64,000 nt of DNA from assembly GCA_025998675.1 (NCBI GenBank), contig AP024673.1:1-64000 (forward strand). Reading direction: 5' to 3'. Below the pieces are notes generated by a model that made no database searches, was not told the origin of the DNA, and saw only the letters and a program-made list of their open reading frames with translations. Of the stretch, positions 1-64,000 are shown piece after piece (position 1 is the stretch's first letter; every line of letters begins with the position of its first letter). The translations under genes were made by a program, and so were the position numbers. This DNA comes from Fimbriimonadales bacterium. GTDB taxonomy: Bacteria; Armatimonadota; Fimbriimonadia; Fimbriimonadales; GBS-DC.

Positions 1-329
1 TCCAGCACATCCACCACAAAGAGGTCAGGGTTGAGCGCCACGGAGTGGGCGTCGCTGGTCAGCAGGGCGTCGTCGCTCTCGTTCAGGTGGAGACCGTGTC
101 GGATGGCGTTCAGGGAGACGCTGAGGTTATTGCGGGCGCGTTCTGGCTCCATATCCTCCCAGAACAGCTCGCACAGCGCACTGCGCATGAAGCGGTGGGG
201 TGGGTGCGACGCCATGTAGCCCAGCAGCGCCGTGGTCTTCGCCGTGCGTAGACGGTGAACCCAGACGCTTCCACATCGCGCCTCAAAGCCCCCAAAGAGC
301 TGAAAATACCAGCGCGGCTCTGTGCGCAT
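1..329 (-). CDS. BTAD/SARP-like transcriptional regulator, N-terminal part (runs off the left edge)
   Basis: Reading the minus strand from an ATG at 329 gives about 109 codons that stay open to the window edge. The protein begins MRTEPRWYFQLFGGFEA, followed by an R-L-R-T-x-K turn, a run resembling ALLGYMASHP, then LFWEDMEPERARNNLS and an N-A-I-R-H segment. This is the pattern of the winged-helix output domain that precedes bacterial transcriptional activator (BTAD) domains in SARP- and LuxR/MalT-like regulators, where LW-P-D-x-x-P-E-x-A-R-N-N-L is diagnostic. The rest of the protein is missing, so what it regulates cannot be said. A TATAAT box lies 16 bases upstream, inside the end of lptB, suggesting its own promoter and a very short leader. 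Confidence 0.72.
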   Translation of the reverse strand, partial: MRTEPRWYFQLFGGFEARCGSVWVHRLRTAKTTALLGYMASHPPHRFMRSALCELFWEDMEPERARNNLSVSLNAIRHGLHLNESDDALLTSDAHSVALNPDLFVVDVL

Positions 330-345
330 ACCGAACCCCACTTTA

Positions 346-351
346 ATTATA
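346..351 (-). promoter_or_regulatory. -10 box for the BTAD-like regulator
   Basis: On the minus strand these bases read TATAAT, 16 bases before the start codon at 329. No convincing -35 element stands at 16-18 bases. The box overlaps the last codons of lptB, so the regulator probably has a separate start of transcription. Confidence 0.4.
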
Positions 352-1066
352 GCTCGAAGCTCTCGCCAAAATAGTATTTCCGTGCGAGAGGGTCTGTAAT
401 CACCTCTTCAGGCGCGCCCTGCGCCACAATCACCCCGTCGGCGAGGATGTAGCTGCGATCCGTGATGCGCAGCGTTGCGCTCACATTATGGTCGGTAATC
501 AGCACGCCGATGTTGCGCGCGCGCAGCCCCAGAATAATCTCCTGCAGCTCCTCGATGGTCTTGGGGTCAATCCCTGTGAACGGCTCGTCCAGCAGCAGGA
601 AGGCGGGCTGGAGCGCAAGCGCGCGGGCAATCTCGACGCGGCGGCGTTCGCCCCCCGACAGCGCGTAGCCCTTGTTGTGGCGCAGGTGCGCAATGTGAAA
701 CTCTTCCAGCAGCTGCTCGGCGCGGGCGCGTCGCTCGGCAGGAGCAATCCCGCGCATCTCCATCACCAGCAGCAGGTTCTGCTCCACGGTCAGCTGGCGG
801 AACACGGACGCCTCCTGCGGCAGGTAGCCCAGTCCCAGCCGCGCGCGCTGATACATCGGCAGGCGCGTAATCTCACGCTCGCCCACGAACACGCGCCCTC
901 CGTGCGGGCGGATGAGACCGACAATCATGTAGAAGGTGGTGGTTTTGCCTGCGCCGTTGGGTCCCAGCAGCCCGACGACCTCGCCCTGCCCGACCTCCAG
1001 CGACACATCGCGCACCACCAGCCGCTTGCGATAGGCACGTTTCAGGTTCTCCGCGCGGATGGTCAT
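347..1066 (-). CDS. lptB: LPS export ABC transporter ATP-binding protein LptB
   Basis: A 239-residue ABC ATPase that would power lipopolysaccharide (or equivalent glycolipid) extraction from the inner membrane with an LptF/LptG permease. Walker [11 protein letters not shown] lies near residues 36-45, followed by [10 protein letters not shown], a Q-loop region reading [17 protein letters not shown], signature LSGGERRR, Walker B LLLDEP and an H-loop ITDHN. The sequence around the Q-loop and the C-terminal [10 protein letters not shown] are typical of LptB rather than of amino-acid transporters such as LivF. The start is the ATG whose ATGA overlaps the ribF stop, so translation is probably coupled. 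A permease of the LptF/G type is encoded separately at 13283-14404. The frame stays open upstream into ribF, but only as a shadow. Confidence 0.87.
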
Positions 1067-2004
1067 CGCGGCAATTCTACCTCCTGCGTGAGCTGGCGGG
1101 TCTGCTCGACATCGTGCGCCATTTGCACCAGCAGCGCGTCGAGGCTCTCGAACTTCTGCTGCGGGCGCAGGCGCTGGAGGAACTGGAGCGTCAGCGTGTG
1201 CCCGTACAGGTCGCGGTCGGGCAGCCCAATCAGATACGCCTCGATGCGTCCGCGGGCGTTTTCGAACATGGGCGGCGCGCCGACGCTCACGGCGGCGGGG
1301 TACATCTCGCCGCTCAGCTGCGCCAGGCAGGCGTAGACGCCCTCGGCAGGGGTCAGCAGCGGCTCCAGCGCAGCAAGGTTCGCCGTCGGGTAGCCCAGCG
1401 TGCGCCCGCGCCCGTCGCCGCGCACAACTACGCCCGTCCAGCAGAACGGCTCGCCCAGCAGGGCGCGCGCCTGCTCCATATCGCCCGCACGCACCACCTC
1501 GCGCGCGCGTGTGGACGAAATCGGCGCGCCGCTTGGATCGCGCACACGCGGCACGGCGAGCACCTCGAACGCCCCGACGCCCTGCAGGGTCGCCACAGTG
1601 CCTCTGCGTCCCTGCCCGAAGCGGAAATCGTCGCCCACCACCACCGCGCGGGCGTTCAGGCTGTCCCGCAGTATCCGCTCGATGAACGCCTCTGCGCTCA
1701 GCAGGGAGAACTCGCGCGTGAAGGGCTGCACGATTACGCAGTCGATGCCCAGCCGCCGCAGTTTCTGCACGCGATGGGCGAGGGGGCACAGCATCGGCGG
1801 GCGCTGGTCGGGCGCAAGCACAGCGGCGGGGTGCGGCTCGAAGGTGAGCGCGACGGTGGGTACGCCCCGCGCCCGCGCCCAGCGCACCGTCGCCTCCACC
1901 AGCGCGGCGTGCCCCCGATGGACGCCGTCGAACACGCCCAGCGTCGCCGCGCACCCGTCGGGAAACGCGCCCTGCAAACTCTCTGCGCCAATCACCCAGC
2001 TCAT
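1063..2004 (-). CDS. ribF: bifunctional riboflavin kinase / FAD synthetase RibF
   Basis: A 313-residue enzyme making FMN and then FAD from riboflavin. The N-terminal FAD synthetase (nucleotidyltransferase) half shows [10 protein letters not shown] near residue 25, [16 protein letters not shown] and the [14 protein letters not shown] segment. The C-terminal riboflavin kinase half shows [10 protein letters not shown] near residue 205 and a later [13 protein letters not shown]. Length is normal for the family. The start ATG overlaps the truB stop as ATGA, and its own stop overlaps the lptB start in the same way, so truB-ribF-lptB are tightly coupled. The truB-ribF order is common in bacteria. 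Confidence 0.93.
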
Positions 2005-2882
2005 CCCTGAATCACCCGCGTCGGTCTTAGCAGCGGCGGCAGCCAGCGCGCAATCAGGGCGACCCTGCCCTCCGAATCGCGCACCACCACATAGCCCCCA
2101 GGCGTCCAGAGCGGATGCTCCGCCTGCACGAAGTTGCCGTGTTTCAATCGCTCCAGCACAGCAGCGGTCGGCGTCCACTGCGGCAGATGCGCCAGCGCGT
2201 CGGCGATGGGAATCAGCCGTTGCTCGATGCTCGCCCGGTCGGTCATCTGATCCAGCGTACAGGCGTCCTCCAGTCGAAAGTCGCCGACAGCCGTGCGCGT
2301 GAGTTGCGTGAGGTGCGCGCCCACGCCCAGCGCGTCGCCAATATCGGACGCCAGCGTGCGCACATAAGTGCCTTTGGAGCATTCGACCTCGAACGCCGCC
2401 GTCGGGTAATCGCCCGGCTCAAGGCTCAGGATCTCCAGTTTGTAAATCTGCACGGGGCGCGGCTCGCGGGGCACTTCCTTGCCCTCGCGCGCCAGCTCGT
2501 GCAGCTTTTTGCCCTGAATGCGCAATGCGGAGAACATCGGCGGCGTCTGCAGGATGCGCCCTTTGAATCGCTCAGCGGCGGCGCGTACCTGTTCCAGCGT
2601 CAGGTGCGGCGCAGGCTTTTGATAGAACACCTCGCCTTCGGCGTCCTGCGTGTTGGTGCGAATCCCGAACTGGATGACCCCGCGATAGGCTTTGGGCAGC
2701 TCCTGCAGGTAGGGGGTCAGGCGCGTGGCGCGTCCCAGCAGGCACAGTAGCACGCCCTCTGCGAGCGGGTCGAGCGTCCCCGCGTGCCCGACATCCTTGA
2801 TCCCGGACGCGCGGCGCAGGTGGTCAATCACATCGTGCGAGGTTATCCCGCGCGGCTTGTTGAGGTTGAGGACGCCATCCAT
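2001..2882 (-). CDS. truB: tRNA pseudouridine(55) synthase TruB
   Basis: A 293-residue enzyme isomerising U55 in the T-loop of tRNAs. The N-terminus reads [17 protein letters not shown]. The catalytic loop is [16 protein letters not shown] near residue 33, with the catalytic Asp in TLDP. Further on are a [18 protein letters not shown] segment, a GPP-like [20 protein letters not shown] and a C-terminal [13 protein letters not shown]. All are standard for TruB. The start lies 40 bases inside the end of nrnA, an unusually long overlap within the operon. The stop overlaps ribF by four bases. Confidence 0.95.
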
Positions 2883-3844
2883 CGTCTTGCCTCGTTGACC
2901 AGGATACGCTCGGCTTCCTGCAGGCTGGTTTCGAGCGTGCAGCCCGCGGCGTTTTCGTGTCCGCCGCCGCCGAACTGTTGCGCCAGCAGGGCGACATTCA
3001 CCGCGCCGCGACTGCGCAGGCTCGCCCGCACCTTGTGGTTGGGCGACTCGCGCAGCATCATCGCCACCTCCACCCCGCGCACCGAGCGCACGAAGTTCAC
3101 GATGCCTTCCGTCTCCTCCTCGTGGGCGTGCGCCGCCTCAAACGCGCTGCGCGGGATCGAGACCCACGCAATCCTGCCGTCTTCTGTACGCTGGAGCGAG
3201 GCGAGCGCCAGCCCCAGCAACTTCACCGCCGAGAACGAGCGCGTTTCGAACACCTGCTCGTTGATATGGCTCAGGTCCGCGCCCGCCTGCTGCAACGCGG
3301 CGGCGATTCGTAGCGTGCGCGGCGTCGTGTTGGGAAACTTGAACGAGAAGGTGTCCGTGACGATACCCGTGAGCAGGCAGGTCGCGACTTCAGGCGTCAT
3401 CGGCAGGCGCATGGAGTGCAGGAGCCGATACACCAGCTCCGCGGTCGCCGCCGCGCGGGTGTCCACCAGCGACACATCGGCGAACGGCTCCATCAGCACA
3501 TGGTGGTCAATCTGAAGCATCTGACGCGCCGCGCGCGCAAGCGCCTCATGCTTGCCTGCACGATTGAGCTGGCTCTGGTCGACCACAATCGCCACATCGT
3601 AGGTCGCATGGTGCGAATGTTCCGTGCGTATCTGTTCCCAGTCAGGCAGGAAGCGATAGATTTCGGGCACGGGATCGTGGCTGACCACCACCACCTGCGA
3701 CTTGCCCATCTGTCGAAGGGCATGGTACAGCCCCAGCGCACTGCCCAGCGCGTCCCCGTCAGGATGCAGATGGGGGACAATCAGAAACGACTCCGCTTCG
3801 TACAGAAGTTGGGCGGCGTGCTTGAAAGAGCCTCGTGAACGCAT
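2843..3844 (-). CDS. nrnA: bifunctional oligoribonuclease / PAP phosphatase, DHH family (NrnA-like)
   Basis: A 333-residue DHH/DHHA1 phosphoesterase, expected to degrade nanoRNAs and 3'-phosphoadenosine 5'-phosphate with metal ions. Residues 20-40 contain HLHPDGDALGSALGLY (metal-binding His/Asp). A VVDQSQ block carries another Asp, QIDHHV is the DHH motif, and the C-terminal DHHA1 domain ends in QQFGGGGHENAAGC. The gene is first in the nrnA-truB-ribF-lptB run; nrnA next to truB and ribF is a widespread arrangement. A TACAAT box 10 bases before the start suggests a very short or absent leader. No Shine-Dalgarno sequence stands before this ATG. Confidence 0.87.
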   Translation of the reverse strand: MRSRGSFKHAAQLLYEAESFLIVPHLHPDGDALGSALGLYHALRQMGKSQVVVVSHDPVPEIYRFLPDWEQIRTEHSHHATYDVAIVVDQSQLNRAGKHEALARAARQMLQIDHHVLMEPFADVSLVDTRAAATAELVYRLLHSMRLPMTPEVATCLLTGIVTDTFSFKFPNTTPRTLRIAAALQQAGADLSHINEQVFETRSFSAVKLLGLALASLQRTEDGRIAWVSIPRSAFEAAHAHEEETEGIVNFVRSVRGVEVAMMLRESPNHKVRASLRSRGAVNVALLAQQFGGGGHENAAGCTLETSLQEAERILVNEARRWMASSTSTSRAG

Positions 3845-4072
3845 ATCGCGCCGAATTGTACCCGAAGGCGGGAACTTTTCGGCGCGATTCTCCGTCTATA
3901 CAAGTAGCAAGCAACTACACACCTCTCTTGGGGGCGGCAGGTTTTGCTCTCCTTTGCCTGTCGTCCCCTTTTTTCAACTCTCTAATACATCGGGCGCACT
4001 TCCAATTCCTGCTACTTTCGGGACGATTCGGGGGCAAATTCGATGCTGTGTGCCGAATACCACAGGTATGGC
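3845..4072. promoter_or_regulatory. intergenic region with promoter of the nrnA operon
   Basis: No gene is supported here. On the minus strand, 3855-3860 reads TACAAT, ten bases before the nrnA ATG at 3844. A CGCGCCGAA/TTCGGCGCG inverted repeat (3846-3854 and 3879-3887) flanks the box, so it may form a stem or an operator. The remaining 180 bases are less GC-rich than the genes and lie downstream of dnaE; I see no canonical terminator with a U-tract for dnaE. Confidence 0.4.
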
Positions 4073-7000
4073 TCAGGATGAGCGATCCGCCCCCAGTTCC
4101 TGCGCAGTCGTCTCGATGTGCGCGTCGGGCAGCGTGTGGCGCAGCATCTGCAGCACCTGCGGCGTGGCCGACACGCGCAGTGCGGATTCGATCACGCGCG
4201 TGTGTCCGTTGATGGGCACCTGCACGCGCACGACCGCCTCGCCGGTATACCTCTCGATAATCTGGCGCAGCGTGCGTATCTGATCGGCGCGGCAGCGGGC
4301 GAGCCGAATCGAGACGCGCGGCGCGTCGGCGTCCGCCGCGCTCGGCTCCGGCGCCAGTTCAATCGCCTCCGCACGGAACTCCATCGCGCCGTTGCCCTCG
4401 CCGTTGCGGTTGCCGAACTCGCTCGACTGCATCCTGCCGCGAATCAGCACCACGCGGTCTTTCTGAATCGCGTCGCGGTACTGCTCGTAGGTGTTGGCGA
4501 ACACCGCCACGCGAATCGCTCCTGTGAGGTCTTCGAGTTGCAGGATCGCCATGCGTGCGCCCGTCTTTTTGGAGACGCGCGTCTGCACGCTGGTGATGAT
4601 GCCGCCGAGGGTCAGCGTCGCGCCCTCGCGTTCCATCGCCTGGGCAATTGGGGTCGCCTTGCCCGTCAGCACGCGCTGGTAGGGGCGTATCGGGTGGTCG
4701 GACAGGTAGACGCCGAGCAGTTCCCGCTCCAGCGCGAGTTTCTGCGGGGTGGGCAGGTCGTCCACCAGCAGCAGCGTGGGCTTGGCGATGGCGACTTCTT
4801 CCTGCCCGCCGCCTTCGAACAGCGAGTTTTGCCCCGTCGCCTTCGCGCGGGCAAGCGACTGCGCGTAGCCCAGAATCAGATCCAGCCCGTTCAGCAGCTG
4901 AGCGCGGTTGGGGTGTAGTGATTCGAACGCGCCCGCCTGAATCAGCGCCTCCAGCGTCGCGCGGTTGAGCGCGCCCGATTCCTGCAGGCGGGCGGCGAAG
5001 TCGAACACATCTTCGAACGCGCCGTTGGTCTCGCGCTCGCGCAGAATGGCTTCCACGGCCGCCTCGCCGACGCCCTTAATCGCGCCCAGCCCGAACCGAA
5101 TGGCGTGGTCGTAGGCGGGGCGTTGCGACCGACGGCGCCCGCGCGTCGCACGCGGCGACGACTCGCGCTCGGGCTCGACGGTGAACCCCGCATGGCTCTG
5201 GTTGATGTCGGGCGGCAGCACCCGGATGCCCATCGTCTGGCACTCGTCGATGAACGCCGTCACCTTGTCGGTCTTGTCTTTGAACACCGCCATCAGCGCC
5301 GCCATATACTCGACGGGGTAGTTCGCCTTCAGGTAGGCGGTCTGGTAGGCGACATGGGCGTAGCAGACGGCGTGCGCCTTGTTGAAAGCGTAGCCCGCGA
5401 ACGGCTCGATGAGGTCGAACAGGCGGTTAGCTTCTTCTTCGTCGATGCCTTTGGCGCGTGCGCCCTCGACGAACTCGGCGCGCATCTTGCGCATCTCTTC
5501 GGGCTTCTTTTTGCCCATCGCGCGGCGCAGGATGTCCGCCTTGCCCAGCGAGAAGCCCGCCAGCGCCTGCACCACTTTCAGCACCTGATCCTGATACACA
5601 ATCACGCCGTAGGTCTCTTTCAGAATCGGCTCCAGCCACGGGTGTGGGTACTCGATGCGTTCGCGCCCGTGCTTGCGGTTGATGTAGGTGGGGATGTGAT
5701 CCATCGGTCCGGGGCGGTAGAGGGCGACCATCGCCGCCAGTTCGCGCACATTCTGCGGGCGCAACTGCTGAATGTAGCGGCGCATGCCCGCGCTTTCCAG
5801 CTGGAACACGCCGGTGGTCTCGCCGCGCCCCAGCATCTCGTAGGTTCGGGCGTCGTCGAGGGGCAGGTTGCGCACATCCAGCTCGATGCCGCGCGTGCGT
5901 TTGATGTTCTCCACCGTCTGCGCCAGCGCGGAGAGGTTCGTCAGCCCCAGAAAGTCCATCTTCAGCAGCCCGATTTGCTCCAGCGCGCCCATATGGTACT
6001 GGGTCACGGGTTCGCCGTCCGCCGACCGCGCCAGCGGCACATGCTCGACCAACGGATCGCTGGAGATGACCACCCCTGCGGCGTGGACGCTCGCGTTGCG
6101 TGTGATGCCCTCCAGTCGGCGGGCGGTGTCGATGAGGCGGCGGGCGTCGGGGTTGCGCTCGTACTCCTGTTTCACCTCGCTGATGGCAAGCGCCTTCTCC
6201 AGCGTCATGCCGGGCTGGGTCGGGATGGCTTTGCACAGGCGGTCTACCAGCACGGAGGAGATATTCAGCGCGCGCGCCACATCGCGCAGGGCGGCTTTCG
6301 CCGCCAGCGTGCCAAAGGTGATAATCTGCGCCACCTTGTCCGAGCCGTACTTCTCCCGCACATATTTAATCACCAGATCACGCCGCGCATCCTCGAAGTC
6401 CATGTCGATATCGGGCATCTGGATACGCTCAGGGTTCAGGAACCGCTCGAAGGTGAGGTCGTACTCGATGGGGTCGATGTCGGTGATGCCGATGCAGTAG
6501 GAGACGAAGCTGCCTGCGGCGGAGCCGCGCACGCCGAAGTAGACGCCCTCGCGTCGGGCGAACTGCGCGAAGTCGCGCACAATCAGGAAATAGGGCGCGA
6601 AGCCTGTGGTCTCGATAACGCTCAGCTCGTACTCCAGTCGCTGGCGGTGCGTGTCGGTGTGATTGGGCACGAGGCGCGGCAGCGCGTCGTAGCACAAATC
6701 GCGCAGATGCTCCATCGCGGTTTTGCCGTCGGGCAGGTCGGGTGCGGGCAGCTGCACCCTGCCGAACTCCAGCTGCAGATTACAGCGCTGGGCAACCTCC
6801 AGCGTGTTTGCCAGCGCCTCCGGGTGCGCGGCGAACAGCGCCGCCATCTCCTGCGGCGATTTGACATAGAACTCCTCCGTGCCGAACTTGAGCCGTTTCG
6901 GGTCGTCGACAGTGGCGCCCGTCTGCACGCACAGCAACACATCGTGGATGGCGGCGTCCTCGCGGGTCAGGTAGTGCGCATCGTTGGTCGCCAGCAGCGG

Positions 7001-7597
7001 CAGGCGGTACTTCGCCGCAATCTCCAGCAGTCCCGCGTTCACCTGCCGCTGTTCAGACAGCCCGTGGTCCTGAAGCTCGATGTAGAAATTCTCCCTGCCG
7101 AAGATGTCGAGATACTCTTCGGTGAGTCGGCAGGCGCGTTCGAAGTCGCCTTTGAGCAGCGCGTCGGGGATTTCGCCTGCCAGACACGACGAGGTGGCAA
7201 TCAGCCCCGCCGCATGTTCGCGCAGGATGCTCTTGTCCACGCGCGGCTTGTAGTAGAACCCCTCTAAGTTCGCAATCGTGCTGAGGCGCAGCAGGTTGCG
7301 ATAGCCGACCTCATCTTTCGCCAGCAGCAGCAGATGGTAGCTGGTCTGATCCTGTCGGGTTTTGTCATGGATGGTGCGCGGCGCGAGGTAGACCTCACAG
7401 CCGATGATTGGCTTAATCCCTGCCGCCCGACAGGCGTTGTAGAAGTCGATTGCGCCGTACAGCACGCCATGGTCGGAGATGGCGACGGCGGGCATATCGA
7501 AATCCGCCACGCGCCTGACCAGTTCTTTAATGCGAGTCGCCCCGTCCAGTAAGCTAAACTCTGTATGCAAATGTAGGTGTACAAAACCAGCTTCCAT
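4073..7597 (-). CDS. dnaE: DNA polymerase III subunit alpha (DnaE)
   Basis: A 1174-residue replicative polymerase. The N-terminal PHP domain begins FVHLHLHTEFSLLDGAT. The palm holds PDIDMDF near residue 393, followed by finger/thumb segments such as ALYRPGPMDHIP, YQDQV and a GYAFNKAHAVCYA block. A helix-hairpin-helix region reads GLGAIKGVGEAAVEAIL. The C-terminal OB-fold starts near residue 1000 with LGGIITSVQTRVSKKTGARM. Length matches DnaE1-type enzymes, not the shorter DnaE2. A GGGAGGA ribosome site stands seven bases before the ATG at 7597. The gene stands alone on its strand, with a hairpin separating it from the TSUP/GH172 pair upstream. Confidence 0.97.
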   Translation of the reverse strand: MEAGFVHLHLHTEFSLLDGATRIKELVRRVADFDMPAVAISDHGVLYGAIDFYNACRAAGIKPIIGCEVYLAPRTIHDKTRQDQTSYHLLLLAKDEVGYRNLLRLSTIANLEGFYYKPRVDKSILREHAAGLIATSSCLAGEIPDALLKGDFERACRLTEEYLDIFGRENFYIELQDHGLSEQRQVNAGLLEIAAKYRLPLLATNDAHYLTREDAAIHDVLLCVQTGATVDDPKRLKFGTEEFYVKSPQEMAALFAAHPEALANTLEVAQRCNLQLEFGRVQLPAPDLPDGKTAMEHLRDLCYDALPRLVPNHTDTHRQRLEYELSVIETTGFAPYFLIVRDFAQFARREGVYFGVRGSAAGSFVSYCIGITDIDPIEYDLTFERFLNPERIQMPDIDMDFEDARRDLVIKYVREKYGSDKVAQIITFGTLAAKAALRDVARALNISSVLVDRLCKAIPTQPGMTLEKALAISEVKQEYERNPDARRLIDTARRLEGITRNASVHAAGVVISSDPLVEHVPLARSADGEPVTQYHMGALEQIGLLKMDFLGLTNLSALAQTVENIKRTRGIELDVRNLPLDDARTYEMLGRGETTGVFQLESAGMRRYIQQLRPQNVRELAAMVALYRPGPMDHIPTYINRKHGRERIEYPHPWLEPILKETYGVIVYQDQVLKVVQALAGFSLGKADILRRAMGKKKPEEMRKMRAEFVEGARAKGIDEEEANRLFDLIEPFAGYAFNKAHAVCYAHVAYQTAYLKANYPVEYMAALMAVFKDKTDKVTAFIDECQTMGIRVLPPDINQSHAGFTVEPERESSPRATRGRRRSQRPAYDHAIRFGLGAIKGVGEAAVEAILRERETNGAFEDVFDFAARLQESGALNRATLEALIQAGAFESLHPNRAQLLNGLDLILGYAQSLARAKATGQNSLFEGGGQEEVAIAKPTLLLVDDLPTPQKLALERELLGVYLSDHPIRPYQRVLTGKATPIAQAMEREGATLTLGGIITSVQTRVSKKTGARMAILQLEDLTGAIRVAVFANTYEQYRDAIQKDRVVLIRGRMQSSEFGNRNGEGNGAMEFRAEAIELAPEPSAADADAPRVSIRLARCRADQIRTLRQIIERYTGEAVVRVQVPINGHTRVIESALRVSATPQVLQMLRHTLPDAHIETTAQELGADRSS

Positions 7598-7641
7598 GCG
7601 ATTCCTCCCAAGATGTTGGGGTAGGGTTCGACAGGAGAGTG

Positions 7642-7673
7642 GGGATTCCTGCCGCTCTGGGGGCTGGAATCCC
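7642..7673 (-). terminator. hairpin downstream of the TSUP gene, upstream of dnaE
   Basis: GGGATTCC (7642-7649) pairs with GGAATCCC (7666-7673). The stem continues, after one A-A mismatch, with a 3-bp GCC/GGC stem and an 8-base loop. It lies 4 bases past the end of the TSUP gene and 45 bases before dnaE. There is no U-tract, so it could be a factor-dependent terminator or an mRNA end stabiliser. Confidence 0.45.
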
Positions 7674-7676
7674 GAA

Positions 7677-8441
7677 TCACTTGAGGGCGAGTCGGACGAC
7701 GGTGTAGAGCATCACGCCGACGAAAATCAGGCGCAGGGCGAGCGTTGGCACGCGCTGCGCGACCTTGCCGCCCAGGCGCGCCCCAATCACAATCCCCAGT
7801 GCGGCGGGCACCACATAGTCCACCAGCAGCTTGCCCTGCACGAGGTAGAGCAACGCGCTTGCTGACGCCGTCGCGCCAATCAGGAAGGTGCTGGTGCCAA
7901 TCGCGCAGCGCAGAGGCGTTTTGAGAATGGTATACATCAACGGCACCTGGATCAGCCCGCCGCCGACGCCCAGTAGCGCGGAAATCGCGCCTGCGAGCGC
8001 GGAGAGGCTGACGGCAATCCCGCGCTGGCGCGGGTTCCACTGTGCGCGGCAATCGGGGCGCACCGCCTGGGGCGGCATCGGATGGCGCATCGCCCAGAGC
8101 ATCTGCCCCAGCACATACAGCACCAGCGCGATAAACAGCCAGCGCACCGCCGATTCGGGAATGTAGCCAATCAACAGCCCGCCCGCAATCGCGCCGCACA
8201 GCGTCGGAATCAACAACCGCACGCCCAGCCGCCAGTCCACCAGCCCCGCCTGCAGGTAGGTCTGCACGCCCGCGCAGGAGGTCGCCGCCACCGCCACCAG
8301 ACTCGCCGCCACCGCCTGCTTAATCGGCACGCCCATCAACACGGTCAGCGCAGGCACCAGAATAATGCCCCCGCCCAGCCCCAGCATCGAGCCGAACGCG
8401 CCCGCCCCAATCGCGATGGGGAAAATCCAGAGGCTGTTCAC
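7677..8441 (-). CDS. TSUP (TauE/SafE) family membrane permease
   Basis: A 254-residue integral membrane protein with about seven or eight hydrophobic helices. The two-fold repeat signature of the sulfite exporter TauE/SafE family is visible: GSMLGLGGGIILVPALT near residue 18 and ALLGVGGGLIQVPLM near residue 160. Family members export or import small sulfur or organic anions; the substrate here is not predictable. The start codon overlaps the stop of the GH172-like gene (ATGA), so the two are translated together, although no functional link is obvious. Confidence 0.85.
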   Translation of the reverse strand: MNSLWIFPIAIGAGAFGSMLGLGGGIILVPALTVLMGVPIKQAVAASLVAVAATSCAGVQTYLQAGLVDWRLGVRLLIPTLCGAIAGGLLIGYIPESAVRWLFIALVLYVLGQMLWAMRHPMPPQAVRPDCRAQWNPRQRGIAVSLSALAGAISALLGVGGGLIQVPLMYTILKTPLRCAIGTSTFLIGATASASALLYLVQGKLLVDYVVPAALGIVIGARLGGKVAQRVPTLALRLIFVGVMLYTVVRLALK

Positions 8442-9589
8442 GGTCGCATGTTGCGCGGGATACGCTCACTCATGGGAGGCAGCGGCGGCAGCGGCTTGTG
8501 CGGCTCCGTCTGGTACCAGTATGCCACACTGGAGTAGTCGTTCTCCTGAAGGTTCGCGTGCCCGTGTTCGATACTCACCCGAATCGACTGCGTGAACAGG
8601 ATGGGGTCTTCCACATGGAACCGATAGGAGGTACATTGCCTGCGGTCGGGGTGTTTGGGGTCGTTTTCGGGGATGGAGGTTCCCGCGTACAGGTAGGCTT
8701 TGGGGTGCATGCCCCACGCATGGCAGAGGTAATCTTCGGAGCCTGTGCCGTGCAGGGAGGGCGGCCACGGCTCGCCGTCGATGAAAATCATATCGTCGCC
8801 TTCGCCCCACCATGTGTATTCGCGAATCACCTGCTCCTGACTGCCCAGCTTGCGAATCACGGGCAGCGGGTCGATGTTGTCTACCGACAGCACGCAGCCA
8901 ACATAGTGCCCTGCGCCCTCGGCGTCCAGAATCAGGTAGTTCTCGGCGTCGCTCAGGTTCGGCGTATCCAGCAGCTCCCAGTAGTTCACGCGCTGCTCGA
9001 ACAGGTTGCCTTTCGTGCCCGTCGTGTGATACTCCTGGCGGTAGTGCGCGTGGAAGCGCAGCACATGGTCGGGCAGCGGCGCGTCATACGATTCGTAGTC
9101 GATGTAGTAGTAAAACGAGCCGATTTCGGTGTCGCATTCGTTGACCACCTCGATACGCGCGCCCGTGCTGAAGGGCATCGCAAAGTAGCAGTTGAGCGCA
9201 ATCCCGCCCCCGTAGTTGCCCTCGTTCGCCTCGTGGTTGACGGTGGTGAAGGGCATCGACATATAGGAGCGCGCGATTCCGTGTCCCAGCCCGAAGAAGT
9301 CGCCCAGCGGCGCGAGTACGCTCGGCTCGGTCTCGTCGTCCCAATACATCTTAAGAACGGTCTTGCGCAGGTAGAGTCGGTCGCGACAGCCGACGGTAAT
9401 CCAGATGTGGCGGATACATCCCGCGCCCTCAATTGTTGCGAGGGTCGCCGTCTCGCCCTGCGGAATGGTCACAAAATCGCGATTGCCGCCCGTTTTGTCC
9501 CAGCTGGAGATTCGGCGGGAACGCCCTGCGCGGCGGTAGATGAGTTTCGCCAGTGGTCCTGTGCCATCGATGCCAGAGAGGATATCCAT
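8438..9589 (-). CDS. GH172 / DUF2961 family protein
   Basis: A 383-residue protein of the DUF2961 family, now glycoside hydrolase family 172, which includes alpha-fructofuranosidase and difructose-anhydride enzymes built on a jelly-roll fold. Typical features are the N-terminal SRRISSWDKTGGN, a GAGCIRHIWIT block near residue 55, PLGDFFGLGHG, the MPF/EGNYGGG-like region with NCYFAMPF, YYYIDYE, and the C-terminal HGTGSEDYLCHAWG near residue 300. No signal peptide is seen. I chose the ATG at 9589 because AGGAGG lies about ten bases upstream; a longer open frame upstream has no such support. The actual substrate is unknown. Confidence 0.83.
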   Translation of the reverse strand: MDILSGIDGTGPLAKLIYRRAGRSRRISSWDKTGGNRDFVTIPQGETATLATIEGAGCIRHIWITVGCRDRLYLRKTVLKMYWDDETEPSVLAPLGDFFGLGHGIARSYMSMPFTTVNHEANEGNYGGGIALNCYFAMPFSTGARIEVVNECDTEIGSFYYYIDYESYDAPLPDHVLRFHAHYRQEYHTTGTKGNLFEQRVNYWELLDTPNLSDAENYLILDAEGAGHYVGCVLSVDNIDPLPVIRKLGSQEQVIREYTWWGEGDDMIFIDGEPWPPSLHGTGSEDYLCHAWGMHPKAYLYAGTSIPENDPKHPDRRQCTSYRFHVEDPILFTQSIRVSIEHGHANLQENDYSSVAYWYQTEPHKPLPPLPPMSERIPRNMRP

Positions 9590-9682
9590 AACCTGTGTGC
9601 CTCCTGCGTGGGCAATAATTCTCCAGAATCGTTGGAACTCCTGCCTTGCTACGGGGTATATTAAGGCGAGGAGGTCGGCGTT

Positions 9683-9880
9683 ATGGCGCTCACAACGGCA
9701 GGAACACAACCTGCCATCGAGTATCCCTCCACCGACGGGGAACCACTGGCGCAAAACACACGACAGTACCGCTGGGTCGTCACCATTCAGGGCGCAGCAG
9801 AAACGCCTGCGAACAGAACAGGAGCGCGGGCGGAGCGCCTCGCCCAGAAACTGCGCGAACTCGGTATAGAGCCAGAGTAG
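9683..9880 (+). pseudogene. Uma2-type gene with its middle deleted (65 codons left)
   Basis: A 65-codon frame with a good GAGGAGG ribosome site ten bases before the ATG. Residues 10-34 (IEYPSTDGEPLAQNTRQYRW then VVTIQG) look like the N-terminus of Uma2 (DUF820) putative restriction-endonuclease-like proteins. The last 19 residues (ARAERLAQKLRELGIEPE) look like the usual C-terminal helix of the same family. The central PD-(D/E)XK core of about 150 residues is absent. The simplest reading is an in-frame internal deletion that left start, ribosome site and tail intact. It may still be translated. Family assignment is from memory of the pattern. Confidence 0.5.
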
Positions 9881-9905
9881 ACGAGCCTCCGCGCAAGAGG
9901 ATAGA

Positions 9906-9928
9906 GGGCAGGAATCGCACCCCTGCCC
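9906..9928 (+). terminator. hairpin after the Uma2 remnant
   Basis: GGGCAGG (9906-9912) pairs with CCTGCCC (9922-9928) around a 9-base loop. It stands 25 bases after the remnant and just before the next gene. No U-tract follows. Confidence 0.3.
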
Positions 9929-9943
9929 GCGAACTTGCTAAGC

Positions 9944-12571
9944 ATGTGTCAGCCAGTCCAGCGGCGGCAACCCAAGCCGTCGGTGTGTGGAATCCTTCTT
10001 GCTATGAGCGCTGCGCTTTTTTTGCGACTGTGTTCTCCCGCGTGGGGTACGCCGCAGGGCGACATGCGCCCCCTGCACGATCCGATGCGCCCCGTGATGG
10101 AGATCGGGCGCGACTATGTGGTGTTGCAGTACCACACGCGTACGCCGATCGAGACGCGCGTGCAGATTCGACAGAGCGACCTGCCCGCGGCGGCGTGGCG
10201 TCCCGAAGGCAAGCGCGTCGACCTGTGGCAGGGCGCGGGCGTGCGCACTGTGCAGGGCGAGCCGGGCAGGCGTACCTATCACCGCCTGCGCATCAGTGGG
10301 CTGCAACCGGGCAAGCGCTACTTCTACCGCATTTATGACCCTGACCTGCAGCCAACTCCCGAAGAGCGACGCTGGGGCGCGAACCCGCCATGGCGACGCG
10401 AGTACGCCTTCGCGACCCTCGCCCCCGCAGGCTACAAGACCATCATCCGCCTGCCCGTGAAGGTGCTGCTGATGCCGAATGTGGTGAATATCGCGTCGGC
10501 GTATCAGAATCCCGACAATCCCGCGCCGCCGCCTGCGCCGATGTCGGACGCCGAGCTGGCGCGCATCCGCGAGGAGTACGCCATCGCCGCGCGCTACTTC
10601 TGGGTCAACAGCGGGATGCGCTTCTGGGTGGACTTCCAGATTTTCGTGGACAATCGCTGGCAGCGCTGGGGCGATGAGCCGCCGCAGGCGACAGGCTTTT
10701 ACAAGGGGCTGCCCGTGTGCCGCTCGTACCCCGGCGTGGACTTCGCCCCGCCGGGCGGCGGCGCGTTCACGATTGTGGATACGGCGAACCCCTTGCGCAC
10801 GACTGCAGAGCCTGTGTTCGAGGAGAAGCCTTACGCCGGGCAGATCGAGCAGGCGTTCCCGCGCCGCTGGAACGCGCAAACGCAACGCTGGGAGTTCTAC
10901 AATAGCGGCGGCGGCACCTACGGCGTGGACAGCTTCCCCGATGGCGTCCCCGCGCGCAGTCAGTTTCTCGGCGGGGGCGACACCTCGTGGCTGGTCGCGC
11001 ACGAGTTCCATCATCAGATGGAGTCGTTCGGCGCGTTCTCGCTGGCAAACCGCGAGGACGAGCGCATCGTGTTCAATCACCCTGACCCGCGCTATCGACG
11101 CAAAAACCCCGACGGCAGCGTCGCGATGAACGCCTGGAACACGGCAGGCAGGCACGGCGAACACTGGAATGTGATGGCGTACTGGGACCGCACGCTGAGC
11201 GACGCGCAGTGGCTGCGCCTCTACTTCGGCGAGGTCATCACCGTGCGCGATGCGGACGGCGACGGCTTCCCCGACGACGACCCGCGCCTGCCGCTGGACG
11301 AGAAACGGTTCGGCTCCAATCCGCGCCGCGCAACAACCGACGGGCAGATGAACGACCTGCACAAGGCGATGCTCAGCACATGGGCGCCTGCGCCGCTGCA
11401 GTTCACCTTCGTCAAACCGCGCTGGCAGTCGCGCACGCCCGACCCGCGCAAAACCGATCAGGACGGCGACGGACTGCCCGACGCGATAGACCCCTATCCG
11501 CTCTACCCGTGGCAGCCGTTTGTGTGGTACGCCCGCGCGACGGTGGACGGCGACCCCAGCGAGTGGGACGCCATCCCGCCCGCGGGCGAGCTGAACGCCG
11601 ACGACACACGCCTGACCGTCAAGCATTGCCATGACGGGGACGCCTACTACGCGCTGTTCGAAATCACGGGCGAGTGGGAGCGACTGCACATGAGCTTCGA
11701 CATTGAGGGCAAAGGCGTCTACTCGACCGATTCGGTGCTGTTTGTGGACATTCGCAATGGGAGCGAGGTGAGCTTGCGCGTGCAGGGGCGCGACGCGCCC
11801 GCGTGGCTGCAGTGGAAGGCGTCCCGCCGACGCGACCGCACGACCGTCATCGAGCTTGCCGTGCCCAACGGCGGCGAGAGTCCGTGGTTCTGGATGGGCG
11901 GCGGGCGCGAGCTGGGCGTGTCCATAGACCTCTACAAACCGTCGGGCGCCGGCTACTCGGTGTACGAGCCGTATGATGTGTTTTACTGCGTGATGAAGGA
12001 GCCGATAGGCGCGCTGCCGCTGCCGTCGGGCGCGCCGCCTCAGCTCACGCGCGAGCAGGCGACCCGCGTGCTGACCCCCCAGAACGCCGAAGGCTTGCAC
12101 ATCGGCGCAGGCTGGGAAGTGCGCAACGGCGCATGGGCATACGACGGACACGAGGAGTCGCACCTGCGCATCTCAGGGCTGAACGCGCGGGAGTTCGACC
12201 TGTGGGTGGAGCTGGAAGCCGTGCAGGACGGCATTCTCGCGGCGTTTTTGCCCAGTACGCGCGAATCGGAGATGAACGCCGGGCGCGACTACATCCTGTT
12301 CGTGGGCGGGTACGCCAACACGCGCACACGGTTCCGACTCTTCGGCGCAGAGACCAGCAGCGCCGAACAGATGATGACCCCCGGACGGCACACGCTGCAG
12401 CTTTCGCGGCGTGGGGGCGTACTGTGGGCGCTGTTCGACGGCACGCCCATCCTGTACGCCCGCGACCCGAACCCATCACAGCCGATTGGCGCGCTTGCCG
12501 TGATTGGCGGCTACAGCGGTAAACAGCGCGTGTACGAAATCCGCTATCGCGTCGGTGAACCAGCGCCATGA
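9944..12571 (+). CDS. large secreted protein with HExxH zinc-protease motif and CBM9-like domain
   Basis: About 875 residues. After a short basic stretch a hydrophobic segment (CGILLAMSAALFLRLCSPAW) looks like a signal peptide. Residues 40-150 resemble a fibronectin-III/purple-phosphatase-like strand domain ending in GLQPGKRYFYRIYD. Near residue 352 is WLVAHEFHHQME, an HExxH metallopeptidase signature; a GEHWNVMAYW segment follows about 55 residues later. Two thrombospondin-3-like calcium loops (DADGDGFPDDD, DQDGDGLPDAID) flank residues 440-515. Residues 525-680 look like a CBM9/DOMON-type domain (VDGDPSEWDAI), and the C-terminus looks like a lectin-type beta-sandwich. No named peptidase family is recognised. 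The start is uncertain: TTG at 9935, ATG at 9944 or ATG at 10004, none with a clear ribosome site. It overlaps the CPBP gene by four bases. Confidence 0.6.
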   Translation: MCQPVQRRQPKPSVCGILLAMSAALFLRLCSPAWGTPQGDMRPLHDPMRPVMEIGRDYVVLQYHTRTPIETRVQIRQSDLPAAAWRPEGKRVDLWQGAGVRTVQGEPGRRTYHRLRISGLQPGKRYFYRIYDPDLQPTPEERRWGANPPWRREYAFATLAPAGYKTIIRLPVKVLLMPNVVNIASAYQNPDNPAPPPAPMSDAELARIREEYAIAARYFWVNSGMRFWVDFQIFVDNRWQRWGDEPPQATGFYKGLPVCRSYPGVDFAPPGGGAFTIVDTANPLRTTAEPVFEEKPYAGQIEQAFPRRWNAQTQRWEFYNSGGGTYGVDSFPDGVPARSQFLGGGDTSWLVAHEFHHQMESFGAFSLANREDERIVFNHPDPRYRRKNPDGSVAMNAWNTAGRHGEHWNVMAYWDRTLSDAQWLRLYFGEVITVRDADGDGFPDDDPRLPLDEKRFGSNPRRATTDGQMNDLHKAMLSTWAPAPLQFTFVKPRWQSRTPDPRKTDQDGDGLPDAIDPYPLYPWQPFVWYARATVDGDPSEWDAIPPAGELNADDTRLTVKHCHDGDAYYALFEITGEWERLHMSFDIEGKGVYSTDSVLFVDIRNGSEVSLRVQGRDAPAWLQWKASRRRDRTTVIELAVPNGGESPWFWMGGGRELGVSIDLYKPSGAGYSVYEPYDVFYCVMKEPIGALPLPSGAPPQLTREQATRVLTPQNAEGLHIGAGWEVRNGAWAYDGHEESHLRISGLNAREFDLWVELEAVQDGILAAFLPSTRESEMNAGRDYILFVGGYANTRTRFRLFGAETSSAEQMMTPGRHTLQLSRRGGVLWALFDGTPILYARDPNPSQPIGALAVIGGYSGKQRVYEIRYRVGEPAP

Positions 12572-13263
12572 CGCACGGCAAGCGCACGGAGTGGGAGGTT
12601 ATCGTCGTCGGCGGGCTGGCGGTGCTGTTTCTGTTTCTGTACTACCAGCAGCCGTACACGGTCAGCGCGCTCCGCTGGCTGGGGTTGGGAAGCGAGCCTG
12701 CCGCCTACCGCGACTGGAACGAATATATCGTGGTCAGCTCCCTCTGGCTGTTGTGGCTGCCGGTGCTATCGCTGGCGTTTTTCGGCAAGGGCGAGCTGAG
12801 CCAGTACGGGCTGGCGCGCGGCGACGGCAAGCAGGGCGCGCTGCTCGCGCTTGGGATGTACCTGCTGATGCTGCCGATCCTGTACTATGTGGCGCAGCGC
12901 CCGGAGTTCCGCGCCTACTACCCGCTGGACAGGCGCGTGTTGACCGACCCCGCCTACGCCGTCTATTTCAGCATCGCCTACGGCTACTACCTGTTTTGCT
13001 GGGAGTTCTTTTTTCGTGGGTTCCTCACCTTCGGGCTGTACCGCTGGCTGGGCTGGTGGGGGATCGGGCTGCAGGCGGCGGCGTTCGCCCTGTTGCACTA
13101 CGGCAAGCCGCTGCCTGAGGTGCTGGGTTCGATTCCCGCAGCGTTCGCGCTGAGCTGGGTCGCCCTGCGCGTGAAGTCGTTCCTGCCCTGTTTCTGGGTT
13201 CACTGGGCGGTGCAGTTGACGCTGGACGCGCTGCTCATTCTGGGGCAGGGCGCTGGGGGGTGA
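12568..13263 (+). CDS. CPBP-family intramembrane protease-like protein
   Basis: A 231-residue membrane protein with about six hydrophobic segments. The CPBP (CAAX protease and bacteriocin-processing) hallmark appears as CWEFFFRGFL near residue 148, with later motifs FALLHYGKP and FWVHWAVQ carrying the conserved His residues. In the classical motif E-E-x-x-x-R the first Glu is catalytic; here that position is Trp. Many bacterial homologues share W-E, so the protein may be active in a modified way or non-proteolytic. ATGA overlap with the secreted HExxH protein suggests co-translation and perhaps a shared process at the cell surface. Confidence 0.75.
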   Translation: MTHGKRTEWEVIVVGGLAVLFLFLYYQQPYTVSALRWLGLGSEPAAYRDWNEYIVVSSLWLLWLPVLSLAFFGKGELSQYGLARGDGKQGALLALGMYLLMLPILYYVAQRPEFRAYYPLDRRVLTDPAYAVYFSIAYGYYLFCWEFFFRGFLTFGLYRWLGWWGIGLQAAAFALLHYGKPLPEVLGSIPAAFALSWVALRVKSFLPCFWVHWAVQLTLDALLILGQGAGG

Positions 13264-13282
13264 AGGATACTCGAACCGCCCC

Positions 13283-14404
13283 TTACGCCCGCTCCTTGCG
13301 CGCGATGAACCACACCGCAAGCGCCATCCCGATCAGATTGGGCAGGCTGCTGGCGAGCAGGGGGTCAATCGCGCCGCGCCCCAGAATCACCAGATAGCGC
13401 GCCGCCACCCAGTAGAGGAAGATAATCGCCACGCTGAGCGCGAACCCGCTGGCAGGGCTGGACCGCTGCGGGCGGATGCCCAGCGGCGCGCCCAGCAATG
13501 CGAACACCAGGCTCGCAAGCGGCACATTAATTTTATTGTAGAGTTCCACCATCAGCTGGCGGATTTGCGCCTCATCCGCCCCTTCGCGCTGGAAAAAGGC
13601 AATCTGCTCGCGCAGCTGGCGGAAGGAGCGCTCGTCGACATTCGTCAGCAGCGCCTCAATCTGCACAGGGGTGCGCTGGATGGCGAGGTTCAGGCGCGGC
13701 TCGGCGCGGAACACCACGAACGAGCCGTACTGCCCGTCGGCGGTGCGCCACCAGCCGTTGTAGAGCGTCCAGTGCGCCTCGCCGTCCCACTGAGCGCGCT
13801 GGGCGTACAGCACCACCTCCGGCGCGCGCGCGCCGTTCGCCGGGTACTTGAGCAGAGTGAGCTGGTATAGTTCCTGCGTCTGGGGGTCGCGCCCGCCCGC
13901 CACAATCACATACGAATCGAGCCTGCCCTCGCGGAACTGGGGAAAGCCGAACGCCTCCTGCTCGGTCAGGCGCAGCTGCTCCAGAATGCCCTTGCGGATT
14001 TCGGCGGCGCGGGCGGTCGCCCAGGGCACGAGCGTCTCGTTGAAGCCAATCGCCGCGAGGCTCACCAGCAGGCTCAGCCAGAACACGGGCGTCATCAGCC
14101 GCCGCAGGCTCACCCCCGCCGCGCGCGCCGCCGTAATCTCCCAGTCCGACGAGAGCCGCCCGAAACTCAGCAGCGTCGCCAGCAGCATGCCCATCGGCAG
14201 CGTGCGCACGGCTATCTGCGGTAAATAGAGCAACGCGAGTTCAATCACCAGTCGCAACGGCGCGCCCTTCACCGCGTACTCGGTAATCATAAACACATAG
14301 CCCCCCGCAAACACCAGCGCGGTGAACAATCCGACGCCGAAAAAGAGCGGGGGCAACAGCTCGCGCAGTATCAACCGATCCAGCAGGCGCATTATTAAAA
14401 GCAT
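13283..14404 (-). CDS. LptF/LptG (YjgP/YjgQ) family LPS export permease
   Basis: About 373 residues. Three N-terminal transmembrane helices (LILRELLPPLFFGVGLFTAL onward) precede a periplasmic beta-jellyroll of about 180 residues, and three C-terminal helices follow, including the conserved LASLVFALLGAPLGIRPQR. This is the Lpt permease layout. It would partner with LptB, encoded at 347-1066. One permease only is visible; whether it acts as LptF or LptG cannot be decided. Start choice lies between ATG at 14404 (GGGGG directly before it) and ATG at 14392. It is divergent from the acyl-CoA dehydrogenase gene and converges on the CPBP gene with a 19-base gap. Confidence 0.85.
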   Translation of the reverse strand: MLLIMRLLDRLILRELLPPLFFGVGLFTALVFAGGYVFMITEYAVKGAPLRLVIELALLYLPQIAVRTLPMGMLLATLLSFGRLSSDWEITAARAAGVSLRRLMTPVFWLSLLVSLAAIGFNETLVPWATARAAEIRKGILEQLRLTEQEAFGFPQFREGRLDSYVIVAGGRDPQTQELYQLTLLKYPANGARAPEVVLYAQRAQWDGEAHWTLYNGWWRTADGQYGSFVVFRAEPRLNLAIQRTPVQIEALLTNVDERSFRQLREQIAFFQREGADEAQIRQLMVELYNKINVPLASLVFALLGAPLGIRPQRSSPASGFALSVAIIFLYWVAARYLVILGRGAIDPLLASSLPNLIGMALAVWFIARKERA

Positions 14405-14423
14405 ACCCCCAGCGCGCGTCGGG

Positions 14424-14444
14424 TACAATCTCCCGCGAAGGAGG
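14424..14444 (+). promoter_or_regulatory. -10 box and ribosome site of the acyl-CoA dehydrogenase gene
   Basis: TACAAT at 14424-14429 is followed by AAGGAGG at 14438-14444, seven bases before the ATG at 14452. The expected transcript would have a leader of only about 15 bases, just enough for the ribosome site. The region also serves the divergent Lpt permease gene. Confidence 0.5.
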
Positions 14445-14451
14445 CGTTTTT

Positions 14452-15666
14452 ATGGACTTTCGGCTATCCGATGAGCATTTGATGGTGCGCGAGACCGTGC
14501 GCCGCTTTGTAGAGAACGAAATTAAGCCCCATATCCGCGACTGGGATCGGCACGGCGCAGACCCCAAAGTGTACCAGCGACTGGCAGACCTCGGGCTGCT
14601 GGGCATCTGCGTGCCGCGCAAGTGGGGCGGTTCGGGACTGGACTACATCGCGCTGGGGATTGCCTGTGAGGAGCTGGAGTACGGCGACACCTTCCTGCGC
14701 GTGGTGATGTCGGTGCATGTGGGCTTGACCGCGATGACGCTGATGGCGTGGGGCAACGAGGAGCAGAAGCGGCGGTTTCTCGCGCCGCAGGCGCGAGGCG
14801 AGCGGCTCGGCGCGTTCTGCCTGACCGAACCCAACGCGGGCAGCGATGTGGTCGGGATGCAATCTACCGCTCGACGCGAGGGCGACCGCTACATTCTCAA
14901 CGGCGAGAAAATCTGGATTTCGCTGGCGGAAGTCGCCGACCAGTACCTCGTGGTGGCGTGGACCGACCCCGACAAGAAAGCAAAGCGCGACCATTCGGGC
15001 ATGAGCGCATTTTTCGTGGAGCGCGAGCGCGCGGGCGTCAAGCCCTACACGCTCAAAGGTAAGCTCGGCGTACGCGCGGGCAACACGGGCGGCGTGGTGT
15101 TCGAGAATGTGGAAGTCCCCGTCGAGAACCGCATCGGCGAAGAGGGCGAGGGCTTCAAAATCGCGATGTTCGCGCTCGATCAGGGGCGCTACACCGTCGC
15201 GGCGGGCGCGGCGGGGCTGATCCGCGCGTGCCTCGACGAATCGGTGCGCTACGCCAAAGAGCGCAAGACCTTCGGGCAACCGCTGGCGGAGCATCAGCTC
15301 ATCAAGCAGAAAATCGCGCAGATGGAGGCGGACTACCAGATTAGCGTGCTGCTCTACCAGAAGGTCGGCTGGATGAAGAATGTCGGTATGCGCAACACGC
15401 GCGAGACCTCGCTGGCGAAGTGGTACAGCACGGACGCCGCCCAGCGCGCCGCCAACGCCGCCGTGCAGGTGTTTGGCTCCTACGGCTTCTCCGACGAGTA
15501 CCCCGTGGAGCGGTTCTATCGCAACAGCAAGGGCGCGACCATCTACGAGGGCACTTCGGAGATTCACACGCTGCTGCAGGCGGACTACGCGCTGGGCTAT
15601 CGCGTGGACAAGCCGCTGCGCATCAACCTGCCGACCTATCCGTTCGCGGAGGACGCCGAGGGCTGA
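14452..15666 (+). CDS. acyl-CoA dehydrogenase
   Basis: A 404-residue FAD enzyme introducing a 2,3-double bond into acyl-CoA. Family motifs are in order: [31 protein letters not shown] near residue 123, the [16 protein letters not shown] region, a [12 protein letters not shown] block, the [15 protein letters not shown] motif near residue 270, and IYEGTSEIH near residue 364 with the catalytic-base Glu as in short/medium-chain enzymes. Length is normal. AAGGAGG precedes the start. The stop overlaps the SDR start (TGATG), so the pair probably forms a small fatty- or branched-acyl oxidation operon. Chain-length preference is not predictable. Confidence 0.92.
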
Positions 15667-16388
15667 TGGTCGCGTTCGACTTCACGGGCAAGGTAGTGCT
15701 GATTACGGGCGCGACGGGCGCGCTGGGGCAGGCGGTCGTGCGCCAGTTCCATCAGGCGGGCGCGACGCTCGCCCTGTGCGCCCGCGACGACGCTGCGCTG
15801 AGCCTGATGTTCGCCGACCTTGCCCTGGACCCGCAGCATCTGCTTCTCGGCGGGATTGACCTGCGCCAGCCTGACGACTGCGACCGCCTCGCGCGCGCCG
15901 TCGAGGAGCGGTTCGGCAGGCTGGACGCGCTGGTGAACACCGTCGGCGGCTATGTGGCGGGTCCGCCCGTGCATGAGACGCCGCTGGACGATTGGGAGTT
16001 GATGCTGGCGATGAACCTGCGCACGGCGTTTCTGGTCTCGCGGGCAATTGCGCCGTTGCTGATTCGGTCGGGCGGCGGCGCGATGGTGCATGTGTCGGGC
16101 AGGGCGGGGCTGGCGGGATTCGCGGGCGGCGCGGGCTACTGCGCCGCCAAAGCGGGCGTGATTCGTCTTACCGAAGCGCTCTCCGCCGAGCTGAAAGCGC
16201 ATGGCGTGAATGTGAACTGCGTCCTACCCGGCACGATTGACACGCCTGCCAACCGCGCGGCGCGCCCCGACGCCGACTTCTCGCGCTGGGTTGCGCCCGA
16301 CGCGCTCGGCGAGGTCATCATGTTCCTCTGTTCGCCCGCCGCGCGCGCCATTCACGGCGCGGCGATCCCCGTGTATGGATTATCGTAA
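15666..16388 (+). CDS. short-chain dehydrogenase/reductase (SDR)
   Basis: A 240-residue classical SDR. The Rossmann glycine motif is TGATGALG near residue 14, followed by NTVGG in place of the usual NNAG. The active-site Ser lies in MVHVSGRAG and the Tyr-Lys pair in GYCAAKAGV near residue 157, where the usual YxxxK is present as YCAAK. The downstream VNCVLPGTIDTPANR fits the family. It would reduce or oxidise a carbonyl/hydroxyl with NAD(P)H. It starts inside the stop of the acyl-CoA dehydrogenase gene, suggesting the two enzymes act on the same acyl chemistry, for example 3-hydroxyacyl or enoyl intermediates. Confidence 0.88.
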   Translation: MVAFDFTGKVVLITGATGALGQAVVRQFHQAGATLALCARDDAALSLMFADLALDPQHLLLGGIDLRQPDDCDRLARAVEERFGRLDALVNTVGGYVAGPPVHETPLDDWELMLAMNLRTAFLVSRAIAPLLIRSGGGAMVHVSGRAGLAGFAGGAGYCAAKAGVIRLTEALSAELKAHGVNVNCVLPGTIDTPANRAARPDADFSRWVAPDALGEVIMFLCSPAARAIHGAAIPVYGLS

Positions 16389-16596
16389 GGTATAGCGCAC
16401 GCTCCGCACAACTTCCGCATTGCTCCCGACACCTATTGGGGAAACCGGTGCGGGCACGCCGCGCGTTTGTACCTGTCGAGGCAAAATCTGCGTTTTACTG
16501 CACCCAAATTCCGCCAAAAACCTGTCATGCTCTCATAATAGGAGGTGTACAATTGCGGGTGGAGTTGAGACACAACACTCAAAAGGAGGCATAGTG

Positions 16597-17880
16597 ATGC
16601 GTAGATGGCTAAACACACAATATGCTACACAAGCGATACGCCTCAGTATTGTGGCGACGATGGAACTCTCGGTTTTCGCGAACCTGTGTGCCCAGCGCCT
16701 GACCTGGCTTGGTGTTATCGAGGACTCCAGTTATGCTACAGCGGTGTCATCGGACGGCAGCGTGGTTGTTGGTGCAACGTTCAACGCTGCCTACGAAGAA
16801 CGTGCGTTTCGCTGGACACGGAGTGGGGGGATGCAGAATCTGGGCGCACTAAGTGGCTACAGAGCTGGCAGCTACGCAGCTGGTGTGTCATCGAATGGTA
16901 GTGTGGTAGTTGGTACATCCTACAACGATGACTTTTTTGAGCGTGCGTTTCGCTGGACACAAAGCGGCGGGATGCAGAATCTGGGTACGCTCAGCGGCTA
17001 CACAGCTGGCAGCTACGCGACTGCTGTGTCAGCGGATGGCAATGTGGTTGTGGGCGGATCCTACAACTCTAACGGTGTTGAGCGTGCGTTTCGCTGGACA
17101 CGGAGCGGCGGGATGCAGAATCTGGGTACGCTCAGCGGCTACACAGCTGGCAGCTACGCGACTGCTGTGTCAGCGGATGGCAATGTGGTTGTGGGCGGAT
17201 CCTACAACTCTAACGATGTTGAGCGTGCGTTTCGCTGGACACGGAGCGGCGGGATGCAGAATCTGGGTACGCTCAGCGGCTACACAGCTGGCAGCTACGC
17301 GACTGCTGTGTCAGCGGATGGCAATGTGGTTGTGGGCGGATCCTACAACTCTAACGATGTTGAGCGCGCGTTTCGCTGGACGCGGAGCGGCGGGATGCAG
17401 AATCTGGGTACGCTCAGCGGCTACACAGCTGGCAGCTACGCGACTGCTGTGTCAGCAGACGGTAACATAGTGGTCGGTTGGGCAGAAAACGACGACTTTG
17501 AAGTACGTGCCTTTCGCTGGAGGCAAAGCAGTGGCATGGAAGATTTGAACCAAACCTACGCTATTCTACTGACGAATGGATCTGTTCTGGAATATGCTTA
17601 TGGTATCAGCGCAGACGGGCGCTACATCGTAGGCCAAGGTTACAATGCATCAACAGATCGTTATGAAGCGTTCTTGTTAGACACTCTTCCAAGCTGCACG
17701 CCACACAATGGAGATGTCAATCAGAGCAACTGTGTGGACGACGCCGATCTGCTAAGTGTGCTATTCGCGTTTGGCAGTAGCGGTCCCAGTGTAGGACGCG
17801 TCGATGTTAATTGTGATGGCACTGTAGACGACGCTGATCTCCTAATCGTGTTGTTCAACTTCGGTAACGGGTGCCAGTAA
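16597..17880 (+). CDS. secreted HAF-repeat protein with C-terminal dockerin-like loops
   Basis: About 427 residues. AAAGGAGG stands seven bases before this ATG. The N-terminus carries a weak signal-like segment before LCAQRLTWLG. Residues 45-305 are six repeats of 47 residues with the pattern SGYTAGSYATAVSADGNVVVG...ERAFRWTRSGGMQNLGTL, matching the 'HAF' extracellular repeat family. The central copies are almost identical at the DNA level. The C-terminus has two DxNxxxxVDDADLL loops about 25 residues apart, like the paired calcium loops of type I dockerins; such tails are frequent in Armatimonadota and Planctomycetota secreted proteins. Base composition is noticeably less GC-rich than its neighbours. 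It is likely a surface or extracellular protein of unknown partner. Confidence 0.8.
   Translation: MRRWLNTQYATQAIRLSIVATMELSVFANLCAQRLTWLGVIEDSSYATAVSSDGSVVVGATFNAAYEERAFRWTRSGGMQNLGALSGYRAGSYAAGVSSNGSVVVGTSYNDDFFERAFRWTQSGGMQNLGTLSGYTAGSYATAVSADGNVVVGGSYNSNGVERAFRWTRSGGMQNLGTLSGYTAGSYATAVSADGNVVVGGSYNSNDVERAFRWTRSGGMQNLGTLSGYTAGSYATAVSADGNVVVGGSYNSNDVERAFRWTRSGGMQNLGTLSGYTAGSYATAVSADGNIVVGWAENDDFEVRAFRWRQSSGMEDLNQTYAILLTNGSVLEYAYGISADGRYIVGQGYNASTDRYEAFLLDTLPSCTPHNGDVNQSNCVDDADLLSVLFAFGSSGPSVGRVDVNCDGTVDDADLLIVLFNFGNGCQ
16981..17457 (+). repeat. 141-bp near-perfect tandem repeat within the HAF-repeat gene
   Basis: Units begin at 16981, 17122, 17263 and (partial) 17404, exactly 141 bp apart, and differ at only a few positions (for example GGTGTT/GATGTT near 17073). 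Because 141 is 47 codons, copy-number change keeps the frame. More diverged units extend upstream to about 16740 and downstream to about 17520. Confidence 0.95.
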
Positions 17881-17891
17881 TCGCCTCTGCT

Positions 17892-17918
17892 CCCCTCGCC
17901 AGCTCAGAAGGCGAGGGG
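17892..17918 (+). terminator. hairpin after the HAF-repeat gene
   Basis: CCCCTCGCC (17892-17900) pairs perfectly with GGCGAGGGG (17910-17918) around a 9-base loop, 11 bases after the stop. It is followed by G-rich sequence rather than a U-tract. Confidence 0.55.
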
Positions 17919-18016
17919 GGGGCATTCTACGCCCTGAAAGCGAGTTATCGGCGGCTGTGTGCGTACAGAGATGTGAAGATGCTTTGCGAGAGCTGTCGCA
18001 CGAATCGGCGAACCCC

Positions 18017-18046
18017 TTGACACTTGTGCGCCCGATTCGATATAAT
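18017..18046 (+). promoter_or_regulatory. consensus sigma-70-type promoter of the MFS gene
   Basis: TTGACA (18017-18022), an 18-base spacer and TATAAT (18041-18046) match the housekeeping consensus at all twelve positions. AGGAGGGG follows at 18062-18069, before the ATG at 18082. This is the strongest promoter seen in the window, in a region otherwise rich in -10-only promoters. Confidence 0.85.
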
Positions 18047-18081
18047 CGGGGTCAGTGCGACAGGAGGGGTATTCTGAGCCG

Positions 18082-19386
18082 ATGCGCGCCGCCGCGCACG
18101 GACGCATCAACTACTGGGCGCTCAGCGCGTTCTGGCTGGGCGTGAGCGTTCACTGGGCGGCGTTCCTGACGATTGCGATGCAGGCGCGGGTGAACGACCT
18201 CGCGCCGCCCGACCAGCGCGGGGTGTACCTGGCGTGGCTGGCGGCGGCAGGCGCGCTGATTTCCACCGTGATTGAACTCGTCGCAGGACCCATCAGCGAC
18301 CGCTGCACAGCGCGGCTGGGCAGGCGACGCCCGTTTATCCTGTGGGGCACACTGCTGAGCCTGCCGTTTGTCGTGCTGTTTATGACGACGCAGAGCTTCG
18401 CGCTGCTGATCCTACACTTTGTGGCGATTCAGCTGTTTCTGAACTGGGCGAACGGTCCCTATCAGGCGGTGATTCCCGACTATGTGCCCCCGCAGCGGCA
18501 CGGGCTGGCGTCGGCGTACATGGGGATGATGACGCTGGTGGGCACGCTGCTGGGGCTGGCGCTGGCGGGCGCGCTGCTGGGCGAGCCGCCGCTGATTGGC
18601 GGGCAACTGGAGCGGGGCGCGCGCCTGCAAATCGTCGGCTACACGCTGGTCGGCTTCCTGCTCCTGACCATGCTGTGGACGGTGCTGGGGATGCGCGAGC
18701 CGCAGTGGCAGCCGCGCACGCCCGACGAGAAACGCCTGCGCTGGACGCTGTTTGTGAACATCCTGCTGAACGAGCAGCCCAACTTCCGCTGGGTGGTGCT
18801 TTCGCGGTTCGTGTTCAACATGGGCTTTTTCACCGCGCTGTTCTTTCTGGAGTTCTATCTGCGCGATACGATTGGGTTGAAGGGCGCCTCGCCGCAGCAT
18901 GCGTTCGGCTTTATGGCGACGGCGACGCTCACGGGCGTGCTGGGCAACTGGCTGGCGGGCGCGCTTGCCGACCGAATGAGCAAAAAGCGCATCATCTACG
19001 GGTGCATCGCGCTAATCTGTGTGTGCGCCGTGATGTTTCTAACGGCGCAGAACCTCATGTGGGTGTACCTGACGGGCGCGCTGTTTGGGATGGCGTGGGG
19101 CGCCTACGCGGCGGTGGACTGGGCGCTGGCGAGCAACCTCGCGCCGCCGCAGGAATCGGGGCGCTACATGGCAATCTGGCATATCGCGATGACCATGCCG
19201 CAGGTGATTGCGCCGCTGATTGCGGGTCCGCTGGGCGACTACTGGAACGCGCAGTACGGGCTGGGCGCGGGCTGGCGCTGGATTTTCGCGCTTGCGCCGA
19301 TTTACTTCCTCGCGTCGGCGTTTCTGCTGCGCCCCGTGCGCGAGGTTCCGCTCCAGACAGCAGGAAACCCGTCGGGTGTGTCATAA
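18082..19386 (+). CDS. MFS transporter
   Basis: A 434-residue protein with about twelve hydrophobic helices. The MFS motif-A loop appears as GPISDRCTARLGRRRPFILW near residue 72, and a weaker counterpart (GALADRMSKKRIIYG) lies in the second half near residue 300. The N-terminal half also has NWANGPYQAVIPDYVP, resembling sugar-cation symporter-like MFS families (GPH/SLC45 style). Substrate is unknown. I chose the ATG at 18082 because AGGAGGGG precedes it; a GTG at 18055 is in frame but lies at the predicted transcription start. A perfect consensus promoter drives it, and the pilin operon follows on the same strand 63 bases later. Confidence 0.86.
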   Translation: MRAAAHGRINYWALSAFWLGVSVHWAAFLTIAMQARVNDLAPPDQRGVYLAWLAAAGALISTVIELVAGPISDRCTARLGRRRPFILWGTLLSLPFVVLFMTTQSFALLILHFVAIQLFLNWANGPYQAVIPDYVPPQRHGLASAYMGMMTLVGTLLGLALAGALLGEPPLIGGQLERGARLQIVGYTLVGFLLLTMLWTVLGMREPQWQPRTPDEKRLRWTLFVNILLNEQPNFRWVVLSRFVFNMGFFTALFFLEFYLRDTIGLKGASPQHAFGFMATATLTGVLGNWLAGALADRMSKKRIIYGCIALICVCAVMFLTAQNLMWVYLTGALFGMAWGAYAAVDWALASNLAPPQESGRYMAIWHIAMTMPQVIAPLIAGPLGDYWNAQYGLGAGWRWIFALAPIYFLASAFLLRPVREVPLQTAGNPSGVS

Positions 19387-19449
19387 TTAGGACGGGAACC
19401 ATTACAACCGCTGTGCAGTCTAAGGCAGCGAGGACAGAGGGGCACGATC

Positions 19450-20253
19450 ATGAGACGCGGATTTACGCTGGTAGAGTTGCTAACGGTGATTGCGATAATC
19501 GCCATTCTGGCGGCGATTATCTTTCCCGTGGCGGGCACGGTGCGCGAGAACGCCCGCAAAAGTCGGTGTTCGTCGAATCTGCAACAGATTTTCGTGGCGT
19601 TGCAGGCGTACAAAGAGGACTATCGCGCCTATCCGCCAGTGCTGGGCGCATATGCTGTGGATGCGAACGGGAACCTGACCTGTAATCCCGCGAACGCGGT
19701 TCCGTTCAACCTCGCCCCGAAGCCTCTGGGAAGCTACCTCCGCAACGATGAGATTTTCTATTGCCCGAACAACCCCATCGACGACAAGCGCGTTATCACG
19801 CAGGCGGTCTATCCGCAGGGGCACGCGCTGGCGGGGCAGCCGGTGCGCCTGCGTCCGGGCGACGCCAGCAGCCCTGTGGTGTGCTTCTATCGCTACGACA
19901 GCTACTCTACAGGACGTATCGGGCAGAGCAGCGCTCACGAACTGCACTACACGCTTTTCTGGTCTAATCAGGCGTTGAATCAGGTAGAAAACCAGCAGAA
20001 CGGAGGGGCAACAAACTATGGCTTAGGCTACTTTGATGGACCGCTGGGTCCGAAGCCGACCGACAACCCGCGCCAGCTCGGCTATCGCACTCCTGACACG
20101 ACGGCTGTGGTCACCTGGTGCAGCTATCATCGTTCTTATAATGGAAATGTACCGACACGCGCCAAGAGCGACATCGTGCTGTTCCTGACCGGGAATGTGA
20201 AGACGGTCGACTCATTTAAGATGTTCGAGTCGCCCTACACGATGCGCCCGTAA
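19450..20253 (+). CDS. prepilin-like protein (FimU/GspH-type position)
   Basis: A 267-residue type IV pilin-like protein. The class III signal reads MRRG followed by FTLVELLTVIAIIAILAAII: short basic leader, Gly before the cleavage point, Phe+1 and Glu+5, then the hydrophobic assembly helix. The R-E-N-A-R-K-S-R-C-S-S-N-L-Q-Q turn after it is typical of the abundant prepilin-like proteins of Armatimonadota and Planctomycetota. The globular part contains a CPNNP turn and paired cysteines. It heads a run of four prepilin-like genes, in the place of fimU/gspH. GAGGGG stands just upstream of the start. Confidence 0.88.
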   Translation: MRRGFTLVELLTVIAIIAILAAIIFPVAGTVRENARKSRCSSNLQQIFVALQAYKEDYRAYPPVLGAYAVDANGNLTCNPANAVPFNLAPKPLGSYLRNDEIFYCPNNPIDDKRVITQAVYPQGHALAGQPVRLRPGDASSPVVCFYRYDSYSTGRIGQSSAHELHYTLFWSNQALNQVENQQNGGATNYGLGYFDGPLGPKPTDNPRQLGYRTPDTTAVVTWCSYHRSYNGNVPTRAKSDIVLFLTGNVKTVDSFKMFESPYTMRP

Positions 20254-20364
20254 GCGCGAATCCGACCGCAGCGGCAGTGGAACCTGACGCGCCGACCCTG
20301 TGTCGAAGCGTCGTCAATCGGGGCGCAGCGAATTCCTGCGGCGCCTGCAATCAGGAGCGAGAGC

Positions 20365-22206
20365 ATGTTAGGCATGGGTAAGCGACAGCAGGGCGCCTCG
20401 CTGGTCGAGGTGCTGGTGGTGATTGGGATACTGGCGATTGCGATACTGGCGTTCATTCGCCTGTATCCCAGCGGTTTCCTTGCGCTCAAGCGCACGGGGC
20501 AGAGCGACGCGGCGACGCGCTATGCCCAGCAGGAGCTGGAGCGGCTCAAGGCGCGCGCCGACAATCTGCCGCGTGCAATTGCGCCTATCAGCTACGACTT
20601 CTCGTCAGGGGAAGCGGTGCTGCTGATTGACCCCTCGATTGACCCCAACGACCTGGGCGTGCAGCCCAACCTGCCGAACGGTTTCCCCAGCCAGTTCGCC
20701 AGCGGCGTGAACCGCTTCCGTCGCGTGATTGGCGAGCGAATCCCGCTGGGCTTGCCCGGTCCGACGCTTGGCAGACGCGACCAGCTGACGGAGGGCATCG
20801 TCTACACGACACTGTTCGCGCCGATTGCCCAGCGACCGACAGGCGAGCGTGCGGGCGGCGGCGACTACCGCGACTATCTGGTGGTCACAAGCGGTCCGAT
20901 GCGACGCCTCATCCTCAACTCCGAATTCCAGCGACCGAACATCCGCCTGTACGAATATGGCATCGACTATGACGCCGCGCGTGTGCTCCTGCGCCCCCTG
21001 CGCTACGCGCCCATTACCTACCTGGTGGAGTATAGCTACGCCTATGTCGCGCCCAGCGGGCGCGTCGAGACACAGTTTGTTGCGGCGGTGATCGAGCTGC
21101 CGCCGACGGACCCGAACGCGCCGACTCCGCAGTGGATCGATTTGCCTCTGCCCGACGGCTCCCCCGTGAGTGGCGTTTCGGGCTTTCTGGGCATCGCGCC
21201 CTTCTCAGATACCGCGTCGCGCGCCTTCACCGAGCTGCCGCTGGGCGCGTCATGGTCGTCTGAAAACCCCTATCAGTACCAGGTGCTGAACCCGCTCACG
21301 GGCACGATCCTGATTAACCCCAGCGCCTCAGGCTATTACGAGCGCTACTGGCGCGGTACGCGCCCCCTGGAAGCCTATGTGAGCTACTATGTGCATGACT
21401 GGACGATTATGCGCGAGGAGTTCACCGTGCCGGGGAGCGGACGCATCCGACTGGCGTTTTCCGACCTGAAGCAGTTCGGCGACCTGCAGGATGACCAGAC
21501 AACCTACGAAGGGCTGGGGCTGGGGCGCGATGTGGAAAACGAGCCGCTGCAGGCGGATTTGATTGTGGTGGACCTGCTCACAGGACGCGCCGCCTACTTC
21601 CGACAGGGACAGCAGCTGCCCGATAGCGAGATTGCGCCTGATTTACGCGCCCAGACGCTGCCCAACCTGAACGCGACCATCGACTACGCGACGGGCAACC
21701 TCGAGATTGCCAACCCGCAGATGCGCGGGCGCAAAATCCGCGTCTTCTACCGCGTGCATGAGAACTGGGCGATCTCCGTGCAGAAGGCGGCGAGCCGCTA
21801 CTACCTGGTGCAGAACCCCGTTGGCATGAGCTACGACTCCTGCTGGTACGACCTCGAAGCGGCGTACACGGGCAGCACAAGCGATCGCGCGCGTCGGCTC
21901 TACTTCACCCGCAGCGAGGCAGGTAAGACGGTGCTGCTCCGCGAATACTGGTATGTGGACGCGAACGGCAACACCCAGCGCGGCACAAACGGCGTGTTTC
22001 GTATCAGTGAGGTCGTTGACGATACGGGTCTCGTGTATATCGACCTGCGTGAGTCGCACCCGAACGCCGTGCGCTGGGATCCGGGCGTGACGGGGCAGGC
22101 GCTTCGAGGCGTGCAGGGACTGTCGGTCAAAGTGCGCGTCACGCACGAACCGCCCGGACGCCGCACGCGCATCGATTTCGATATGTTGTTGCCCGTCAGG
22201 GATTGA
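20365..22206 (+). CDS. large PilV/GspI-like minor prepilin
   Basis: A 613-residue protein. The leader MLGMGKRQQG is followed by ASLVEVLVVIGILAIAILAF, with Glu+5 present and Ala rather than Phe at +1. The S-L-V-E form and the downstream R-x-x-x-x-A-T-R-Y-A-Q-Q-E-L-E-R-L-K are the usual look of PilV/GspI (helix, then the AQ-E-hydrophobic stretch). Classical members have 120-180 residues, so about 430 residues of extra beta-rich sequence form a large distal domain. AGGAG stands seven bases before the first ATG; a second ATG four codons in is possible. It probably belongs to a pilus-tip complex with its neighbours. Confidence 0.82.
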   Translation: MLGMGKRQQGASLVEVLVVIGILAIAILAFIRLYPSGFLALKRTGQSDAATRYAQQELERLKARADNLPRAIAPISYDFSSGEAVLLIDPSIDPNDLGVQPNLPNGFPSQFASGVNRFRRVIGERIPLGLPGPTLGRRDQLTEGIVYTTLFAPIAQRPTGERAGGGDYRDYLVVTSGPMRRLILNSEFQRPNIRLYEYGIDYDAARVLLRPLRYAPITYLVEYSYAYVAPSGRVETQFVAAVIELPPTDPNAPTPQWIDLPLPDGSPVSGVSGFLGIAPFSDTASRAFTELPLGASWSSENPYQYQVLNPLTGTILINPSASGYYERYWRGTRPLEAYVSYYVHDWTIMREEFTVPGSGRIRLAFSDLKQFGDLQDDQTTYEGLGLGRDVENEPLQADLIVVDLLTGRAAYFRQGQQLPDSEIAPDLRAQTLPNLNATIDYATGNLEIANPQMRGRKIRVFYRVHENWAISVQKAASRYYLVQNPVGMSYDSCWYDLEAAYTGSTSDRARRLYFTRSEAGKTVLLREYWYVDANGNTQRGTNGVFRISEVVDDTGLVYIDLRESHPNAVRWDPGVTGQALRGVQGLSVKVRVTHEPPGRRTRIDFDMLLPVRD

Positions 22207-22256
22207 CGCGGGAACTCGGACGCTACAGGTTGAGTCCAATCAGGGAGGCACACGAG

Positions 22257-24125
22257 ATGCGATTCTGGCAGGCACATCGGGAGCGACAGGCGGGCTTTAC
22301 ACTGGTGGAGCTGCTGGTGGTGATTGCGATCACCGCCATCCTGCTCGGCTTGTTGCTCATCCCGCTGGTGCAGGGCTTTCGCCTGACCCGTCAGGGGCAG
22401 ATTCAGGCGCAGGCGCAGGACACGACGCGGCTGGTCATCAATCAGTTCACCAACGACCTCAAGCGCGCCGCCTATGTGTTCGACAGCGCGGATCGGCTAA
22501 TCAACCTGCCCGTGCTGAACGGGCAGGGGCAGGTGGTCGTTGCGCCCCTGCGCTACGCGGTCATCGATATGGTGATGCCTGCCTACGGCGACCCGTCGCA
22601 GGAGTCGAACGACCCGACCTCCGACATTCCGATTAACCCTGACGGCTCCTACAACGCCGAGATTGCCGTGCCGATTGCGCCCGGACGCACGGTGGTGCGC
22701 TACTTCATTGGGCTGATGGACAACGACAATCCCTACTTCAACCCCGACGAAGTGCCCCTCGCCGCCGCAACGCAGCCCGAAAACTACGCCGTGCTGTACC
22801 GCGCCGAGTTCCGACTCTATGTGCGGCAGGGCAATCAGTGGGTGCTGAACCCGGAGCTGTTTGGCAGCATCGACGAGTTTTTTGACCCGAACTTTTTCTA
22901 CGGCGCGCGCCGCGCCGGCTGGCGCAAGGTCGCCAAGCCCGTCGTCCCGCTGGGGCAGGTGGACATGGTGAATGTGTCGTTCGACGAGCAGGGCAACCCG
23001 CGCGTCGAGTCGCTGATGCAACTCACGCCTGCGCTGGCGGTGAATCAGATGGGCGCGCCGATTGAGACCGACACGCTGGGCGACGAGGGCGCAGGCGCGC
23101 CGCCCCTGCAGATTCGCTTCCCGCAGGGGCTGTGGGATGTGAACCCGGAGACCCTGCGCCTGGTGGCGTTCCGCAGTCGCCCCGACGCGCTGCAACGCAA
23201 CGAGCCGCTGCGCTACTTCTATCTCGCGCCCAACGGCAACGGCGAATGGTACATCCGCTACTACCGCGCGACCCCCGACGGACAGGAGCGCGACGACTGG
23301 GTGGCGAACCTGACCCGAATTCAGCAGATGGTGGAGACGGGGCAGCCCCTGCCGGACTGGTTCAACAGCGCGCTCAACTACTACACCGACGCCGAGCCGA
23401 TGGCGTTCTATGTCAACAGCGAGGCAGGGCTGATTGACCTCGCGCTGCCGTGGTGGTTCCAGTACCCCGCGCAGGGCGTGAGTTTCAAAACGGGCGTCTT
23501 CGCCACGCCGTTCAACGACAGCAACCCCGACCTGACGACCATCAACGGGCGCTACAACGAGGCGTACAATCGCGACCCGAACAACGCGCCGAATGTGCGC
23601 CGCTATGTGTCGCTGATGGATCTGGACAACAACGGCGCGATGGACGGTTCGAGCAATCATCTGACCTTCCCGTCGGCGTCGATTGTGCCCGGTTCGGAAG
23701 TCGTGATTGGTCCCGACCAGCGCCCCGGACCGAACTTCGGGCGTCCCATCCGCTACCAGCGCGTCTCGGCGGCGAACGCAACGCCCGGTCCGAACCAGTA
23801 CCGTATTCTCTATCAGGACGCCGCGCCCTATCAGGAAGTGATGAACGCCTACGGCTTCACGCCGCAGTTGCTGCGCGGCTATATCGAGTTCTACAGCGAC
23901 CCGCGCACGCCCCTGCCGCCCAACGCGGAGATTTTTGTGACCTTCTTCTATCGCTTCAACCTGAACGGCGATAGCTATGTGGCGGACTACCAGACGCGGC
24001 GGCTGATGAACCTGAAGATGGGACTGAAATTCTACGGCGCGCAGCAGCCCGTGAACTACGCGCTCACGACGCAGCTGGAAGCGCCGAACATCGTGCAGGT
24101 GCGCGGAGGGATAAGGGCAAGATGA
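22257..24125 (+). CDS. large PilW/GspJ-like minor prepilin
   Basis: A 622-residue protein. The leader ends RERQAG and is followed by FTLVELLVVIAITAILLGLL, with Phe+1 and Glu+5, then LTRQGQIQAQAQDTTRLVINQFTNDLKRA, the typical PilW/GspJ helix that continues into a low-identity C-terminal region. Known PilW/GspJ proteins have 200-350 residues, so this one carries a large extension rich in N-P-D and Y. The ATG at 22257 is chosen because GGGAGG lies eight bases upstream; the frame stays open to 22203. Its stop overlaps the start of the next gene (ATGA). Confidence 0.82.
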   Translation: MRFWQAHRERQAGFTLVELLVVIAITAILLGLLLIPLVQGFRLTRQGQIQAQAQDTTRLVINQFTNDLKRAAYVFDSADRLINLPVLNGQGQVVVAPLRYAVIDMVMPAYGDPSQESNDPTSDIPINPDGSYNAEIAVPIAPGRTVVRYFIGLMDNDNPYFNPDEVPLAAATQPENYAVLYRAEFRLYVRQGNQWVLNPELFGSIDEFFDPNFFYGARRAGWRKVAKPVVPLGQVDMVNVSFDEQGNPRVESLMQLTPALAVNQMGAPIETDTLGDEGAGAPPLQIRFPQGLWDVNPETLRLVAFRSRPDALQRNEPLRYFYLAPNGNGEWYIRYYRATPDGQERDDWVANLTRIQQMVETGQPLPDWFNSALNYYTDAEPMAFYVNSEAGLIDLALPWWFQYPAQGVSFKTGVFATPFNDSNPDLTTINGRYNEAYNRDPNNAPNVRRYVSLMDLDNNGAMDGSSNHLTFPSASIVPGSEVVIGPDQRPGPNFGRPIRYQRVSAANATPGPNQYRILYQDAAPYQEVMNAYGFTPQLLRGYIEFYSDPRTPLPPNAEIFVTFFYRFNLNGDSYVADYQTRRLMNLKMGLKFYGAQQPVNYALTTQLEAPNIVQVRGGIRAR

Positions 24126-26719
24126 TGAGAGGCTATCGTTTCACAGAACGCGGTCAGACGCTGGTGATTGCCCTACTGGTCAGCTTCGTGCTGCTGGTGC
24201 TGGGCGGCGTGTTCATCACCGTGATTGCCCGCAATATCCTGAATGTGCAGCAGGCGCGCGAGCGGCTCAGCGCAGACTACTTCGCCGAGTCGGGACTGCA
24301 GTTCGCGATTGACCAGCTGGTGCGCAGCGAGTTCGGCGCAGACTGGCGTCCCGTCCCCGACAACATCACCGCGCCTGCCGATCCCGACTACTTCTGGCTC
24401 AAGCCCTACAATCCCGCGGACGGCACAGGCGGCTTCACGCGCATCAACCTGCAGAACGGGCGCGCGCTGATTCGCGTGTCGTATCAACCGTCGGGTCCCG
24501 TCCATCGCCAGCCAGTGATTAAGATTGAGTCCATCGGGCGCGTGGGGATTGTCGACCCGAACGACCCGACGACTTTCACGCAGGCGGATCGCTCCCGCCG
24601 CGCCGAGCGCGTCGCCTATATGCAGATTGGCACGATCGATTACCTGCGCTTTGTGATGAACAAAGAGCAGCGCGGCACGCTGATGGACATCGGCGCCGAG
24701 GAGGTGGGGATTGGCGCGCCGTACCGCACGATTCTGGGCGTTCCGGGACAGGGCGGCGGCTCGATGTTCGTGAATGGCAACCTGCGCTTCAGCGGAACTG
24801 TGGAGATTGCCCTGAACCCTGCGCTGGGCGAGCGGGTCTATGTGGCGGGCGAGGTGGTGCATAACACAGGCGCGCAGGTGGAGCTGCGCGTCGGCGCGAG
24901 TACCTTCACCCTGCTGCCCAGCAGCGCAACGAACTTCACAACGGCGAACGGGCTGTACCGCGACGGTCGCCCGACGACCGCCGCCGACGGCTACCCGCGC
25001 GCGATTGCCTACCTGGAGCCGCCGCGCATGGACACCGTGGACCCCGCAACCGACCGCCCGCGCTACGCCGCCGCGACGCAGGAATCGGGCGTCTGGCGGC
25101 AGCGCCCCAACGGCGTGTGGTTCAACACGGGGCAGTACGGCTATGGGCGCGGCATCTACATCAATAACGCGCTCGACAAACAGGAGGAGAGTCGCGGCTT
25201 CTTCGGCGGCTACACCCTGCGCGGCGACTGGGTGAACCCCGGCAAATCGCGCTTCTGGAACGGTCCGTTCTACGAGCCGCCCGGCGTGTTCATCGAGCTG
25301 GTGGAGACGCTCGACCCCAACGGCGCCATACGGGCGCAGGGCTTCCGCATCACGCGCAATCAGGCGGAGCCGCGCGATGTGTGGTACAGCCCCATCACCG
25401 GGCAACCGACCAACCTGAAGACGATGAACTTCTTCTTCCGCAACCCGACGAACCCGAACGACCCGACGCTCACCAGCGAAATCACGCAGGGCGATACAAG
25501 CTTCGATGTGCCCTTCAACGGCGTGATTTACGCCGAGGGCAATGTGCGCGTCAAGGGGCGCATCCCCTCGGGCAGGCAGATTACCATCGTCACGAACGGC
25601 ACGGCGTACATCGAAGGCAACATCGTCAAGGGCGACGAACGCTCCTCGCTGGCAATTATCGCGCGGGACTATGTGTGCGTGAACACGACGCAGTTCCTGC
25701 AGCGCACTTTCGATAGCCCCGCCAGCGCGCAGGGCGACCCGACCAATGTCGAAGCGCCCTACTTCTTCGAGGTGTTGCCCGACCAGCCGATGCGGTTGCT
25801 GTTCAGCTTCGGCGAGGACCCGCAGGGCTACACGGGCAACTACGGCGGGCTGCGGCTGTATCTGCGCCATGCCGCCAGCGGCGCGGGGTCGTTCATCAAT
25901 CTGCTGGTCAACCCGTCGGAATTCGCTGACCCGTTCTATCGGTTCAATATCGCGGGCTTCCCGAATGTGATGTACCCGCTGGGGCGCACGGCGTTTCAGG
26001 TCTACCCGAACTACGAGAAGGTCGCCTTCCCGCTGACGCCGCCGCCCGTCGGCTCGAACTACGGATTGGCGCCCGAACCCGGCATCCCGAACCTGCTGCA
26101 ACTGCAGCTCCAGCCGATTTCAACGCTGGGCAACTTCCAGCTGCCGACGGACAACACGCCCTATCGCTTCAGCGCGGCGGCGATTCAACCGCTGGACATC
26201 AAGATTCAGGCGGCGCTGTTCGCGCAGGAGGGGTGCTTCTTCGTGATTCCGGGCTACTGGTTCAACACTGACCCGCAGGACACGCGCGAGAACTTTGTGC
26301 GCACAGGCGCGCGCCCCGCAGGCGTCGTGTCGCCCGAATTCCCCTTCTATGGCGAACCGCTGGATATTCGCATCACGCTTGAAGGCGCGATTGCCGAGAA
26401 CTTCACCGCGCCGCTGGGCGACCAGACCGAATGGCTGCGCAAATGGGGCTGGATCCCGCGCCGCTACGGCAGCTCCAACTTCGAGATACCGCTCGAACAT
26501 CAGGAATACACGCACGATACGGCGGGGCAGTATGCGGTGAACCTGCTGATGCGCTACGATCCGATTTTCCGCAACCCGATTGTGGGCGGTCAGCCGATGC
26601 GGGTGGCGTACACGCCCGCGCAGGACCCGTCGGGGCAGCATCCGGGCAGAGTGTTGCCGCCAATCCCGCGCCTGCCCGTGTGCCCGAAACCGATTTACGC
26701 AGGCGATATTCGACCCTGA
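24122..26719 (+). CDS. large PilX/GspK-like minor prepilin without Glu+5
   Basis: An 865-residue protein. After the leader MMRGYRFTERG comes QTLVIALLVSFVLLVLGGVF, a prepilin-like helix with Ile at +5 instead of Glu. Lack of Glu+5 is the hallmark of GspK and is tolerated only at a filament tip. The following ARERLSADYFAESGLQFAIDQL matches the PilX N-terminal helix (A-x-x-G-L-x-x-A). The rest is much longer than classical PilX/GspK (about 190-330 residues) and beta-rich with many N-P-x-D turns. It overlaps the previous gene by four bases and is followed ten bases later by the first giant gene. Confidence 0.8.
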   Translation: MMRGYRFTERGQTLVIALLVSFVLLVLGGVFITVIARNILNVQQARERLSADYFAESGLQFAIDQLVRSEFGADWRPVPDNITAPADPDYFWLKPYNPADGTGGFTRINLQNGRALIRVSYQPSGPVHRQPVIKIESIGRVGIVDPNDPTTFTQADRSRRAERVAYMQIGTIDYLRFVMNKEQRGTLMDIGAEEVGIGAPYRTILGVPGQGGGSMFVNGNLRFSGTVEIALNPALGERVYVAGEVVHNTGAQVELRVGASTFTLLPSSATNFTTANGLYRDGRPTTAADGYPRAIAYLEPPRMDTVDPATDRPRYAAATQESGVWRQRPNGVWFNTGQYGYGRGIYINNALDKQEESRGFFGGYTLRGDWVNPGKSRFWNGPFYEPPGVFIELVETLDPNGAIRAQGFRITRNQAEPRDVWYSPITGQPTNLKTMNFFFRNPTNPNDPTLTSEITQGDTSFDVPFNGVIYAEGNVRVKGRIPSGRQITIVTNGTAYIEGNIVKGDERSSLAIIARDYVCVNTTQFLQRTFDSPASAQGDPTNVEAPYFFEVLPDQPMRLLFSFGEDPQGYTGNYGGLRLYLRHAASGAGSFINLLVNPSEFADPFYRFNIAGFPNVMYPLGRTAFQVYPNYEKVAFPLTPPPVGSNYGLAPEPGIPNLLQLQLQPISTLGNFQLPTDNTPYRFSAAAIQPLDIKIQAALFAQEGCFFVIPGYWFNTDPQDTRENFVRTGARPAGVVSPEFPFYGEPLDIRITLEGAIAENFTAPLGDQTEWLRKWGWIPRRYGSSNFEIPLEHQEYTHDTAGQYAVNLLMRYDPIFRNPIVGGQPMRVAYTPAQDPSGQHPGRVLPPIPRLPVCPKPIYAGDIRP

Positions 26720-26728
26720 GGTGGGGTA

Positions 26729-29700
26729 ATGGCTATGAGATGGACGCAGTGGATTCTGGTAGGCGTGATAGGCTTGGGCGTTGCGTGCGCGTGGGCGGAC
26801 GGGCGCGGGTATGAGCCGCGCACCGTGCCCGTGAACGCGGGCGTCGTGGCGTTCAGCGCGAACGACTCCCTCGTGCGCGATGTCTACACTTTTTACGCGA
26901 TGGATCGGCGCGCGGACCTCAAACCGCTGGGGCTGTCGTTCCGCAATCCGTTCGCGCCCGCAGGCGCCACACGCAATCAGGCGGTCTACTGGCTGGTGGA
27001 TGTCAGCCGCCTGAACGACAACCAGCTCGCGCGCTACAAAATCCTGCTCATCAGCCGTACCAGCTGGGGGGGCATGACGGCTGAGATACGCGAGAAGCTG
27101 CGCCGCTTTGTGGACGGCGGCGGCGTGCTGTGGGTCGACACGCCCCAGCAGGGCGCGTCGGGCAGGCTGTTCTTCCCGGAAGTCGCGCCCGTCGCGAACA
27201 CTGCGCCCATCAGTATTGTGAACCTGAACCATCCGCTCCTGCGCGGCTACTACACGCTAACGCCCGGCGAGATTGCGAGTCTGGGTCTGCGCGGGCGGGG
27301 TTTCGGCGGCGGCGCGGTCGATATCACAGCGAACCGACCGCTGTTGCAGATTGTGACCGCCGTGAACGCCAGCACGCCTGTGATTGCGGCGGCGACCTAC
27401 GGGTCGGGGCGGATTATCGTCAGCGCGGCAGGAGTCGCCGCAGCCATCAACGCGCCCCTTGTGCGCAGCAACGGCTCCGTGCCCAATCAGGCGTCTGAAT
27501 TTCGCATCGAAGCCATCCCCGACCTCGAACTGAAGTTTGCGTACAACCTCGTGCGCTGGGCGGGCGCGGGCAGCAGCGACGCGTTTAATGCCCGTCGCGC
27601 GAACGCCGTCGCCGACCAGTACGGCGCGCCGCTCGGCGTGCGCTGGCGCGACCGCAATACACAGTACGCCCTGCAAAACGGCACGCCTGTTGTGTATGGC
27701 GGGCTGGTGTTTGTGGTCAGCGGCAGCAGACTGATTTGCTATGACGCTGTGCCCAGCCGCGACCTCGACGGCGACGGACGCACCGACGACGGCATCCTCG
27801 ACTACGAGCAGGGCGAGAGCTTCGACAAGGTATGGCAGGTCGATCTGGGCGGTCAGTCGTCGCCGCCCGTGGTGGTGGAGACCCCGCAGGGGCTGCAGGT
27901 TGTGGCGCTGGTGGGCACGGAAGTGCGCGGCTACTGGGCGCTGCCGCGCAACGCGCAGGGACGCATTCCCGAAGTGGGGCAACTGGTCTGGTCGGTTAGC
28001 TCGCCCGCGCCCGCCGCCTCGACGCCCACCACCGCGGATGGGCAAATCCCCCCGCCCATCGTGATTGACAACACGCTGCTGCTGGTTCCCTCGCTCCATC
28101 AGGCGGGCGCGAATGTATCGGCGGGCTTCTACGCTGTGCTGCTGAAGAATCCGCCCGAAGTGGTGCGCACCAGCGGCGTATTCCCTGGCGAGTGGTTCCA
28201 GCCGCGCACAGGCAACGCGGGCAGCTGGTTGCTGCCAGCGGCGGCGGGTTATGTGCCCAACTACGCGCAGGGCGGCGGCAACGATGTCGTGGTCTATCTC
28301 GGCACCCGACGCGATGTGGGCGGCACAGGCTCCAGCCAGCTCGAAGGCGTACAGGCGTTCTGGATTGGCGCAAAGGGCGAGGTGCTGACCCCCGCGATTA
28401 ACAGCGCGGGCGTCTACCAGAACTATCTGCGCTCGCGCATCACCGGGCGCGCCCGCTACTATGTGCCCGCCGAGGGTATCACGCACCCGCTCTATCCGCG
28501 CGTGTTCCGAATCCACAACACCACCGGCGCCTTCGAGGACATTACCCGCGATTGCGAGTTCAACCCGCCCGCGGAACAGGGACGCATCAAATACACGGGC
28601 GACGGCAGGGGCGACATCGGCGACTACACCTACATCGTCGACTACTACATCGACTGGGCGTATGCGACGAACTTCAACCTGATGTTCCGCACCTTCGCGA
28701 GCCTGCCGCCGTATTCGGACAGCAGCTCCGCGCCGCCGCAGAAGCTGCGCGGATTCACCCTTGCGCCCAACGGCGTGCTCTATATTACAACAGGCACAGA
28801 CGCGACCGACGCCAACACCGCCAGCGGCAGTGTGATTGCCCTGCAGGAGCAGTCGCCTCCGACTCAGCAGCAAACGCGCGGCGGCTCGAAAATCCTCTGG
28901 CGCTGGCAGTCGCACGGGGGCTACTCGCAGGCTGTGCCCGGCGCCGCCGAGCCTGTGATTGTGCCGCCCAGCGCCATCTACCGCGAGCCGAACGAATACT
29001 TTATGCGGTTCGTCGGACGGTTCCTGCGCTTCAGCAACGATTTCGTGCCCAACGCGAATGACGAGCCGCAGCGCCAGTGGATGAACTTCACTTTTATCGG
29101 CGCGCCGATTTACTACGACGGCGCCGTGTACGCCTTCGCCGTCGGACAGGCGCGCATCGGCGGCTTCCCAATCGGCATTCCCTATACGACCATCGTCGCG
29201 CTGGACGCCGAGCCAGAGCAGTTTGTGATTGACCTCGGCGCGCCCATCGCGACATCGGGCGATGTGCGAATCAGCCAGCGCGACTACGGACGCTCCGGAC
29301 CGAACCCCATCACGAACATCGTCTCAACGCTGACCTATTCGCCCAACAGCCCGAACCCTGACATCAAGGTCGACTTCACGACCGGGCAGATTCGCATCAC
29401 AGGTTTCGGGCAAGCGGACGGCGGCGGGCAGATTCGACTGCTGGAGAATGTGCTGAGCCTCACGCAGCCCGTGCAGGTGAGCGTCGGCAACACCTTCAAC
29501 ACGCTACTCGATCCCGACCGAATCGCGGGCAACTGGAACAACATGCGTTGGTACGCCGTGCTGCTGGGACAGCAGCTGAAGGCGAACCCCGTACTGGTGG
29601 GCGACACGATGTTCCTGCCCTGCGAGATTACCGTGCCGACCGGGAGCGGGCTGGAGACCTTCGGCAGCATTCTGGGCATCGCAGCCGACCCCTACCGCCT

Positions 29701-31378
29701 GCAACCTGACCTCGCCCAGCGCAAGGATCAGGCGGGAACCATCCCGCGCGTCGACCCGGTGAACCCCCTGAAGTATCAGTCCATTATCCGCTGGCCGTTT
29801 ATCGACGACCTGATTACCGATCTGGAGGAAGACCCCGATCCCGGCGCGTTCCTGCGCGAGCTGTTCCGTCGGTTTGCGGAAGGCTCGCAGGTGGGCACGG
29901 GACTGTCGCCGATTGCGGTCGGCGAGGGGCTGCTGGTGATTAGTTCGGGCGAGGGGCTGCAGGCGTACAGTCGGCAGGGCACGATTATCGCCGATGAGAG
30001 CCGCCTGCTGGAGGTGGACACCGCCGGGCGCGTCATCTGGTCCACTGAGAACACGCAGCTCGACTTCTACACGGGTTCCATCGTTTCCAGCAAGGCGCGC
30101 TACCCGATAACCCCCAACGCGCGCGTGTACCGCTACGGCGAGAACGAGCTGCTGATTGTGGAGCCTGAACGCAACCGCGTCGCGATTCTCGACCGCGCAG
30201 GCGCGGAAGTGCGCACCATCACGCGCTTCATCCCTGACCGTGTGCCCCTGCGCGACAACGACGGCAATATGACGCAGATTGTCGACCTGCGCGACGAGGC
30301 GTGGGCGCAGGCGAACAACCTGCCCGGCTCCAACTACATCGCGGGCGCGCCCGACACGCTGCGCAACCCGACCGATGTCACGGTCTGGACCGAATTCGTG
30401 CCCGCCAGCCGCAACCCCTACACGAACCGCCAGCCGCTGGAATACTGGATCCACTACACGATTACCGACACGGGCAACGCGCGCGTGGTGGACATCGTGG
30501 ATCGCTATCAGGCAGACCCGAACACCTTCACCGTCGGCGCTCCTGTGCAGGATGCACAGCTGGGTGCGATGCTGGGCGTGCTTTACTGGATGACGCCCAC
30601 CCAGCGACTGGAGCGCGCCTACCGCTATGTGTCGGCGCAGCGGTTCGAATACTGGGACGGCAACACGACGCGCATCGGGTTTGCGACGCTCGTGCAAAAC
30701 ACCGCCGCGAGCGGCTTCGAAGCGACCCTCACAAGCGACCCGCTCGACCCGCGCACGCCTGAAGCAGGGATGATTACCCTGCAGCTGATTGTGAACGGGC
30801 GCGACCAGACGATTTACATTCGGCGGATGCGTCTGCCCGATGGGCGCGTCGTGCCCATCCTCGCGCCTGTCGCCATCGATACGGCGAAACGAAGCGCGAG
30901 CGGGCAAGGCAACGCGGGACTCTATCTGCTGGTGACGACCAGCACGGGCATCTATGAATTGCAAGTCCCTCTCACGGGAACCGTCGGCGACACGCTGAAT
31001 GTCACATGGATGCTCACCAACGAGGCATACACAAACGCCATCCGTCGACGGCTGGACGGCAACGACCTCGCGGAAAACGGCGGCGACCTGTTGCGTCCGA
31101 TTCTGTTCAAGCCGCGTCAGGCGCGCTATCTGGGCAACGGCAATGTGCTGATTGTGAACGCCTACAGCGGCACGACGCTGGTGCGCTCAGGCTCTAATAT
31201 CGAGCCGCGCGAGTTTCCGGGTGAGGTGTTTGAGCTGGATGCGAACGATTACCGCGCGGGGCGCGACGACCTGGGCTTCAGCAACGCATCGATTGTGTGG
31301 AGTACGCTCGACCGTCCTGAACTGAGCGGCTCGACGCAACTGCGCAAGCCCAGCTCCGCCGATCGGGGAGGATTTTAG
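26729..31378 (+). CDS. giant secreted beta-propeller-like protein, PilY1-like position
   Basis: 1549 residues. A signal peptide (MRWTQWILVGVIGLGVACAWA) leads into a domain at about residues 30-260 that looks like a Rossmann/GATase-type fold (KILLISRTSWGG, then FVDGGGVLWVDTP). From about residue 310 there are repeated blade-like segments such as GTPVVYGGLVFVVSGSRLICYD. A calcium-type loop DLDGDGRTDDG lies near residue 344. The C-terminal half has further short strands (ENELLIVEPERNRVAILD). Recognised PilY1 proteins also combine an N-terminal alpha/beta domain with a calcium-binding propeller and are encoded directly after PilX. Homology is inferred from position and layout, not detected directly. 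Two starts, 26729 and 26735, are possible; the second is better spaced from AGGTGGGG. Confidence 0.6.
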   Translation: MAMRWTQWILVGVIGLGVACAWADGRGYEPRTVPVNAGVVAFSANDSLVRDVYTFYAMDRRADLKPLGLSFRNPFAPAGATRNQAVYWLVDVSRLNDNQLARYKILLISRTSWGGMTAEIREKLRRFVDGGGVLWVDTPQQGASGRLFFPEVAPVANTAPISIVNLNHPLLRGYYTLTPGEIASLGLRGRGFGGGAVDITANRPLLQIVTAVNASTPVIAAATYGSGRIIVSAAGVAAAINAPLVRSNGSVPNQASEFRIEAIPDLELKFAYNLVRWAGAGSSDAFNARRANAVADQYGAPLGVRWRDRNTQYALQNGTPVVYGGLVFVVSGSRLICYDAVPSRDLDGDGRTDDGILDYEQGESFDKVWQVDLGGQSSPPVVVETPQGLQVVALVGTEVRGYWALPRNAQGRIPEVGQLVWSVSSPAPAASTPTTADGQIPPPIVIDNTLLLVPSLHQAGANVSAGFYAVLLKNPPEVVRTSGVFPGEWFQPRTGNAGSWLLPAAAGYVPNYAQGGGNDVVVYLGTRRDVGGTGSSQLEGVQAFWIGAKGEVLTPAINSAGVYQNYLRSRITGRARYYVPAEGITHPLYPRVFRIHNTTGAFEDITRDCEFNPPAEQGRIKYTGDGRGDIGDYTYIVDYYIDWAYATNFNLMFRTFASLPPYSDSSSAPPQKLRGFTLAPNGVLYITTGTDATDANTASGSVIALQEQSPPTQQQTRGGSKILWRWQSHGGYSQAVPGAAEPVIVPPSAIYREPNEYFMRFVGRFLRFSNDFVPNANDEPQRQWMNFTFIGAPIYYDGAVYAFAVGQARIGGFPIGIPYTTIVALDAEPEQFVIDLGAPIATSGDVRISQRDYGRSGPNPITNIVSTLTYSPNSPNPDIKVDFTTGQIRITGFGQADGGGQIRLLENVLSLTQPVQVSVGNTFNTLLDPDRIAGNWNNMRWYAVLLGQQLKANPVLVGDTMFLPCEITVPTGSGLETFGSILGIAADPYRLQPDLAQRKDQAGTIPRVDPVNPLKYQSIIRWPFIDDLITDLEEDPDPGAFLRELFRRFAEGSQVGTGLSPIAVGEGLLVISSGEGLQAYSRQGTIIADESRLLEVDTAGRVIWSTENTQLDFYTGSIVSSKARYPITPNARVYRYGENELLIVEPERNRVAILDRAGAEVRTITRFIPDRVPLRDNDGNMTQIVDLRDEAWAQANNLPGSNYIAGAPDTLRNPTDVTVWTEFVPASRNPYTNRQPLEYWIHYTITDTGNARVVDIVDRYQADPNTFTVGAPVQDAQLGAMLGVLYWMTPTQRLERAYRYVSAQRFEYWDGNTTRIGFATLVQNTAASGFEATLTSDPLDPRTPEAGMITLQLIVNGRDQTIYIRRMRLPDGRVVPILAPVAIDTAKRSASGQGNAGLYLLVTTSTGIYELQVPLTGTVGDTLNVTWMLTNEAYTNAIRRRLDGNDLAENGGDLLRPILFKPRQARYLGNGNVLIVNAYSGTTLVRSGSNIEPREFPGEVFELDANDYRAGRDDLGFSNASIVWSTLDRPELSGSTQLRKPSSADRGGF

Positions 31379-31380
31379 AG

Positions 31381-34300
31381 ATGAGGTATCAGTGGAGGCA
31401 CGGCATGAAGCGACTGTTTGCGGGGTTCTGGATTGGCGTGGCGACGCTGGCGCTGAGCGCCGCGCAGGATAGCTGGAGTACCCATCGCGGCAGCAATCAG
31501 CGCACGGGAACGACCACCAACGCCCAGAGCAGCCTGGTGAACTTCCTGCTGGCGTGGACGCTGCCCGATATGGACTCGGTGCGCCTGCCCGTCGTGGTGG
31601 ATAATGATGCAGTGGGACTTACCAGCTCAACCCCCGCAGGCGCGTGGAAGACGCCCTCCGCCGCAGAGCGAGCGGTGGATCCGTATCTGGACGACCCGGA
31701 TTCGACCGTGCCCTATCAGTATATTGAGTGCGTGCGTGAGCCAATTAATCCGGGCGACCCGGTACCCTCGGTCGCTCGCTTCGCATGGCGCAGTGGGCAA
31801 CTCCCGCCGGGCTACTACCGAATCTGGGTTTATGTGCCCAGCGACGATACGCGCGTGGGCGGGTTTGCTGCATCCTACGCACGCCAGGCAGAGTATGAAG
31901 TGGCGGACGCGACGGGAACCCAACTAACGCTGTACCTGAACCAGACGCTGGGCGGGTGGCAACCGCTGGGCGACCGACCGTTCTATCACGACGGCGCGAC
32001 GGAGATTGTCATCACGCTCAACAACCTCATTCGCCGAACCAGTCCCGACTATCCGCTGAGCATCACGCCGATTGTCGCGGCGGACGCGGTGCGCTTCGTG
32101 CCCGACTACGGCACGGTACAGGCGTCGCCAGTGGCGATTCGCAGCCCGCTGAACCCCGGCAATCACCTGGTGTATGTGGCGAACGGCAACGGCACGATTA
32201 CCTGCATGGAGAACCCTGTCGGCACGCGCGGCGCGCGCGTGCGCTGGACTTTCCGCGTGCCCGATTTGCCCGATCAGGGCGGGGGACAGGTTTATGACGA
32301 TGAGGACGCGAACTTCACCGCGGGGCTGTTCACGCCGAACGACGCACTGGGCGACCGCTATGAACGCCTCTACCACGAAATCGCGCCTACCAACGACTCC
32401 AGCAACATCCAGCGCGCCTACTGGAAGGTTCAGGCGCCGGACACAGGTCTGTATTATATCTATGCGTGGTTCCCCTCGGACGACCTGAACGCGCGGCAGG
32501 CGCAGTATGTGATTGAGAACGAGGGCGACAACCTGAGTGTGCGCGTCGACCAGCGGTTCGGCGGGCGGTGGGTGCTTTTGAATAACCTGCCGGTGGAGAT
32601 GCGCAGCGGACGCACCTACGAAATCTCGGTGACCAACTACTCGCCGGAGGATGTCGTCGTGGGTTCGCAGCGCGTGATTGCGGACGCGATTCGCGTGGTG
32701 AGCGCGGACGGGCTGACGAACGCAGTCTTCAGCACGCCTGCAGTCGGCAGGGTGCGCGTGCGCGACGGCAGCAGTACCGTCCTGCGCTGGGTGGTGGTTT
32801 TCGGCGCACAAAACGGCGCGGTCTACGCTATCGACGCGCTGGGCGACGGCGAGAACGACACCCGCCGCGGCGAGACCAAACTCTACTGGATTGTCAAGCC
32901 CGCCAACTCCACCAGCTTCAGCTACGCCTCGCCGCTGATTCTGGAGAGCCAGGACCTGGTCGCGATTGGCAATCCCGCAGGCTCCGTCTACCTGATCAAA
33001 ACCGATTTAGACCCTGAAGATGCGGACACCTACTTCCGCTGGCAGTACGATCGATTCGGCGCGTCGTTCGTCTCGACGCCTGCCTATAACCCCAGCACAG
33101 GGCTGATCTACATCGGCAGCTCGGAAGGGAGCAACCAGTTTGGGCGGCTGATTGCGTTGAATCCATCTCGCCAGGACGACCCCAACACAACAGAAGACGA
33201 GCGCGTGGCGTGGGTCTATCCGCCTGAGGATCAGAATCCTATTGAGCCGATTACCAGCACGCCTGCGGTCGCGCTGGGGCGCGTCTACTTCACCACAGGC
33301 GGACTGAACGGCGGACGACTCTATGCGGTAAAGGCGGACAACGGCTCGCTGGAATGGGCGCGCCCGGCGCTGAATGCGCCGCTGGTGGGGCTGTTCAACT
33401 TCTACTACAGCTCGCCGCTGGTGGTGCAGGGGCTGCTGTACCGGGGCGTTTCGGAAAACATCGTCTATGTCGGCGGCACAGGGGGGCGCGTCACTGCCTT
33501 CAACGCCGATACAGGCGAACTGCGCTACATCAGTGAAAACCTCGGCGGAGCCATCTTCAGCTCACCGATATTCACCTATGTGCGCGACACCGACGCGAAT
33601 GGCAATCTGATAGGGGATCGCCCCGCTATCGTGGTCGCCACCAATTCAGGACTGCTGCTTGCGCTCCACGCCGACGAGCAGGTGAACGACCGCAACGGCA
33701 AAGCCTTCGAGGGGTGGGACCTGTACGCCAACACGGTGTTCGCCTCGCCGGGCGTGCTGGACAACTGGCTCTACGCCGCGGACGATGAGGGCATCGTGTA
33801 CGCCTACAATGTGCTGGGAGTCGCCACAACTGCCCCAGAGACGGGACTGGGCGGCGTCATTCGCACGCCGACCCAGACCACAACCCCCGACGGCTCGGAC
33901 TACTCCCGACTGCGCGTCTCGGTGACCACGCGCAAGGAAGACGCCGACGCCGTGCTGGCAGGCGCCATCCGCCCCGACGAGCTGGAGCCGCGCTTCCCCG
34001 ATGCACTGGAGTGGGGCGACACGATTTATGTGGTCGTGTGGAACTTCAAGCAGGGCACGAACCCACAGCCGATGCGTATCCAGCTGATTGGTCCGGGCGT
34101 CACGCGTGTGGAGTATAAGCTTTCGCCTCGCCAGACGACCCGACCGCCCACAGGCAACCCCGACATGGATTGGGTGGCGGTGCAATCCATCACGATTCAG
34201 TCGTCGGGCAACAACTTCTACACGCCGGGCGAGAAGTACGAGCTGCAGGTGCGCTTCGGCAACGCGGGCTGGACCTCCGACCTTGCTATCGAGACCGCCC

Positions 34301-37300
34301 GTATTGACCGTCCTGCGGCTGGGGGCGGTCTGGAAGTGCCGCCCTACGGCGGCGACGACCCCGATGCGCTGCTCACTGGCGCGGGCTGGCGTTTCGGCGT
34401 TGCGAATCCGGTGGGACTGGAAGGCGTCGGCGTCATCGGTGCAGGCGGCGCCGAGCAAAACCTGTTCAACGGCAATAACGGAACGCTGGTCAGCGCGCGC
34501 TTCCGCAACCCGGCAGGCGGGATCGTACCTGTTGGCGCAGGCGAGCATGGCAAAACGCTGTTTGGCGACTTCTTCGCACGCGATCGCCGCACGCCGCAAA
34601 CCTCGAATGTGGTACCTATCGCGATTAACGCCCGCGCCTATGTGGACGACATGCGCTGGCAGGGCGGGGCAGGGGCGGTCATCCGTGCGCTGCCCTGGGA
34701 GGTGCTGCCCACGCTCCCCAACCGCAGCCCGGATTACCCCGACATCTCCGGGCGACGCATCCAGATGCTGCTGGACGGCGGTACCGACCTGCAACGCGCC
34801 GCAGCGCGCCTGCTCTCGACAGGCAACCGCGTCGATGTGCAGGTCGAAATCCCGCGCTTCCAGCCCGCAAACCTGACCGGCTACTCCTCCCGTACTTATG
34901 TCTTCGCCGACTCGAACAACAACGGGCGATTCGACGGGCTGGAAAGCGTACTCCAGCCGGGCGTGTCGCAGAACCTGCGCATCGAAGCGTACCGCGAGCT
35001 GGTCTCCACCGCGACTGTCCAGCCCGATGAACGCCTCTTTGTGGAGGAGCAAACCATCGATCTGGGCTCGTTGCCCGGCGGGTTCGGCTTCAACTGGGGC
35101 AACCTGTTCGCGAACCATCCGTCGTCCACTTTCCGCCCCGACAACCCGATATTCGCGCCGTTCTGGAAGACCTTCACCGTGCGCAACGAAGGGAATGTGA
35201 ACCTTTATCCTGTCTATCTGGGCAAAGCGTTCGGCAGCCCGTCGGGCACGGTGTTCCTCTTCTCGGACATGGTGAGCTTCTTCGCGGGAATGCCCGCGTG
35301 GACAACGGTCGCCAGCACGCTGGACACGCGCTTCTGGCCGCAGCCGAACCCGTTTTATCCGGGCAACAACCAGCCGTACCCGATTCTGCAGAAACCGCAG
35401 GTGGGCGACTACGCCTCGACGGTGCTCACACAGCCAGCGATTCCGCCGCGGCGCGACCCCAGCATCGTGGTCGAGCCGCGCAAGCCGCAGGTCTCGCTGG
35501 CTATCCCGCCGTTCCAGCCGATGGGCGTCTACTCGCAGCTGATTGCGCCGTACCAGCACAACGACGGCGGGACGCCCGGCGCCGTGAACGGCGCGTTTGC
35601 CACGCCGCCGATGCGACTCGTGGCGCGCGTGCGCGAGACCCAGCTCACGGGCGGCACGAATCGGGGCGTCGCGCCGATGATTGATACGGCGGCAAGCGCG
35701 ATCAGCGACATCACACCCGCCGCGTTCCGCGACCCGGAGACGGGCAGGCTGCACCTCTACTGGGCGAGCAACCGTCCCGACCCCACGGGGCGCCCGAACA
35801 GCTTCTACCTCTACAAGGCGACGCTCGACTGGAACGGCGCGAACACCCTGCAGAACGGCATCCGCACGGCGAACGGCTGGTCGCCTGACGCGCTGAACCG
35901 CTGGTGGGAAGCGCCCCTCGGTCCCTACCCGAATGACCCCAGCGGCAACCTCTTCAGCGCGGCGCTCGGGCTGGGACGCGCGCTAACCCCTGCCGAAATT
36001 GCGACCATCAAGCACCATCGCCCGTTTGTGCGCGTGGCGCAGGACACGGGCGTGCGCGGCGGACGCCCCGTGGCGTATCTGTTCTGGACAGGCGAGGTCA
36101 TCCTGCGCAACCAGAAGTACGAACTGCTGTTCTATGTGCCGCTGGACACGCAGACCGGCAACCCGGTGGGCAATCCGCAGGCGGTTCCGTTAGACCCGGT
36201 CATGCCGCGTTCCAGCCTCTCCATCGCGGGTGTAGACGGCGTGGGCAACTGGCTGTTCTATGTCGCCGCGCCGTCGGGACGCAGCCAGATGTTCGCCATC
36301 GCTTCGGAAGGCGACCTGTTCGGCGGCTGGCGGCGCGAGCAGCGCGTGCCCCTCTCGCCCGTGGTGCGCTCGGTGGAGAGCGTGAGCGCGAACATCTATC
36401 GCGTCGCCGCGAACCCTGACGCCAACAACAGAAACTTCATCTATCTGGCGGATGTCTACTTCATCGGCACAGTCGGCGACCGCAACGAGTCGGAGGTGCT
36501 GATGCAGCGGTTCTATGTGAACCCGCGCAACGGCAATCTGCTCACGCTGAGCGACAACCGCGCGGATCGCTCGCTGGGCGTCACGCAGGAGCGGTTCCTG
36601 CCCGTGGTCGCCGATGAGGTCGCCCAGAAAGACCCCGATCAGAATGTGTGGCGCACGCGCCACCTCGACTGGGCGTTCATCGAGCGCGGCTGGAACAGCG
36701 TCCCCAACGCGCCCGATGTCGACATCAAAATCAATGGCAGATCGATTCTGCTGACGCGCCGCGCCGATAACCCGAACCTGTTCACCCTGCAAGCGCCTGT
36801 GGTGGACGAGCAGACGGGGCTGCTGCAGTTCGAGTTCAACGAGCCTGTGCTGGGCGGCGGGGGGCAGGTGGTGAACCTGTTGCCGCGCGGGCGCATCGTG
36901 GTGGACCCCAACAACGGCACGGTGCGCTTCGTGAACTTCGCGCCGCGCCTGAACGACCTCGTGACAGTGACTTATCGCCCGCGCGTGTATCGCATCAGCG
37001 CGATTGCCCCCGGCTCGGCGGGAACCTATTCGCAGCTGCGCACGGTCTTCCAGCGCACGATGAACCCGCGCCACACGGAGAACAACCCCGGCGACTCGCC
37101 CGTGCGCAAAGGCGCGAACAACGGCGCATGCGAATTGGACGACCGTCCGCCAGTGGATCGAATCTGGCTCTTCTTCCGCCGCACGAGCGCGCCGCCCAAC
37201 AGCTCGGGCAACTTCTTCTTCAAGACGCTGCGTCCGGGCGTGCGCCTGCAGTCGCCCATCCTGACCCAGCGCGGGCGCGTGCCCGTGCAGACGGGCGCGT

Positions 37301-37782
37301 TCACCCTCGCGCTGGGATCCAACCACGCGGTGGTGCAACTCACCCCGAACAATGTGGGGGGCGCCGGGTTAGGCGCGTATGAGTACGACGGCTTGCGCGG
37401 CAACATCTACTTCACCGCCGCCGACCTCGGCAAGGAAGTGCAGGTGCGCTACCTGGCGCGCGACCGTGCAGGCAACATCGTGGAGCTGACCGAGACGCTC
37501 ATCGTGCGCTGGATCGACGAGGGCAACCTCGCACGCTCCTTCGCCACGGAGGTCGAATACACCTCGCCCGTGCCGATTGACCTGCCCACGAACGAGCTGT
37601 ACCTGTGGACGACGCCGAATGTGGAGTTCCGCGGCAACCCGCAACTGGGCGGTCCCTACGGCGCGCTGGACGAGTCGATCCTGCTCTTCTGGAGCAGCAC
37701 GCGCAACGGCGTGGGCAACATCTACGGCGGGGCAATCCAGCCGCGCTTCTACATCAGCCCGTTCGACGCTGACGGCGACTAA
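31381..37782 (+). CDS. giant secreted protein with golvesin-like domains and PQQ-type propeller
   Basis: About 2133 residues. A signal peptide (MKRLFAGFWIGVATLALSAA) is followed by two copies of a domain that looks like the golvesin/Xly C-terminal carbohydrate-binding fold: RIWVYVPSDD near residue 147 and YYIYAWFPSDD near residue 360, each followed by GGWQPLGDRPFYHDG- or GGRWVLLNNLPVEMR-type strands and a V-A-D-A-I-R ending. Residues about 475-820 contain PQQ/BamB-like blades (FGAQNGAVYAIDALG, AIGNPAGSVYLIKTD, VGGTGGRVTAFNADTGELRY). The second half has further blade-like pieces (GRLHLYWASNRP, LLFWSSTRNGVGNIY). Two starts have ribosome sites: 31381 and 31405; the second gives the cleaner signal peptide. 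It ends the pilin operon and is followed by a strong hairpin. Confidence 0.65.
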   Translation: MRYQWRHGMKRLFAGFWIGVATLALSAAQDSWSTHRGSNQRTGTTTNAQSSLVNFLLAWTLPDMDSVRLPVVVDNDAVGLTSSTPAGAWKTPSAAERAVDPYLDDPDSTVPYQYIECVREPINPGDPVPSVARFAWRSGQLPPGYYRIWVYVPSDDTRVGGFAASYARQAEYEVADATGTQLTLYLNQTLGGWQPLGDRPFYHDGATEIVITLNNLIRRTSPDYPLSITPIVAADAVRFVPDYGTVQASPVAIRSPLNPGNHLVYVANGNGTITCMENPVGTRGARVRWTFRVPDLPDQGGGQVYDDEDANFTAGLFTPNDALGDRYERLYHEIAPTNDSSNIQRAYWKVQAPDTGLYYIYAWFPSDDLNARQAQYVIENEGDNLSVRVDQRFGGRWVLLNNLPVEMRSGRTYEISVTNYSPEDVVVGSQRVIADAIRVVSADGLTNAVFSTPAVGRVRVRDGSSTVLRWVVVFGAQNGAVYAIDALGDGENDTRRGETKLYWIVKPANSTSFSYASPLILESQDLVAIGNPAGSVYLIKTDLDPEDADTYFRWQYDRFGASFVSTPAYNPSTGLIYIGSSEGSNQFGRLIALNPSRQDDPNTTEDERVAWVYPPEDQNPIEPITSTPAVALGRVYFTTGGLNGGRLYAVKADNGSLEWARPALNAPLVGLFNFYYSSPLVVQGLLYRGVSENIVYVGGTGGRVTAFNADTGELRYISENLGGAIFSSPIFTYVRDTDANGNLIGDRPAIVVATNSGLLLALHADEQVNDRNGKAFEGWDLYANTVFASPGVLDNWLYAADDEGIVYAYNVLGVATTAPETGLGGVIRTPTQTTTPDGSDYSRLRVSVTTRKEDADAVLAGAIRPDELEPRFPDALEWGDTIYVVVWNFKQGTNPQPMRIQLIGPGVTRVEYKLSPRQTTRPPTGNPDMDWVAVQSITIQSSGNNFYTPGEKYELQVRFGNAGWTSDLAIETARIDRPAAGGGLEVPPYGGDDPDALLTGAGWRFGVANPVGLEGVGVIGAGGAEQNLFNGNNGTLVSARFRNPAGGIVPVGAGEHGKTLFGDFFARDRRTPQTSNVVPIAINARAYVDDMRWQGGAGAVIRALPWEVLPTLPNRSPDYPDISGRRIQMLLDGGTDLQRAAARLLSTGNRVDVQVEIPRFQPANLTGYSSRTYVFADSNNNGRFDGLESVLQPGVSQNLRIEAYRELVSTATVQPDERLFVEEQTIDLGSLPGGFGFNWGNLFANHPSSTFRPDNPIFAPFWKTFTVRNEGNVNLYPVYLGKAFGSPSGTVFLFSDMVSFFAGMPAWTTVASTLDTRFWPQPNPFYPGNNQPYPILQKPQVGDYASTVLTQPAIPPRRDPSIVVEPRKPQVSLAIPPFQPMGVYSQLIAPYQHNDGGTPGAVNGAFATPPMRLVARVRETQLTGGTNRGVAPMIDTAASAISDITPAAFRDPETGRLHLYWASNRPDPTGRPNSFYLYKATLDWNGANTLQNGIRTANGWSPDALNRWWEAPLGPYPNDPSGNLFSAALGLGRALTPAEIATIKHHRPFVRVAQDTGVRGGRPVAYLFWTGEVILRNQKYELLFYVPLDTQTGNPVGNPQAVPLDPVMPRSSLSIAGVDGVGNWLFYVAAPSGRSQMFAIASEGDLFGGWRREQRVPLSPVVRSVESVSANIYRVAANPDANNRNFIYLADVYFIGTVGDRNESEVLMQRFYVNPRNGNLLTLSDNRADRSLGVTQERFLPVVADEVAQKDPDQNVWRTRHLDWAFIERGWNSVPNAPDVDIKINGRSILLTRRADNPNLFTLQAPVVDEQTGLLQFEFNEPVLGGGGQVVNLLPRGRIVVDPNNGTVRFVNFAPRLNDLVTVTYRPRVYRISAIAPGSAGTYSQLRTVFQRTMNPRHTENNPGDSPVRKGANNGACELDDRPPVDRIWLFFRRTSAPPNSSGNFFFKTLRPGVRLQSPILTQRGRVPVQTGAFTLALGSNHAVVQLTPNNVGGAGLGAYEYDGLRGNIYFTAADLGKEVQVRYLARDRAGNIVELTETLIVRWIDEGNLARSFATEVEYTSPVPIDLPTNELYLWTTPNVEFRGNPQLGGPYGALDESILLFWSSTRNGVGNIYGGAIQPRFYISPFDADGD

Positions 37783-37788
37783 AAGTGA

Positions 37789-37814
37789 AGGGGAACCGCC
37801 GAAGCGGTTCCCCT
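37789..37814. terminator. bidirectional terminator between the giant gene and icd
   Basis: AGGGGAACCG (37789-37798) pairs perfectly with CGGTTCCCCT (37805-37814) around a 6-base loop. It sits 6 bases after the stop of the giant gene and 28 bases after icd on the other strand. On the minus strand the hairpin is followed by TTCACTTTTAG, a modest T-run. Confidence 0.75.
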
Positions 37815-37841
37815 GACGCCATTCGCTCGTGAACGCGCTCG

Positions 37842-39305
37842 TCAGTCCTCGCCCTGCGCTTTGGTGTAGCCCATCGCGCCGTCGAACTCCTGCAGCTTCT
37901 CGATGTGCGCCCAGCGGAAGCGGCTGCCCACGCGCTGAATCAGCTCCAGAATCTGCGCGTCGGTCGCATCGCCCTGCGCCTCGCGCAACAGGAATCGGCA
38001 CCGGTACTGGTCAACGACATCCGTGATGGCGCCCGTGGGCGGGTAGACCTTCGTGCCGCGATTGGAAATCATCTTCAGGTGGAACGGCGACTCGGCGACC
38101 AGTTGCTCCAGCGCCTGCCCCAGCGGTTCGGGGAACAGCTCCGTCTCCACGAAGATGTCCACGCCGACCACGCGCCGCGTCTGCGGGCGCACGAACACAG
38201 GATCGGCAGGAACCTGCGGCAGCTGGATGGGGCGGTAGTCGCGCACCTGCGCCGTGGACGGCTTCTTGCCCAGATTGGCGATAATCGCGTCGGTGTATTC
38301 GGTGGTTTTCGCGCCCTGATCGTAGCCGACCACATCGCCTGTGCGTACCTTACCTTCTTCCAGCGTGTAGAGCAGGGCGTTCTCGATGGTCGCCGCCGCC
38401 TCGAACTCGCCCAGATAGCGCAGCATCATCACCATCGACAGGATTACTGCCGTCGGGTTAATCACATTCTTACCCGCGTACTTGGGCGCGGAGCCATGCA
38501 CCGCCTCGAAGATGGCGACCTCGTTGCCGATGTTGGCGGACGGCGCGAAGCCCAGCCCACCCACCAGCGCGGAGGTCAGGTCGCTGATAATGTCGCCGTT
38601 CATGTTCGTGGTGACGATGACCTCGAACTGTTCTGGACGCTTCACCAGCTGGTGGGCGCAGTTGTCGATGATGATGTGGCTCGCCTCAATGTCGGGGTAT
38701 TCGGGGGCAATCGCCTCGAAGGTGCGTTTCAGCGTGCCTTCGGCGAACTTCATGATGTTCGCTTTGGTGGCGCAGTGAACCTTTTTGCGTCCTTCGGCGC
38801 GCGCCAGCTCGAAGGCAAACCGCACAATCTTCTCGCAGCCCTTGCGCGAGATGAGCTTCAGCGTCTGCGCCACGCCGGGCGTCTGCATATACTCGATGCC
38901 CGCGTACAAATCCTCCACATTCTCGCGCACCACCACGAGGTCAATCCCACGCCCGCTGTAGGGAGTGGGCACATTCGGGAACTCGCGCACAGGGCGCACA
39001 TTCGCGTAGGTCTCGAACAGCTTGCGCAGAGTCACATTCGCGCTCTTCTCGCCGTAGCCGACAGGCGTCTCCAGCGGACCTTTCAGCACCACGCGCGTCT
39101 TGCGAATCGACTCGATGGTCTCCTGGGGCACGCCTGATTCGATACCTTTCTTAAATACGCTTGCGCCTGCCTCGCGCACTTCCCACTCGATGGGCGCGTT
39201 CACCGCCTGCAGCAGCTTCAAAGCGGATTCCACGCATTCGGGTCCAATCCCGTCGCCCGGGATGACCGTGATGAGTTTTTTACCAGACTCGGTTGTGTAC
39301 GCCAT
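37842..39305 (-). CDS. icd: NADP-dependent isocitrate dehydrogenase (Thermus type)
   Basis: A 487-residue enzyme converting isocitrate to 2-oxoglutarate in the TCA cycle. The N-terminus reads ITVIPGDGIGPECV. Substrate-binding residues lie in the SANVTLRKLFETYANVRPVR region, and VVVRENVEDLYAGIEY carries the conserved R-E-N. NMNGDIISDLTSALVGGLG holds the metal-binding Asp residues. GSAPKYAGKNVINPTA has the Lys-Tyr pair that fixes the NADP 2'-phosphate. A C-terminal extension of about 130 residues after LEEGKVRTGDVV is typical of the Thermus-type enzyme and absent from the E. coli one. GGAGGAG stands a few bases before the ATG at 39305, which decides the start over an open upstream frame. Confidence 0.92.
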   Translation of the reverse strand: MAYTTESGKKLITVIPGDGIGPECVESALKLLQAVNAPIEWEVREAGASVFKKGIESGVPQETIESIRKTRVVLKGPLETPVGYGEKSANVTLRKLFETYANVRPVREFPNVPTPYSGRGIDLVVVRENVEDLYAGIEYMQTPGVAQTLKLISRKGCEKIVRFAFELARAEGRKKVHCATKANIMKFAEGTLKRTFEAIAPEYPDIEASHIIIDNCAHQLVKRPEQFEVIVTTNMNGDIISDLTSALVGGLGFAPSANIGNEVAIFEAVHGSAPKYAGKNVINPTAVILSMVMMLRYLGEFEAAATIENALLYTLEEGKVRTGDVVGYDQGAKTTEYTDAIIANLGKKPSTAQVRDYRPIQLPQVPADPVFVRPQTRRVVGVDIFVETELFPEPLGQALEQLVAESPFHLKMISNRGTKVYPPTGAITDVVDQYRCRFLLREAQGDATDAQILELIQRVGSRFRWAHIEKLQEFDGAMGYTKAQGED

Positions 39306-39327
39306 CGTCTCTCCTCCAGTCGGCGAG

Positions 39328-39362
39328 AGTATACCCGCTGGGTGGGTTGGGCAGGGTATACT
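39328..39362. promoter_or_regulatory. inverted repeat holding the two divergent -10 boxes (icd / ABC-2 permeases)
   Basis: AGTATACCC (39328-39336) is an exact inverted copy of GGGTATACT (39354-39362). Each arm contains TATACT reading outwards, one towards icd and one towards the permeases. Neither has a clear -35 element. The symmetry could mark a shared operator or may simply reflect two similar promoters. Confidence 0.45.
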
Positions 39363-39411
39363 TCCTCTGAGATGGCAACGCGGCTTGCCACAGAGAAACC
39401 CAGACGCACGA

Positions 39412-40218
39412 ATGACTATGCAACTGCTCTCCAAAGTGATTGCGCTGCTGAAAATCTACATCGCGGATAGCCTTGCCTATCGCGCCAGCGCGTTCATCTG
39501 GATGCTGACCGATGTGGTGCATTGCCTGGTGATGCCGCTGGTGTGGCTGTCGGCGTATGGCGGGCGCGAAGCGATTGGGGGCTACAACCCCGGCGAGATG
39601 GTGACCTACTATGTGATGATTGCCTTCACCACGAACTTCATTGTGAGCCACCTGATGTGGGATTTATCGATGGAGATTAAAGAGGGCGTGCTGTCGCAGT
39701 GGTTGTTGCGCCCCGTGCCTGTGGTGTGGATGCTGTTCGCGCGGAATATCTCGTGGCGGGCGATGCGGATGGTGCTGTTTGTGCCCGTGGCGCTGCTCGC
39801 GCTGTGGTACTACAGTCGCTTCACGACGCTCAGCCCGCTAACGCTGGGATGGGAGTTCTGGCTGAGCGTGCTGCTGGGGCATCTGGTGTCGTTCTGGGTG
39901 GCGTATGCGCTGGCGTGTCTGGCGTTCTGGCTGCAGGAGACGCAGAGCGTGTTCTCGCTGTATTACGCGCCGATGTTGCTGCTGAGCGGCTGGGTCGCGC
40001 CGATTGCGCTGATGCCCGGCTGGTTGCAGGCGCTCGCGGTGGTGTTCCCCTTCCGCTACACCACCGCCGTGCCGGTGGAGATTGCGATTGGCAAGCTGCA
40101 GGGCGAGGCAATGTGGCTGGAGATTGGGCTGCAGGCGGTGTGGGCGCTGATTGGCGCGGGCGCGGCGCAACTCCTGTGGCGTAAGGGGCTGCGCCAGTAT
40201 ACGGGGGTGGGGATGTGA
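39412..40218 (+). CDS. ABC-2 family transporter permease
   Basis: A 268-residue membrane protein with about six hydrophobic helices. The start is followed by LKIYIADSLAYRASAFIWML, and an amphipathic E-I-K-E-G-V-L-S-Q-W-L-L-R-P-V-P segment sits near residue 90. That pattern (gate helix, then L-x-R-P) is typical of the paired ABC-2-like permeases seen in Actinobacteria, Firmicutes and Cyanobacteria, usually with a DrrA-like ATPase. The ATPase gene is not adjacent. The start could be either of two ATGs at 39412 and 39418; no clear ribosome site is seen. It overlaps the next permease gene by four bases. Confidence 0.82.
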   Translation: MTMQLLSKVIALLKIYIADSLAYRASAFIWMLTDVVHCLVMPLVWLSAYGGREAIGGYNPGEMVTYYVMIAFTTNFIVSHLMWDLSMEIKEGVLSQWLLRPVPVVWMLFARNISWRAMRMVLFVPVALLALWYYSRFTTLSPLTLGWEFWLSVLLGHLVSFWVAYALACLAFWLQETQSVFSLYYAPMLLLSGWVAPIALMPGWLQALAVVFPFRYTTAVPVEIAIGKLQGEAMWLEIGLQAVWALIGAGAAQLLWRKGLRQYTGVGM

Positions 40219-41012
40219 AGCGGCTCGGCTTCTACTGGCGGCTCTACAAGGCGTTCCTCCGCGCCAGCTTCGTGCGCGAGATGGAGTTCCGTGCGAACTT
40301 CTGGGCGAAAATGCTCTACAACGCGCTCTGGCTCGGCTTTTTCCTCGCCACGCTCAAAATCATCTTCCGACACACCGACTCCATCGCGGGCTGGAGCGAG
40401 TCGGAGGCGCTGATGCTCGCCGCAACGCTCTACTTCATCGACGCGCTCATCTCCACGCTGTTTTATTTCGGGCTGTCGGAGCTGCCCACGCTCGTGCGTC
40501 AGGGCACGCTCGATTTCGTGCTGTTCAAGCCTGTCGATTCGCAGTTCTGGCTCTCGTTGCGGCGGATTAATCTGGACCAGCTCGGCTCGCTGGCGGTGGC
40601 GGTGCTGCTGGGGGTGTATGCGCTCTTTCAGCTGGACTACACGCCCTCGCTGGCGAACCTCGCGCTCTATCTGGGGATGGTGTTGACGGGCGTGCTGATT
40701 TTCTATTCCTTCCACTTTATGATGATGACGCTGAGCATCTGGCTGGTGCGCGTGGAGAATCTGTGGGTGCTGTCGGATGTGTTCGCGCAGATTGGGCGTT
40801 TCCCGACGGATGTGTTCGATCGGGTGCTGCGGCGGGTGTTTACTTATGTGCTGCCGGTGGCGTTTCTGGCGACGATTCCGACGCAGGCGTTGCTGGGCAA
40901 GGCGTCGGCGGGGTTTTTGTGGTTTGCGGCGGCGTGGGCGCTGGGCTTTTTCGTGATGGGGCGCGTCTTCTGGAAGTTCGCCCTGCGCAGCTACACCAGC
41001 GCGAGTTCGTAG
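40215..41012 (+). CDS. ABC-2 family transporter permease (second subunit)
   Basis: A 265-residue membrane protein with about six helices, starting at a GTG inside the stop of the preceding permease gene (GTGA). It shares the same layout: an N-terminal KAFLRASFVREMEFRANFWAK helix, then LVRQGTLDFVLFKPVDSQFW near residue 97, the counterpart of the gate segment in its neighbour. The two probably form a heterodimeric exporter channel that recruits an ATPase encoded elsewhere. The gene ends five bases before the convergent tatD gene. Confidence 0.82.
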   Translation: MKRLGFYWRLYKAFLRASFVREMEFRANFWAKMLYNALWLGFFLATLKIIFRHTDSIAGWSESEALMLAATLYFIDALISTLFYFGLSELPTLVRQGTLDFVLFKPVDSQFWLSLRRINLDQLGSLAVAVLLGVYALFQLDYTPSLANLALYLGMVLTGVLIFYSFHFMMMTLSIWLVRVENLWVLSDVFAQIGRFPTDVFDRVLRRVFTYVLPVAFLATIPTQALLGKASAGFLWFAAAWALGFFVMGRVFWKFALRSYTSASS

Positions 41013-41016
41013 GCGA

Positions 41017-41781
41017 CTACAAGCGATCGAACAGGCGGCGCACATTCGCTTCGGTCTGCTCCGAGAGCGCCTCCAGCGAGACCTCCCAGAGCGCGGCGAC
41101 CTGCTGGGCAATCAGGGGAAGGTAGGCAGGCTCGTTGCGTTTGCCCCGATACGGGTGCGGCGCGAGGTAGGGGGCGTCGGTCTCCAGCAGTAGCCGCTCG
41201 CGGGGCGTCTGGCGCACAATCGCCCGCAGCGTCTCCGCGCTCTTGAAGGTAATCACACCGCCGATGCCCAGAAAGTAGCCCAGCGCTAGCCCGCGCCGAG
41301 CATGCGACTCCGCGCCTGAAAAGCAGTGGAGTACCCCGCGCACGGCGGGGTAGGCTTCCAGCACTTCCAGCAGCTCATCGTAGGCGTCGCGGCAGTGCAG
41401 TACGACGGGCAGCCCCAGCGACCGCGCGAGTTGCATCTGGGCGTGGAACGCCGCATACTGCGCCTCGCGGGGCGACAGGTCGCGGTAGAAGTCCAGCCCA
41501 ATCTCGCCGATGGCAATCACGCGCGGGTGCTGCGCCAGCGTGTTCAGGGCGTCCAGCGCGTGCGCGTCGCAATTCAGTGCGTCGTGGGGATGGACGCCAA
41601 CGGCGGCGTAGAGGGCGTCCGATTGCTCCGTCAGCTCGACGGCGCGGCGGCTGCTTGCGAGGTCGTAGCCAATCAGAATCAGTCGCTCGACGCCCGACTG
41701 CTGCGCCCGAAAGAGCGCGCCCTGCCAGTCGGCGTACAAATCGGGGTGGTTCAGGTGGCAGTGTGTGTCGGTCCAGCGCAT
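41017..41781 (-). CDS. tatD: TatD-family metal-dependent DNase
   Basis: A 254-residue TIM-barrel hydrolase acting as a metal-dependent 3'-5' exonuclease on DNA (some homologues also act on RNA ends). All family motifs are present: DTHCHLNHPDL at the N-terminus, AVGVHPHDA, IGEIGLDFYRD with the metal-bridging Glu near residue 92, PVVLHCRDAYDE, GVLHCFSG, and LLLETDAPYLAPHPYRG near residue 203. The gene starts 10 bases after the CCA end of tRNA-Ser and has no clear ribosome site, so it is probably transcribed together with the three tRNAs from the promoter at 42064-42092. Confidence 0.93.
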   Translation of the reverse strand: MRWTDTHCHLNHPDLYADWQGALFRAQQSGVERLILIGYDLASSRRAVELTEQSDALYAAVGVHPHDALNCDAHALDALNTLAQHPRVIAIGEIGLDFYRDLSPREAQYAAFHAQMQLARSLGLPVVLHCRDAYDELLEVLEAYPAVRGVLHCFSGAESHARRGLALGYFLGIGGVITFKSAETLRAIVRQTPRERLLLETDAPYLAPHPYRGKRNEPAYLPLIAQQVAALWEVSLEALSEQTEANVRRLFDRL

Positions 41782-41789
41782 GGCGTCTT

Positions 41790-41884
<95 letters not shown>

Positions 41885-41891
41885 GAGCGTA

Positions 41892-41967
41892 TGGCGCCCT
41901 CGGAGGGATTCGAACCCCCGACGCCCTCCTTAGGACGGAGGCGCTCTATCCACTGAGCTACGAGGGC
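41892..41967 (-). tRNA. tRNA-Arg (anticodon CCT)
   Basis: Acceptor stem GCCCTCG/CGAGGGC, D-arm TAGCTCAGTGGATAGAGC, anticodon stem CCTCC/GGAGG with loop GTCCTAA (anticodon CCT, codon AGG), T-loop GGTTCGAATCC, discriminator G and encoded CCA (41892-41894). It is 76 bases with CCA. Confidence 0.95.
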
Positions 41968-41976
41968 AAAACAGAA

Positions 41977-42052
41977 TGGCGCGTCCGGAGGGACTCGAAC
42001 CCCCGACCTCAAGGTCCGCAACCTTGCGCTCTATCCTCTGAGCTACGGACGC
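41977..42052 (-). tRNA. tRNA-Arg (anticodon GCG)
   Basis: Acceptor stem GCGTCCG/CGGACGC, D-arm TAGCTCAGAGGATAGAGC, anticodon stem CAAGG/CCTTG with loop TTGCGGA, so the anticodon is GCG (codons CGC/CGU), T-loop GGTTCGAGTCC, discriminator G and encoded CCA (41977-41979). Bacteria normally read CGN with an ACG anticodon edited to ICG, so GCG is unusual. Confidence 0.92.
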
Positions 42053-42063
42053 GAGCGTCGATG

Positions 42064-42092
42064 ATTATACCCTATCGGGACGCGAAATTCAA
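42064..42092 (-). promoter_or_regulatory. promoter of the tRNA-tatD transcript
   Basis: On the minus strand, TTGAAT (42087-42092), a 17-base spacer and TATAAT (42064-42069) precede the first tRNA by 11 bases. This places the transcription start just before the tRNA-Arg(GCG) 5' end. Confidence 0.7.
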
Positions 42093-42358
42093 GGGGGCGG
42101 TGTTTGAAAAATACATGACGGCTGAAGCCATTGCGATGAAACGAAACCAGCCCGCGTCGGCTCAAGTAGCACGTGCATCCTGCGCGTGAACTTGGGCAGG
42201 ATGCCCAAGCTACGGGGAGCCAGCGCAGGCTGGCTTCGTTTGGTAAGAGCGGGTTCACCCGCCTGGATTCAAACACGCAACATTGTAGACGGTTTCTTGG
42301 CAGGAATCCCATCGAAAGCGTCGTATTTGAAGGTACACTACAACGGAGGGACTAAAAG
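42093..42358. repeat. gene-free stretch with a cluster of three small hairpins
   Basis: No gene is supported between the tRNA promoter and 42359. Three palindromes stand in a row: CTTGGGC/GCCCAAG (42191-42209), AGCCAGC/GCTGGCT (42218-42235) and GCGGG/CCCGC (42249-42262). The arrangement looks like a REP-type or mosaic intergenic repeat. A TACACT box at 42334-42339 and CGGAGGG at 42344-42350 precede the next gene. Confidence 0.5.
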
Positions 42359-44458
42359 ATGAAACGAACAATTGCGTGCTTTGGGCTGCTGTGTGTCGCT
42401 ATAGGCTGGTGCGCCGACAACCCGCTGGCGCAGCGCGTTTCGTATGACCAGCCTGCCCAGGCGCTCGAAACGCTCCTGCGCGACCTGTCCAAACAAACAA
42501 ACCTGAAACTCTACCCCGCGCCCGAACTGAAGCAGGAGATTGTGCTGGTCGTCGTGCAGGGGATGCCGCTGCAGGAGGTGATGCGCCATCTGGCGTTTGT
42601 AGCGGACGCGGAGTGGATTGCCGAGTCGGCGCGTCAGTATCGGCTGGCGCGCACGCCCGCCGTTGCCGCGCGCCGCAAGCAGGAGGATGCCCAGAAGACC
42701 CTCGAGTGGCTCCGCAAAGAGATGCAAACCGAGCGGTTTCGCCAACTGACGCAGCCGCTGACCCACGAGGAGACGCGCAAAGTCATCCGACAAATCATCA
42801 GCCAGCTGGATAAACTCGTGGAGGGAAACACCTCAGAAGAAGAGGAATATCGGTTGACCTTCAATCTGTATGAGGCGTTCACGCCGTTGAACCCCGAAAC
42901 GCGCCTGCTGTATCGCTTGCTACAACGGATGGACTCACGCCGACTGGGGAGCCTTGCGTTTGATGAGCGTCGGGTGTTCAGCAATGCTAATGTTACAGGG
43001 CGGTACCTGCTGCCGTTGCTGGTGGATGTGCGCCCGCTGCTGGAGCAGTGGCGTCAGGAGCGCGCGATTTATGATGCCGCGCGCGTTGAACTGCGCGACC
43101 AGATTAATCACGGCAAGTACAATGCCTATCGATGGTGTCTCGAATGGCTTTACGAAGATGCAGAGAAACCCGCGCGTGAACGCATCGAAGAAATACCCGC
43201 AAGGATTTACCTGGCAGCCATGCGGTCTCGGGCGTATGAAATCCTATTCGAACTGTATCTGGCAGATGAGGAGAACTCTGTGATAGCGTCTGCGAGTTAT
43301 TGGAACGACTGGGAAGATGAGGACGATAAAGCAGAGCGCATGCTCCGCGAAGACAGCACGCTTGCCAAGCCTGTGGAGTGGCGTGCGGAGACCCAGCAGT
43401 GGCTGAATGCACTGCGCCTGTTCCAACCGCGGGCGCAGGTGGTTCCGCTGCCAGAGATTCTGGACCCCGCGAAGCACGAGCCGCTGCGATTTGTGCCCTC
43501 CGATGTGCTGCGGAGCTACGCCCATCATAAAGGACGCCCTATCGTGGCGCTGCTGGACGATTCGCTATTATGGTGGGCGAATCGTAGCGTCAGGAACCAA
43601 CAGCGCCTTGTCGATTTCCTTGTTCGGCAGTTCGGATGGGAACTGCATTCCAGCGGCGAGGTCATTCTGGTGCGACCCGAACTGAGCGGTCTGCAGTGGG
43701 GGCTGCGCGCCGACCGTCGCGCAGTCAGCCGCTGGCTACATCAGTTAATCAAACGCGGCTTCATCGAACCAACCGATTCGCTGGATACGGCAGCCTGGTC
43801 GAGCCTGGCAGGCTTTTATCGCTATCAGCTCCGCGAGCTTGCCTTTCTTTCGGAGAGTCTGGACTATCCTGCTCTGTCTTCGGTTTTGGGGCGTCTTATG
43901 CACAGTGCGCTCGAAAGCACGGACGGACGAGCGGCGCTTCCGCTGACGCAGCTATCGCCCAGCGAATTTCGCGCGCTGGAGCGGCATATATACAACTCTG
44001 GCGACGTTTTCCTTGCACCGAATGAAGAGGAACACGATGAGGCGCTCGACAGTCAAGCGCGTGAACTAATCAGCCTACCGCACGCGCATTTCCCCAACGG
44101 TCTGCCTCGGGATGGAGCGCTGGTCGTGATGGCGGCGCAGACAAAGGGCGTGCTGGCTCGCCGTGCAGGGATAGGCGTCTGGGGAGGGTTTTACGAGACG
44201 AACGCACTCAAGTGGGCGCAGGAAAATGCAGACAAAAATGTAGACGCGCGCCGTCAATTGGACTATCTTCAGAACTCGCTGCTGCTGCCTGTCGAGCGTC
44301 AGATGATTGATTTCTCTGTGCGTTTTGGCGCGATAGAGGTACACACAGGATGGTATTTGTTCGGCTATCGCCCGCTGATGGGGCTGAAACCCCTGCGCTG
44401 GGACGAGTTGCCGCCCGAGTTTCTGAAATCGCCCGCTATGACAAACGAAGACATCTGA
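42359..44458 (+). CDS. secreted protein of unknown function, tandem paralogue 1
   Basis: 699 residues. A signal peptide (MKRTIACFGLLCVAIGWC, perhaps a lipoprotein Cys at the end) leads into residues 25-95, which have the spacing of an STN/secretin-N0-like alpha-beta unit: SYDQPAQALETLLRDLSKQ, LKLYPAPEL, then a beta strand and LQEVMRHLAFVADAEW. After a Lys/Glu-rich helical linker the remaining 550 residues are not recognised. The C-terminus reads LRWDELPPEFLKSP. The downstream gene is a paralogue over the full length. CGGAGGG stands eight bases before the start. Function is unknown; a periplasmic or outer-membrane role is an inference from the signal peptide only. Confidence 0.75.
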   Translation: MKRTIACFGLLCVAIGWCADNPLAQRVSYDQPAQALETLLRDLSKQTNLKLYPAPELKQEIVLVVVQGMPLQEVMRHLAFVADAEWIAESARQYRLARTPAVAARRKQEDAQKTLEWLRKEMQTERFRQLTQPLTHEETRKVIRQIISQLDKLVEGNTSEEEEYRLTFNLYEAFTPLNPETRLLYRLLQRMDSRRLGSLAFDERRVFSNANVTGRYLLPLLVDVRPLLEQWRQERAIYDAARVELRDQINHGKYNAYRWCLEWLYEDAEKPARERIEEIPARIYLAAMRSRAYEILFELYLADEENSVIASASYWNDWEDEDDKAERMLREDSTLAKPVEWRAETQQWLNALRLFQPRAQVVPLPEILDPAKHEPLRFVPSDVLRSYAHHKGRPIVALLDDSLLWWANRSVRNQQRLVDFLVRQFGWELHSSGEVILVRPELSGLQWGLRADRRAVSRWLHQLIKRGFIEPTDSLDTAAWSSLAGFYRYQLRELAFLSESLDYPALSSVLGRLMHSALESTDGRAALPLTQLSPSEFRALERHIYNSGDVFLAPNEEEHDEALDSQARELISLPHAHFPNGLPRDGALVVMAAQTKGVLARRAGIGVWGGFYETNALKWAQENADKNVDARRQLDYLQNSLLLPVERQMIDFSVRFGAIEVHTGWYLFGYRPLMGLKPLRWDELPPEFLKSPAMTNEDI

Positions 44459-44555
44459 ACGAGAACGACGAAGCATCAAGCAACTAAGGCTGGCAGAGTC
44501 TCGACGCGCTGATGATAGGCGTCTAACTCCGTAGCACGACTGAGGAGGTCTCAGC

Positions 44556-46673
44556 ATGAGGCGAATTGCTGTGGTGTTGGGTGCGCTCTATGTCGCTCTG
44601 GGCTGGTGCGCCGACGACCCGCTGGCGCAGCGCGTTTCGTATGACCAGCCCGCTCACACGCTCGAAACGCTCCTGCGCGACCTGTCTAAACAAACGAACC
44701 TGAAACTCTACCCCGCGCCCGAACTGAAGCAGGAGATTGTGCTGGTCGCCGTGCAGGAGATGCCGCTGCAGGAGTTGATGCGCCATCTGGCGTTTGTAGC
44801 GGACGCGGAGTGGATTGCCGAGTCGGCGCGTCAGTATCGGCTGGCGCGCACGCCCGCCGTCGCCGCGCGCCGCAGGCAGGAAGACCGCGAGCAGACAAGA
44901 GCGGCGCTGCGCGAGATGCTTGCGGATCAAAACTTCCGTCGTTTCCTGGAGCCTTTGACGCGCGAGGAAGTGGTCGAGCGCGTCGAGCGCATCCGCAAGC
45001 AACTGCGCGAGGTCGCCGCCGAACAGCGCGATTGGGACAGCCTCTGGGAGTTTCATCACAACCTGCGGGCGCGGGAGTGGGAGCCGCTCGACCCCCAGCG
45101 CCGATTGCTGTGCCGAATTGTGCAACAGCTGGACATAGACGCGCTGGCGGAGATACCGCCCGATGAGCGGCGCGTGTTCAGCAATGCGTCGGGGCGTTAT
45201 TTGCTCCCGTTGCGCATGAACCTGACGCCGCTGTTGCAACAGTGGCGCGCCGAACGAGAAACTTTTGAGGGCGTGCTGACCAGCGTAAGCCACCAGTTCA
45301 CGGAGGTCGACAAGCAGGCGATGGGCTACTTCTGGTGGCAGGTCAGGCTGCCTGAGGCACAGACCCCGACCGCGCTGGACGCGCCGCTTCGAGTCTACAT
45401 GGAGGTACACAGGGGCGTTCTGGAGAAAAGTTTCCGATTCATCCTGCACCTGGTGGACGAAAATAATCGTCTCGTTGCCAGCGCAGAGTATCCGCCAGAC
45501 GGCGAGGCGCAGGGTTGGGAACAGCGGCGTCAGGAACTGTTCCAGAAAGACAGTGCGCTTGCCAAGCCTGTGGAGTGGCGCGAGGCGACGCAACGATGGC
45601 TGGAGGCGCAGCGCATGGCGCAATCCAGTCGTGAGGTCCAGCCGTTCCCCGACCTGCTGGACCCCGCCCGACACGAGCCGCTGGCGTTCGTAGCGACGGA
45701 TGTGTTGCGCAGCTATGCCCGCCATAGACAACTGCCCCTGGTCGCACTGATGGACGACGGGATGCTTCTGCTGAATGCCAGAGTATCGGGCGAGCAGCAA
45801 CTGCTGGCTGATTTCCTGCACGGCGACTGGTGGGAGATGGATAGAGCGGAGGGCGCGCTGCGCGTCAAGCCGCGCCTGAGCAGCCTCAATTGGCGCGCGC
45901 GTGAGAGCCGCGCCGCCGTCAGCCGCTGGATTCGGCAGATTGTGGCGCGCGGCTACTTCACGCTGGACGATTGGCTGAACGCGGCAGAGCATCCCGTGCT
46001 GGCGGATATGTATCTGGCGTTTCTCTCGCCGGGAACCATCTGGGGGCATCTCACGAGCTTCTCCCAGCGCAGCCAGCCAATCGTCCCTCTGATAAAACAT
46101 CTGGCGAAAGAGACGGCTGCCCGTCCCGACGGTTCGCTGGAGCAGTTGTTGCATCGGCTTGCTGCCCGTGAGTTGCAATCGCTGGAGCGCGTGGTGTATC
46201 ATAACCCGCAGGTGAAGGTATCCAGCGCCCGCATGGAGTTCGCGCCCCTCAGTGCGCGTGTAGGCGCGCCCGCGCCTCTGCCACATGTGCATTTTCCGAA
46301 TGGCTTACCGCGCGATGCGACGCTCCGCTGCAGGATGGAGGCGACGGAAGGCGTTCTCAGAGGACGGTCGGGGGTCGGCGTCTGGGGCGATTTCTCGCCT
46401 GTGCGCTGGTTGCAGCGAGTCGTTCAAAGTGCGGACACAGACGATCAGTTTCTCCTCGAGGAACGGGACGCCCTGCAAAACTCGCTGCTGCTGCCCGCGT
46501 TGCGTCAGGAGCTGTACCTTTCGCTGCCGCTGAAGCCCGACGCAGAGGTGCTGATTGTCTCGCGTTTCGGCGCGCGCGGCTACCGTCTGACCCGCGGCGA
46601 CAAGCCCCTGCGCTGGGATGAGTTGCCGCCGGAGTTTCTCAAGCCGCCTGAGGAAAAGGCAGGGACGCCCTGA
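44556..46673 (+). CDS. secreted protein of unknown function, tandem paralogue 2
   Basis: 705 residues, paralogous to the gene just upstream. The signal peptide (MRRIAVVLGALYVALGWC) and the first 110 residues are almost identical to paralogue 1, including the STN-like unit. The middle keeps landmarks such as DSALAKPVEWR, LLDPARHEPLAFV and ATDVLRSYARH, and the end LRWDELPPEFLKPP. Sequence between these diverges strongly. GAGGAGGT precedes the start by seven bases. It ends five bases before the convergent small membrane-protein gene. No function is recognised. Confidence 0.75.
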   Translation: MRRIAVVLGALYVALGWCADDPLAQRVSYDQPAHTLETLLRDLSKQTNLKLYPAPELKQEIVLVAVQEMPLQELMRHLAFVADAEWIAESARQYRLARTPAVAARRRQEDREQTRAALREMLADQNFRRFLEPLTREEVVERVERIRKQLREVAAEQRDWDSLWEFHHNLRAREWEPLDPQRRLLCRIVQQLDIDALAEIPPDERRVFSNASGRYLLPLRMNLTPLLQQWRAERETFEGVLTSVSHQFTEVDKQAMGYFWWQVRLPEAQTPTALDAPLRVYMEVHRGVLEKSFRFILHLVDENNRLVASAEYPPDGEAQGWEQRRQELFQKDSALAKPVEWREATQRWLEAQRMAQSSREVQPFPDLLDPARHEPLAFVATDVLRSYARHRQLPLVALMDDGMLLLNARVSGEQQLLADFLHGDWWEMDRAEGALRVKPRLSSLNWRARESRAAVSRWIRQIVARGYFTLDDWLNAAEHPVLADMYLAFLSPGTIWGHLTSFSQRSQPIVPLIKHLAKETAARPDGSLEQLLHRLAARELQSLERVVYHNPQVKVSSARMEFAPLSARVGAPAPLPHVHFPNGLPRDATLRCRMEATEGVLRGRSGVGVWGDFSPVRWLQRVVQSADTDDQFLLEERDALQNSLLLPALRQELYLSLPLKPDAEVLIVSRFGARGYRLTRGDKPLRWDELPPEFLKPPEEKAGTP

Positions 46674-46678
46674 AGCGG

Positions 46679-46990
46679 TTATGCACTGCGGTCGCGCTCT
46701 TCCAGCTCGGCGCGGCGCACATTCAGGTACAGCCCGACGCCGCGATTGGCAATCATCCCGCCCGCAATCACCATCAGCAGCAGGAGCAGTATCGATCGGA
46801 TGCTCGCCCAGACGCCCGTGGCGATGCTGGGCAGGTCGGGCTCGTTCGTCTGGGGGTTGGTCAGCAGCGTGCGGGGGGGCGTGGTGAACTGCTGGTACGC
46901 CAGCGAGAAGCAGGCGACCATCAGCCCGACGCCCAGCAGGACAATCAGCAGGGCGACGACGCGCCCCAGCCAGTCGCGATGCGTTTTCAT
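46679..46990 (-). CDS. small membrane protein with two transmembrane helices
   Basis: 103 residues. A basic N-terminus (MKTHRDWLGR) precedes a first hydrophobic helix at about 12-32. A polar stretch (TTPPRTLLTNPQTNEPDLPS) of about 25 residues leads to a second helix at about 65-85, and a charged C-terminal tail reads RRAELEERDRSA. The start overlaps the stop of the HEAT-repeat gene (ATGA), so the two are co-translated and may work together in the membrane. No family is recognised. Confidence 0.6.
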   Translation of the reverse strand: MKTHRDWLGRVVALLIVLLGVGLMVACFSLAYQQFTTPPRTLLTNPQTNEPDLPSIATGVWASIRSILLLLLMVIAGGMIANRGVGLYLNVRRAELEERDRSA

Positions 46991-48411
46991 GGCGCGAGGC
47001 GTTGCAAGCCGCGCTGGGCAATCTGGCGCAGGGCGGGGTCGTCCGCGCGCGCGGCTTCCTGCAGCAGGGGGATTGCCGCCGCGCTGTTGCGCTCCATCAG
47101 CGCGAGCAGGGCATAGCGGCGCGTCATCGGGTCGCGCGCGGCTTGCAGCAGCGCAGGCTCAGCGGCGTCGATCTGGCTCAGCGCGGACGCCGCCAGGTAG
47201 GCGACGGTGGGGTCGGGACTGCGCATCGCCTGCAGTAGGGGCGTCATCGCGGGCTTGCCGATACGCGCGAGGCTGCGCGCGGCGTTCTGAGCGACGCCGC
47301 CGTCGGGATGGCTCAGCGCGCGTATCAGCACGGGTACAGCCTCCGGGCGGTTGACCTGTCCCAGCGCATCGGCGGCGGCGCGGCTCACTTCGGGCGCGGG
47401 GTCGTTCAGCAGGCGCCCCAGCAGGGCGACGCTCTGCGCGTCGGGGACGCCGCTCAGCGCGATGGTCGCCCGACGGCGCACGGCGGGGTTGTCGGCGCGC
47501 GTCGCCTGCGCGAGGTAGGGCAACGCTTTCGCGCCCGCCCGCTGCAGCCCCAGCGCGGCGGAATCGGCGACGGTCAGGTTCAGCTCGCCAAGCGCGTCCT
47601 GCAACGCGCGCAGGGCGTTCGGCGCGCCTATCGCGCCCAGCCCCAGCGCAACCTGCGCCCGCGCGTCGGGGTCGTCCTCTGCCGAGCGCAACGCTCGAAT
47701 CAGCACGCCCTCCGTGCGCGGGTCGGCGATACTGCCCAGCGCGGCAAGCGCGACGCGCCGCTTCTCAGCAGGCAGGCTCAAAAACGGCAGGATCGCGTCG
47801 GTCGCGCGGCGGTCGCCGATGCGCCCCAGCGCGGCGACAATATCCAGTCGCAACCCCTCGTCGTCCTTTGTGCGCAACAGCTCCAGCAGTCCGGGCACGC
47901 TCTTCGCGCCGAAGTGCGCCAGCACCTCCGTCGCCGCGCCGCGCCCGCCCGAATCCTCGAACAGCTTCAGCGCGTGCGGGATGGACGCCTCGCCCAGCGC
48001 AATCATCACCTGCACCGTGCCGTTGCGCACCTTCGCGTCGCCGTTTTTGAGACCTTCGGCGACGGCGGCAAGCTGCGTCCTACCCAGCCGCTTGAGCGAC
48101 TCCAGAAATCGGTCGCGCACGCGCGGGTCGGGGTCGCGCAGCATCGCCAGCGCTATCTTCACGCCGTCGGCGTTGTTCATCGCCTCGACGCCGTCGGCGA
48201 CGCGCATGCGGGCAGACATCTTGCGCGACTGGAGCAGGTCGAAAAAGTCGTCCCGCTGCGCCAGCGCGGTGAGCGCGGCGACCTGTTGCGCGCGATTCTC
48301 GCCCGTCGCCTGCTCAATCAGGCGGTTCGTGGCGATATTGTTCCAGATAGCGCTGCCCATCACGCCGCCGACCGCTACGATGAAAAGGAGTCGAATCAAC
48401 CAGCGATTCAT
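46987..48411 (-). CDS. membrane-anchored HEAT-repeat protein
   Basis: About 474 residues. One N-terminal hydrophobic helix (WLIRLLFIVAVGGVMGSAIW) is followed by at least ten HEAT/PBS-lyase-like repeats of about 31 residues, with recurring patterns such as L-x-D-P-x-x-x-V-R-x-x-A-x-x-A-L-G (examples LLNDPAPEVSRAAADALG and MRSPDPTVAYLAASALS). Such repeats build an alpha-solenoid for protein binding. The ATG at 48411 is chosen because it directly precedes the membrane helix; upstream in-frame ATGs reach into the insertion element and lack ribosome sites. The insertion element ends about 110 bases upstream and may have replaced the original promoter region. Confidence 0.8.
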   Translation of the reverse strand: MNRWLIRLLFIVAVGGVMGSAIWNNIATNRLIEQATGENRAQQVAALTALAQRDDFFDLLQSRKMSARMRVADGVEAMNNADGVKIALAMLRDPDPRVRDRFLESLKRLGRTQLAAVAEGLKNGDAKVRNGTVQVMIALGEASIPHALKLFEDSGGRGAATEVLAHFGAKSVPGLLELLRTKDDEGLRLDIVAALGRIGDRRATDAILPFLSLPAEKRRVALAALGSIADPRTEGVLIRALRSAEDDPDARAQVALGLGAIGAPNALRALQDALGELNLTVADSAALGLQRAGAKALPYLAQATRADNPAVRRRATIALSGVPDAQSVALLGRLLNDPAPEVSRAAADALGQVNRPEAVPVLIRALSHPDGGVAQNAARSLARIGKPAMTPLLQAMRSPDPTVAYLAASALSQIDAAEPALLQAARDPMTRRYALLALMERNSAAAIPLLQEAARADDPALRQIAQRGLQRLAP

Positions 48412-48519
48412 CGGGTGAGATATTCGCGCCAAGAGAACAAGTTCCTGCACAGGAGACATCCCCAGCGGCGCTAAGTGCCTTTGCGCTATACTTGCAACAA
48501 GTGCGCGGAGCGCCATCTG

Positions 48520-48564
48520 TATGGAGTGCGGAAGCGGAGCTTCCGCGCTGATGTTTGTCATTTC
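48520..48564 (+). repeat. left inverted end of the insertion element
   Basis: Order from outside: TATGGAGTGC, a hairpin GCGGAAGC (48528-48535) / GCTTCCGC (48539-48546) with a GGA loop, then the 17-bp inner repeat 48548-48564. Confidence 0.85.
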
Positions 48565-48587
48565 TCCTCACCCGCTGCGCCCACCCC

Positions 48588-48667
48588 TTGACAGAAAAAC
48601 GCTCCATCGGGTATCTCCTGCACACTATGAAAACACCAATCCACACACAGGAGCAACCCGATGGAGC
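48588..48667 (+). promoter_or_regulatory. transposase promoter and a long stem-loop around its start codon
   Basis: TTGACA (48588-48593) lies 18 bases before TATCTC (48612-48617), a possible promoter. GCTCCATCGGGT (48601-48612) pairs perfectly with ACCCGATGGAGC (48656-48667), and CTCCTG (48615-48620) pairs with CAGGAG (48648-48653). The 27-base loop contains the ATG at 48627. A read-through transcript would fold this stem and could hide the start; a transcript from the internal promoter would lack part of the left arm. Confidence 0.55.
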
Positions 48668-50060
48668 TAACCCAATAACACACCCAGTATACCACCTCCA
48701 GCAACTCCTCCAACAACTCCCCACACGCACCCAACGCCCAGAACCTAACCAAACCCTCCGACAACTCCTCTACGCCGAACTCCTCGCACCCACCCACAAA
48801 ACCATCGCCCAACTGGAACGCACCCACCAGCCCCACCGAACCCACCCACGCCCCGCCGCCTATCGCCTCTTCCAACGCTACTTCCAACCCGACGACGCTT
48901 TTCACACCCTGCGCCTGCACACCCTCCAACACTGCCCGCCCGAACAGCCCTACTGCGTCATCGCCGACGGCACGACCGTCCCCCGAACAGGCAAGTCTAT
49001 TCCCGGCGCCTTCTGGCGACAAAACCCTCAAAACGCCCCCTTCGCGCGCGGACTACGCTGGGCGCAGAGCTTTGTGATGCTCGGCGCGCTTGTGCCCCCC
49101 GACGACGGCAACGCCCGCTGCGTCCCGATTGAGTGGCTGCCTGCATTCTCCCAACGCTGCGCCCGTGCCCAAGAGGGTTCCCGTCGCTCGGAGATAGCGG
49201 GCTGGATAGAAGGCGTGCGACGGGTGCGTGCGACGCTGGATGCGGCAGGGCGCACGCAGCAGTTGTTGGTCTGCGTCGGCGACGGGCGGGGCGACACGAA
49301 AGCGTGGGGTACGCTGCTGTTGCCCAACACGGTCTGTTGTGCCCGTGCGCGGCGCGACTCGCTCTGGTGCGACCTGCCTGAGGCGCACACGGGTCGGGGG
49401 CGTCGGCGGGTGTATGGGGCGCGTTGGTGGCGTCCGTGCGAGGTGTGGCAGGGGCGCACAGGCTGGCAGATGGTTCAGATACACGCGCGGGGGCGCGCGA
49501 TACGGGTTCCTGTGCGGGTGCTGGGTCCGTGTCGTCGCAAAGACTGGGGGGCGCCGGTGTTTTTCGTGATTCTTGTGCGGGGGCGTCGCAAGCGGCGCAA
49601 GCGAGAGAAGACCCGTGCGCCGCAGGCGTTCTGGGTGCAAGCGGTTGGGGATGGTCAGGGGGGCTGGCAGTTGCCGTTGGCGTTGGAGCGGTTGGTGGGG
49701 TTGTTGTGGCAGCGTTGGGAGATAGAGGTGTGTTTTCGGAGCCTCAAGAGCGGGTTTGGGCTGGGGGAGAAGCCGTGCTGGGGGTTGGTGAGTGGGGAGC
49801 GGAGCGTGTCGTGGAGCGCGTGGGTGTATGGGGTGTTGGTGTTGAGCGGGTATCGGGCGTGGGGGTGGTTGCGGGCTGGGGGTGAGCGTCGTTGGACTTT
49901 GCGGGAGGTGTTGCGGGATGTTCGTTGGGGGGTGTTGTTGGAAAACTGGGCTTCAGGGGGCTGTGGGTGCTGTTTGGGTAAAGGGGCGAAAAATGGGTTG
50001 TGTGGGTGTTGGTGGTGTCGGGAGGGGCTATGGATCTGGTTGGGGGCGTTTCGTTGGTGA
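48627..50060 (+). CDS. IS4-like DDE transposase
   Basis: About 477 residues. The catalytic triad fits the IS4 superfamily: Asp near residue 114 in VIADGTTVPRTGKS, Asp near 219 in CVGDGRGDT, and the final Glu near 367 in QRWEIEVCFRSLK, which also provides the R-x3-E-x6-K spacing of the YREK signature (the usual Tyr is not present). The frame is uninterrupted, so the element may still be active. The ATG at 48627 begins MKTPIHTQEQPDG; an upstream in-frame ATG at 48555 would lie inside the terminal repeat. Codon choice is strange: the first third is built from A/C-rich codons and the last third from G/T-rich codons. Confidence 0.85.
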   Translation: MKTPIHTQEQPDGANPITHPVYHLQQLLQQLPTRTQRPEPNQTLRQLLYAELLAPTHKTIAQLERTHQPHRTHPRPAAYRLFQRYFQPDDAFHTLRLHTLQHCPPEQPYCVIADGTTVPRTGKSIPGAFWRQNPQNAPFARGLRWAQSFVMLGALVPPDDGNARCVPIEWLPAFSQRCARAQEGSRRSEIAGWIEGVRRVRATLDAAGRTQQLLVCVGDGRGDTKAWGTLLLPNTVCCARARRDSLWCDLPEAHTGRGRRRVYGARWWRPCEVWQGRTGWQMVQIHARGRAIRVPVRVLGPCRRKDWGAPVFFVILVRGRRKRRKREKTRAPQAFWVQAVGDGQGGWQLPLALERLVGLLWQRWEIEVCFRSLKSGFGLGEKPCWGLVSGERSVSWSAWVYGVLVLSGYRAWGWLRAGGERRWTLREVLRDVRWGVLLENWASGGCGCCLGKGAKNGLCGCWWCREGLWIWLGAFRW

Positions 50061-50368
50061 GGGATTGGGTGTGTTTGGGGGTGTTTTTGGGGTTTTGTGG
50101 GGCGTTTTGAGCGGACTTTTGGGTGGATTCTGGGGTCTGCGGCATATGTTCACGCCTGATGGAAATGACAAACATCAGTGCGGAAGCGGAGCTTCCGCGA
50201 GGCTGAAGCTCCCGCTTCAGCACTCCATAGTCGCAGGGTACGGGCAACAGGCACGCCTCTGCAGGTGTGCGTAAGGCAATTATCGAACTTTGACTGCGCA
50301 GTTGGCATCAGTCCCCAGCCCTTGTAGATACGGCGTCGACGGTATACTCTTTTGGGAAGCGGCACACC
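50061..50368. other. gene-free stretch covering the right end of the insertion element
   Basis: The first 100 bases continue the G/T-rich right part of the element. The inverted end follows (50162-50229), then about 130 bases of host sequence with no gene. TATACT at 50343-50348 precedes the DUF433 gene by 20 bases and may be its -10 box; a TTGTAG 15 bases further up is too close for a normal -35 element. Confidence 0.5.
50162..50229 (-). repeat. right inverted end of the insertion element, with two hairpins
   Basis: Read inwards on the minus strand: TATGGAGTGC, a hairpin GCTGAAGC/GCTTCAGC (50202-50221), a second hairpin GCGGAAGC/GCTTCCGC (50180-50198), then the 17-bp inner repeat. The left end has only one hairpin, so the outer part looks like a mosaic of REP-like units. 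Confidence 0.85.
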
Positions 50369-50593
50369 ATGCAAATCCCGGACTGGGCAGACCGTATCGT
50401 TGTTGACCCCGCCCTTCATCATGGGGAACCCTGCGTGCGGGGCACGCGCGTGCCAATTGCTGTTGTGCTGGGCAGTCTGGCGCAGGGGCTGAGTCCTGAA
50501 GCGATTATACGCGAGTATCCCGCGCTCACTCCAGACGATATTCAGGCGTGTTTGGCGTATGCGGCAGAGGTGATTCGCTCGGGCGAGCTGTAG
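50369..50593 (+). CDS. DUF433 protein, VapB45-like antitoxin candidate
   Basis: A 74-residue protein. The stretch RIVVDPALHHGEPCVRGTRV is the typical DUF433 opening (D-P-x-x-x-x-G-x-P-x-x-x-G-T-R-V-P), followed by IAVVLGSLAQGLSPEAIIREYPALTPDDIQACLAYA, a helix-turn-helix-like block. DUF433 proteins are usually antitoxins encoded next to a PIN-like DUF5615 toxin. Here no intact toxin gene follows; a short open stretch downstream may be its remnant. The gene lies 140 bases right of the insertion element. Confidence 0.85.
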   Translation: MQIPDWADRIVVDPALHHGEPCVRGTRVPIAVVLGSLAQGLSPEAIIREYPALTPDDIQACLAYAAEVIRSGEL

Positions 50594-50679
50594 TCGAGAA
50601 CGTTCGCCTTGAAGATCTGGCGGGGACGCTTGCCGTCGCTACTGTGCGGGGGTTGCGTGTGCGACGCCCGACGGGTTGA
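50593..50679 (+). pseudogene. possible C-terminal remnant of the toxin partner
   Basis: Immediately after the DUF433 stop, a frame without a start codon reads VENVRLEDLAGTLAVATVRG then LRVRRPTG and stops at 50677-50679. The ending resembles the short basic C-terminal strand of DUF5615-type PIN-like toxins. The length (28 codons) allows no firm call; it could be chance. Confidence 0.25.
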
Positions 50680-50767
50680 GTACCTTTCTTAAAAGGCTAT
50701 CGGGTACATTATAAGCGTGCTGTGCCAAGTGCGCAGACATTTCGTGCAACAAGGGAGGAACGATTCG

Positions 50768-53323
50768 ATGAGGAACGCTGACGCTGGCGTGCGCGTCGGG
50801 TGGGCAGTCATACCCGCACGCGCGGCGCTTTTGACGGTATTATGGCTGCTGTCTGGACTGTTTGCCTTTGCGGCGGAGGCGGTGGAGTTGCCGCCCTTCA
50901 GTTCACAGGAGTACCTGATTCTGGGCATTGTGTTGCTGCTGGCGTTCGCGGCGCTGGGGTTTGGGTTCTATCTGTTGCGCTGGACGCTGGCGCAGGACGC
51001 AGGCACGCCCCGCATGCAGGAGGTCGCCCGCGCCATTCAGGATGGCGCAAACGCCTACCTCAAGCGCCAGATTAGCACGATGATCTGGTTCGTGCTGGCG
51101 ATTACGGCGATTCTGTTCCTGCTGTATCGCCCTGTGTACGAGCGGGTCTATCCCGGCGAGGGGCTGACACTGGGCTTGGGGATAGCGGTCGCCTTTTTCC
51201 TGGGCGTGTTCGCGTCGTATGGCGCAGGCTATGTGGGGATGTATATGGCGGTGCGGGGCAACCTGCGCACGGCGGCGGCGGCGCTGACCAGTTTCAAGCG
51301 CGCGCTGGAGATAGCCTTCCGCGCGGGCGCGGTGAGCGGGATGTTCACCGTCGGGCTGGGGCTGCTGGGCGCGACGGTGATTTTCCTGCTGTTCCGCGAG
51401 AAGGCGATGTTCGTGCTGGTGGGCTTCGGGTTTGGCGGGTCGCTGGCGGCGCTGTTTATGCGCGTGGGCGGCGGCATCTACACCAAAGGCGCGGATGTCG
51501 GCGCGGACCTGGTGGGCAAGGTGGAAGCCGGCATCCCCGAAGACGACCCGCGCAACCCCGCGACGATCGCTGATAATGTCGGCGACAATGTGGGCGACTG
51601 CGCGGGGATGGCGGCGGATGTGTTCGAGTCCTACGAGGTCACGCTGGTCGCGGCGATTATTCTGGGCGTGGCGGCGAGTCTGGTGCTGACGCCTGCCAGC
51701 GCGATGAAGCTGGTGATGTTCGCGTTGCTGGTGCGCGGCGTCGGCGTGATTGCCTCCATTATCGGTGTGCTGGCGGTCAAGGGCGAAGACCGCGCCGACC
51801 TGAACCCGATGAAGCCCATCAATCGCGGCTTCTGGGTCTCGGCGGTGCTGGCGGCGCTGGGCAATCTGGGCGTGGCGTACTTTTTCATGCAGGACATCCA
51901 GCTCAAGTCGGGCGCGTCGGTGGACTGGTGGCGCTTCTGGCTGGCGACGGCGTTCGGCGTGGTGGTCGCCGTGATGATCGAGCGCATCACCGAATACTTC
52001 ACCTCGACGGAGAAGAAGCCCGTCAAGGAGATTTCGGCGGCGGCGTCTACGGGTCCCGCAACGCTGATTATTCAGGGCTTCGCCTACGGGCTGGAGTCGA
52101 GCGTGTGGGCAGTATTCGCGATTGCGTCCGCGCTGCTCGCGCCGCTGTTCATCTTCCCGCCCGGGCTGTACGACGGACCCATGCTCTCGTTCTACGGGAT
52201 TGCGCTCACGGGCTTGGGGCTGCTGGCGACGACGGGCTACATTCTGGCGATGGACACCTTCGGTCCCATCTCGGACAACGCGAACGGAATCTTCGAGATG
52301 TCGGGCGCGTTGAAAGAGCGCGGCAACCAGCCCGCCGCGGGGGGCTTGACGGGCGACAAGATTGTGCATCGCCTCGACGCGGTGGGCAACACGACCAAGG
52401 CGCTCACCAAGGGCTTCGCGATTGCGACGGCGGTGGTGGCGGCGGTCGCGCTGTTCCACTCGTTTGTGGAAGACTCGCGCCTGGTGGAGTTGATTAATAT
52501 CGCGACTCAAAACGGCGTTGCGCTGAAGGACGCCTTCGGCGGGCTGCCTGTGGATGTGCCTGTGGTGTTCATCGGGTTGCTGATTGGCGGCGCGGCGCCG
52601 TTTCTGTTCAGCGCGTTCTCGATTATGGCGGTCGGTCGCTCCGCGTTTGAGATGATTCACGAGGTGCGCCGCCAGTTCCGCGAGAAGCCGGGCATCATGC
52701 AGGGCACGGAGACGCCTGACTACGGGCGCTGTGTGGCGATTGTCACGGCGGCGGCGCAGAAGGAGCTGCTGGGACCGGGCATTCTCGCGATTGCGCTCCC
52801 GGTGGGCGTCGGATTCGGGCTGAGTATCGGCGCGGCGCCTGTAGTTATCGGCGGCAGCGAATATGTGTTCACGGGCGCGCAGGCGCTGGGCGGCTACCTC
52901 GCGGGCGCGATTCTGTCGGGGCAGTTGCTCGCGGTGCTGCTGGCGAACTCTGGCGGCGCGTGGGACAACGCCAAAAAGCGCATCGAGGACGGCTTCCTCG
53001 GCGGCAAGGGTACCGACGCGCACAAGGCGGGCGTGATTGGCGACACTGTGGGCGACCCGTTCAAGGACACAGCAGGTCCTGCGCTCAACCCGCTGATTAA
53101 GGTGATGAACCTCGTGGCGATCCTGATTGCGCCGATCGTGATTCAGCCGCTGCCCGACACGGTGCGGATTGGCGTCACGGCAGTGGCAGTCGGCGCGTTG
53201 CTGTTCTCGGTCTACTGGAGCAAGCGCGGCTCGGTTGCGGAGACCATCGAGCATGAGCTGGGCTATCACACGACCGAGGAGGTGGACGAGTACGCGCCCG
53301 TCGGCGGCAAAGGCGGACAGTAA
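50768..53323 (+). CDS. hppA: membrane-bound H+-translocating pyrophosphatase (K+-independent type)
   Basis: An 851-residue pump coupling pyrophosphate hydrolysis to proton export, with about 16 membrane helices. The substrate site reads GADVGADLVGKVEAGIPEDD near residue 242, followed by NPATIADNVGDNVGDCAGMA. A second acidic motif lies in DTFGPISDNANG, and a third in GAWDNAKKRIEDG. The cation-type motif near residue 540 reads GNTTKALTKG: Lys at the A/K position and Thr three further on mark the K+-independent class. The protein is longer than usual (about 680-770), partly through an N-terminal signal-like segment and a C-terminal tail. GGGAGGA precedes the ATG at 50768, which decides the start. 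A perfect 12-bp hairpin follows the stop. Confidence 0.93.
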   Translation: MRNADAGVRVGWAVIPARAALLTVLWLLSGLFAFAAEAVELPPFSSQEYLILGIVLLLAFAALGFGFYLLRWTLAQDAGTPRMQEVARAIQDGANAYLKRQISTMIWFVLAITAILFLLYRPVYERVYPGEGLTLGLGIAVAFFLGVFASYGAGYVGMYMAVRGNLRTAAAALTSFKRALEIAFRAGAVSGMFTVGLGLLGATVIFLLFREKAMFVLVGFGFGGSLAALFMRVGGGIYTKGADVGADLVGKVEAGIPEDDPRNPATIADNVGDNVGDCAGMAADVFESYEVTLVAAIILGVAASLVLTPASAMKLVMFALLVRGVGVIASIIGVLAVKGEDRADLNPMKPINRGFWVSAVLAALGNLGVAYFFMQDIQLKSGASVDWWRFWLATAFGVVVAVMIERITEYFTSTEKKPVKEISAAASTGPATLIIQGFAYGLESSVWAVFAIASALLAPLFIFPPGLYDGPMLSFYGIALTGLGLLATTGYILAMDTFGPISDNANGIFEMSGALKERGNQPAAGGLTGDKIVHRLDAVGNTTKALTKGFAIATAVVAAVALFHSFVEDSRLVELINIATQNGVALKDAFGGLPVDVPVVFIGLLIGGAAPFLFSAFSIMAVGRSAFEMIHEVRRQFREKPGIMQGTETPDYGRCVAIVTAAAQKELLGPGILAIALPVGVGFGLSIGAAPVVIGGSEYVFTGAQALGGYLAGAILSGQLLAVLLANSGGAWDNAKKRIEDGFLGGKGTDAHKAGVIGDTVGDPFKDTAGPALNPLIKVMNLVAILIAPIVIQPLPDTVRIGVTAVAVGALLFSVYWSKRGSVAETIEHELGYHTTEEVDEYAPVGGKGGQ

Positions 53324-53327
53324 GCAT

Positions 53328-53359
53328 ACGGCGCGGCGAGGGTCTCATCGCCGCGCCGT
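53328..53359 (+). terminator. 12-bp hairpin after hppA
   Basis: ACGGCGCGGCGA (53328-53339) pairs perfectly with TCGCCGCGCCGT (53348-53359) around an 8-base loop, 5 bases after the stop. It is followed by GCTGGTATAAT rather than a U-tract, so the next gene's -10 box begins 5 bases after the hairpin. Confidence 0.7.
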
Positions 53360-53364
53360 GCTGG

Positions 53365-53370
53365 TATAAT
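53365..53370 (+). promoter_or_regulatory. -10 box for a leaderless transcript
   Basis: TATAAT is followed by only six bases before the GTG at 53377, where transcription itself should begin. The -35 region falls inside the hppA hairpin and shows no consensus. Confidence 0.55.
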
Positions 53371-53376
53371 TGATTC

Positions 53377-54399
53377 GTGCCCATCACTATCAACGATGTG
53401 GAAGACCTCGCGCGCCTGCTGGAACAGCACCCGGACTGGCAGGCGCGGCTGGCGCGTGTGCTGCTGAACAAGCAGACGCTTGCGCGCCTGCTGCAGGACG
53501 ACCCCGCCCTGACGGAGACCCTGCGCGAGGCGCTGATTGGCGACCAGCTGGCGCGACTGATTGCGACCGTGCAGGAGCTGGCGGCGCTGGTGCGCGCCTC
53601 ATCCGAGCGCTCCGAGCGTCAGGAGGTAGACCTTCAGGAGTTGCGTCGGATTACCAGCGAGCTGGTGGAGACCTCGCGTCAGGCGGTGGCGCGTCTGGAT
53701 CGGCACGAGGCGGAGTTGCAGGAGTTGCGTCGGATTACCAGCGAGCTGGTGGAGACCTCGCGTCAGTCGATAGAGCGGATTGAGGCGCTGGAGCGCACGG
53801 TGGCGGAGCTGGCGGAAGTGTCGCGCCAGTCGGCGGAGCGCATTGAGGCGTCCGAGCGGCTGATTGCCCAATCGCTGCTGCGGCTGGAAGCGCTGGAAGA
53901 CCTCACACGAGAGGTGGTGAATCAGCTGGGCGAGTTGCAAAAGTGGCAGCGGGGCGAGGCAGGCAACCGCGAGGGCGAGCGCTATCAGCGAATCGTTCGC
54001 AAGCAGGCGTGGCAGCTCTTCTACGGCGGGCAGGGCGGCGAAACCGACGAGCCCCATGTGGAGCAGAAACTGCGCCAGTGGCTGCGACACAACGGCGTGA
54101 TTATCCAGCCCGAAAAAGAGGCAAACCCGGTGGACGCCGACCTCATCTGGTGGAAGGGCGATCGGGTTGCGGTGGTCGAAATCTCCGTCAAGGTCAACGG
54201 CAGGGATGTGAACCGCGCCGTTAAGCGTGCGCAGACTCTGCGCGAAGTGGGCGTCGACGCCATGCCCGTGGTGGTCGGGCAGGAATGGGCGCACCCCGAC
54301 ACCCGCGCCATCGCCGCACAGACGCAGGTCGCATGGAAAGTCGGCGACGATATTTCTGAGACCTTCATCGCGTTCCGTCAACTGCCTGAAGGTGATTAG
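53377..54399 (+). CDS. coiled-coil protein with C-terminal PD-(D/E)XK nuclease-like domain
   Basis: A 340-residue protein beginning with GTG. Residues 1-70 are helical. Residues about 70-190 form a long coiled coil with repeats (ELRRITSELVETSRQ twice, 28 residues apart, then related ELAEVSRQSAERIEASE). The C-terminal 130 residues look like the restriction-endonuclease-like domain of DUF3782-type proteins: NPVDADLIWWKGDRVAVVEI followed by S-V-K-V-N-G-R-D-V. The usual E-x-K is read here as E-I-S, with a Lys two residues later, so activity is uncertain. The frame fits a leaderless start: TATAAT stands six bases before the GTG and no ribosome site is present. Confidence 0.72.
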   Translation: MPITINDVEDLARLLEQHPDWQARLARVLLNKQTLARLLQDDPALTETLREALIGDQLARLIATVQELAALVRASSERSERQEVDLQELRRITSELVETSRQAVARLDRHEAELQELRRITSELVETSRQSIERIEALERTVAELAEVSRQSAERIEASERLIAQSLLRLEALEDLTREVVNQLGELQKWQRGEAGNREGERYQRIVRKQAWQLFYGGQGGETDEPHVEQKLRQWLRHNGVIIQPEKEANPVDADLIWWKGDRVAVVEISVKVNGRDVNRAVKRAQTLREVGVDAMPVVVGQEWAHPDTRAIAAQTQVAWKVGDDISETFIAFRQLPEGD

Positions 54400-54420
54400 G
54401 CACAGCAAATCCAACGGCTC

Positions 54421-54450
54421 TTGACAAGTGCGCACAAAAATAGGTATACT
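54421..54450 (+). promoter_or_regulatory. near-consensus promoter of the small orphan gene
   Basis: TTGACA (54421-54426), an 18-base spacer and TATACT (54445-54450). GGAGG follows at 54463-54467, eight bases before the ATG at 54476. Confidence 0.8.
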
Positions 54451-54475
54451 CCATGCTGTTATGGAGGTACTCACA

Positions 54476-54718
54476 ATGGATCGACGCAGCATGTATATCG
54501 AGGGTATCCTTAAGGCGTTTAAGGCAGGTGAGATCGATATGGCAGATGCAGTGAAGGCTATACGGAGACGCAAGCCGAACTCGGCTAAGATTGAGGGCGC
54601 TCAGGAGTTTGCGAAGCTGATACAGGAGGGTAAGTACGAAGAGGCGTTTGCGAAGTACCGCTTCGGTCTCAAGAATGTACGTCAACCTCGCAGCTCTCGC
54701 AACGGCAAGTCCAACTGA
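54476..54718 (+). CDS. small protein of unknown function (80 aa)
   Basis: The product starts MDRRSMYIEGILKAFKAGEI and contains DMADAVKAIRRRKPN, then AQEFAKLIQEGKYEEAFAKY, and a basic tail ending RSSRNGKSN. It is mostly helical and soluble by appearance. The ATG at 54476 is chosen over one at 54453 because GGAGGT stands eight bases before it. The gene has its own near-consensus promoter and its own intrinsic terminator, so it is a one-gene unit. Its base composition is clearly less GC-rich than its neighbours. No family is recognised. Confidence 0.7.
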   Translation: MDRRSMYIEGILKAFKAGEIDMADAVKAIRRRKPNSAKIEGAQEFAKLIQEGKYEEAFAKYRFGLKNVRQPRSSRNGKSN

Positions 54719-54730
54719 AGCGCTTTCCCC

Positions 54731-54762
54731 GACCCCTCCCCAGCGGAGGGGTCTTTCATTTT
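54731..54762 (+). terminator. intrinsic terminator of the small orphan gene
   Basis: GACCCCTCC (54731-54739) pairs with GGAGGGGTC (54745-54753) around a 5-base loop and is followed by TTTCATTTT. This is the best canonical Rho-independent terminator in the window. A -10-like TATCCT follows at 54767. Confidence 0.9.
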
Positions 54763-54778
54763 GGGGTATCCTACCTGT

Positions 54779-55888
54779 ATGCATCGGTTCGCCTTTGTGA
54801 TTCATCCGGTGGATGTCAAGCGCGACGCCGCGCGCAAGTATCCCGTCGCCCGATTCCTGCCCGAACGCTGGGTGGAGAAACTGCTCCTGCGCAAAGAGCC
54901 GATGGTCGTCTCGCGGATTACGGGGGTACGCTCGCTCACAGGGGCGGAGGCAGAGGGCTGGTTCATCGGATGTCCGCTCTCGCCGCGCATGATGCTCTCG
55001 CTGCCGCTGGAGGTGGTCTACGATAAGATTGTGCGGTGCGGCGAGATCGCGCAGGAGCTGGGCGCGGAGATTATCGGGCTGGGCGCGTTCACTTCGGTGG
55101 TGGGCGACGGCGGGATTACGATTGCGAACCGTTTGCGCATCGCCGTCACGACGGGCAACAGCTACACGGTCGCAACGGCGATTGAGGCGGCGGCGTTGGG
55201 TGCGCAGAAGATGGGGATTGCGATTGAAGATGCGGCGGTGGCGGTGGTTGGGGCGACAGGCTCCATCGGGCGCACCTGCGCCGAGGCGCTCGCGCCGCAG
55301 GCGAAGTCGCTTTTGTTGCTGGGGCGCGACACCGCGCGGTTGGCTCCCATCGCCGAGTACCTGCAACCGCTCGCGCGCGGCGCGGTGCGCGTCTCCGACG
55401 ACCTCGCGCGTGATTTGCCCAGCGCAGATGTGATTATCACCGTCACCAGCGCGGTGGACGCTGTGATTTACCCGCGCGACCTCAAGTCGGGCGCGGTGGT
55501 GGTCGATGTGGCGCGCCCGCGCGATGTGTCGGTGCGCGTCGCCCGCGAACGCGACGATGTGCTGGTGATTGAAGGCGGACTGGTGGAAGTGCCCGGCGAG
55601 GTGGACTTCGGCTTCAACTTCGGGTTCCCGCCGCGCATGGCGTATGCCTGCATGTCGGAAACAATGATGCTCGCGCTGGAAGGGCGCATCGAGAACTTCA
55701 CGCTGGGCAAGGAGGTCAGCCTGCAGCAGGTGCAGACGACCCAGGCGCTGGCGCGCAAGCACGGCTTCCGACTGGCGGGCTTCCGCAGCTTCGAGCGCGC
55801 GCTGACCGACGAAGAGATTGAAGCCATCCGGGCGCGCGTGCGTCGCCCGTCGCACCCGGACGCTACACCCGCTATCCCTGCAGGTTAA
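54779..55888 (+). CDS. acyl-ACP reductase-like / COG5322 family dehydrogenase
   Basis: 369 residues. The N-terminal half ends with EIIGLGAFTSVVGDGG and ITTGN-like VTTGNSYTVATA, which correspond to the GGF(S/T)S-I and T-T-G-N-T-H-T-A blocks of cyanobacterial long-chain acyl-ACP reductase. The NAD(P)-binding motif is VAVVGATGSIG near residue 160, and VVDVARPRDVS follows. The C-terminal VDFGFNFGFPPRMAYACMSE and LEGRIENFTLG, then HGFRLAGFRSFERALTDEEI, are typical of the same family, whose members reduce acyl-ACP or acyl-CoA to aldehydes. The catalytic Cys of cyanobacterial AAR is not obvious. No aldehyde decarbonylase gene is next to it. The gene overlaps the convergent TPR gene by 17 bases. Confidence 0.7.
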   Translation: MHRFAFVIHPVDVKRDAARKYPVARFLPERWVEKLLLRKEPMVVSRITGVRSLTGAEAEGWFIGCPLSPRMMLSLPLEVVYDKIVRCGEIAQELGAEIIGLGAFTSVVGDGGITIANRLRIAVTTGNSYTVATAIEAAALGAQKMGIAIEDAAVAVVGATGSIGRTCAEALAPQAKSLLLLGRDTARLAPIAEYLQPLARGAVRVSDDLARDLPSADVIITVTSAVDAVIYPRDLKSGAVVVDVARPRDVSVRVARERDDVLVIEGGLVEVPGEVDFGFNFGFPPRMAYACMSETMMLALEGRIENFTLGKEVSLQQVQTTQALARKHGFRLAGFRSFERALTDEEIEAIRARVRRPSHPDATPAIPAG

Positions 55889-56912
55889 TGGTTGGGTTCC
55901 ACCAGCCCTGCACCTGCTGCAGCAACGCCTGCGCCTGTTCCTCGTTCAGCGCGGCGGGGTCTACCGCTGCCGTTTGCGGGGTCAACTCGCCGACGAAGAT
56001 AAGCGAATCGCCCCCTGACGCGCTGGGCGCAATCACGCCCACGCTGATGGAAGCGGTGTTCGGGTAGAGTTCGAAAAACGCCCGCGCCAGCGCGACTGCC
56101 TCCTGAAGCACGCGCACGCGGTTCAGCACGCCCGATTGGATGCGCACGCGCGCCTGCCAGCGGTTGGCGGCGGGGTCAAAAGCGCACCACACCGGCGCGC
56201 CGTTGAGCCGCTGGCTTAGTTTCGCCGCCAGGTCCGACTCGACCGCGCTCATTCCCGCGAACCCTGTCGGTGGCAGGGGCGCGCTGGACACAGCGGGCGG
56301 TTCAGAGGCAGGGGGCGGCGGGATACGCGGCGCATCGTCGGACGGCGTCGGCGCCAGCGCGCTTTGGGCGGGTTTCACTGGCTCTGCCGCCGCCTGACGA
56401 GTCGCGTTCATCCGCGCGCCCGCCACAAACGATGCGCCGACCAGAATCAGCCCCAGCACGCCGAACAGGGCATACGCCAGCGTCTTCGGCTTGGCAGGCT
56501 TCGCTTCGGGTTCGGGAATCGGCGGCGGGGGCGCGACCTGCGCTGCGTGCATCGCCCGCAGGTTGTGCAACTTCGCGCTGTAATGCACATTCGTGGGCGC
56601 TAACTCCACCAGCAACTCGTACCACTGGATGGCGTCCTCCAGCTTGCCCTGATCGGCGTAGATGTCGCCTAACAGCGCATGAACCGTCTCGTTGCTGGGG
56701 AATCGCCCCATGATACGGCGACAGACCTCTATCGCCTCCTCGTATTGCCCCTGCATCCGCAACAGGTTCGCGCGCGCCAGCTCCGGATACACTTCGCGGT
56801 CGGAGCCTTCCGCGTACAGGGGGTCTATGGTGTCCTCACGGATGCGCGAGCCGCACTCCATGCAGAACGCGCTTGTATCGGGTATCTCTGCAAAGCACTT
56901 CGGGCAAACCAT
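55872..56912 (-). CDS. zinc-ribbon, TPR and single-helix membrane protein
   Basis: About 346 residues. The N-terminus MVCPKCFAEIPDTSAFCMEC is a zinc ribbon with two CxxC pairs. Residues 45-125 hold two TPR-like units (ARANLLRMQGQYEEAIEVCR, then LLGDIYADQGKLEDAIQWYE). After a Pro-rich linker a transmembrane helix (LAYALFGVLGLILVGASFVA) leads to a Pro/Ala-rich spacer and a C-terminal domain of about 130 residues that is not recognised. The layout suggests cytoplasmic sensing/scaffolding parts linked to an outside domain. The ATG at 56912 puts the zinc ribbon first; AGGGA lies close by. It is divergent from nfeD. Confidence 0.72.
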   Translation of the reverse strand: MVCPKCFAEIPDTSAFCMECGSRIREDTIDPLYAEGSDREVYPELARANLLRMQGQYEEAIEVCRRIMGRFPSNETVHALLGDIYADQGKLEDAIQWYELLVELAPTNVHYSAKLHNLRAMHAAQVAPPPPIPEPEAKPAKPKTLAYALFGVLGLILVGASFVAGARMNATRQAAAEPVKPAQSALAPTPSDDAPRIPPPPASEPPAVSSAPLPPTGFAGMSAVESDLAAKLSQRLNGAPVWCAFDPAANRWQARVRIQSGVLNRVRVLQEAVALARAFFELYPNTASISVGVIAPSASGGDSLIFVGELTPQTAAVDPAALNEEQAQALLQQVQGWWNPTINLQG

Positions 56913-57005
56913 CGTCCCTAACTTCGCCTCCCTAAGCATACTGCTATTGTCGGCAAGTGCGCGAGAAATTGTTCCACCACAGGGGATAGGATACCCATTT
57001 TCAGG

Positions 57006-57011
57006 TATAAT
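57006..57011 (+). promoter_or_regulatory. -10 box directly before nfeD
   Basis: TATAAT ends seven bases before the ATG at 57019. GCGGGG in between could act as a weak ribosome site only if transcription starts further upstream; otherwise the mRNA is leaderless. Confidence 0.5.
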
Positions 57012-57018
57012 GCGGGGT

Positions 57019-58350
57019 ATGGCGCGACGATTCTGGTGGGTGATTCTCTGGGGGCTTTTGAGTCTCGCGGCGTGGGCGCAGCAGGCGACGCGCCCGGTGT
57101 ACTACATCCAGTTCAAAGAGATTGTGCATCGCGCGTCGGCGGATTTCCTGATGCGGGCGCATGCGGACGCGGTGAAGGCGAATGCGGGCGCGTTCGTGGT
57201 GCTGCTGGATACGCCCGGCGGCGAGTTGCAGGCGACGCGCGACATCACCACCACCTTGCTCAACAGCCCTATCCCCGTGATTGTGTATGTCTATCCGTCG
57301 GGGGCGCGGGCGGGTTCAGCAGGGGTGTTCATCACGGTCGCAGCGAATGTTGCCGCGATGGCGCCGGGCACGAACATCGGCGCGGCGACGCCCATCTCCG
57401 GCGATGGCGGGGACATCCCCAAAGACCTGCGGCGCAAGGTGATGAACGATACCATCGCCTACGCCAAGACCATTGCCGAGCAGCGCGGGCGCAACAAAGA
57501 CTGGGTGGTGAAAGCCGTCACGGAAGCCGCCTCCATCACGGAGCAGGAAGCCCTGCGCAATAAAGTGATTGATGTTGTGGCGAATAGTACGCAGGAGTTG
57601 CTGGTTCAGATCGATGGGCGCACCGTGAAGGTCGCGGGCGACAAGACCGTCACGCTCCGCACCAAAGACGCGCCGTTTCAGGAAATCCCCAAAAACTGGC
57701 GCGAGTCGCTGCTGATGTTCCTTGCGCACCCGAATGTGTTTTATATCCTGATGCTGCTGGCGATTTACGGCATTCTGGGCGAGCTGCAGAATCCGGGCGC
57801 GACCTTTCCGGGCGTGATTGGCGCGATTGCGCTATTGCTGGCGCTGTATGCGGCGTCGGTGTTGCCCGTGAACGCGCTGGGCGTCGCGATGATTCTGCTG
57901 GCGTTCGTGCTGTTCGTGGCGGAGCTGTTCACCACTTCGCACGGGGTGCTGACGGCGGGCGCGCTGGTCTCGTTCACTATTGGCTCGATTATTCTGTTCC
58001 AGTCCGATTCGCCGGTGTTTCGGGTGAGCTTCTGGCTGATTGGCTCGATGACTGCGCTGACGGGCGCGGCGTTCCTGTTCGTGGCGTATTCGGGCATTCG
58101 GGCGCAGTTCCGTCGCAAGGTGAGCGGGCAGGAGCGGCTGGTGGGGATGATCGGGCGCGCACGTACGAAACTGGAGCCTGAAGGGATGGTGTTCGTGGAC
58201 GGCACGCTCTGGCGCGCGATTGCGCTCGACCCGCCGATTGAGGCAGGGGAGTATGTGCAGGTGGATCGCGTGGATGGCTTGACGCTCTATGTGCGCTGGC
58301 AGCCCTCGCCAGCGCCGACCGCTGAGGAACGGGAGTCGGCGCGCGCCTGA
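57019..58350 (+). CDS. NfeD family membrane serine protease (long form)
   Basis: A 443-residue protein with a signal-like helix (FWWVILWGLLSLAAWA). A ClpP-like protease domain spans residues 30-230: LDTPGGELQATRDI, then the nucleophile Ser in GARAGSAGVFI near residue 103, and the partner Lys probably in TIAYAKTIAEQ. Four or so transmembrane helices follow (about 240-360), and the C-terminal OB-fold NfeD domain contains GRARTKLEPEGMVFVDGTLW. This is the full-length NfeD1b type that cleaves stomatin-like proteins; no stomatin gene is next to it here. It overlaps cdsA by one base (TGATG), suggesting an operon linked to membrane lipid quality. Confidence 0.88.
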   Translation: MARRFWWVILWGLLSLAAWAQQATRPVYYIQFKEIVHRASADFLMRAHADAVKANAGAFVVLLDTPGGELQATRDITTTLLNSPIPVIVYVYPSGARAGSAGVFITVAANVAAMAPGTNIGAATPISGDGGDIPKDLRRKVMNDTIAYAKTIAEQRGRNKDWVVKAVTEAASITEQEALRNKVIDVVANSTQELLVQIDGRTVKVAGDKTVTLRTKDAPFQEIPKNWRESLLMFLAHPNVFYILMLLAIYGILGELQNPGATFPGVIGAIALLLALYAASVLPVNALGVAMILLAFVLFVAELFTTSHGVLTAGALVSFTIGSIILFQSDSPVFRVSFWLIGSMTALTGAAFLFVAYSGIRAQFRRKVSGQERLVGMIGRARTKLEPEGMVFVDGTLWRAIALDPPIEAGEYVQVDRVDGLTLYVRWQPSPAPTAEERESARA

Positions 58351-59189
58351 TGTTGCGCACGCGCCTGCTGACCGCTCTGGTGGGGATCCCGCTGGCGCTG
58401 GCGGTGGTGTTTGCGCCCGGCGGGTGGCTGATGGCGTGCGCGCTGAGCCTGCTGGCGCTTGTGGCGTCGCTGGAGTATCGCCAGATATACCGACGCGCAG
58501 AGTGGGTTCCTCGCCCCAATCCCAACCTGATTTTGCTCACGGCAGGCGCGGCGCTGCCGTTGCTGAGCTGGGCGTTCCCGCAAATGAGCCTGACGACTCC
58601 GCTTTTGAGTGCGCTTGCACTGGCATCCGTGTACGAGCTGGCGCGTGCGTGGCAGGGCAGGAGCCTCGCGATTGCTTCAAACATCGGGTATGGCGTCTTC
58701 GGGATGCTCTTTATCGGCTGGCTGTTCAGCTTTGGCGTGCTGCTGCGGGGCGACGATTCGCCTGCGTCGCTGTGGGGCTGGCAGGTGGAGCGCGGCGCGC
58801 TGTGGGTGCTGTGGTTGCTCGCGATGCTCTGGCTGGGCGATTCGGGCGCATACTTTGTGGGCAGAGCCATCGGCAAGCGCAAGCTCGCGCCGAAGCTCAG
58901 CCCTGCCAAGACGGTGGAAGGCGCCGCGGCGAATCTTACCCTGTGCCTGCTGGTGGGCTGGCAGGGCGGGGCGGCGCTGGGGCTGCCCGTCGGTTGGGCA
59001 ATCGCGGGCGGGCTGGGCGTCGGCGTGCTGGGGCAGCTGGGCGATTTGTTCGAATCCGCGCTCAAGCGGGCGGTCGGCGTGAAAGATTCGGGCGGTATTC
59101 TGCCTGGGCACGGCGGCGTGCTGGATCGGTTCGATAGCTTCCTCTTCAGCGCGCCGTGGGTGTGGTGGGTGGCGCAGATGGCAGGATAG
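58350..59189 (+). CDS. cdsA: phosphatidate cytidylyltransferase CdsA
   Basis: A 279-residue membrane enzyme making CDP-diacylglycerol from phosphatidate and CTP. It has about eight hydrophobic helices. The family signature lies in the C-terminal half: LGDSGAYFVGRAIGKRKLAP, then SPAKTVEGAAAN near residue 188, and GQLGDLFESALKRAVGVKDS followed by LPGHGGVLDRFDS near residue 245. These match the S-x-x-K-T-x-E-G and D-x-x-x-S-x-x-K-R motifs of CdsA. Its start lies in the stop of the nfeD gene. Confidence 0.93.
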   Translation: MLRTRLLTALVGIPLALAVVFAPGGWLMACALSLLALVASLEYRQIYRRAEWVPRPNPNLILLTAGAALPLLSWAFPQMSLTTPLLSALALASVYELARAWQGRSLAIASNIGYGVFGMLFIGWLFSFGVLLRGDDSPASLWGWQVERGALWVLWLLAMLWLGDSGAYFVGRAIGKRKLAPKLSPAKTVEGAAANLTLCLLVGWQGGAALGLPVGWAIAGGLGVGVLGQLGDLFESALKRAVGVKDSGGILPGHGGVLDRFDSFLFSAPWVWWVAQMAG

Positions 59190-59218
59190 GCAGCCCTTGC
59201 GCCGAACTTACAGGGGCG

Positions 59219-60670
59219 ATGAGACGCGCCTCTGCTGTCGCCCTGCGCGGGATTGCAATTGCCGTCGGTCCGCTGCTGGGCGTTGCGCCGCTGCTGGTTC
59301 CCCCTCCCGAATCGCTAACCCCAGAGGCATGGCGGCTGGTGGGATTGACGCTGTGGATGGCGCTCTGGTGGTTCACGGAGTGCGCGCCCATCCCGGCGAC
59401 CGCGCTGCTGCCGCTGGTGTGGATGCCGCTGGTGGGAATCGCCGACGAGAAGCAGGTCGCCGCCCGCTACGCCGACCCCATCGTGTTTCTGTTTCTGGGT
59501 GGGTTTATCATCGCGCAGGGGATGCAACAGTCGGGATTGCACGAGCGGCTCGCGCTGGGGATTGTGAAGCGGCTGGGGCGCACGCCGGGCGGGATGGTCG
59601 CGGGCTTTATGGCGGCGACGGCGTTCACCTCGATGTGGATCAACAACACTTCGACCACCATGATGATGTTCGCCGTCGCGCTGTCGGTGGTGGAGTGGGT
59701 GCGGCGCGCCTGTGGGAAGGAGGCGGCGCACAACTTCGCGCTCGCGCTGATGCTGGGCGTGGCGTACTCGGCGTCCATCGGCGGGGTGGGCACACTGATT
59801 GGCACTGCGCCGAATGCGCTGCTGGCGGGCTTTCTGCGCGACAACTACAACTACTCGCTGAACATGCTCAACTGGCTCAGCGTCGGGCTGCCGTTCGTGG
59901 GGCTGATGCTGCCGTTTACATGGGTGTGGCTCACAAAAGTCCAATTTTCTGCAAAAAACCTGAATTTCGGCGTCCTGCGCGAGTCGCTCGTGAGCCAGCT
60001 CGACTCGCGCACGCGCTGGAGCCTTGCCGAGCGGTGCGTGGCGGGCGTGTTCGCGTATGCGGTGGTGGGCTGGCTGGCGCGCGAGTGGGTCGGCAAGCAA
60101 TTGGGAATCGCGCTTTCCGATTCGTTTATAGCGATGAGCGCGGCGCTGACGCTGTTCCTGTTGCCTGCCTCCCGCACGCCCTATAAGCCGATTCTGGACT
60201 GGCGCACGGCGGAGAGCCTGCCGTGGGGCGTGCTGATTTTGTTTGGGGGTGGGCTGGCGCTGGCGGGCGCGTTCGAGAGCACGGGGCTGGCGAAGGCGAT
60301 TGGCGCGAGCGTGCAGGGGCTGGGCGCGCTGCCCGTGTGGCTCATTGTGCTGGCGGTGGCGACGCTGATAATCTTCCTGACGGAGCTGACCTCCAATACG
60401 GCGACGACGGCAACCTTTCTGCCCGTGGTGGGCGCGGCGGCGGTCGGGCTGGGCATCGACCCGCGCCTGCTGACGATTCCCGTCGCCGTGAGCGCATCAG
60501 CGGCGTTTATGTTGCCTGTGGCGACGCCGCCCAACGCGATTGTGTTCGCCTCAGGCGAGATACGCATCGCCGAAATGGCGCGGGCGGGACTGGCGCTGAA
60601 CCTGTTCTGTATTGGCGTCGTGGTGCTGATTGCGCTCACCACCGCGCGCTGGGGACTTGGGATCCCGTAG
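59219..60670 (+). CDS. SLC13 (DASS) family sodium/anion symporter
   Basis: A 483-residue permease with about eleven to thirteen helices. The DASS family S-N-T motifs occur as TSMWINNTSTTMMMF near residue 140 and LTSNTATTATFLPV near residue 395, each at the substrate/Na+ site. GGVGTLIGTAPNALLAG and PVATPPNAIVF are also typical. Substrates in the family are dicarboxylates, citrate or sulfate; which one is not predictable here. AGGGG precedes the ATG at 59219 by a few bases, which is preferred over an upstream in-frame start lying inside cdsA. It follows cdsA by 29 bases. Confidence 0.88.
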   Translation: MRRASAVALRGIAIAVGPLLGVAPLLVPPPESLTPEAWRLVGLTLWMALWWFTECAPIPATALLPLVWMPLVGIADEKQVAARYADPIVFLFLGGFIIAQGMQQSGLHERLALGIVKRLGRTPGGMVAGFMAATAFTSMWINNTSTTMMMFAVALSVVEWVRRACGKEAAHNFALALMLGVAYSASIGGVGTLIGTAPNALLAGFLRDNYNYSLNMLNWLSVGLPFVGLMLPFTWVWLTKVQFSAKNLNFGVLRESLVSQLDSRTRWSLAERCVAGVFAYAVVGWLAREWVGKQLGIALSDSFIAMSAALTLFLLPASRTPYKPILDWRTAESLPWGVLILFGGGLALAGAFESTGLAKAIGASVQGLGALPVWLIVLAVATLIIFLTELTSNTATTATFLPVVGAAAVGLGIDPRLLTIPVAVSASAAFMLPVATPPNAIVFASGEIRIAEMARAGLALNLFCIGVVVLIALTTARWGLGIP

Positions 60671-60737
60671 ATTAACCAACTGCGCCGTCAGAGTTCGTAA
60701 TTGCCGTGTGTTTATAGCCAGAGCCACGCGCGTTTTG

Positions 60738-60854
60738 CCCTCACCCCCAGCCCCTCTCCCGCCGCGTGGGAGAGGGGAGCCATGCGTGCGGCGCGCGACG
60801 CGCTATCCCCCTCTCCCAACCCTTTGGGAGAGGGGGACAAAGGGGGTGAGGGCT
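60738..60854. repeat. nested palindromic intergenic repeat
   Basis: The outer arms GCCCTCACCCCC (60738-60749) and GGGGGTGAGGGC (60843-60854) are perfect inverted copies. Inside lie two hairpins: CCCCTCTCCC/GGGAGAGGGG (60752-60761, 60769-60778) and CCCCCTCTCCC/GGGAGAGGGGG (60808-60818, 60827-60837). It sits between two convergent genes, where such elements often act as transcription ends. No gene is present in 60671-60896. Confidence 0.85.
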
Positions 60855-60896
60855 ACAGGTGTCGCCGCTTTACGAGCTACGACCCGCCGACTGGTA

Positions 60897-61694
60897 TCAG
60901 AGGTCGGGCATTCCACCGCCGCCGAAATACTGCTCGAAGAACTTGCGTCCCATCTCCATCATCTCGCGCTGCTGCTCGGGCGAGAGGGTCTGCCAGTATT
61001 CGAACGACATGCGCATGCCTTCAAAAATCATCTGGTTGCGCAGATTCGGGTCGGCGTTCATCCACATGCTCATCGCCGATTGCAACGCCTGCTGGCGCTC
61101 TTCGGGACTCATCTTCGCGAGCAGGTCCATCAGTTGCTGCTGCATCTGGGCGAACTGTTCCGTTTTGGAGCCGCGCAGAGCGGTCGCGCTCTGCGGTTTG
61201 GGGTTCAGAATCACATACACGGGCTTCGCGCTGAACGGCGGCTGCATCTGCTCCAGCGTGTTTTCCAGGTCAGGCGGCGCGGGATAGTTCGCCACGAACG
61301 AGTTGAGCGTCGCCGCGCGCGGGTTCACCACCATTACCCCGCCCAGTTCGATGGTGATAAGCGCGCGCACCGCGCTGATAATCTGCTCCGCGTTCGGCTC
61401 GGCGCCCAGCACTTTGTTGGTGTAGACCTTGCGCCAGACCACATCACGCGCCTGCGCCGTCATTTCGTCGAGTGCGCGCTCCAGATCGTCCGCCTTCGGT
61501 GGGTTCACCCGCAGCGTCAGCGCAGGGTCCACCACGATTTGCACACTGAATTTTCGCGCGAGTTCCTGCGCCGCTTGCGCAATCGGAACGCGCCCATCCT
61601 CTTGCTGGGTCGCGCCGCGTTGCGTGCGCGTCTGCGCACTGCCCAGCGACACAACCGCCGCCAATCCCACCAACCACAGCGTTCGCATTTTCAT
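60897..61694 (-). CDS. small secreted protein with STN-like region, function unknown
   Basis: 265 residues. A signal peptide (MRTLWLVGLAAVVSLGSA) precedes residues about 30-110, which have the spacing of an STN-like unit: AQAAQELARKFSVQIVVDPAL, then DDLERALDEM. The C-terminal half is helical and Met/Gln-rich (QMQQQLMDLLAKMSPEERQQ, then QREMMEMGRKFFEQYF) and ends in a Gly-rich GGGGMPDL. AAGGAGG lies three bases before the ATG at 61694 and nine before an in-frame ATG at 61688, so the second may be the real start. The gene is divergent from pilB, which could hint at a role in pilus assembly, but that is only position. Confidence 0.7.
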   Translation of the reverse strand: MKMRTLWLVGLAAVVSLGSAQTRTQRGATQQEDGRVPIAQAAQELARKFSVQIVVDPALTLRVNPPKADDLERALDEMTAQARDVVWRKVYTNKVLGAEPNAEQIISAVRALITIELGGVMVVNPRAATLNSFVANYPAPPDLENTLEQMQPPFSAKPVYVILNPKPQSATALRGSKTEQFAQMQQQLMDLLAKMSPEERQQALQSAMSMWMNADPNLRNQMIFEGMRMSFEYWQTLSPEQQREMMEMGRKFFEQYFGGGGMPDL

Positions 61695-61739
61695 ATGCCT
61701 CCTTCCAAATCGGCAGGAATCGAGTCCCGCTCGCAGAAG

Positions 61740-61773
61740 ATTATACCATACGCTCGTGCGGATGTGCTATAAT
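61740..61773. promoter_or_regulatory. divergent -10 boxes of pilB and the secreted-protein gene
   Basis: TATAAT on the plus strand at 61768-61773 faces pilB (start 61821). TATAAT on the minus strand at 61740-61745 faces the gene starting at 61694. Neither has a good -35 element. The pilB leader of about 40 bases carries AGGAG nine bases before its ATG. Confidence 0.55.
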
Positions 61774-61820
61774 TGTACGCATACGAGCGGCAGGGACTAT
61801 ATGGGTAGGAGTGATAACCA

Positions 61821-63584
61821 ATGGCTATGACACGCAGAACAGCAGGCGAATATCTGCTGGAGAAGGGTCTCATCACGCAAGAGCAGCTGGAAGACGCTCG
61901 CCGTGTGCAACAGTCAACGGGCAAAGAGCTGATTCAGATTTTTCTCGACCAGACGCTGGTGAGCGAGCGCGACGCTTATGAGGCGAAGGCGTTCGAGCTG
62001 GGGATGCCGTTTGTGGATCTGGATCGTGTGCAGCCGGAGCCGTCCGCGCTGAATGTAGTCAAAGAGCATATCGCCAAGCGCTACAATGTGATCCCCGTGA
62101 AAAAAGACGGCAACATCCTCTATCTGGCGATGTCGGACCCCAGCAATGTGATGGCGATAGACGATGTGCGTGTCAACTCGCGCTGCACAGTGCGTCCGGT
62201 GATTGCCGCGCCCGGCGCGATTGAGGACGCCATTCGCAAGGCATACGGCGGCTCGGCGGCGGGCGACGGCGCGCCGGCGGCGCCGGGGGACGGCAACGCG
62301 CCTGCGCGCCCTGCCGACCTGCGCGGCAGCGTGATGACCGATATCGCCGCCTATAGCGCGCGCGGCGACGCCGAAGACGACGAAAAAGCCGTGCTGCGCG
62401 AAGCCGAAGAAGGTCCCATCGTGCGCGTGGCGAACACCATCATCCAGCAAGCCATCAACGAACGCGCCAGCGATATCCATGTCGAACCGCAAATCCGCAA
62501 CCTGCGCATCCGCTACCGAATCGACGGCGTGTTGCACGAAGCGCTCTCCCTGCCCAAATATGTGCAGGCGCCCCTCATCTCCCGCTACAAAATCATGGCG
62601 GAGATGAACATCGCCGAGAAACGCCTGCCGCAAGACGGGCGTATCCCCATTCGCTACCAGAACAAAGACTACGACCTGCGCGTCTCGTCCATCCCGACCC
62701 CGCACGGCGAGAAAATCGTCATGCGTATCCTGGACAAGACCAGCGTGTTGCTGGGACTCAACAAGCTCGGCTTCACCCCCGAAACACAGGCGCGCCTTGA
62801 AGAGCTGGTCATCCAGCCGCAGGGCATGGTGCTGTCCACCGGTCCCACAGGGTCGGGCAAAACGACCACCCAGTATTCGGTACTCCACAAACTGAACTCC
62901 GTCGAAAAGAACATCTTGACGATTGAAGACCCGATTGAGTACCAGTTGCCGGGAATCTCGCAGGTGCAGGTGAACCGCAAGGCGGGCTTGACCTTCGCGA
63001 GCGCGCTGCGCGCGTTCCTGCGTCAAGACCCCGACATCATCATGGTCGGCGAGATGCGCGACCTGGAGACGGCGGAGATTGCGATTGAAGCCTCGTTGAC
63101 GGGACACCTGGTGCTGTCGACGCTGCACACAAACGACGCGCCCTCCGCCGTGATTCGTATGGTGGACATGGGCGTGGAGCCGTACCTGATTGCGGCGACC
63201 GTCACGGGCGTGATGGCGCAGCGCCTCGCGCGCCGCGTGTGCCAGCACTGCAAGGAGCCGCGCGAAATCCCCGCCGCCGACCTGCGCGCCTTCGGGTTCC
63301 AGATTGAGAACCCCGACCAGATGGTCACCATCTGGGAAGGCGTCGGGTGCGACCACTGTCGCGGGCGCGGCTACGCAGGGCGCGTCGGTATCTACGAACT
63401 GATGGTGGTCAACGCCGAAATCGCCGAGCTGATTGTGCGCCGCGCGCCGCTGTCCGACATCAAAGAAGCCGCCAAAGCGAACGGCATGAAAGAGCTGCGC
63501 GAGGACGGACTGGTCAAAGTCCTCGAGGGGCTGACCACACCCGACGAGGTACGCCGCGTGGTCTTCACCGCAGGATTCTATTAA
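61821..63584 (+). CDS. pilB: type IV pilus assembly ATPase PilB (GspE family)
   Basis: A 587-residue hexameric ATPase that drives pilus extension. The N-terminal domain (about 1-140) has the LLEKGLITQEQLEDA start typical of the MshEN/T2SSE-N domain. An Ala/Gly/Pro-rich linker (about 140-165) follows. The core has ASDIHVEPQ, Walker A STGPTGSGKTTT near residue 340, an Asp box, DPDIIMVGEMRD near residue 404 (Walker B), a HTNDAP His box, and two CxxC pairs (CQHC near 474, CDHC near 510) that bind zinc. A GspE role cannot be excluded from sequence alone, but the pilT gene 23 bases downstream favours PilB. Confidence 0.92.
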   Translation: MAMTRRTAGEYLLEKGLITQEQLEDARRVQQSTGKELIQIFLDQTLVSERDAYEAKAFELGMPFVDLDRVQPEPSALNVVKEHIAKRYNVIPVKKDGNILYLAMSDPSNVMAIDDVRVNSRCTVRPVIAAPGAIEDAIRKAYGGSAAGDGAPAAPGDGNAPARPADLRGSVMTDIAAYSARGDAEDDEKAVLREAEEGPIVRVANTIIQQAINERASDIHVEPQIRNLRIRYRIDGVLHEALSLPKYVQAPLISRYKIMAEMNIAEKRLPQDGRIPIRYQNKDYDLRVSSIPTPHGEKIVMRILDKTSVLLGLNKLGFTPETQARLEELVIQPQGMVLSTGPTGSGKTTTQYSVLHKLNSVEKNILTIEDPIEYQLPGISQVQVNRKAGLTFASALRAFLRQDPDIIMVGEMRDLETAEIAIEASLTGHLVLSTLHTNDAPSAVIRMVDMGVEPYLIAATVTGVMAQRLARRVCQHCKEPREIPAADLRAFGFQIENPDQMVTIWEGVGCDHCRGRGYAGRVGIYELMVVNAEIAELIVRRAPLSDIKEAAKANGMKELREDGLVKVLEGLTTPDEVRRVVFTAGFY

Positions 63585-63607
63585 TACTCAGGAGGTCTCA
63601 CCAAGCC

Positions 63608-64000
63608 ATGCATATGAACCAGACGCCGAACACACCGACGCACGGAGGCGGGGCGGCGACAGCGCCTGCCGCACAGCCCGCGGTCGCGCAACCGCGCAGC
63701 CTCGAAGATACCCATATCGACGAGCTGCTCTACATCGTAACCGAGAAAGGCGCGTCCGACCTGCACCTGTGCCCCTTTGTGGAGCCTGTGATTCGCGTGG
63801 ATGGGCAGCTGCTGCGCCTCAACTACGAGAAAGCGCAGCCGACCCAGACCCAGCGCATGATGTACGAAATCCTGACCGACGAACAAATCCAGAAGTTCGA
63901 AACGAATTACGAGCTGGACTTTTCGTACAGCCTGCACAAAATCGCGCGCTTCCGCGTGAATGTGTACAAGGACAAGGGCGCAGTCGCCGCCGCGTTCCGT
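63608..64000 (+). CDS. pilT: twitching motility ATPase PilT, N-terminal part (runs off the right edge)
   Basis: 131 codons are visible. After a disordered N-terminus of about 35 residues rich in Ala, Pro and Gln, the protein reads HIDELLYIVTEKGASDLHL, then EPVIRVDGQLLRLNYE, YEILTDEQIQKFE and ELDFSYSLHKIARFRVNVYK. This is the PilT PAS-like N-terminal domain (G-A-S-D-L-H-L, F-R-x-N). The ATPase core lies outside the window. GGAGGT stands eleven bases before the ATG. PilT would power pilus retraction, opposite to PilB. Confidence 0.9.
   Translation, partial: MHMNQTPNTPTHGGGAATAPAAQPAVAQPRSLEDTHIDELLYIVTEKGASDLHLCPFVEPVIRVDGQLLRLNYEKAQPTQTQRMMYEILTDEQIQKFETNYELDFSYSLHKIARFRVNVYKDKGAVAAAFR

Follow-up and report, generated by a model that had tools for sequence, protein, structure and literature searches.

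What role is played by a 2133-residue protein whose gene closes a row of pseudopilin genes is the question raised by the window analysed here, a stretch of 64,000 nt (AP024673.1, positions 1-64,000, forward strand; GCA_025998675.1, Fimbriimonadales bacterium) from the Armatimonadota, a phylum that has seen little bench study. The gene for this giant protein, P0001, is real: its frame runs along the plus strand without an internal stop, in agreement with the original prediction, and as this frame has orthologs and profile matches, the long minus-strand open frames in the region were set aside. The following features are recognised in and just behind the gene:

31381..37782, plus strand: giant protein P0001, 2133 aa open frame with orthologs and profile matches
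31381..31464, plus strand: probable Sec signal peptide, residues ~1-28 (basic start, hydrophobic stretch and Ala-rich end, by sequence reading)
31534..31566, plus strand: N-terminal strand with W59, residues ~52-62, thought from the conservation of W59 to close blade 8
31582..32106, plus strand: golvesin-type domain 1, residues ~68-242, following the closing strand and preceding blade 1
32116..33816, plus strand: BamB-like eight-bladed propeller, residues ~246-812, interrupted by golvesin-type domain 2
32266..32718, plus strand: golvesin-type domain 2 (residues 296-446), separating blade 1 from blade 2
34909..34935, plus strand: EF-hand-like DSNNNGRFD, possible calcium site, residues 1177-1185
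35671..37779, plus strand: C-terminal region, residues ~1431-2133, perhaps a second propeller (weak support) into which beta domains are inserted
37789..37814, unstranded: hairpin of 11 pairs directly 3' of the P0001 gene, from a terminator-like scan

To judge from its N-terminus, P0001 is probably exported. The hairpin probably marks the end of the operon; the scan lists it on the minus strand only, and with 15 sites found against 12.5 expected in shuffles, terminator-like sites are little commoner than in shuffled sequence.

The two golvesin-like domains predicted for P0001 are borne out by Pfam, where the match to Golvesin_C (PF25275) reaches 75.1 bits (E 7.1e-21; cut-off 31.6 bits), two stretches being matched at E 1. 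Taken alone, domain 2 exceeds this cut-off (68.7 bits) and domain 1 falls under it (23.8 bits, E 5e-5). With an HMM of 25 second domains, domain 1 of P0001 scores 55 bits and 24 of the 25 first domains pass E 0.01, the best shuffled control reaching 2.7 bits, so that the first domain is, on these sequence scores, homologous to the second. Both domains are read by HMM in all 38 orthologs, 13 of them from outside the HMM training set, while Pfam confirms the pair in 12 of these 13 and in 16 of the 20 of the same order. Set A9 comprises 23 second and 13 first golvesin domains, the near-duplicate loci L030 and L031 having been omitted from it as well as from A3, A4 and A5. The predicted Y-x-I-x-x-W/V-x-P-S-D-D plus G-G-W-x-x-L motif holds approximately, its exact form differing between Y-x-I-x-x-Y-x-P-S-D-D with GGWxxL in domain 1 and Y-x-I-x-x-W-x-P-S-D-D with GGRWxLL in domain 2; the S-D-D part is restricted to the closest relatives and, in domain 1, is absent from some of those. 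A profile of both domains matches residues 905-1038 of a xanthan lyase (PDB 6f2p) at E 3e-15, two further PDB chains, at E 0.046 and 2, being disregarded, and a PDB search with the single P0001 sequence gave chance matches only. The identification of the domain as CBM84, a xanthan-binding module, was dropped because PMC10049358 and PMC11002231 place CBM84 in xanthanases and are, in their available text, silent on the matched lyase module. The "cellulose-like" ligand once suggested is without specific support.

The predicted PQQ-like propeller is present, with PQQ_2 at 30.9 bits against a cut-off of 27.6 and a structure model that groups with eight-bladed propellers (VIA-align Z of 37.1, rmsd 1.9 and 305 residues for Cake8; Z of ~33 for BamB). 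As the match covers model residues 220-787, that is residues 244-811 of the protein, domain 2 is enclosed by the propeller, while domain 1 appears from the sequence to lie between the propeller-closing N-terminal strand and blade 1. The golvesin domains are thus not ahead of the propeller, as had been supposed, but are both inserted, flanking its first blade. W59, which is invariant in set A3 and near-invariant in set A7, is one of eight blade-end W/Y positions (59, 289, 503, 554, 611, 659, ~716 and 779). The model, of medium quality (pLDDT 57.6), does not resolve the closing strand at W59; the golvesin domains form its weaker part, being mostly strands at low confidence, and the structural search matches are filled by the propeller. 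P0001 was rejected both as BamB (TIGR03300 equivalog, 20.4 bits against a cut-off of 285.2) and as a PQQ-dependent dehydrogenase (TIGR03075, 13.8 bits against 480).

Beyond the propeller, the second propeller proposed late in the protein finds weak support in a model with a pLDDT of 41 and a best Z of 10.1, for a PLL lectin, with sialidases, arabinanases and TolB also matched, over residues ~1507-1896. This model is too poor for a fold to be assigned, and Pfam gives no match to the C-terminal region at E 10. The pattern D-x-[DN]-x-[DN]-G-x-x-[DEN] occurs anywhere in 23 of the 38 P0001 orthologs (chance 0.03 per protein), by reading near the place of residues 1177-1185 in ~21 of the 23, and with this incidence a universal calcium site in P0001 was rejected. 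The PilY1 calcium motif Dx(D/N)xDGxxD does not occur in P0001, where the only variant, DxNxNGxxD, lies outside the propeller.

The P0001 gene is the last of a cassette with the order P0005-P0004-P0002-P0003-P0001, which comprises:

19450..20253, plus strand: DUF1559/GspG-like pseudopilin (SBP_bac_10 (DUF1559) 35.1 bits; N_methyl 29.2 bits), possibly the first cassette gene
20365..22206, plus strand: P0005, PilV/GspI-like minor pseudopilin, 613 aa (N_methyl 23.1 bits, over the cut-off)
22203..24125, plus strand: P0004, PilW/GspJ-like minor pseudopilin, 640 aa (N_methyl 33.2 bits; IV_pilin_GFxxxE 24.3 bits, over the cut-off)
24122..26719, plus strand: P0002, putative PilX/GspK-like large minor pseudopilin, 865 aa (N-terminal hydrophobic segment, place in the cassette)
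26729..31378, plus strand: partner protein P0003, 1549 aa, with a DUF4159-like N-terminus, weak PQQ-like repeats and a PilY1-type calcium motif
27761..27787, plus strand: calcium motif DLDGDGRTD of P0003, matching PilY1 motif 1, residues 345-353

The true start of P0004 probably lies further in. P0005 matches TIGR02523 PilV at 21.8 bits, under the cut-off, and P0002 is without an NCBIfam match, its one Pfam match being DUF7305 at E 0.24. P0003, which may be exported to judge from its N-terminus, matches DUF4159 at 27.8 bits against a cut-off of 25.9 and PQQ_2 at 17.5 bits, under the cut-off, while its profile has no match that counts in the PDB. PilY1 motif 1, in the definition given in the accessible portion of PMC13190605, occurs in 30 of 33 P0003 orthologs, against 0.0015 expected by chance in each protein, a set scored without the partial P0003 of L030, L031 and L042. 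Membership of P0001 in the PilY1 family was rejected, since PF05567 matches neither P0001 nor P0003 at E 1. Across the phylum PF05567 was found in none of 291 genomes, but the control genomes gave none either, so that this is no proof of absence. The resemblance of P0001 to PilY1 is one of gene order and of its partner's motif: P0001 stands beside PilV-, PilW- and PilX-like genes, the PilX identity being putative, with P0003 between.

The cassette is widely conserved. Matches to the single P0001 sequence occur in 46 of 61 genomes, its own included, and a profile of the middle region of P0001 finds it in 194 of 291 Armatimonadota genomes. The P0003 family occurs in 241 of the 291, and P0003 is found without P0001 in 54 genomes. 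The P0001 of L052 was missed by the single sequence and found by the profile; as the single-sequence search had not listed it there, this locus (genome G047) stands outside the 25- and 38-ortholog sets. The 20 loci of the same order and 13 distant loci examined were picked from match lists and are not a random sample. Within the stretch covered at each of the 20 same-order loci the cassette order is kept, with P0003 present in 20, P0001 and P0002 in 19 each, and P0004 and P0005 in 17 each. In each of the 33 rows of a comparison covering 32 loci, P0003 and P0001 share a strand. Their frames lie at most 260 bases apart, the exceptions being L061 (1622 bases) and L033, where P0003 is split and its first half is set further off. 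P0003 does not adjoin P0001 in the distant loci L062, L066 and L073. Both giants are absent from two small genomes of genus g30, of which one has no PilM and the other a PilM match at E 1.6e-8, and from G148 (96% complete), which has a strong PilM.

Linkage to pilM and to a secretin gene is seen in the distant loci. A PilM-like gene follows P0001 after 132-238 bases in nine of the 12 testable loci, L064 having given the query and L069 having been left out for too little downstream sequence. Seven of these nine have a secretin 4.6-5.5 kb further on, the stretches of the other two ending sooner, and the remaining three (L065, L067 and L070) show no PilM within 4.3-6.3 kb downstream of P0001. The cassette in the window is not adjacent to the pilM-secretin operon of its own genome (L080); among the three stretches compared, the six operon genes of L064 and the six of L061 all have their best matches in L080. 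PilM occurs in 284 of the 291 genomes against 194 for P0001, and the occurrence of PilM, and in 54 genomes of P0003, without P0001 indicates that P0001 is not needed for a pilus system.

The pseudopilin cassette, the calcium motif of P0003, the linkage to pilM and secretin genes and the similarity to xanthan lyase favour a carbohydrate-binding head at a pilus tip, and the earlier proposal of such a head on a pilus-tip protein, its domain layout apart, remains the best-supported reading, with the binding of glycans and the place at the tip as its conjectural parts. It is fairly probable that P0001 is the lectin-like component furthest out in a tip and priming complex of PilY1 type on a PilM-secretin type IV pilus-type machine. 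The two genus g30 genomes that lack both giants speak for this reading; the missing PF05567 match, the separation of the cassette from the pilM-secretin operon in the own genome, the distant loci without PilM or without an adjoining P0003, and G148 speak against it. The PilV-, PilW- and PilX-like minor pseudopilins would form the tip of the filament and carry P0003, whose calcium motif is PilY1-like and might act as a calcium switch, and P0001 would sit on or beside P0003. The P0001 propeller would display both golvesin-type domains, whose insertion between blades 8/1 and 1/2 probably places them on one propeller face, and the polysaccharide that these domains may bind could belong to the matrix, to neighbouring cells or to plant litter. 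More tentatively, and with somewhat less than even confidence, much of the Armatimonadota may possess a pilus tip without PilY1, in which P0003 with its calcium motif and P0001 share priming, switching and sugar-specific attachment, serving a PilM-secretin machine that exists in addition to the canonical one.

The cassette might instead serve a T2SS-like pseudopilus, with the giants as secreted substrates or a secretion plug and the golvesin domains handling secreted polysaccharides or polysaccharide-degrading enzymes. The secretin of the own genome scores nearly equally against GspD (163.6 bits) and PilQ (157.2 bits), both under the cut-off, and the PilO-like gene matches T2SSM (T2SS protein M) at E 0.0005, under the cut-off, which together make a secretion pseudopilus possible; the pseudopilin at 19450 is moreover closest in NCBIfam to GspG (37.8 bits, under the cut-off), and a T2SS has been assigned to Armatimonadetes in the available text of PMC6668835. 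This reading is nonetheless unlikely, as the cassette-linked secretin of L064 leans towards PilQ (178.8 bits against 160 for GspD, both under the cut-off) and the PilY1-type calcium motif of P0003 suits a pilus tip better. A T2SS normally has a GspL fusion, whereas PilM is here separate and passes its cut-off (208 bits against 133). Highly improbable is a pseudopilin-driven complex for polysaccharide export or capsule anchoring, like the hormogonium polysaccharide system, in which the golvesin domains hold polymer at the cell surface. HpsC is the best NCBIfam match of P0004, but at 27.7 bits against a cut-off of 200 and in the N-terminal part only, where pilins are alike, and although a capsule was seen in Fimbriimonas and a complete EPS cluster was not found, according to a partial text of PMC4072686, the 20 neighbouring frames scanned give no glycosyltransferase match.

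A rather unlikely reading, compatible with a role of P0001 at the tip, gives the golvesin domains no part in sugar binding and takes them for structural spacers, or for modules that bind protein and so fasten the propeller to its partner. All 38 orthologs keep precisely two copies in one order, which suggests a fixed architecture, adhesive lectin domains being usually more variable. Against this, the nearest solved relative is the module of a polysaccharide lyase, and the related domains Cbeg4 and Cbeg5 of Bacteroides lectins bound glycans, as reported in the accessible part of PMC9166713. By analogy with this lyase module and these lectins, the golvesin domains of P0001 may bind glycans.

P0001 is a conserved and testable candidate for the attachment of Armatimonadota to surfaces or polysaccharides. 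Should the tip reading be true, a pilus tip in the manner of PilY1 can be made from other parts, and the golvesin domains, few of which are characterised, would gain a role in pili. Literature on golvesin contains, in titles and abstract openings, nothing on pili, and the literature listed for Fimbriimonas pilin, Armatimonadota type IV pili and Armatimonadetes minor pilin yields, mostly at the level of listings, nothing on P0001.

Among known systems, the Verru_Chthon families (TIGR02596/02598/02599) are likewise pseudopilins, but P0004, P0005 and the 19450 pilin match them under the cut-offs throughout (16.3 to 23.6 bits against 51.4 to 256.5). The PilM and secretin of the own genome match the Amuc_1098 and Amuc_1101 pilus families of NCBIfam, all far under the cut-offs, and the canonical pair matches too. 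With BamB and PQQ_2 propellers P0001 shares its fold, but it has inserted domains and ~1300 further residues. Golvesin_C at the C-terminus of the Paenibacillus xanthan lyase is matched along nearly the whole domain; in the lyase it is a terminal enzyme module, whereas in P0001 it is doubled and inserted in the propeller of a pilus-cassette protein. In Myxococcus, PilY1 and minor pilins constitute a priming and tip complex, according to the available text of PMC7541494. P0001 resembles PilY1/PilC with its minor pilins in being a large propeller protein whose gene follows those of PilV/PilW/PilX-like proteins, and in having a partner with PilY1 calcium motif 1. It differs in that the role would be split over two giants, and in carrying golvesin domains, unmentioned in the accessible portion of PMC13190605 on PilY1, where PilY1 as described by this source has a vWFA or DUF4114 head.

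The giant protein P0001 is encoded in an open frame of 2133 codons (31381-37782, + strand). The frame is preceded by a Shine-Dalgarno-like GGAGG and followed directly on its 3' side by an 11-pair hairpin, and the window that contains it is the initial 64 kb of a 2.99-Mb contig. The original prediction placed two golvesin-like domains ahead of a PQQ-like propeller in this protein. In Pfam searches the protein reaches 75.1 bits with Golvesin_C, for which the cut-off is 31.6, and 30.9 bits with PQQ_2, for which it is 27.6. By itself, golvesin domain 2 scores 68.7 bits against Golvesin_C and domain 1 scores 23.8 bits, below the cut-off of 31.6. With an HMM of second domains, domain 1 of the window protein reaches 55 bits versus 2.7 bits for the best shuffled control, and it is therefore considered a true golvesin copy. 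No Golvesin_C match is found outside P0001 in the window's own genome.

An AlphaFold model of P0001 residues 25-990, built from six sequences, has a pLDDT of 57.6 and a pTM of 0.53, and conclusions were drawn from its better parts alone. In VIA-align comparisons the model resembles the designed eight-bladed propeller Cake8 (Z 37.1, 305 residues, rmsd 1.9) and E. coli BamB (Z about 33). The propeller-matched span extends over residues 244-811 and encloses golvesin domain 2. The frame, the two golvesin domains and the propeller were correctly predicted, but the order of the domains was not. Blade-end tryptophans, with a tyrosine in one place, occur at positions 59, 289, 503, 554, 611, 659, about 716 and 779. 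We read this sequence pattern as eight blades, on the assumption that blade 8 is completed by the N-terminal strand at residue 59. Blades 8 and 1 would then flank golvesin domain 1, and domain 2 would separate blade 1 from blade 2. From general propeller topology, both domains probably project from one face. The model of the C-terminal part (residues 1075-2133) is poor (pLDDT 41), and the likeness of its confident part to lectin, sialidase and arabinanase propellers (Z 8-10) gives no more than a hint of the second propeller predicted late in the protein.

P0001 is widely distributed in the Armatimonadota, with single-sequence matches in 46 of 61 genomes (own genome counted) and matches to a profile of its middle region in 194 of the 291 phylum genomes. 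Among the 194 genomes with completeness of 90% or more and contamination of 5% or less, 148 match. A golvesin HMM was built from the domains of 25 orthologs, namely the window protein plus 24 from its order, and it detects two copies in each of 38 P0001 orthologs; 25 of these match by construction, and the independent test comprises 13 distant orthologs, hand-chosen from the profile match list (E from 2e-10 to 3e-31). Pfam Golvesin_C is matched in 13 of the 14 sequences of one ortholog set (A7, including the window) and 16 of the 20 of another (A4). A separate second frame of about 435-466 aa with a golvesin-type match is present in the relatives G001, G004, G015, G016, G017, G046 and G048.

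Upstream of P0001 lie the following frames:
20365-22206, PilV-like pseudopilin (P0005)
22203-24125, PilW-like pseudopilin (P0004)
24122-26719, PilX-like pseudopilin (P0002)
26729-31378, partner protein P0003, after the PilX-like frame

Adjoining frames of this cassette overlap by four bases or are spaced by 2-9 bases. The names PilV, PilW and PilX are tentative, being based on weak N-terminal sequence matches and gene order. Among 20 loci of the same order, chosen from single-sequence P0001 matches, P0003 is found in 20, P0001 and the PilX-like protein in 19 each and the PilW- and PilV-like proteins in 17 each; the misses fall on stretches that end early, except for P0001 of locus L052, which is seen by profile only. 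Judged by eye, P0001 (about residues 1840-1868), P0003, P0004 and P0005 may have in common a beta motif that recurs among them (G-x-I/V-x-F ... P ... V-x-V-x-Y). Further upstream, a 486-aa frame (16420-17880, +) contains near-identical tandem repeats (AVSADGNVVVGGSYN...ERAFRWT) and a dockerin-I-like C-terminal stretch (19.1 bits, below the cut-off of 22.9). Elsewhere in the window are three clustered tRNA genes (41792-42052, -) and a proton-pumping pyrophosphatase gene (50717-53323, +; H_PPase 818 bits).

The N-terminus of P0003 resembles DUF4159 (27.8 bits, Pfam cut-off 25.9), while its PQQ_2 score falls short of the Pfam cut-off. Of 33 P0003 orthologs, 30 carry Dx(D/N)xDGxxD, a calcium motif known from PilY1 (PMC13190605), with 0.0015 expected per protein. 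P0003 occurs in 241 of the 291 phylum genomes; in raw counts, which ignore kinship and genome incompleteness, 187 of the 194 P0001 genomes contain P0003 and seven do not, while P0003 alone is found in 54 and neither giant in 43. P0001 lacks an adjoining P0003 in three of 13 distant loci (L062, L066 and L073). P0003 is split over two frames in L033 (5328-9969), and one in-frame stop lies inside the P0003 profile match in G041, G044, G127 and G145; these may reflect assembly error, decay or match overrun.

In nine of 12 testable distant loci the next gene after P0001 is PilM-like, on the same strand and 132-238 bases away; the query for this comparison came from L064, itself among the nine. A secretin gene follows 4.6-5.5 kb on in seven of the nine, the other two stretches ending sooner. 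Pfam PilM is matched in all five loci scanned (L061, L063, L064, L066 and L068) and Secretin in both loci scanned (L061 and L064). In L067 a DNA methylase gene comes next, and no PilM was found in the downstream sequence examined of L065 and L070. The window's own genome encodes two PilM-secretin systems. Among three genome stretches compared, six P0001-linked operon genes of L064 and six of L061 all match best to the system at 2.535-2.541 Mb (L080); for one of them, L064's small STN gene, the match is to the secretin frame of L080. The cassette therefore probably belongs to this second system and would have been separated from it in this genome. Neither P0001 nor P0003 is present in two genomes of the small-genome genus g30 in the same order (G054 and G055; each 1.5 Mb and 97% complete), with no PilM match in one and only E 1.6e-8 in the other, which suggests that the whole pilus system was lost with genome reduction; as one lineage, they count as one event. 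Against tight coupling, PilM is present in 284 of 291 genomes, many without P0001, and neither giant is present in G148 (96% complete), where PilM matches strongly. The machine could also be a type II secretion system, as its secretin in the window's own genome resembles GspD about as much as PilQ, its PilO-like gene gives a weak T2SSM match and such systems have been assigned to Armatimonadetes (PMC6668835). About 24 kb from the cassette, the stretch 61821-64000 (+) encodes a PilB-type assembly ATPase (PilB 658 bits, just below the cut-off of 676) with an MshEN domain and c-di-GMP motif and, after it, another match to the T2SSE family, PilT-like, which continues beyond the window end.

In Myxococcus, a complex of PilY1 with minor pilins acts in priming and as the tip (PMC7541494), and PilY1 heads are variable and include a putative sugar-binding domain (PMC13190605). 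By analogy, P0003 would be a calcium-bearing platform and P0001 a sugar-binding head. The golvesin-domain profile matches Paenibacillus xanthan lyase 6f2p (residues 905-1038, E 3e-15), and the CBM domains of the lectins Cbeg4 and Cbeg5, of a type also reported in a xanthan lyase and in golvesin that may correspond to Golvesin_C, bound glycans on arrays (PMC9166713); together these suggest that the P0001 domains may bind sugar. The predicted pilus-tip carbohydrate-binding head gains partial support from the conserved pseudopilin cassette, the calcium motif of P0003, the PilM and secretin linkage and the 6f2p match, but neither P0001 nor P0003 matches PF05567 in Pfam. The P0001 cassette probably represents a variant of the PilY1 tip, similar in arrangement but made of propeller proteins lacking a PilY1 family match, one of which has golvesin domains nested in it.
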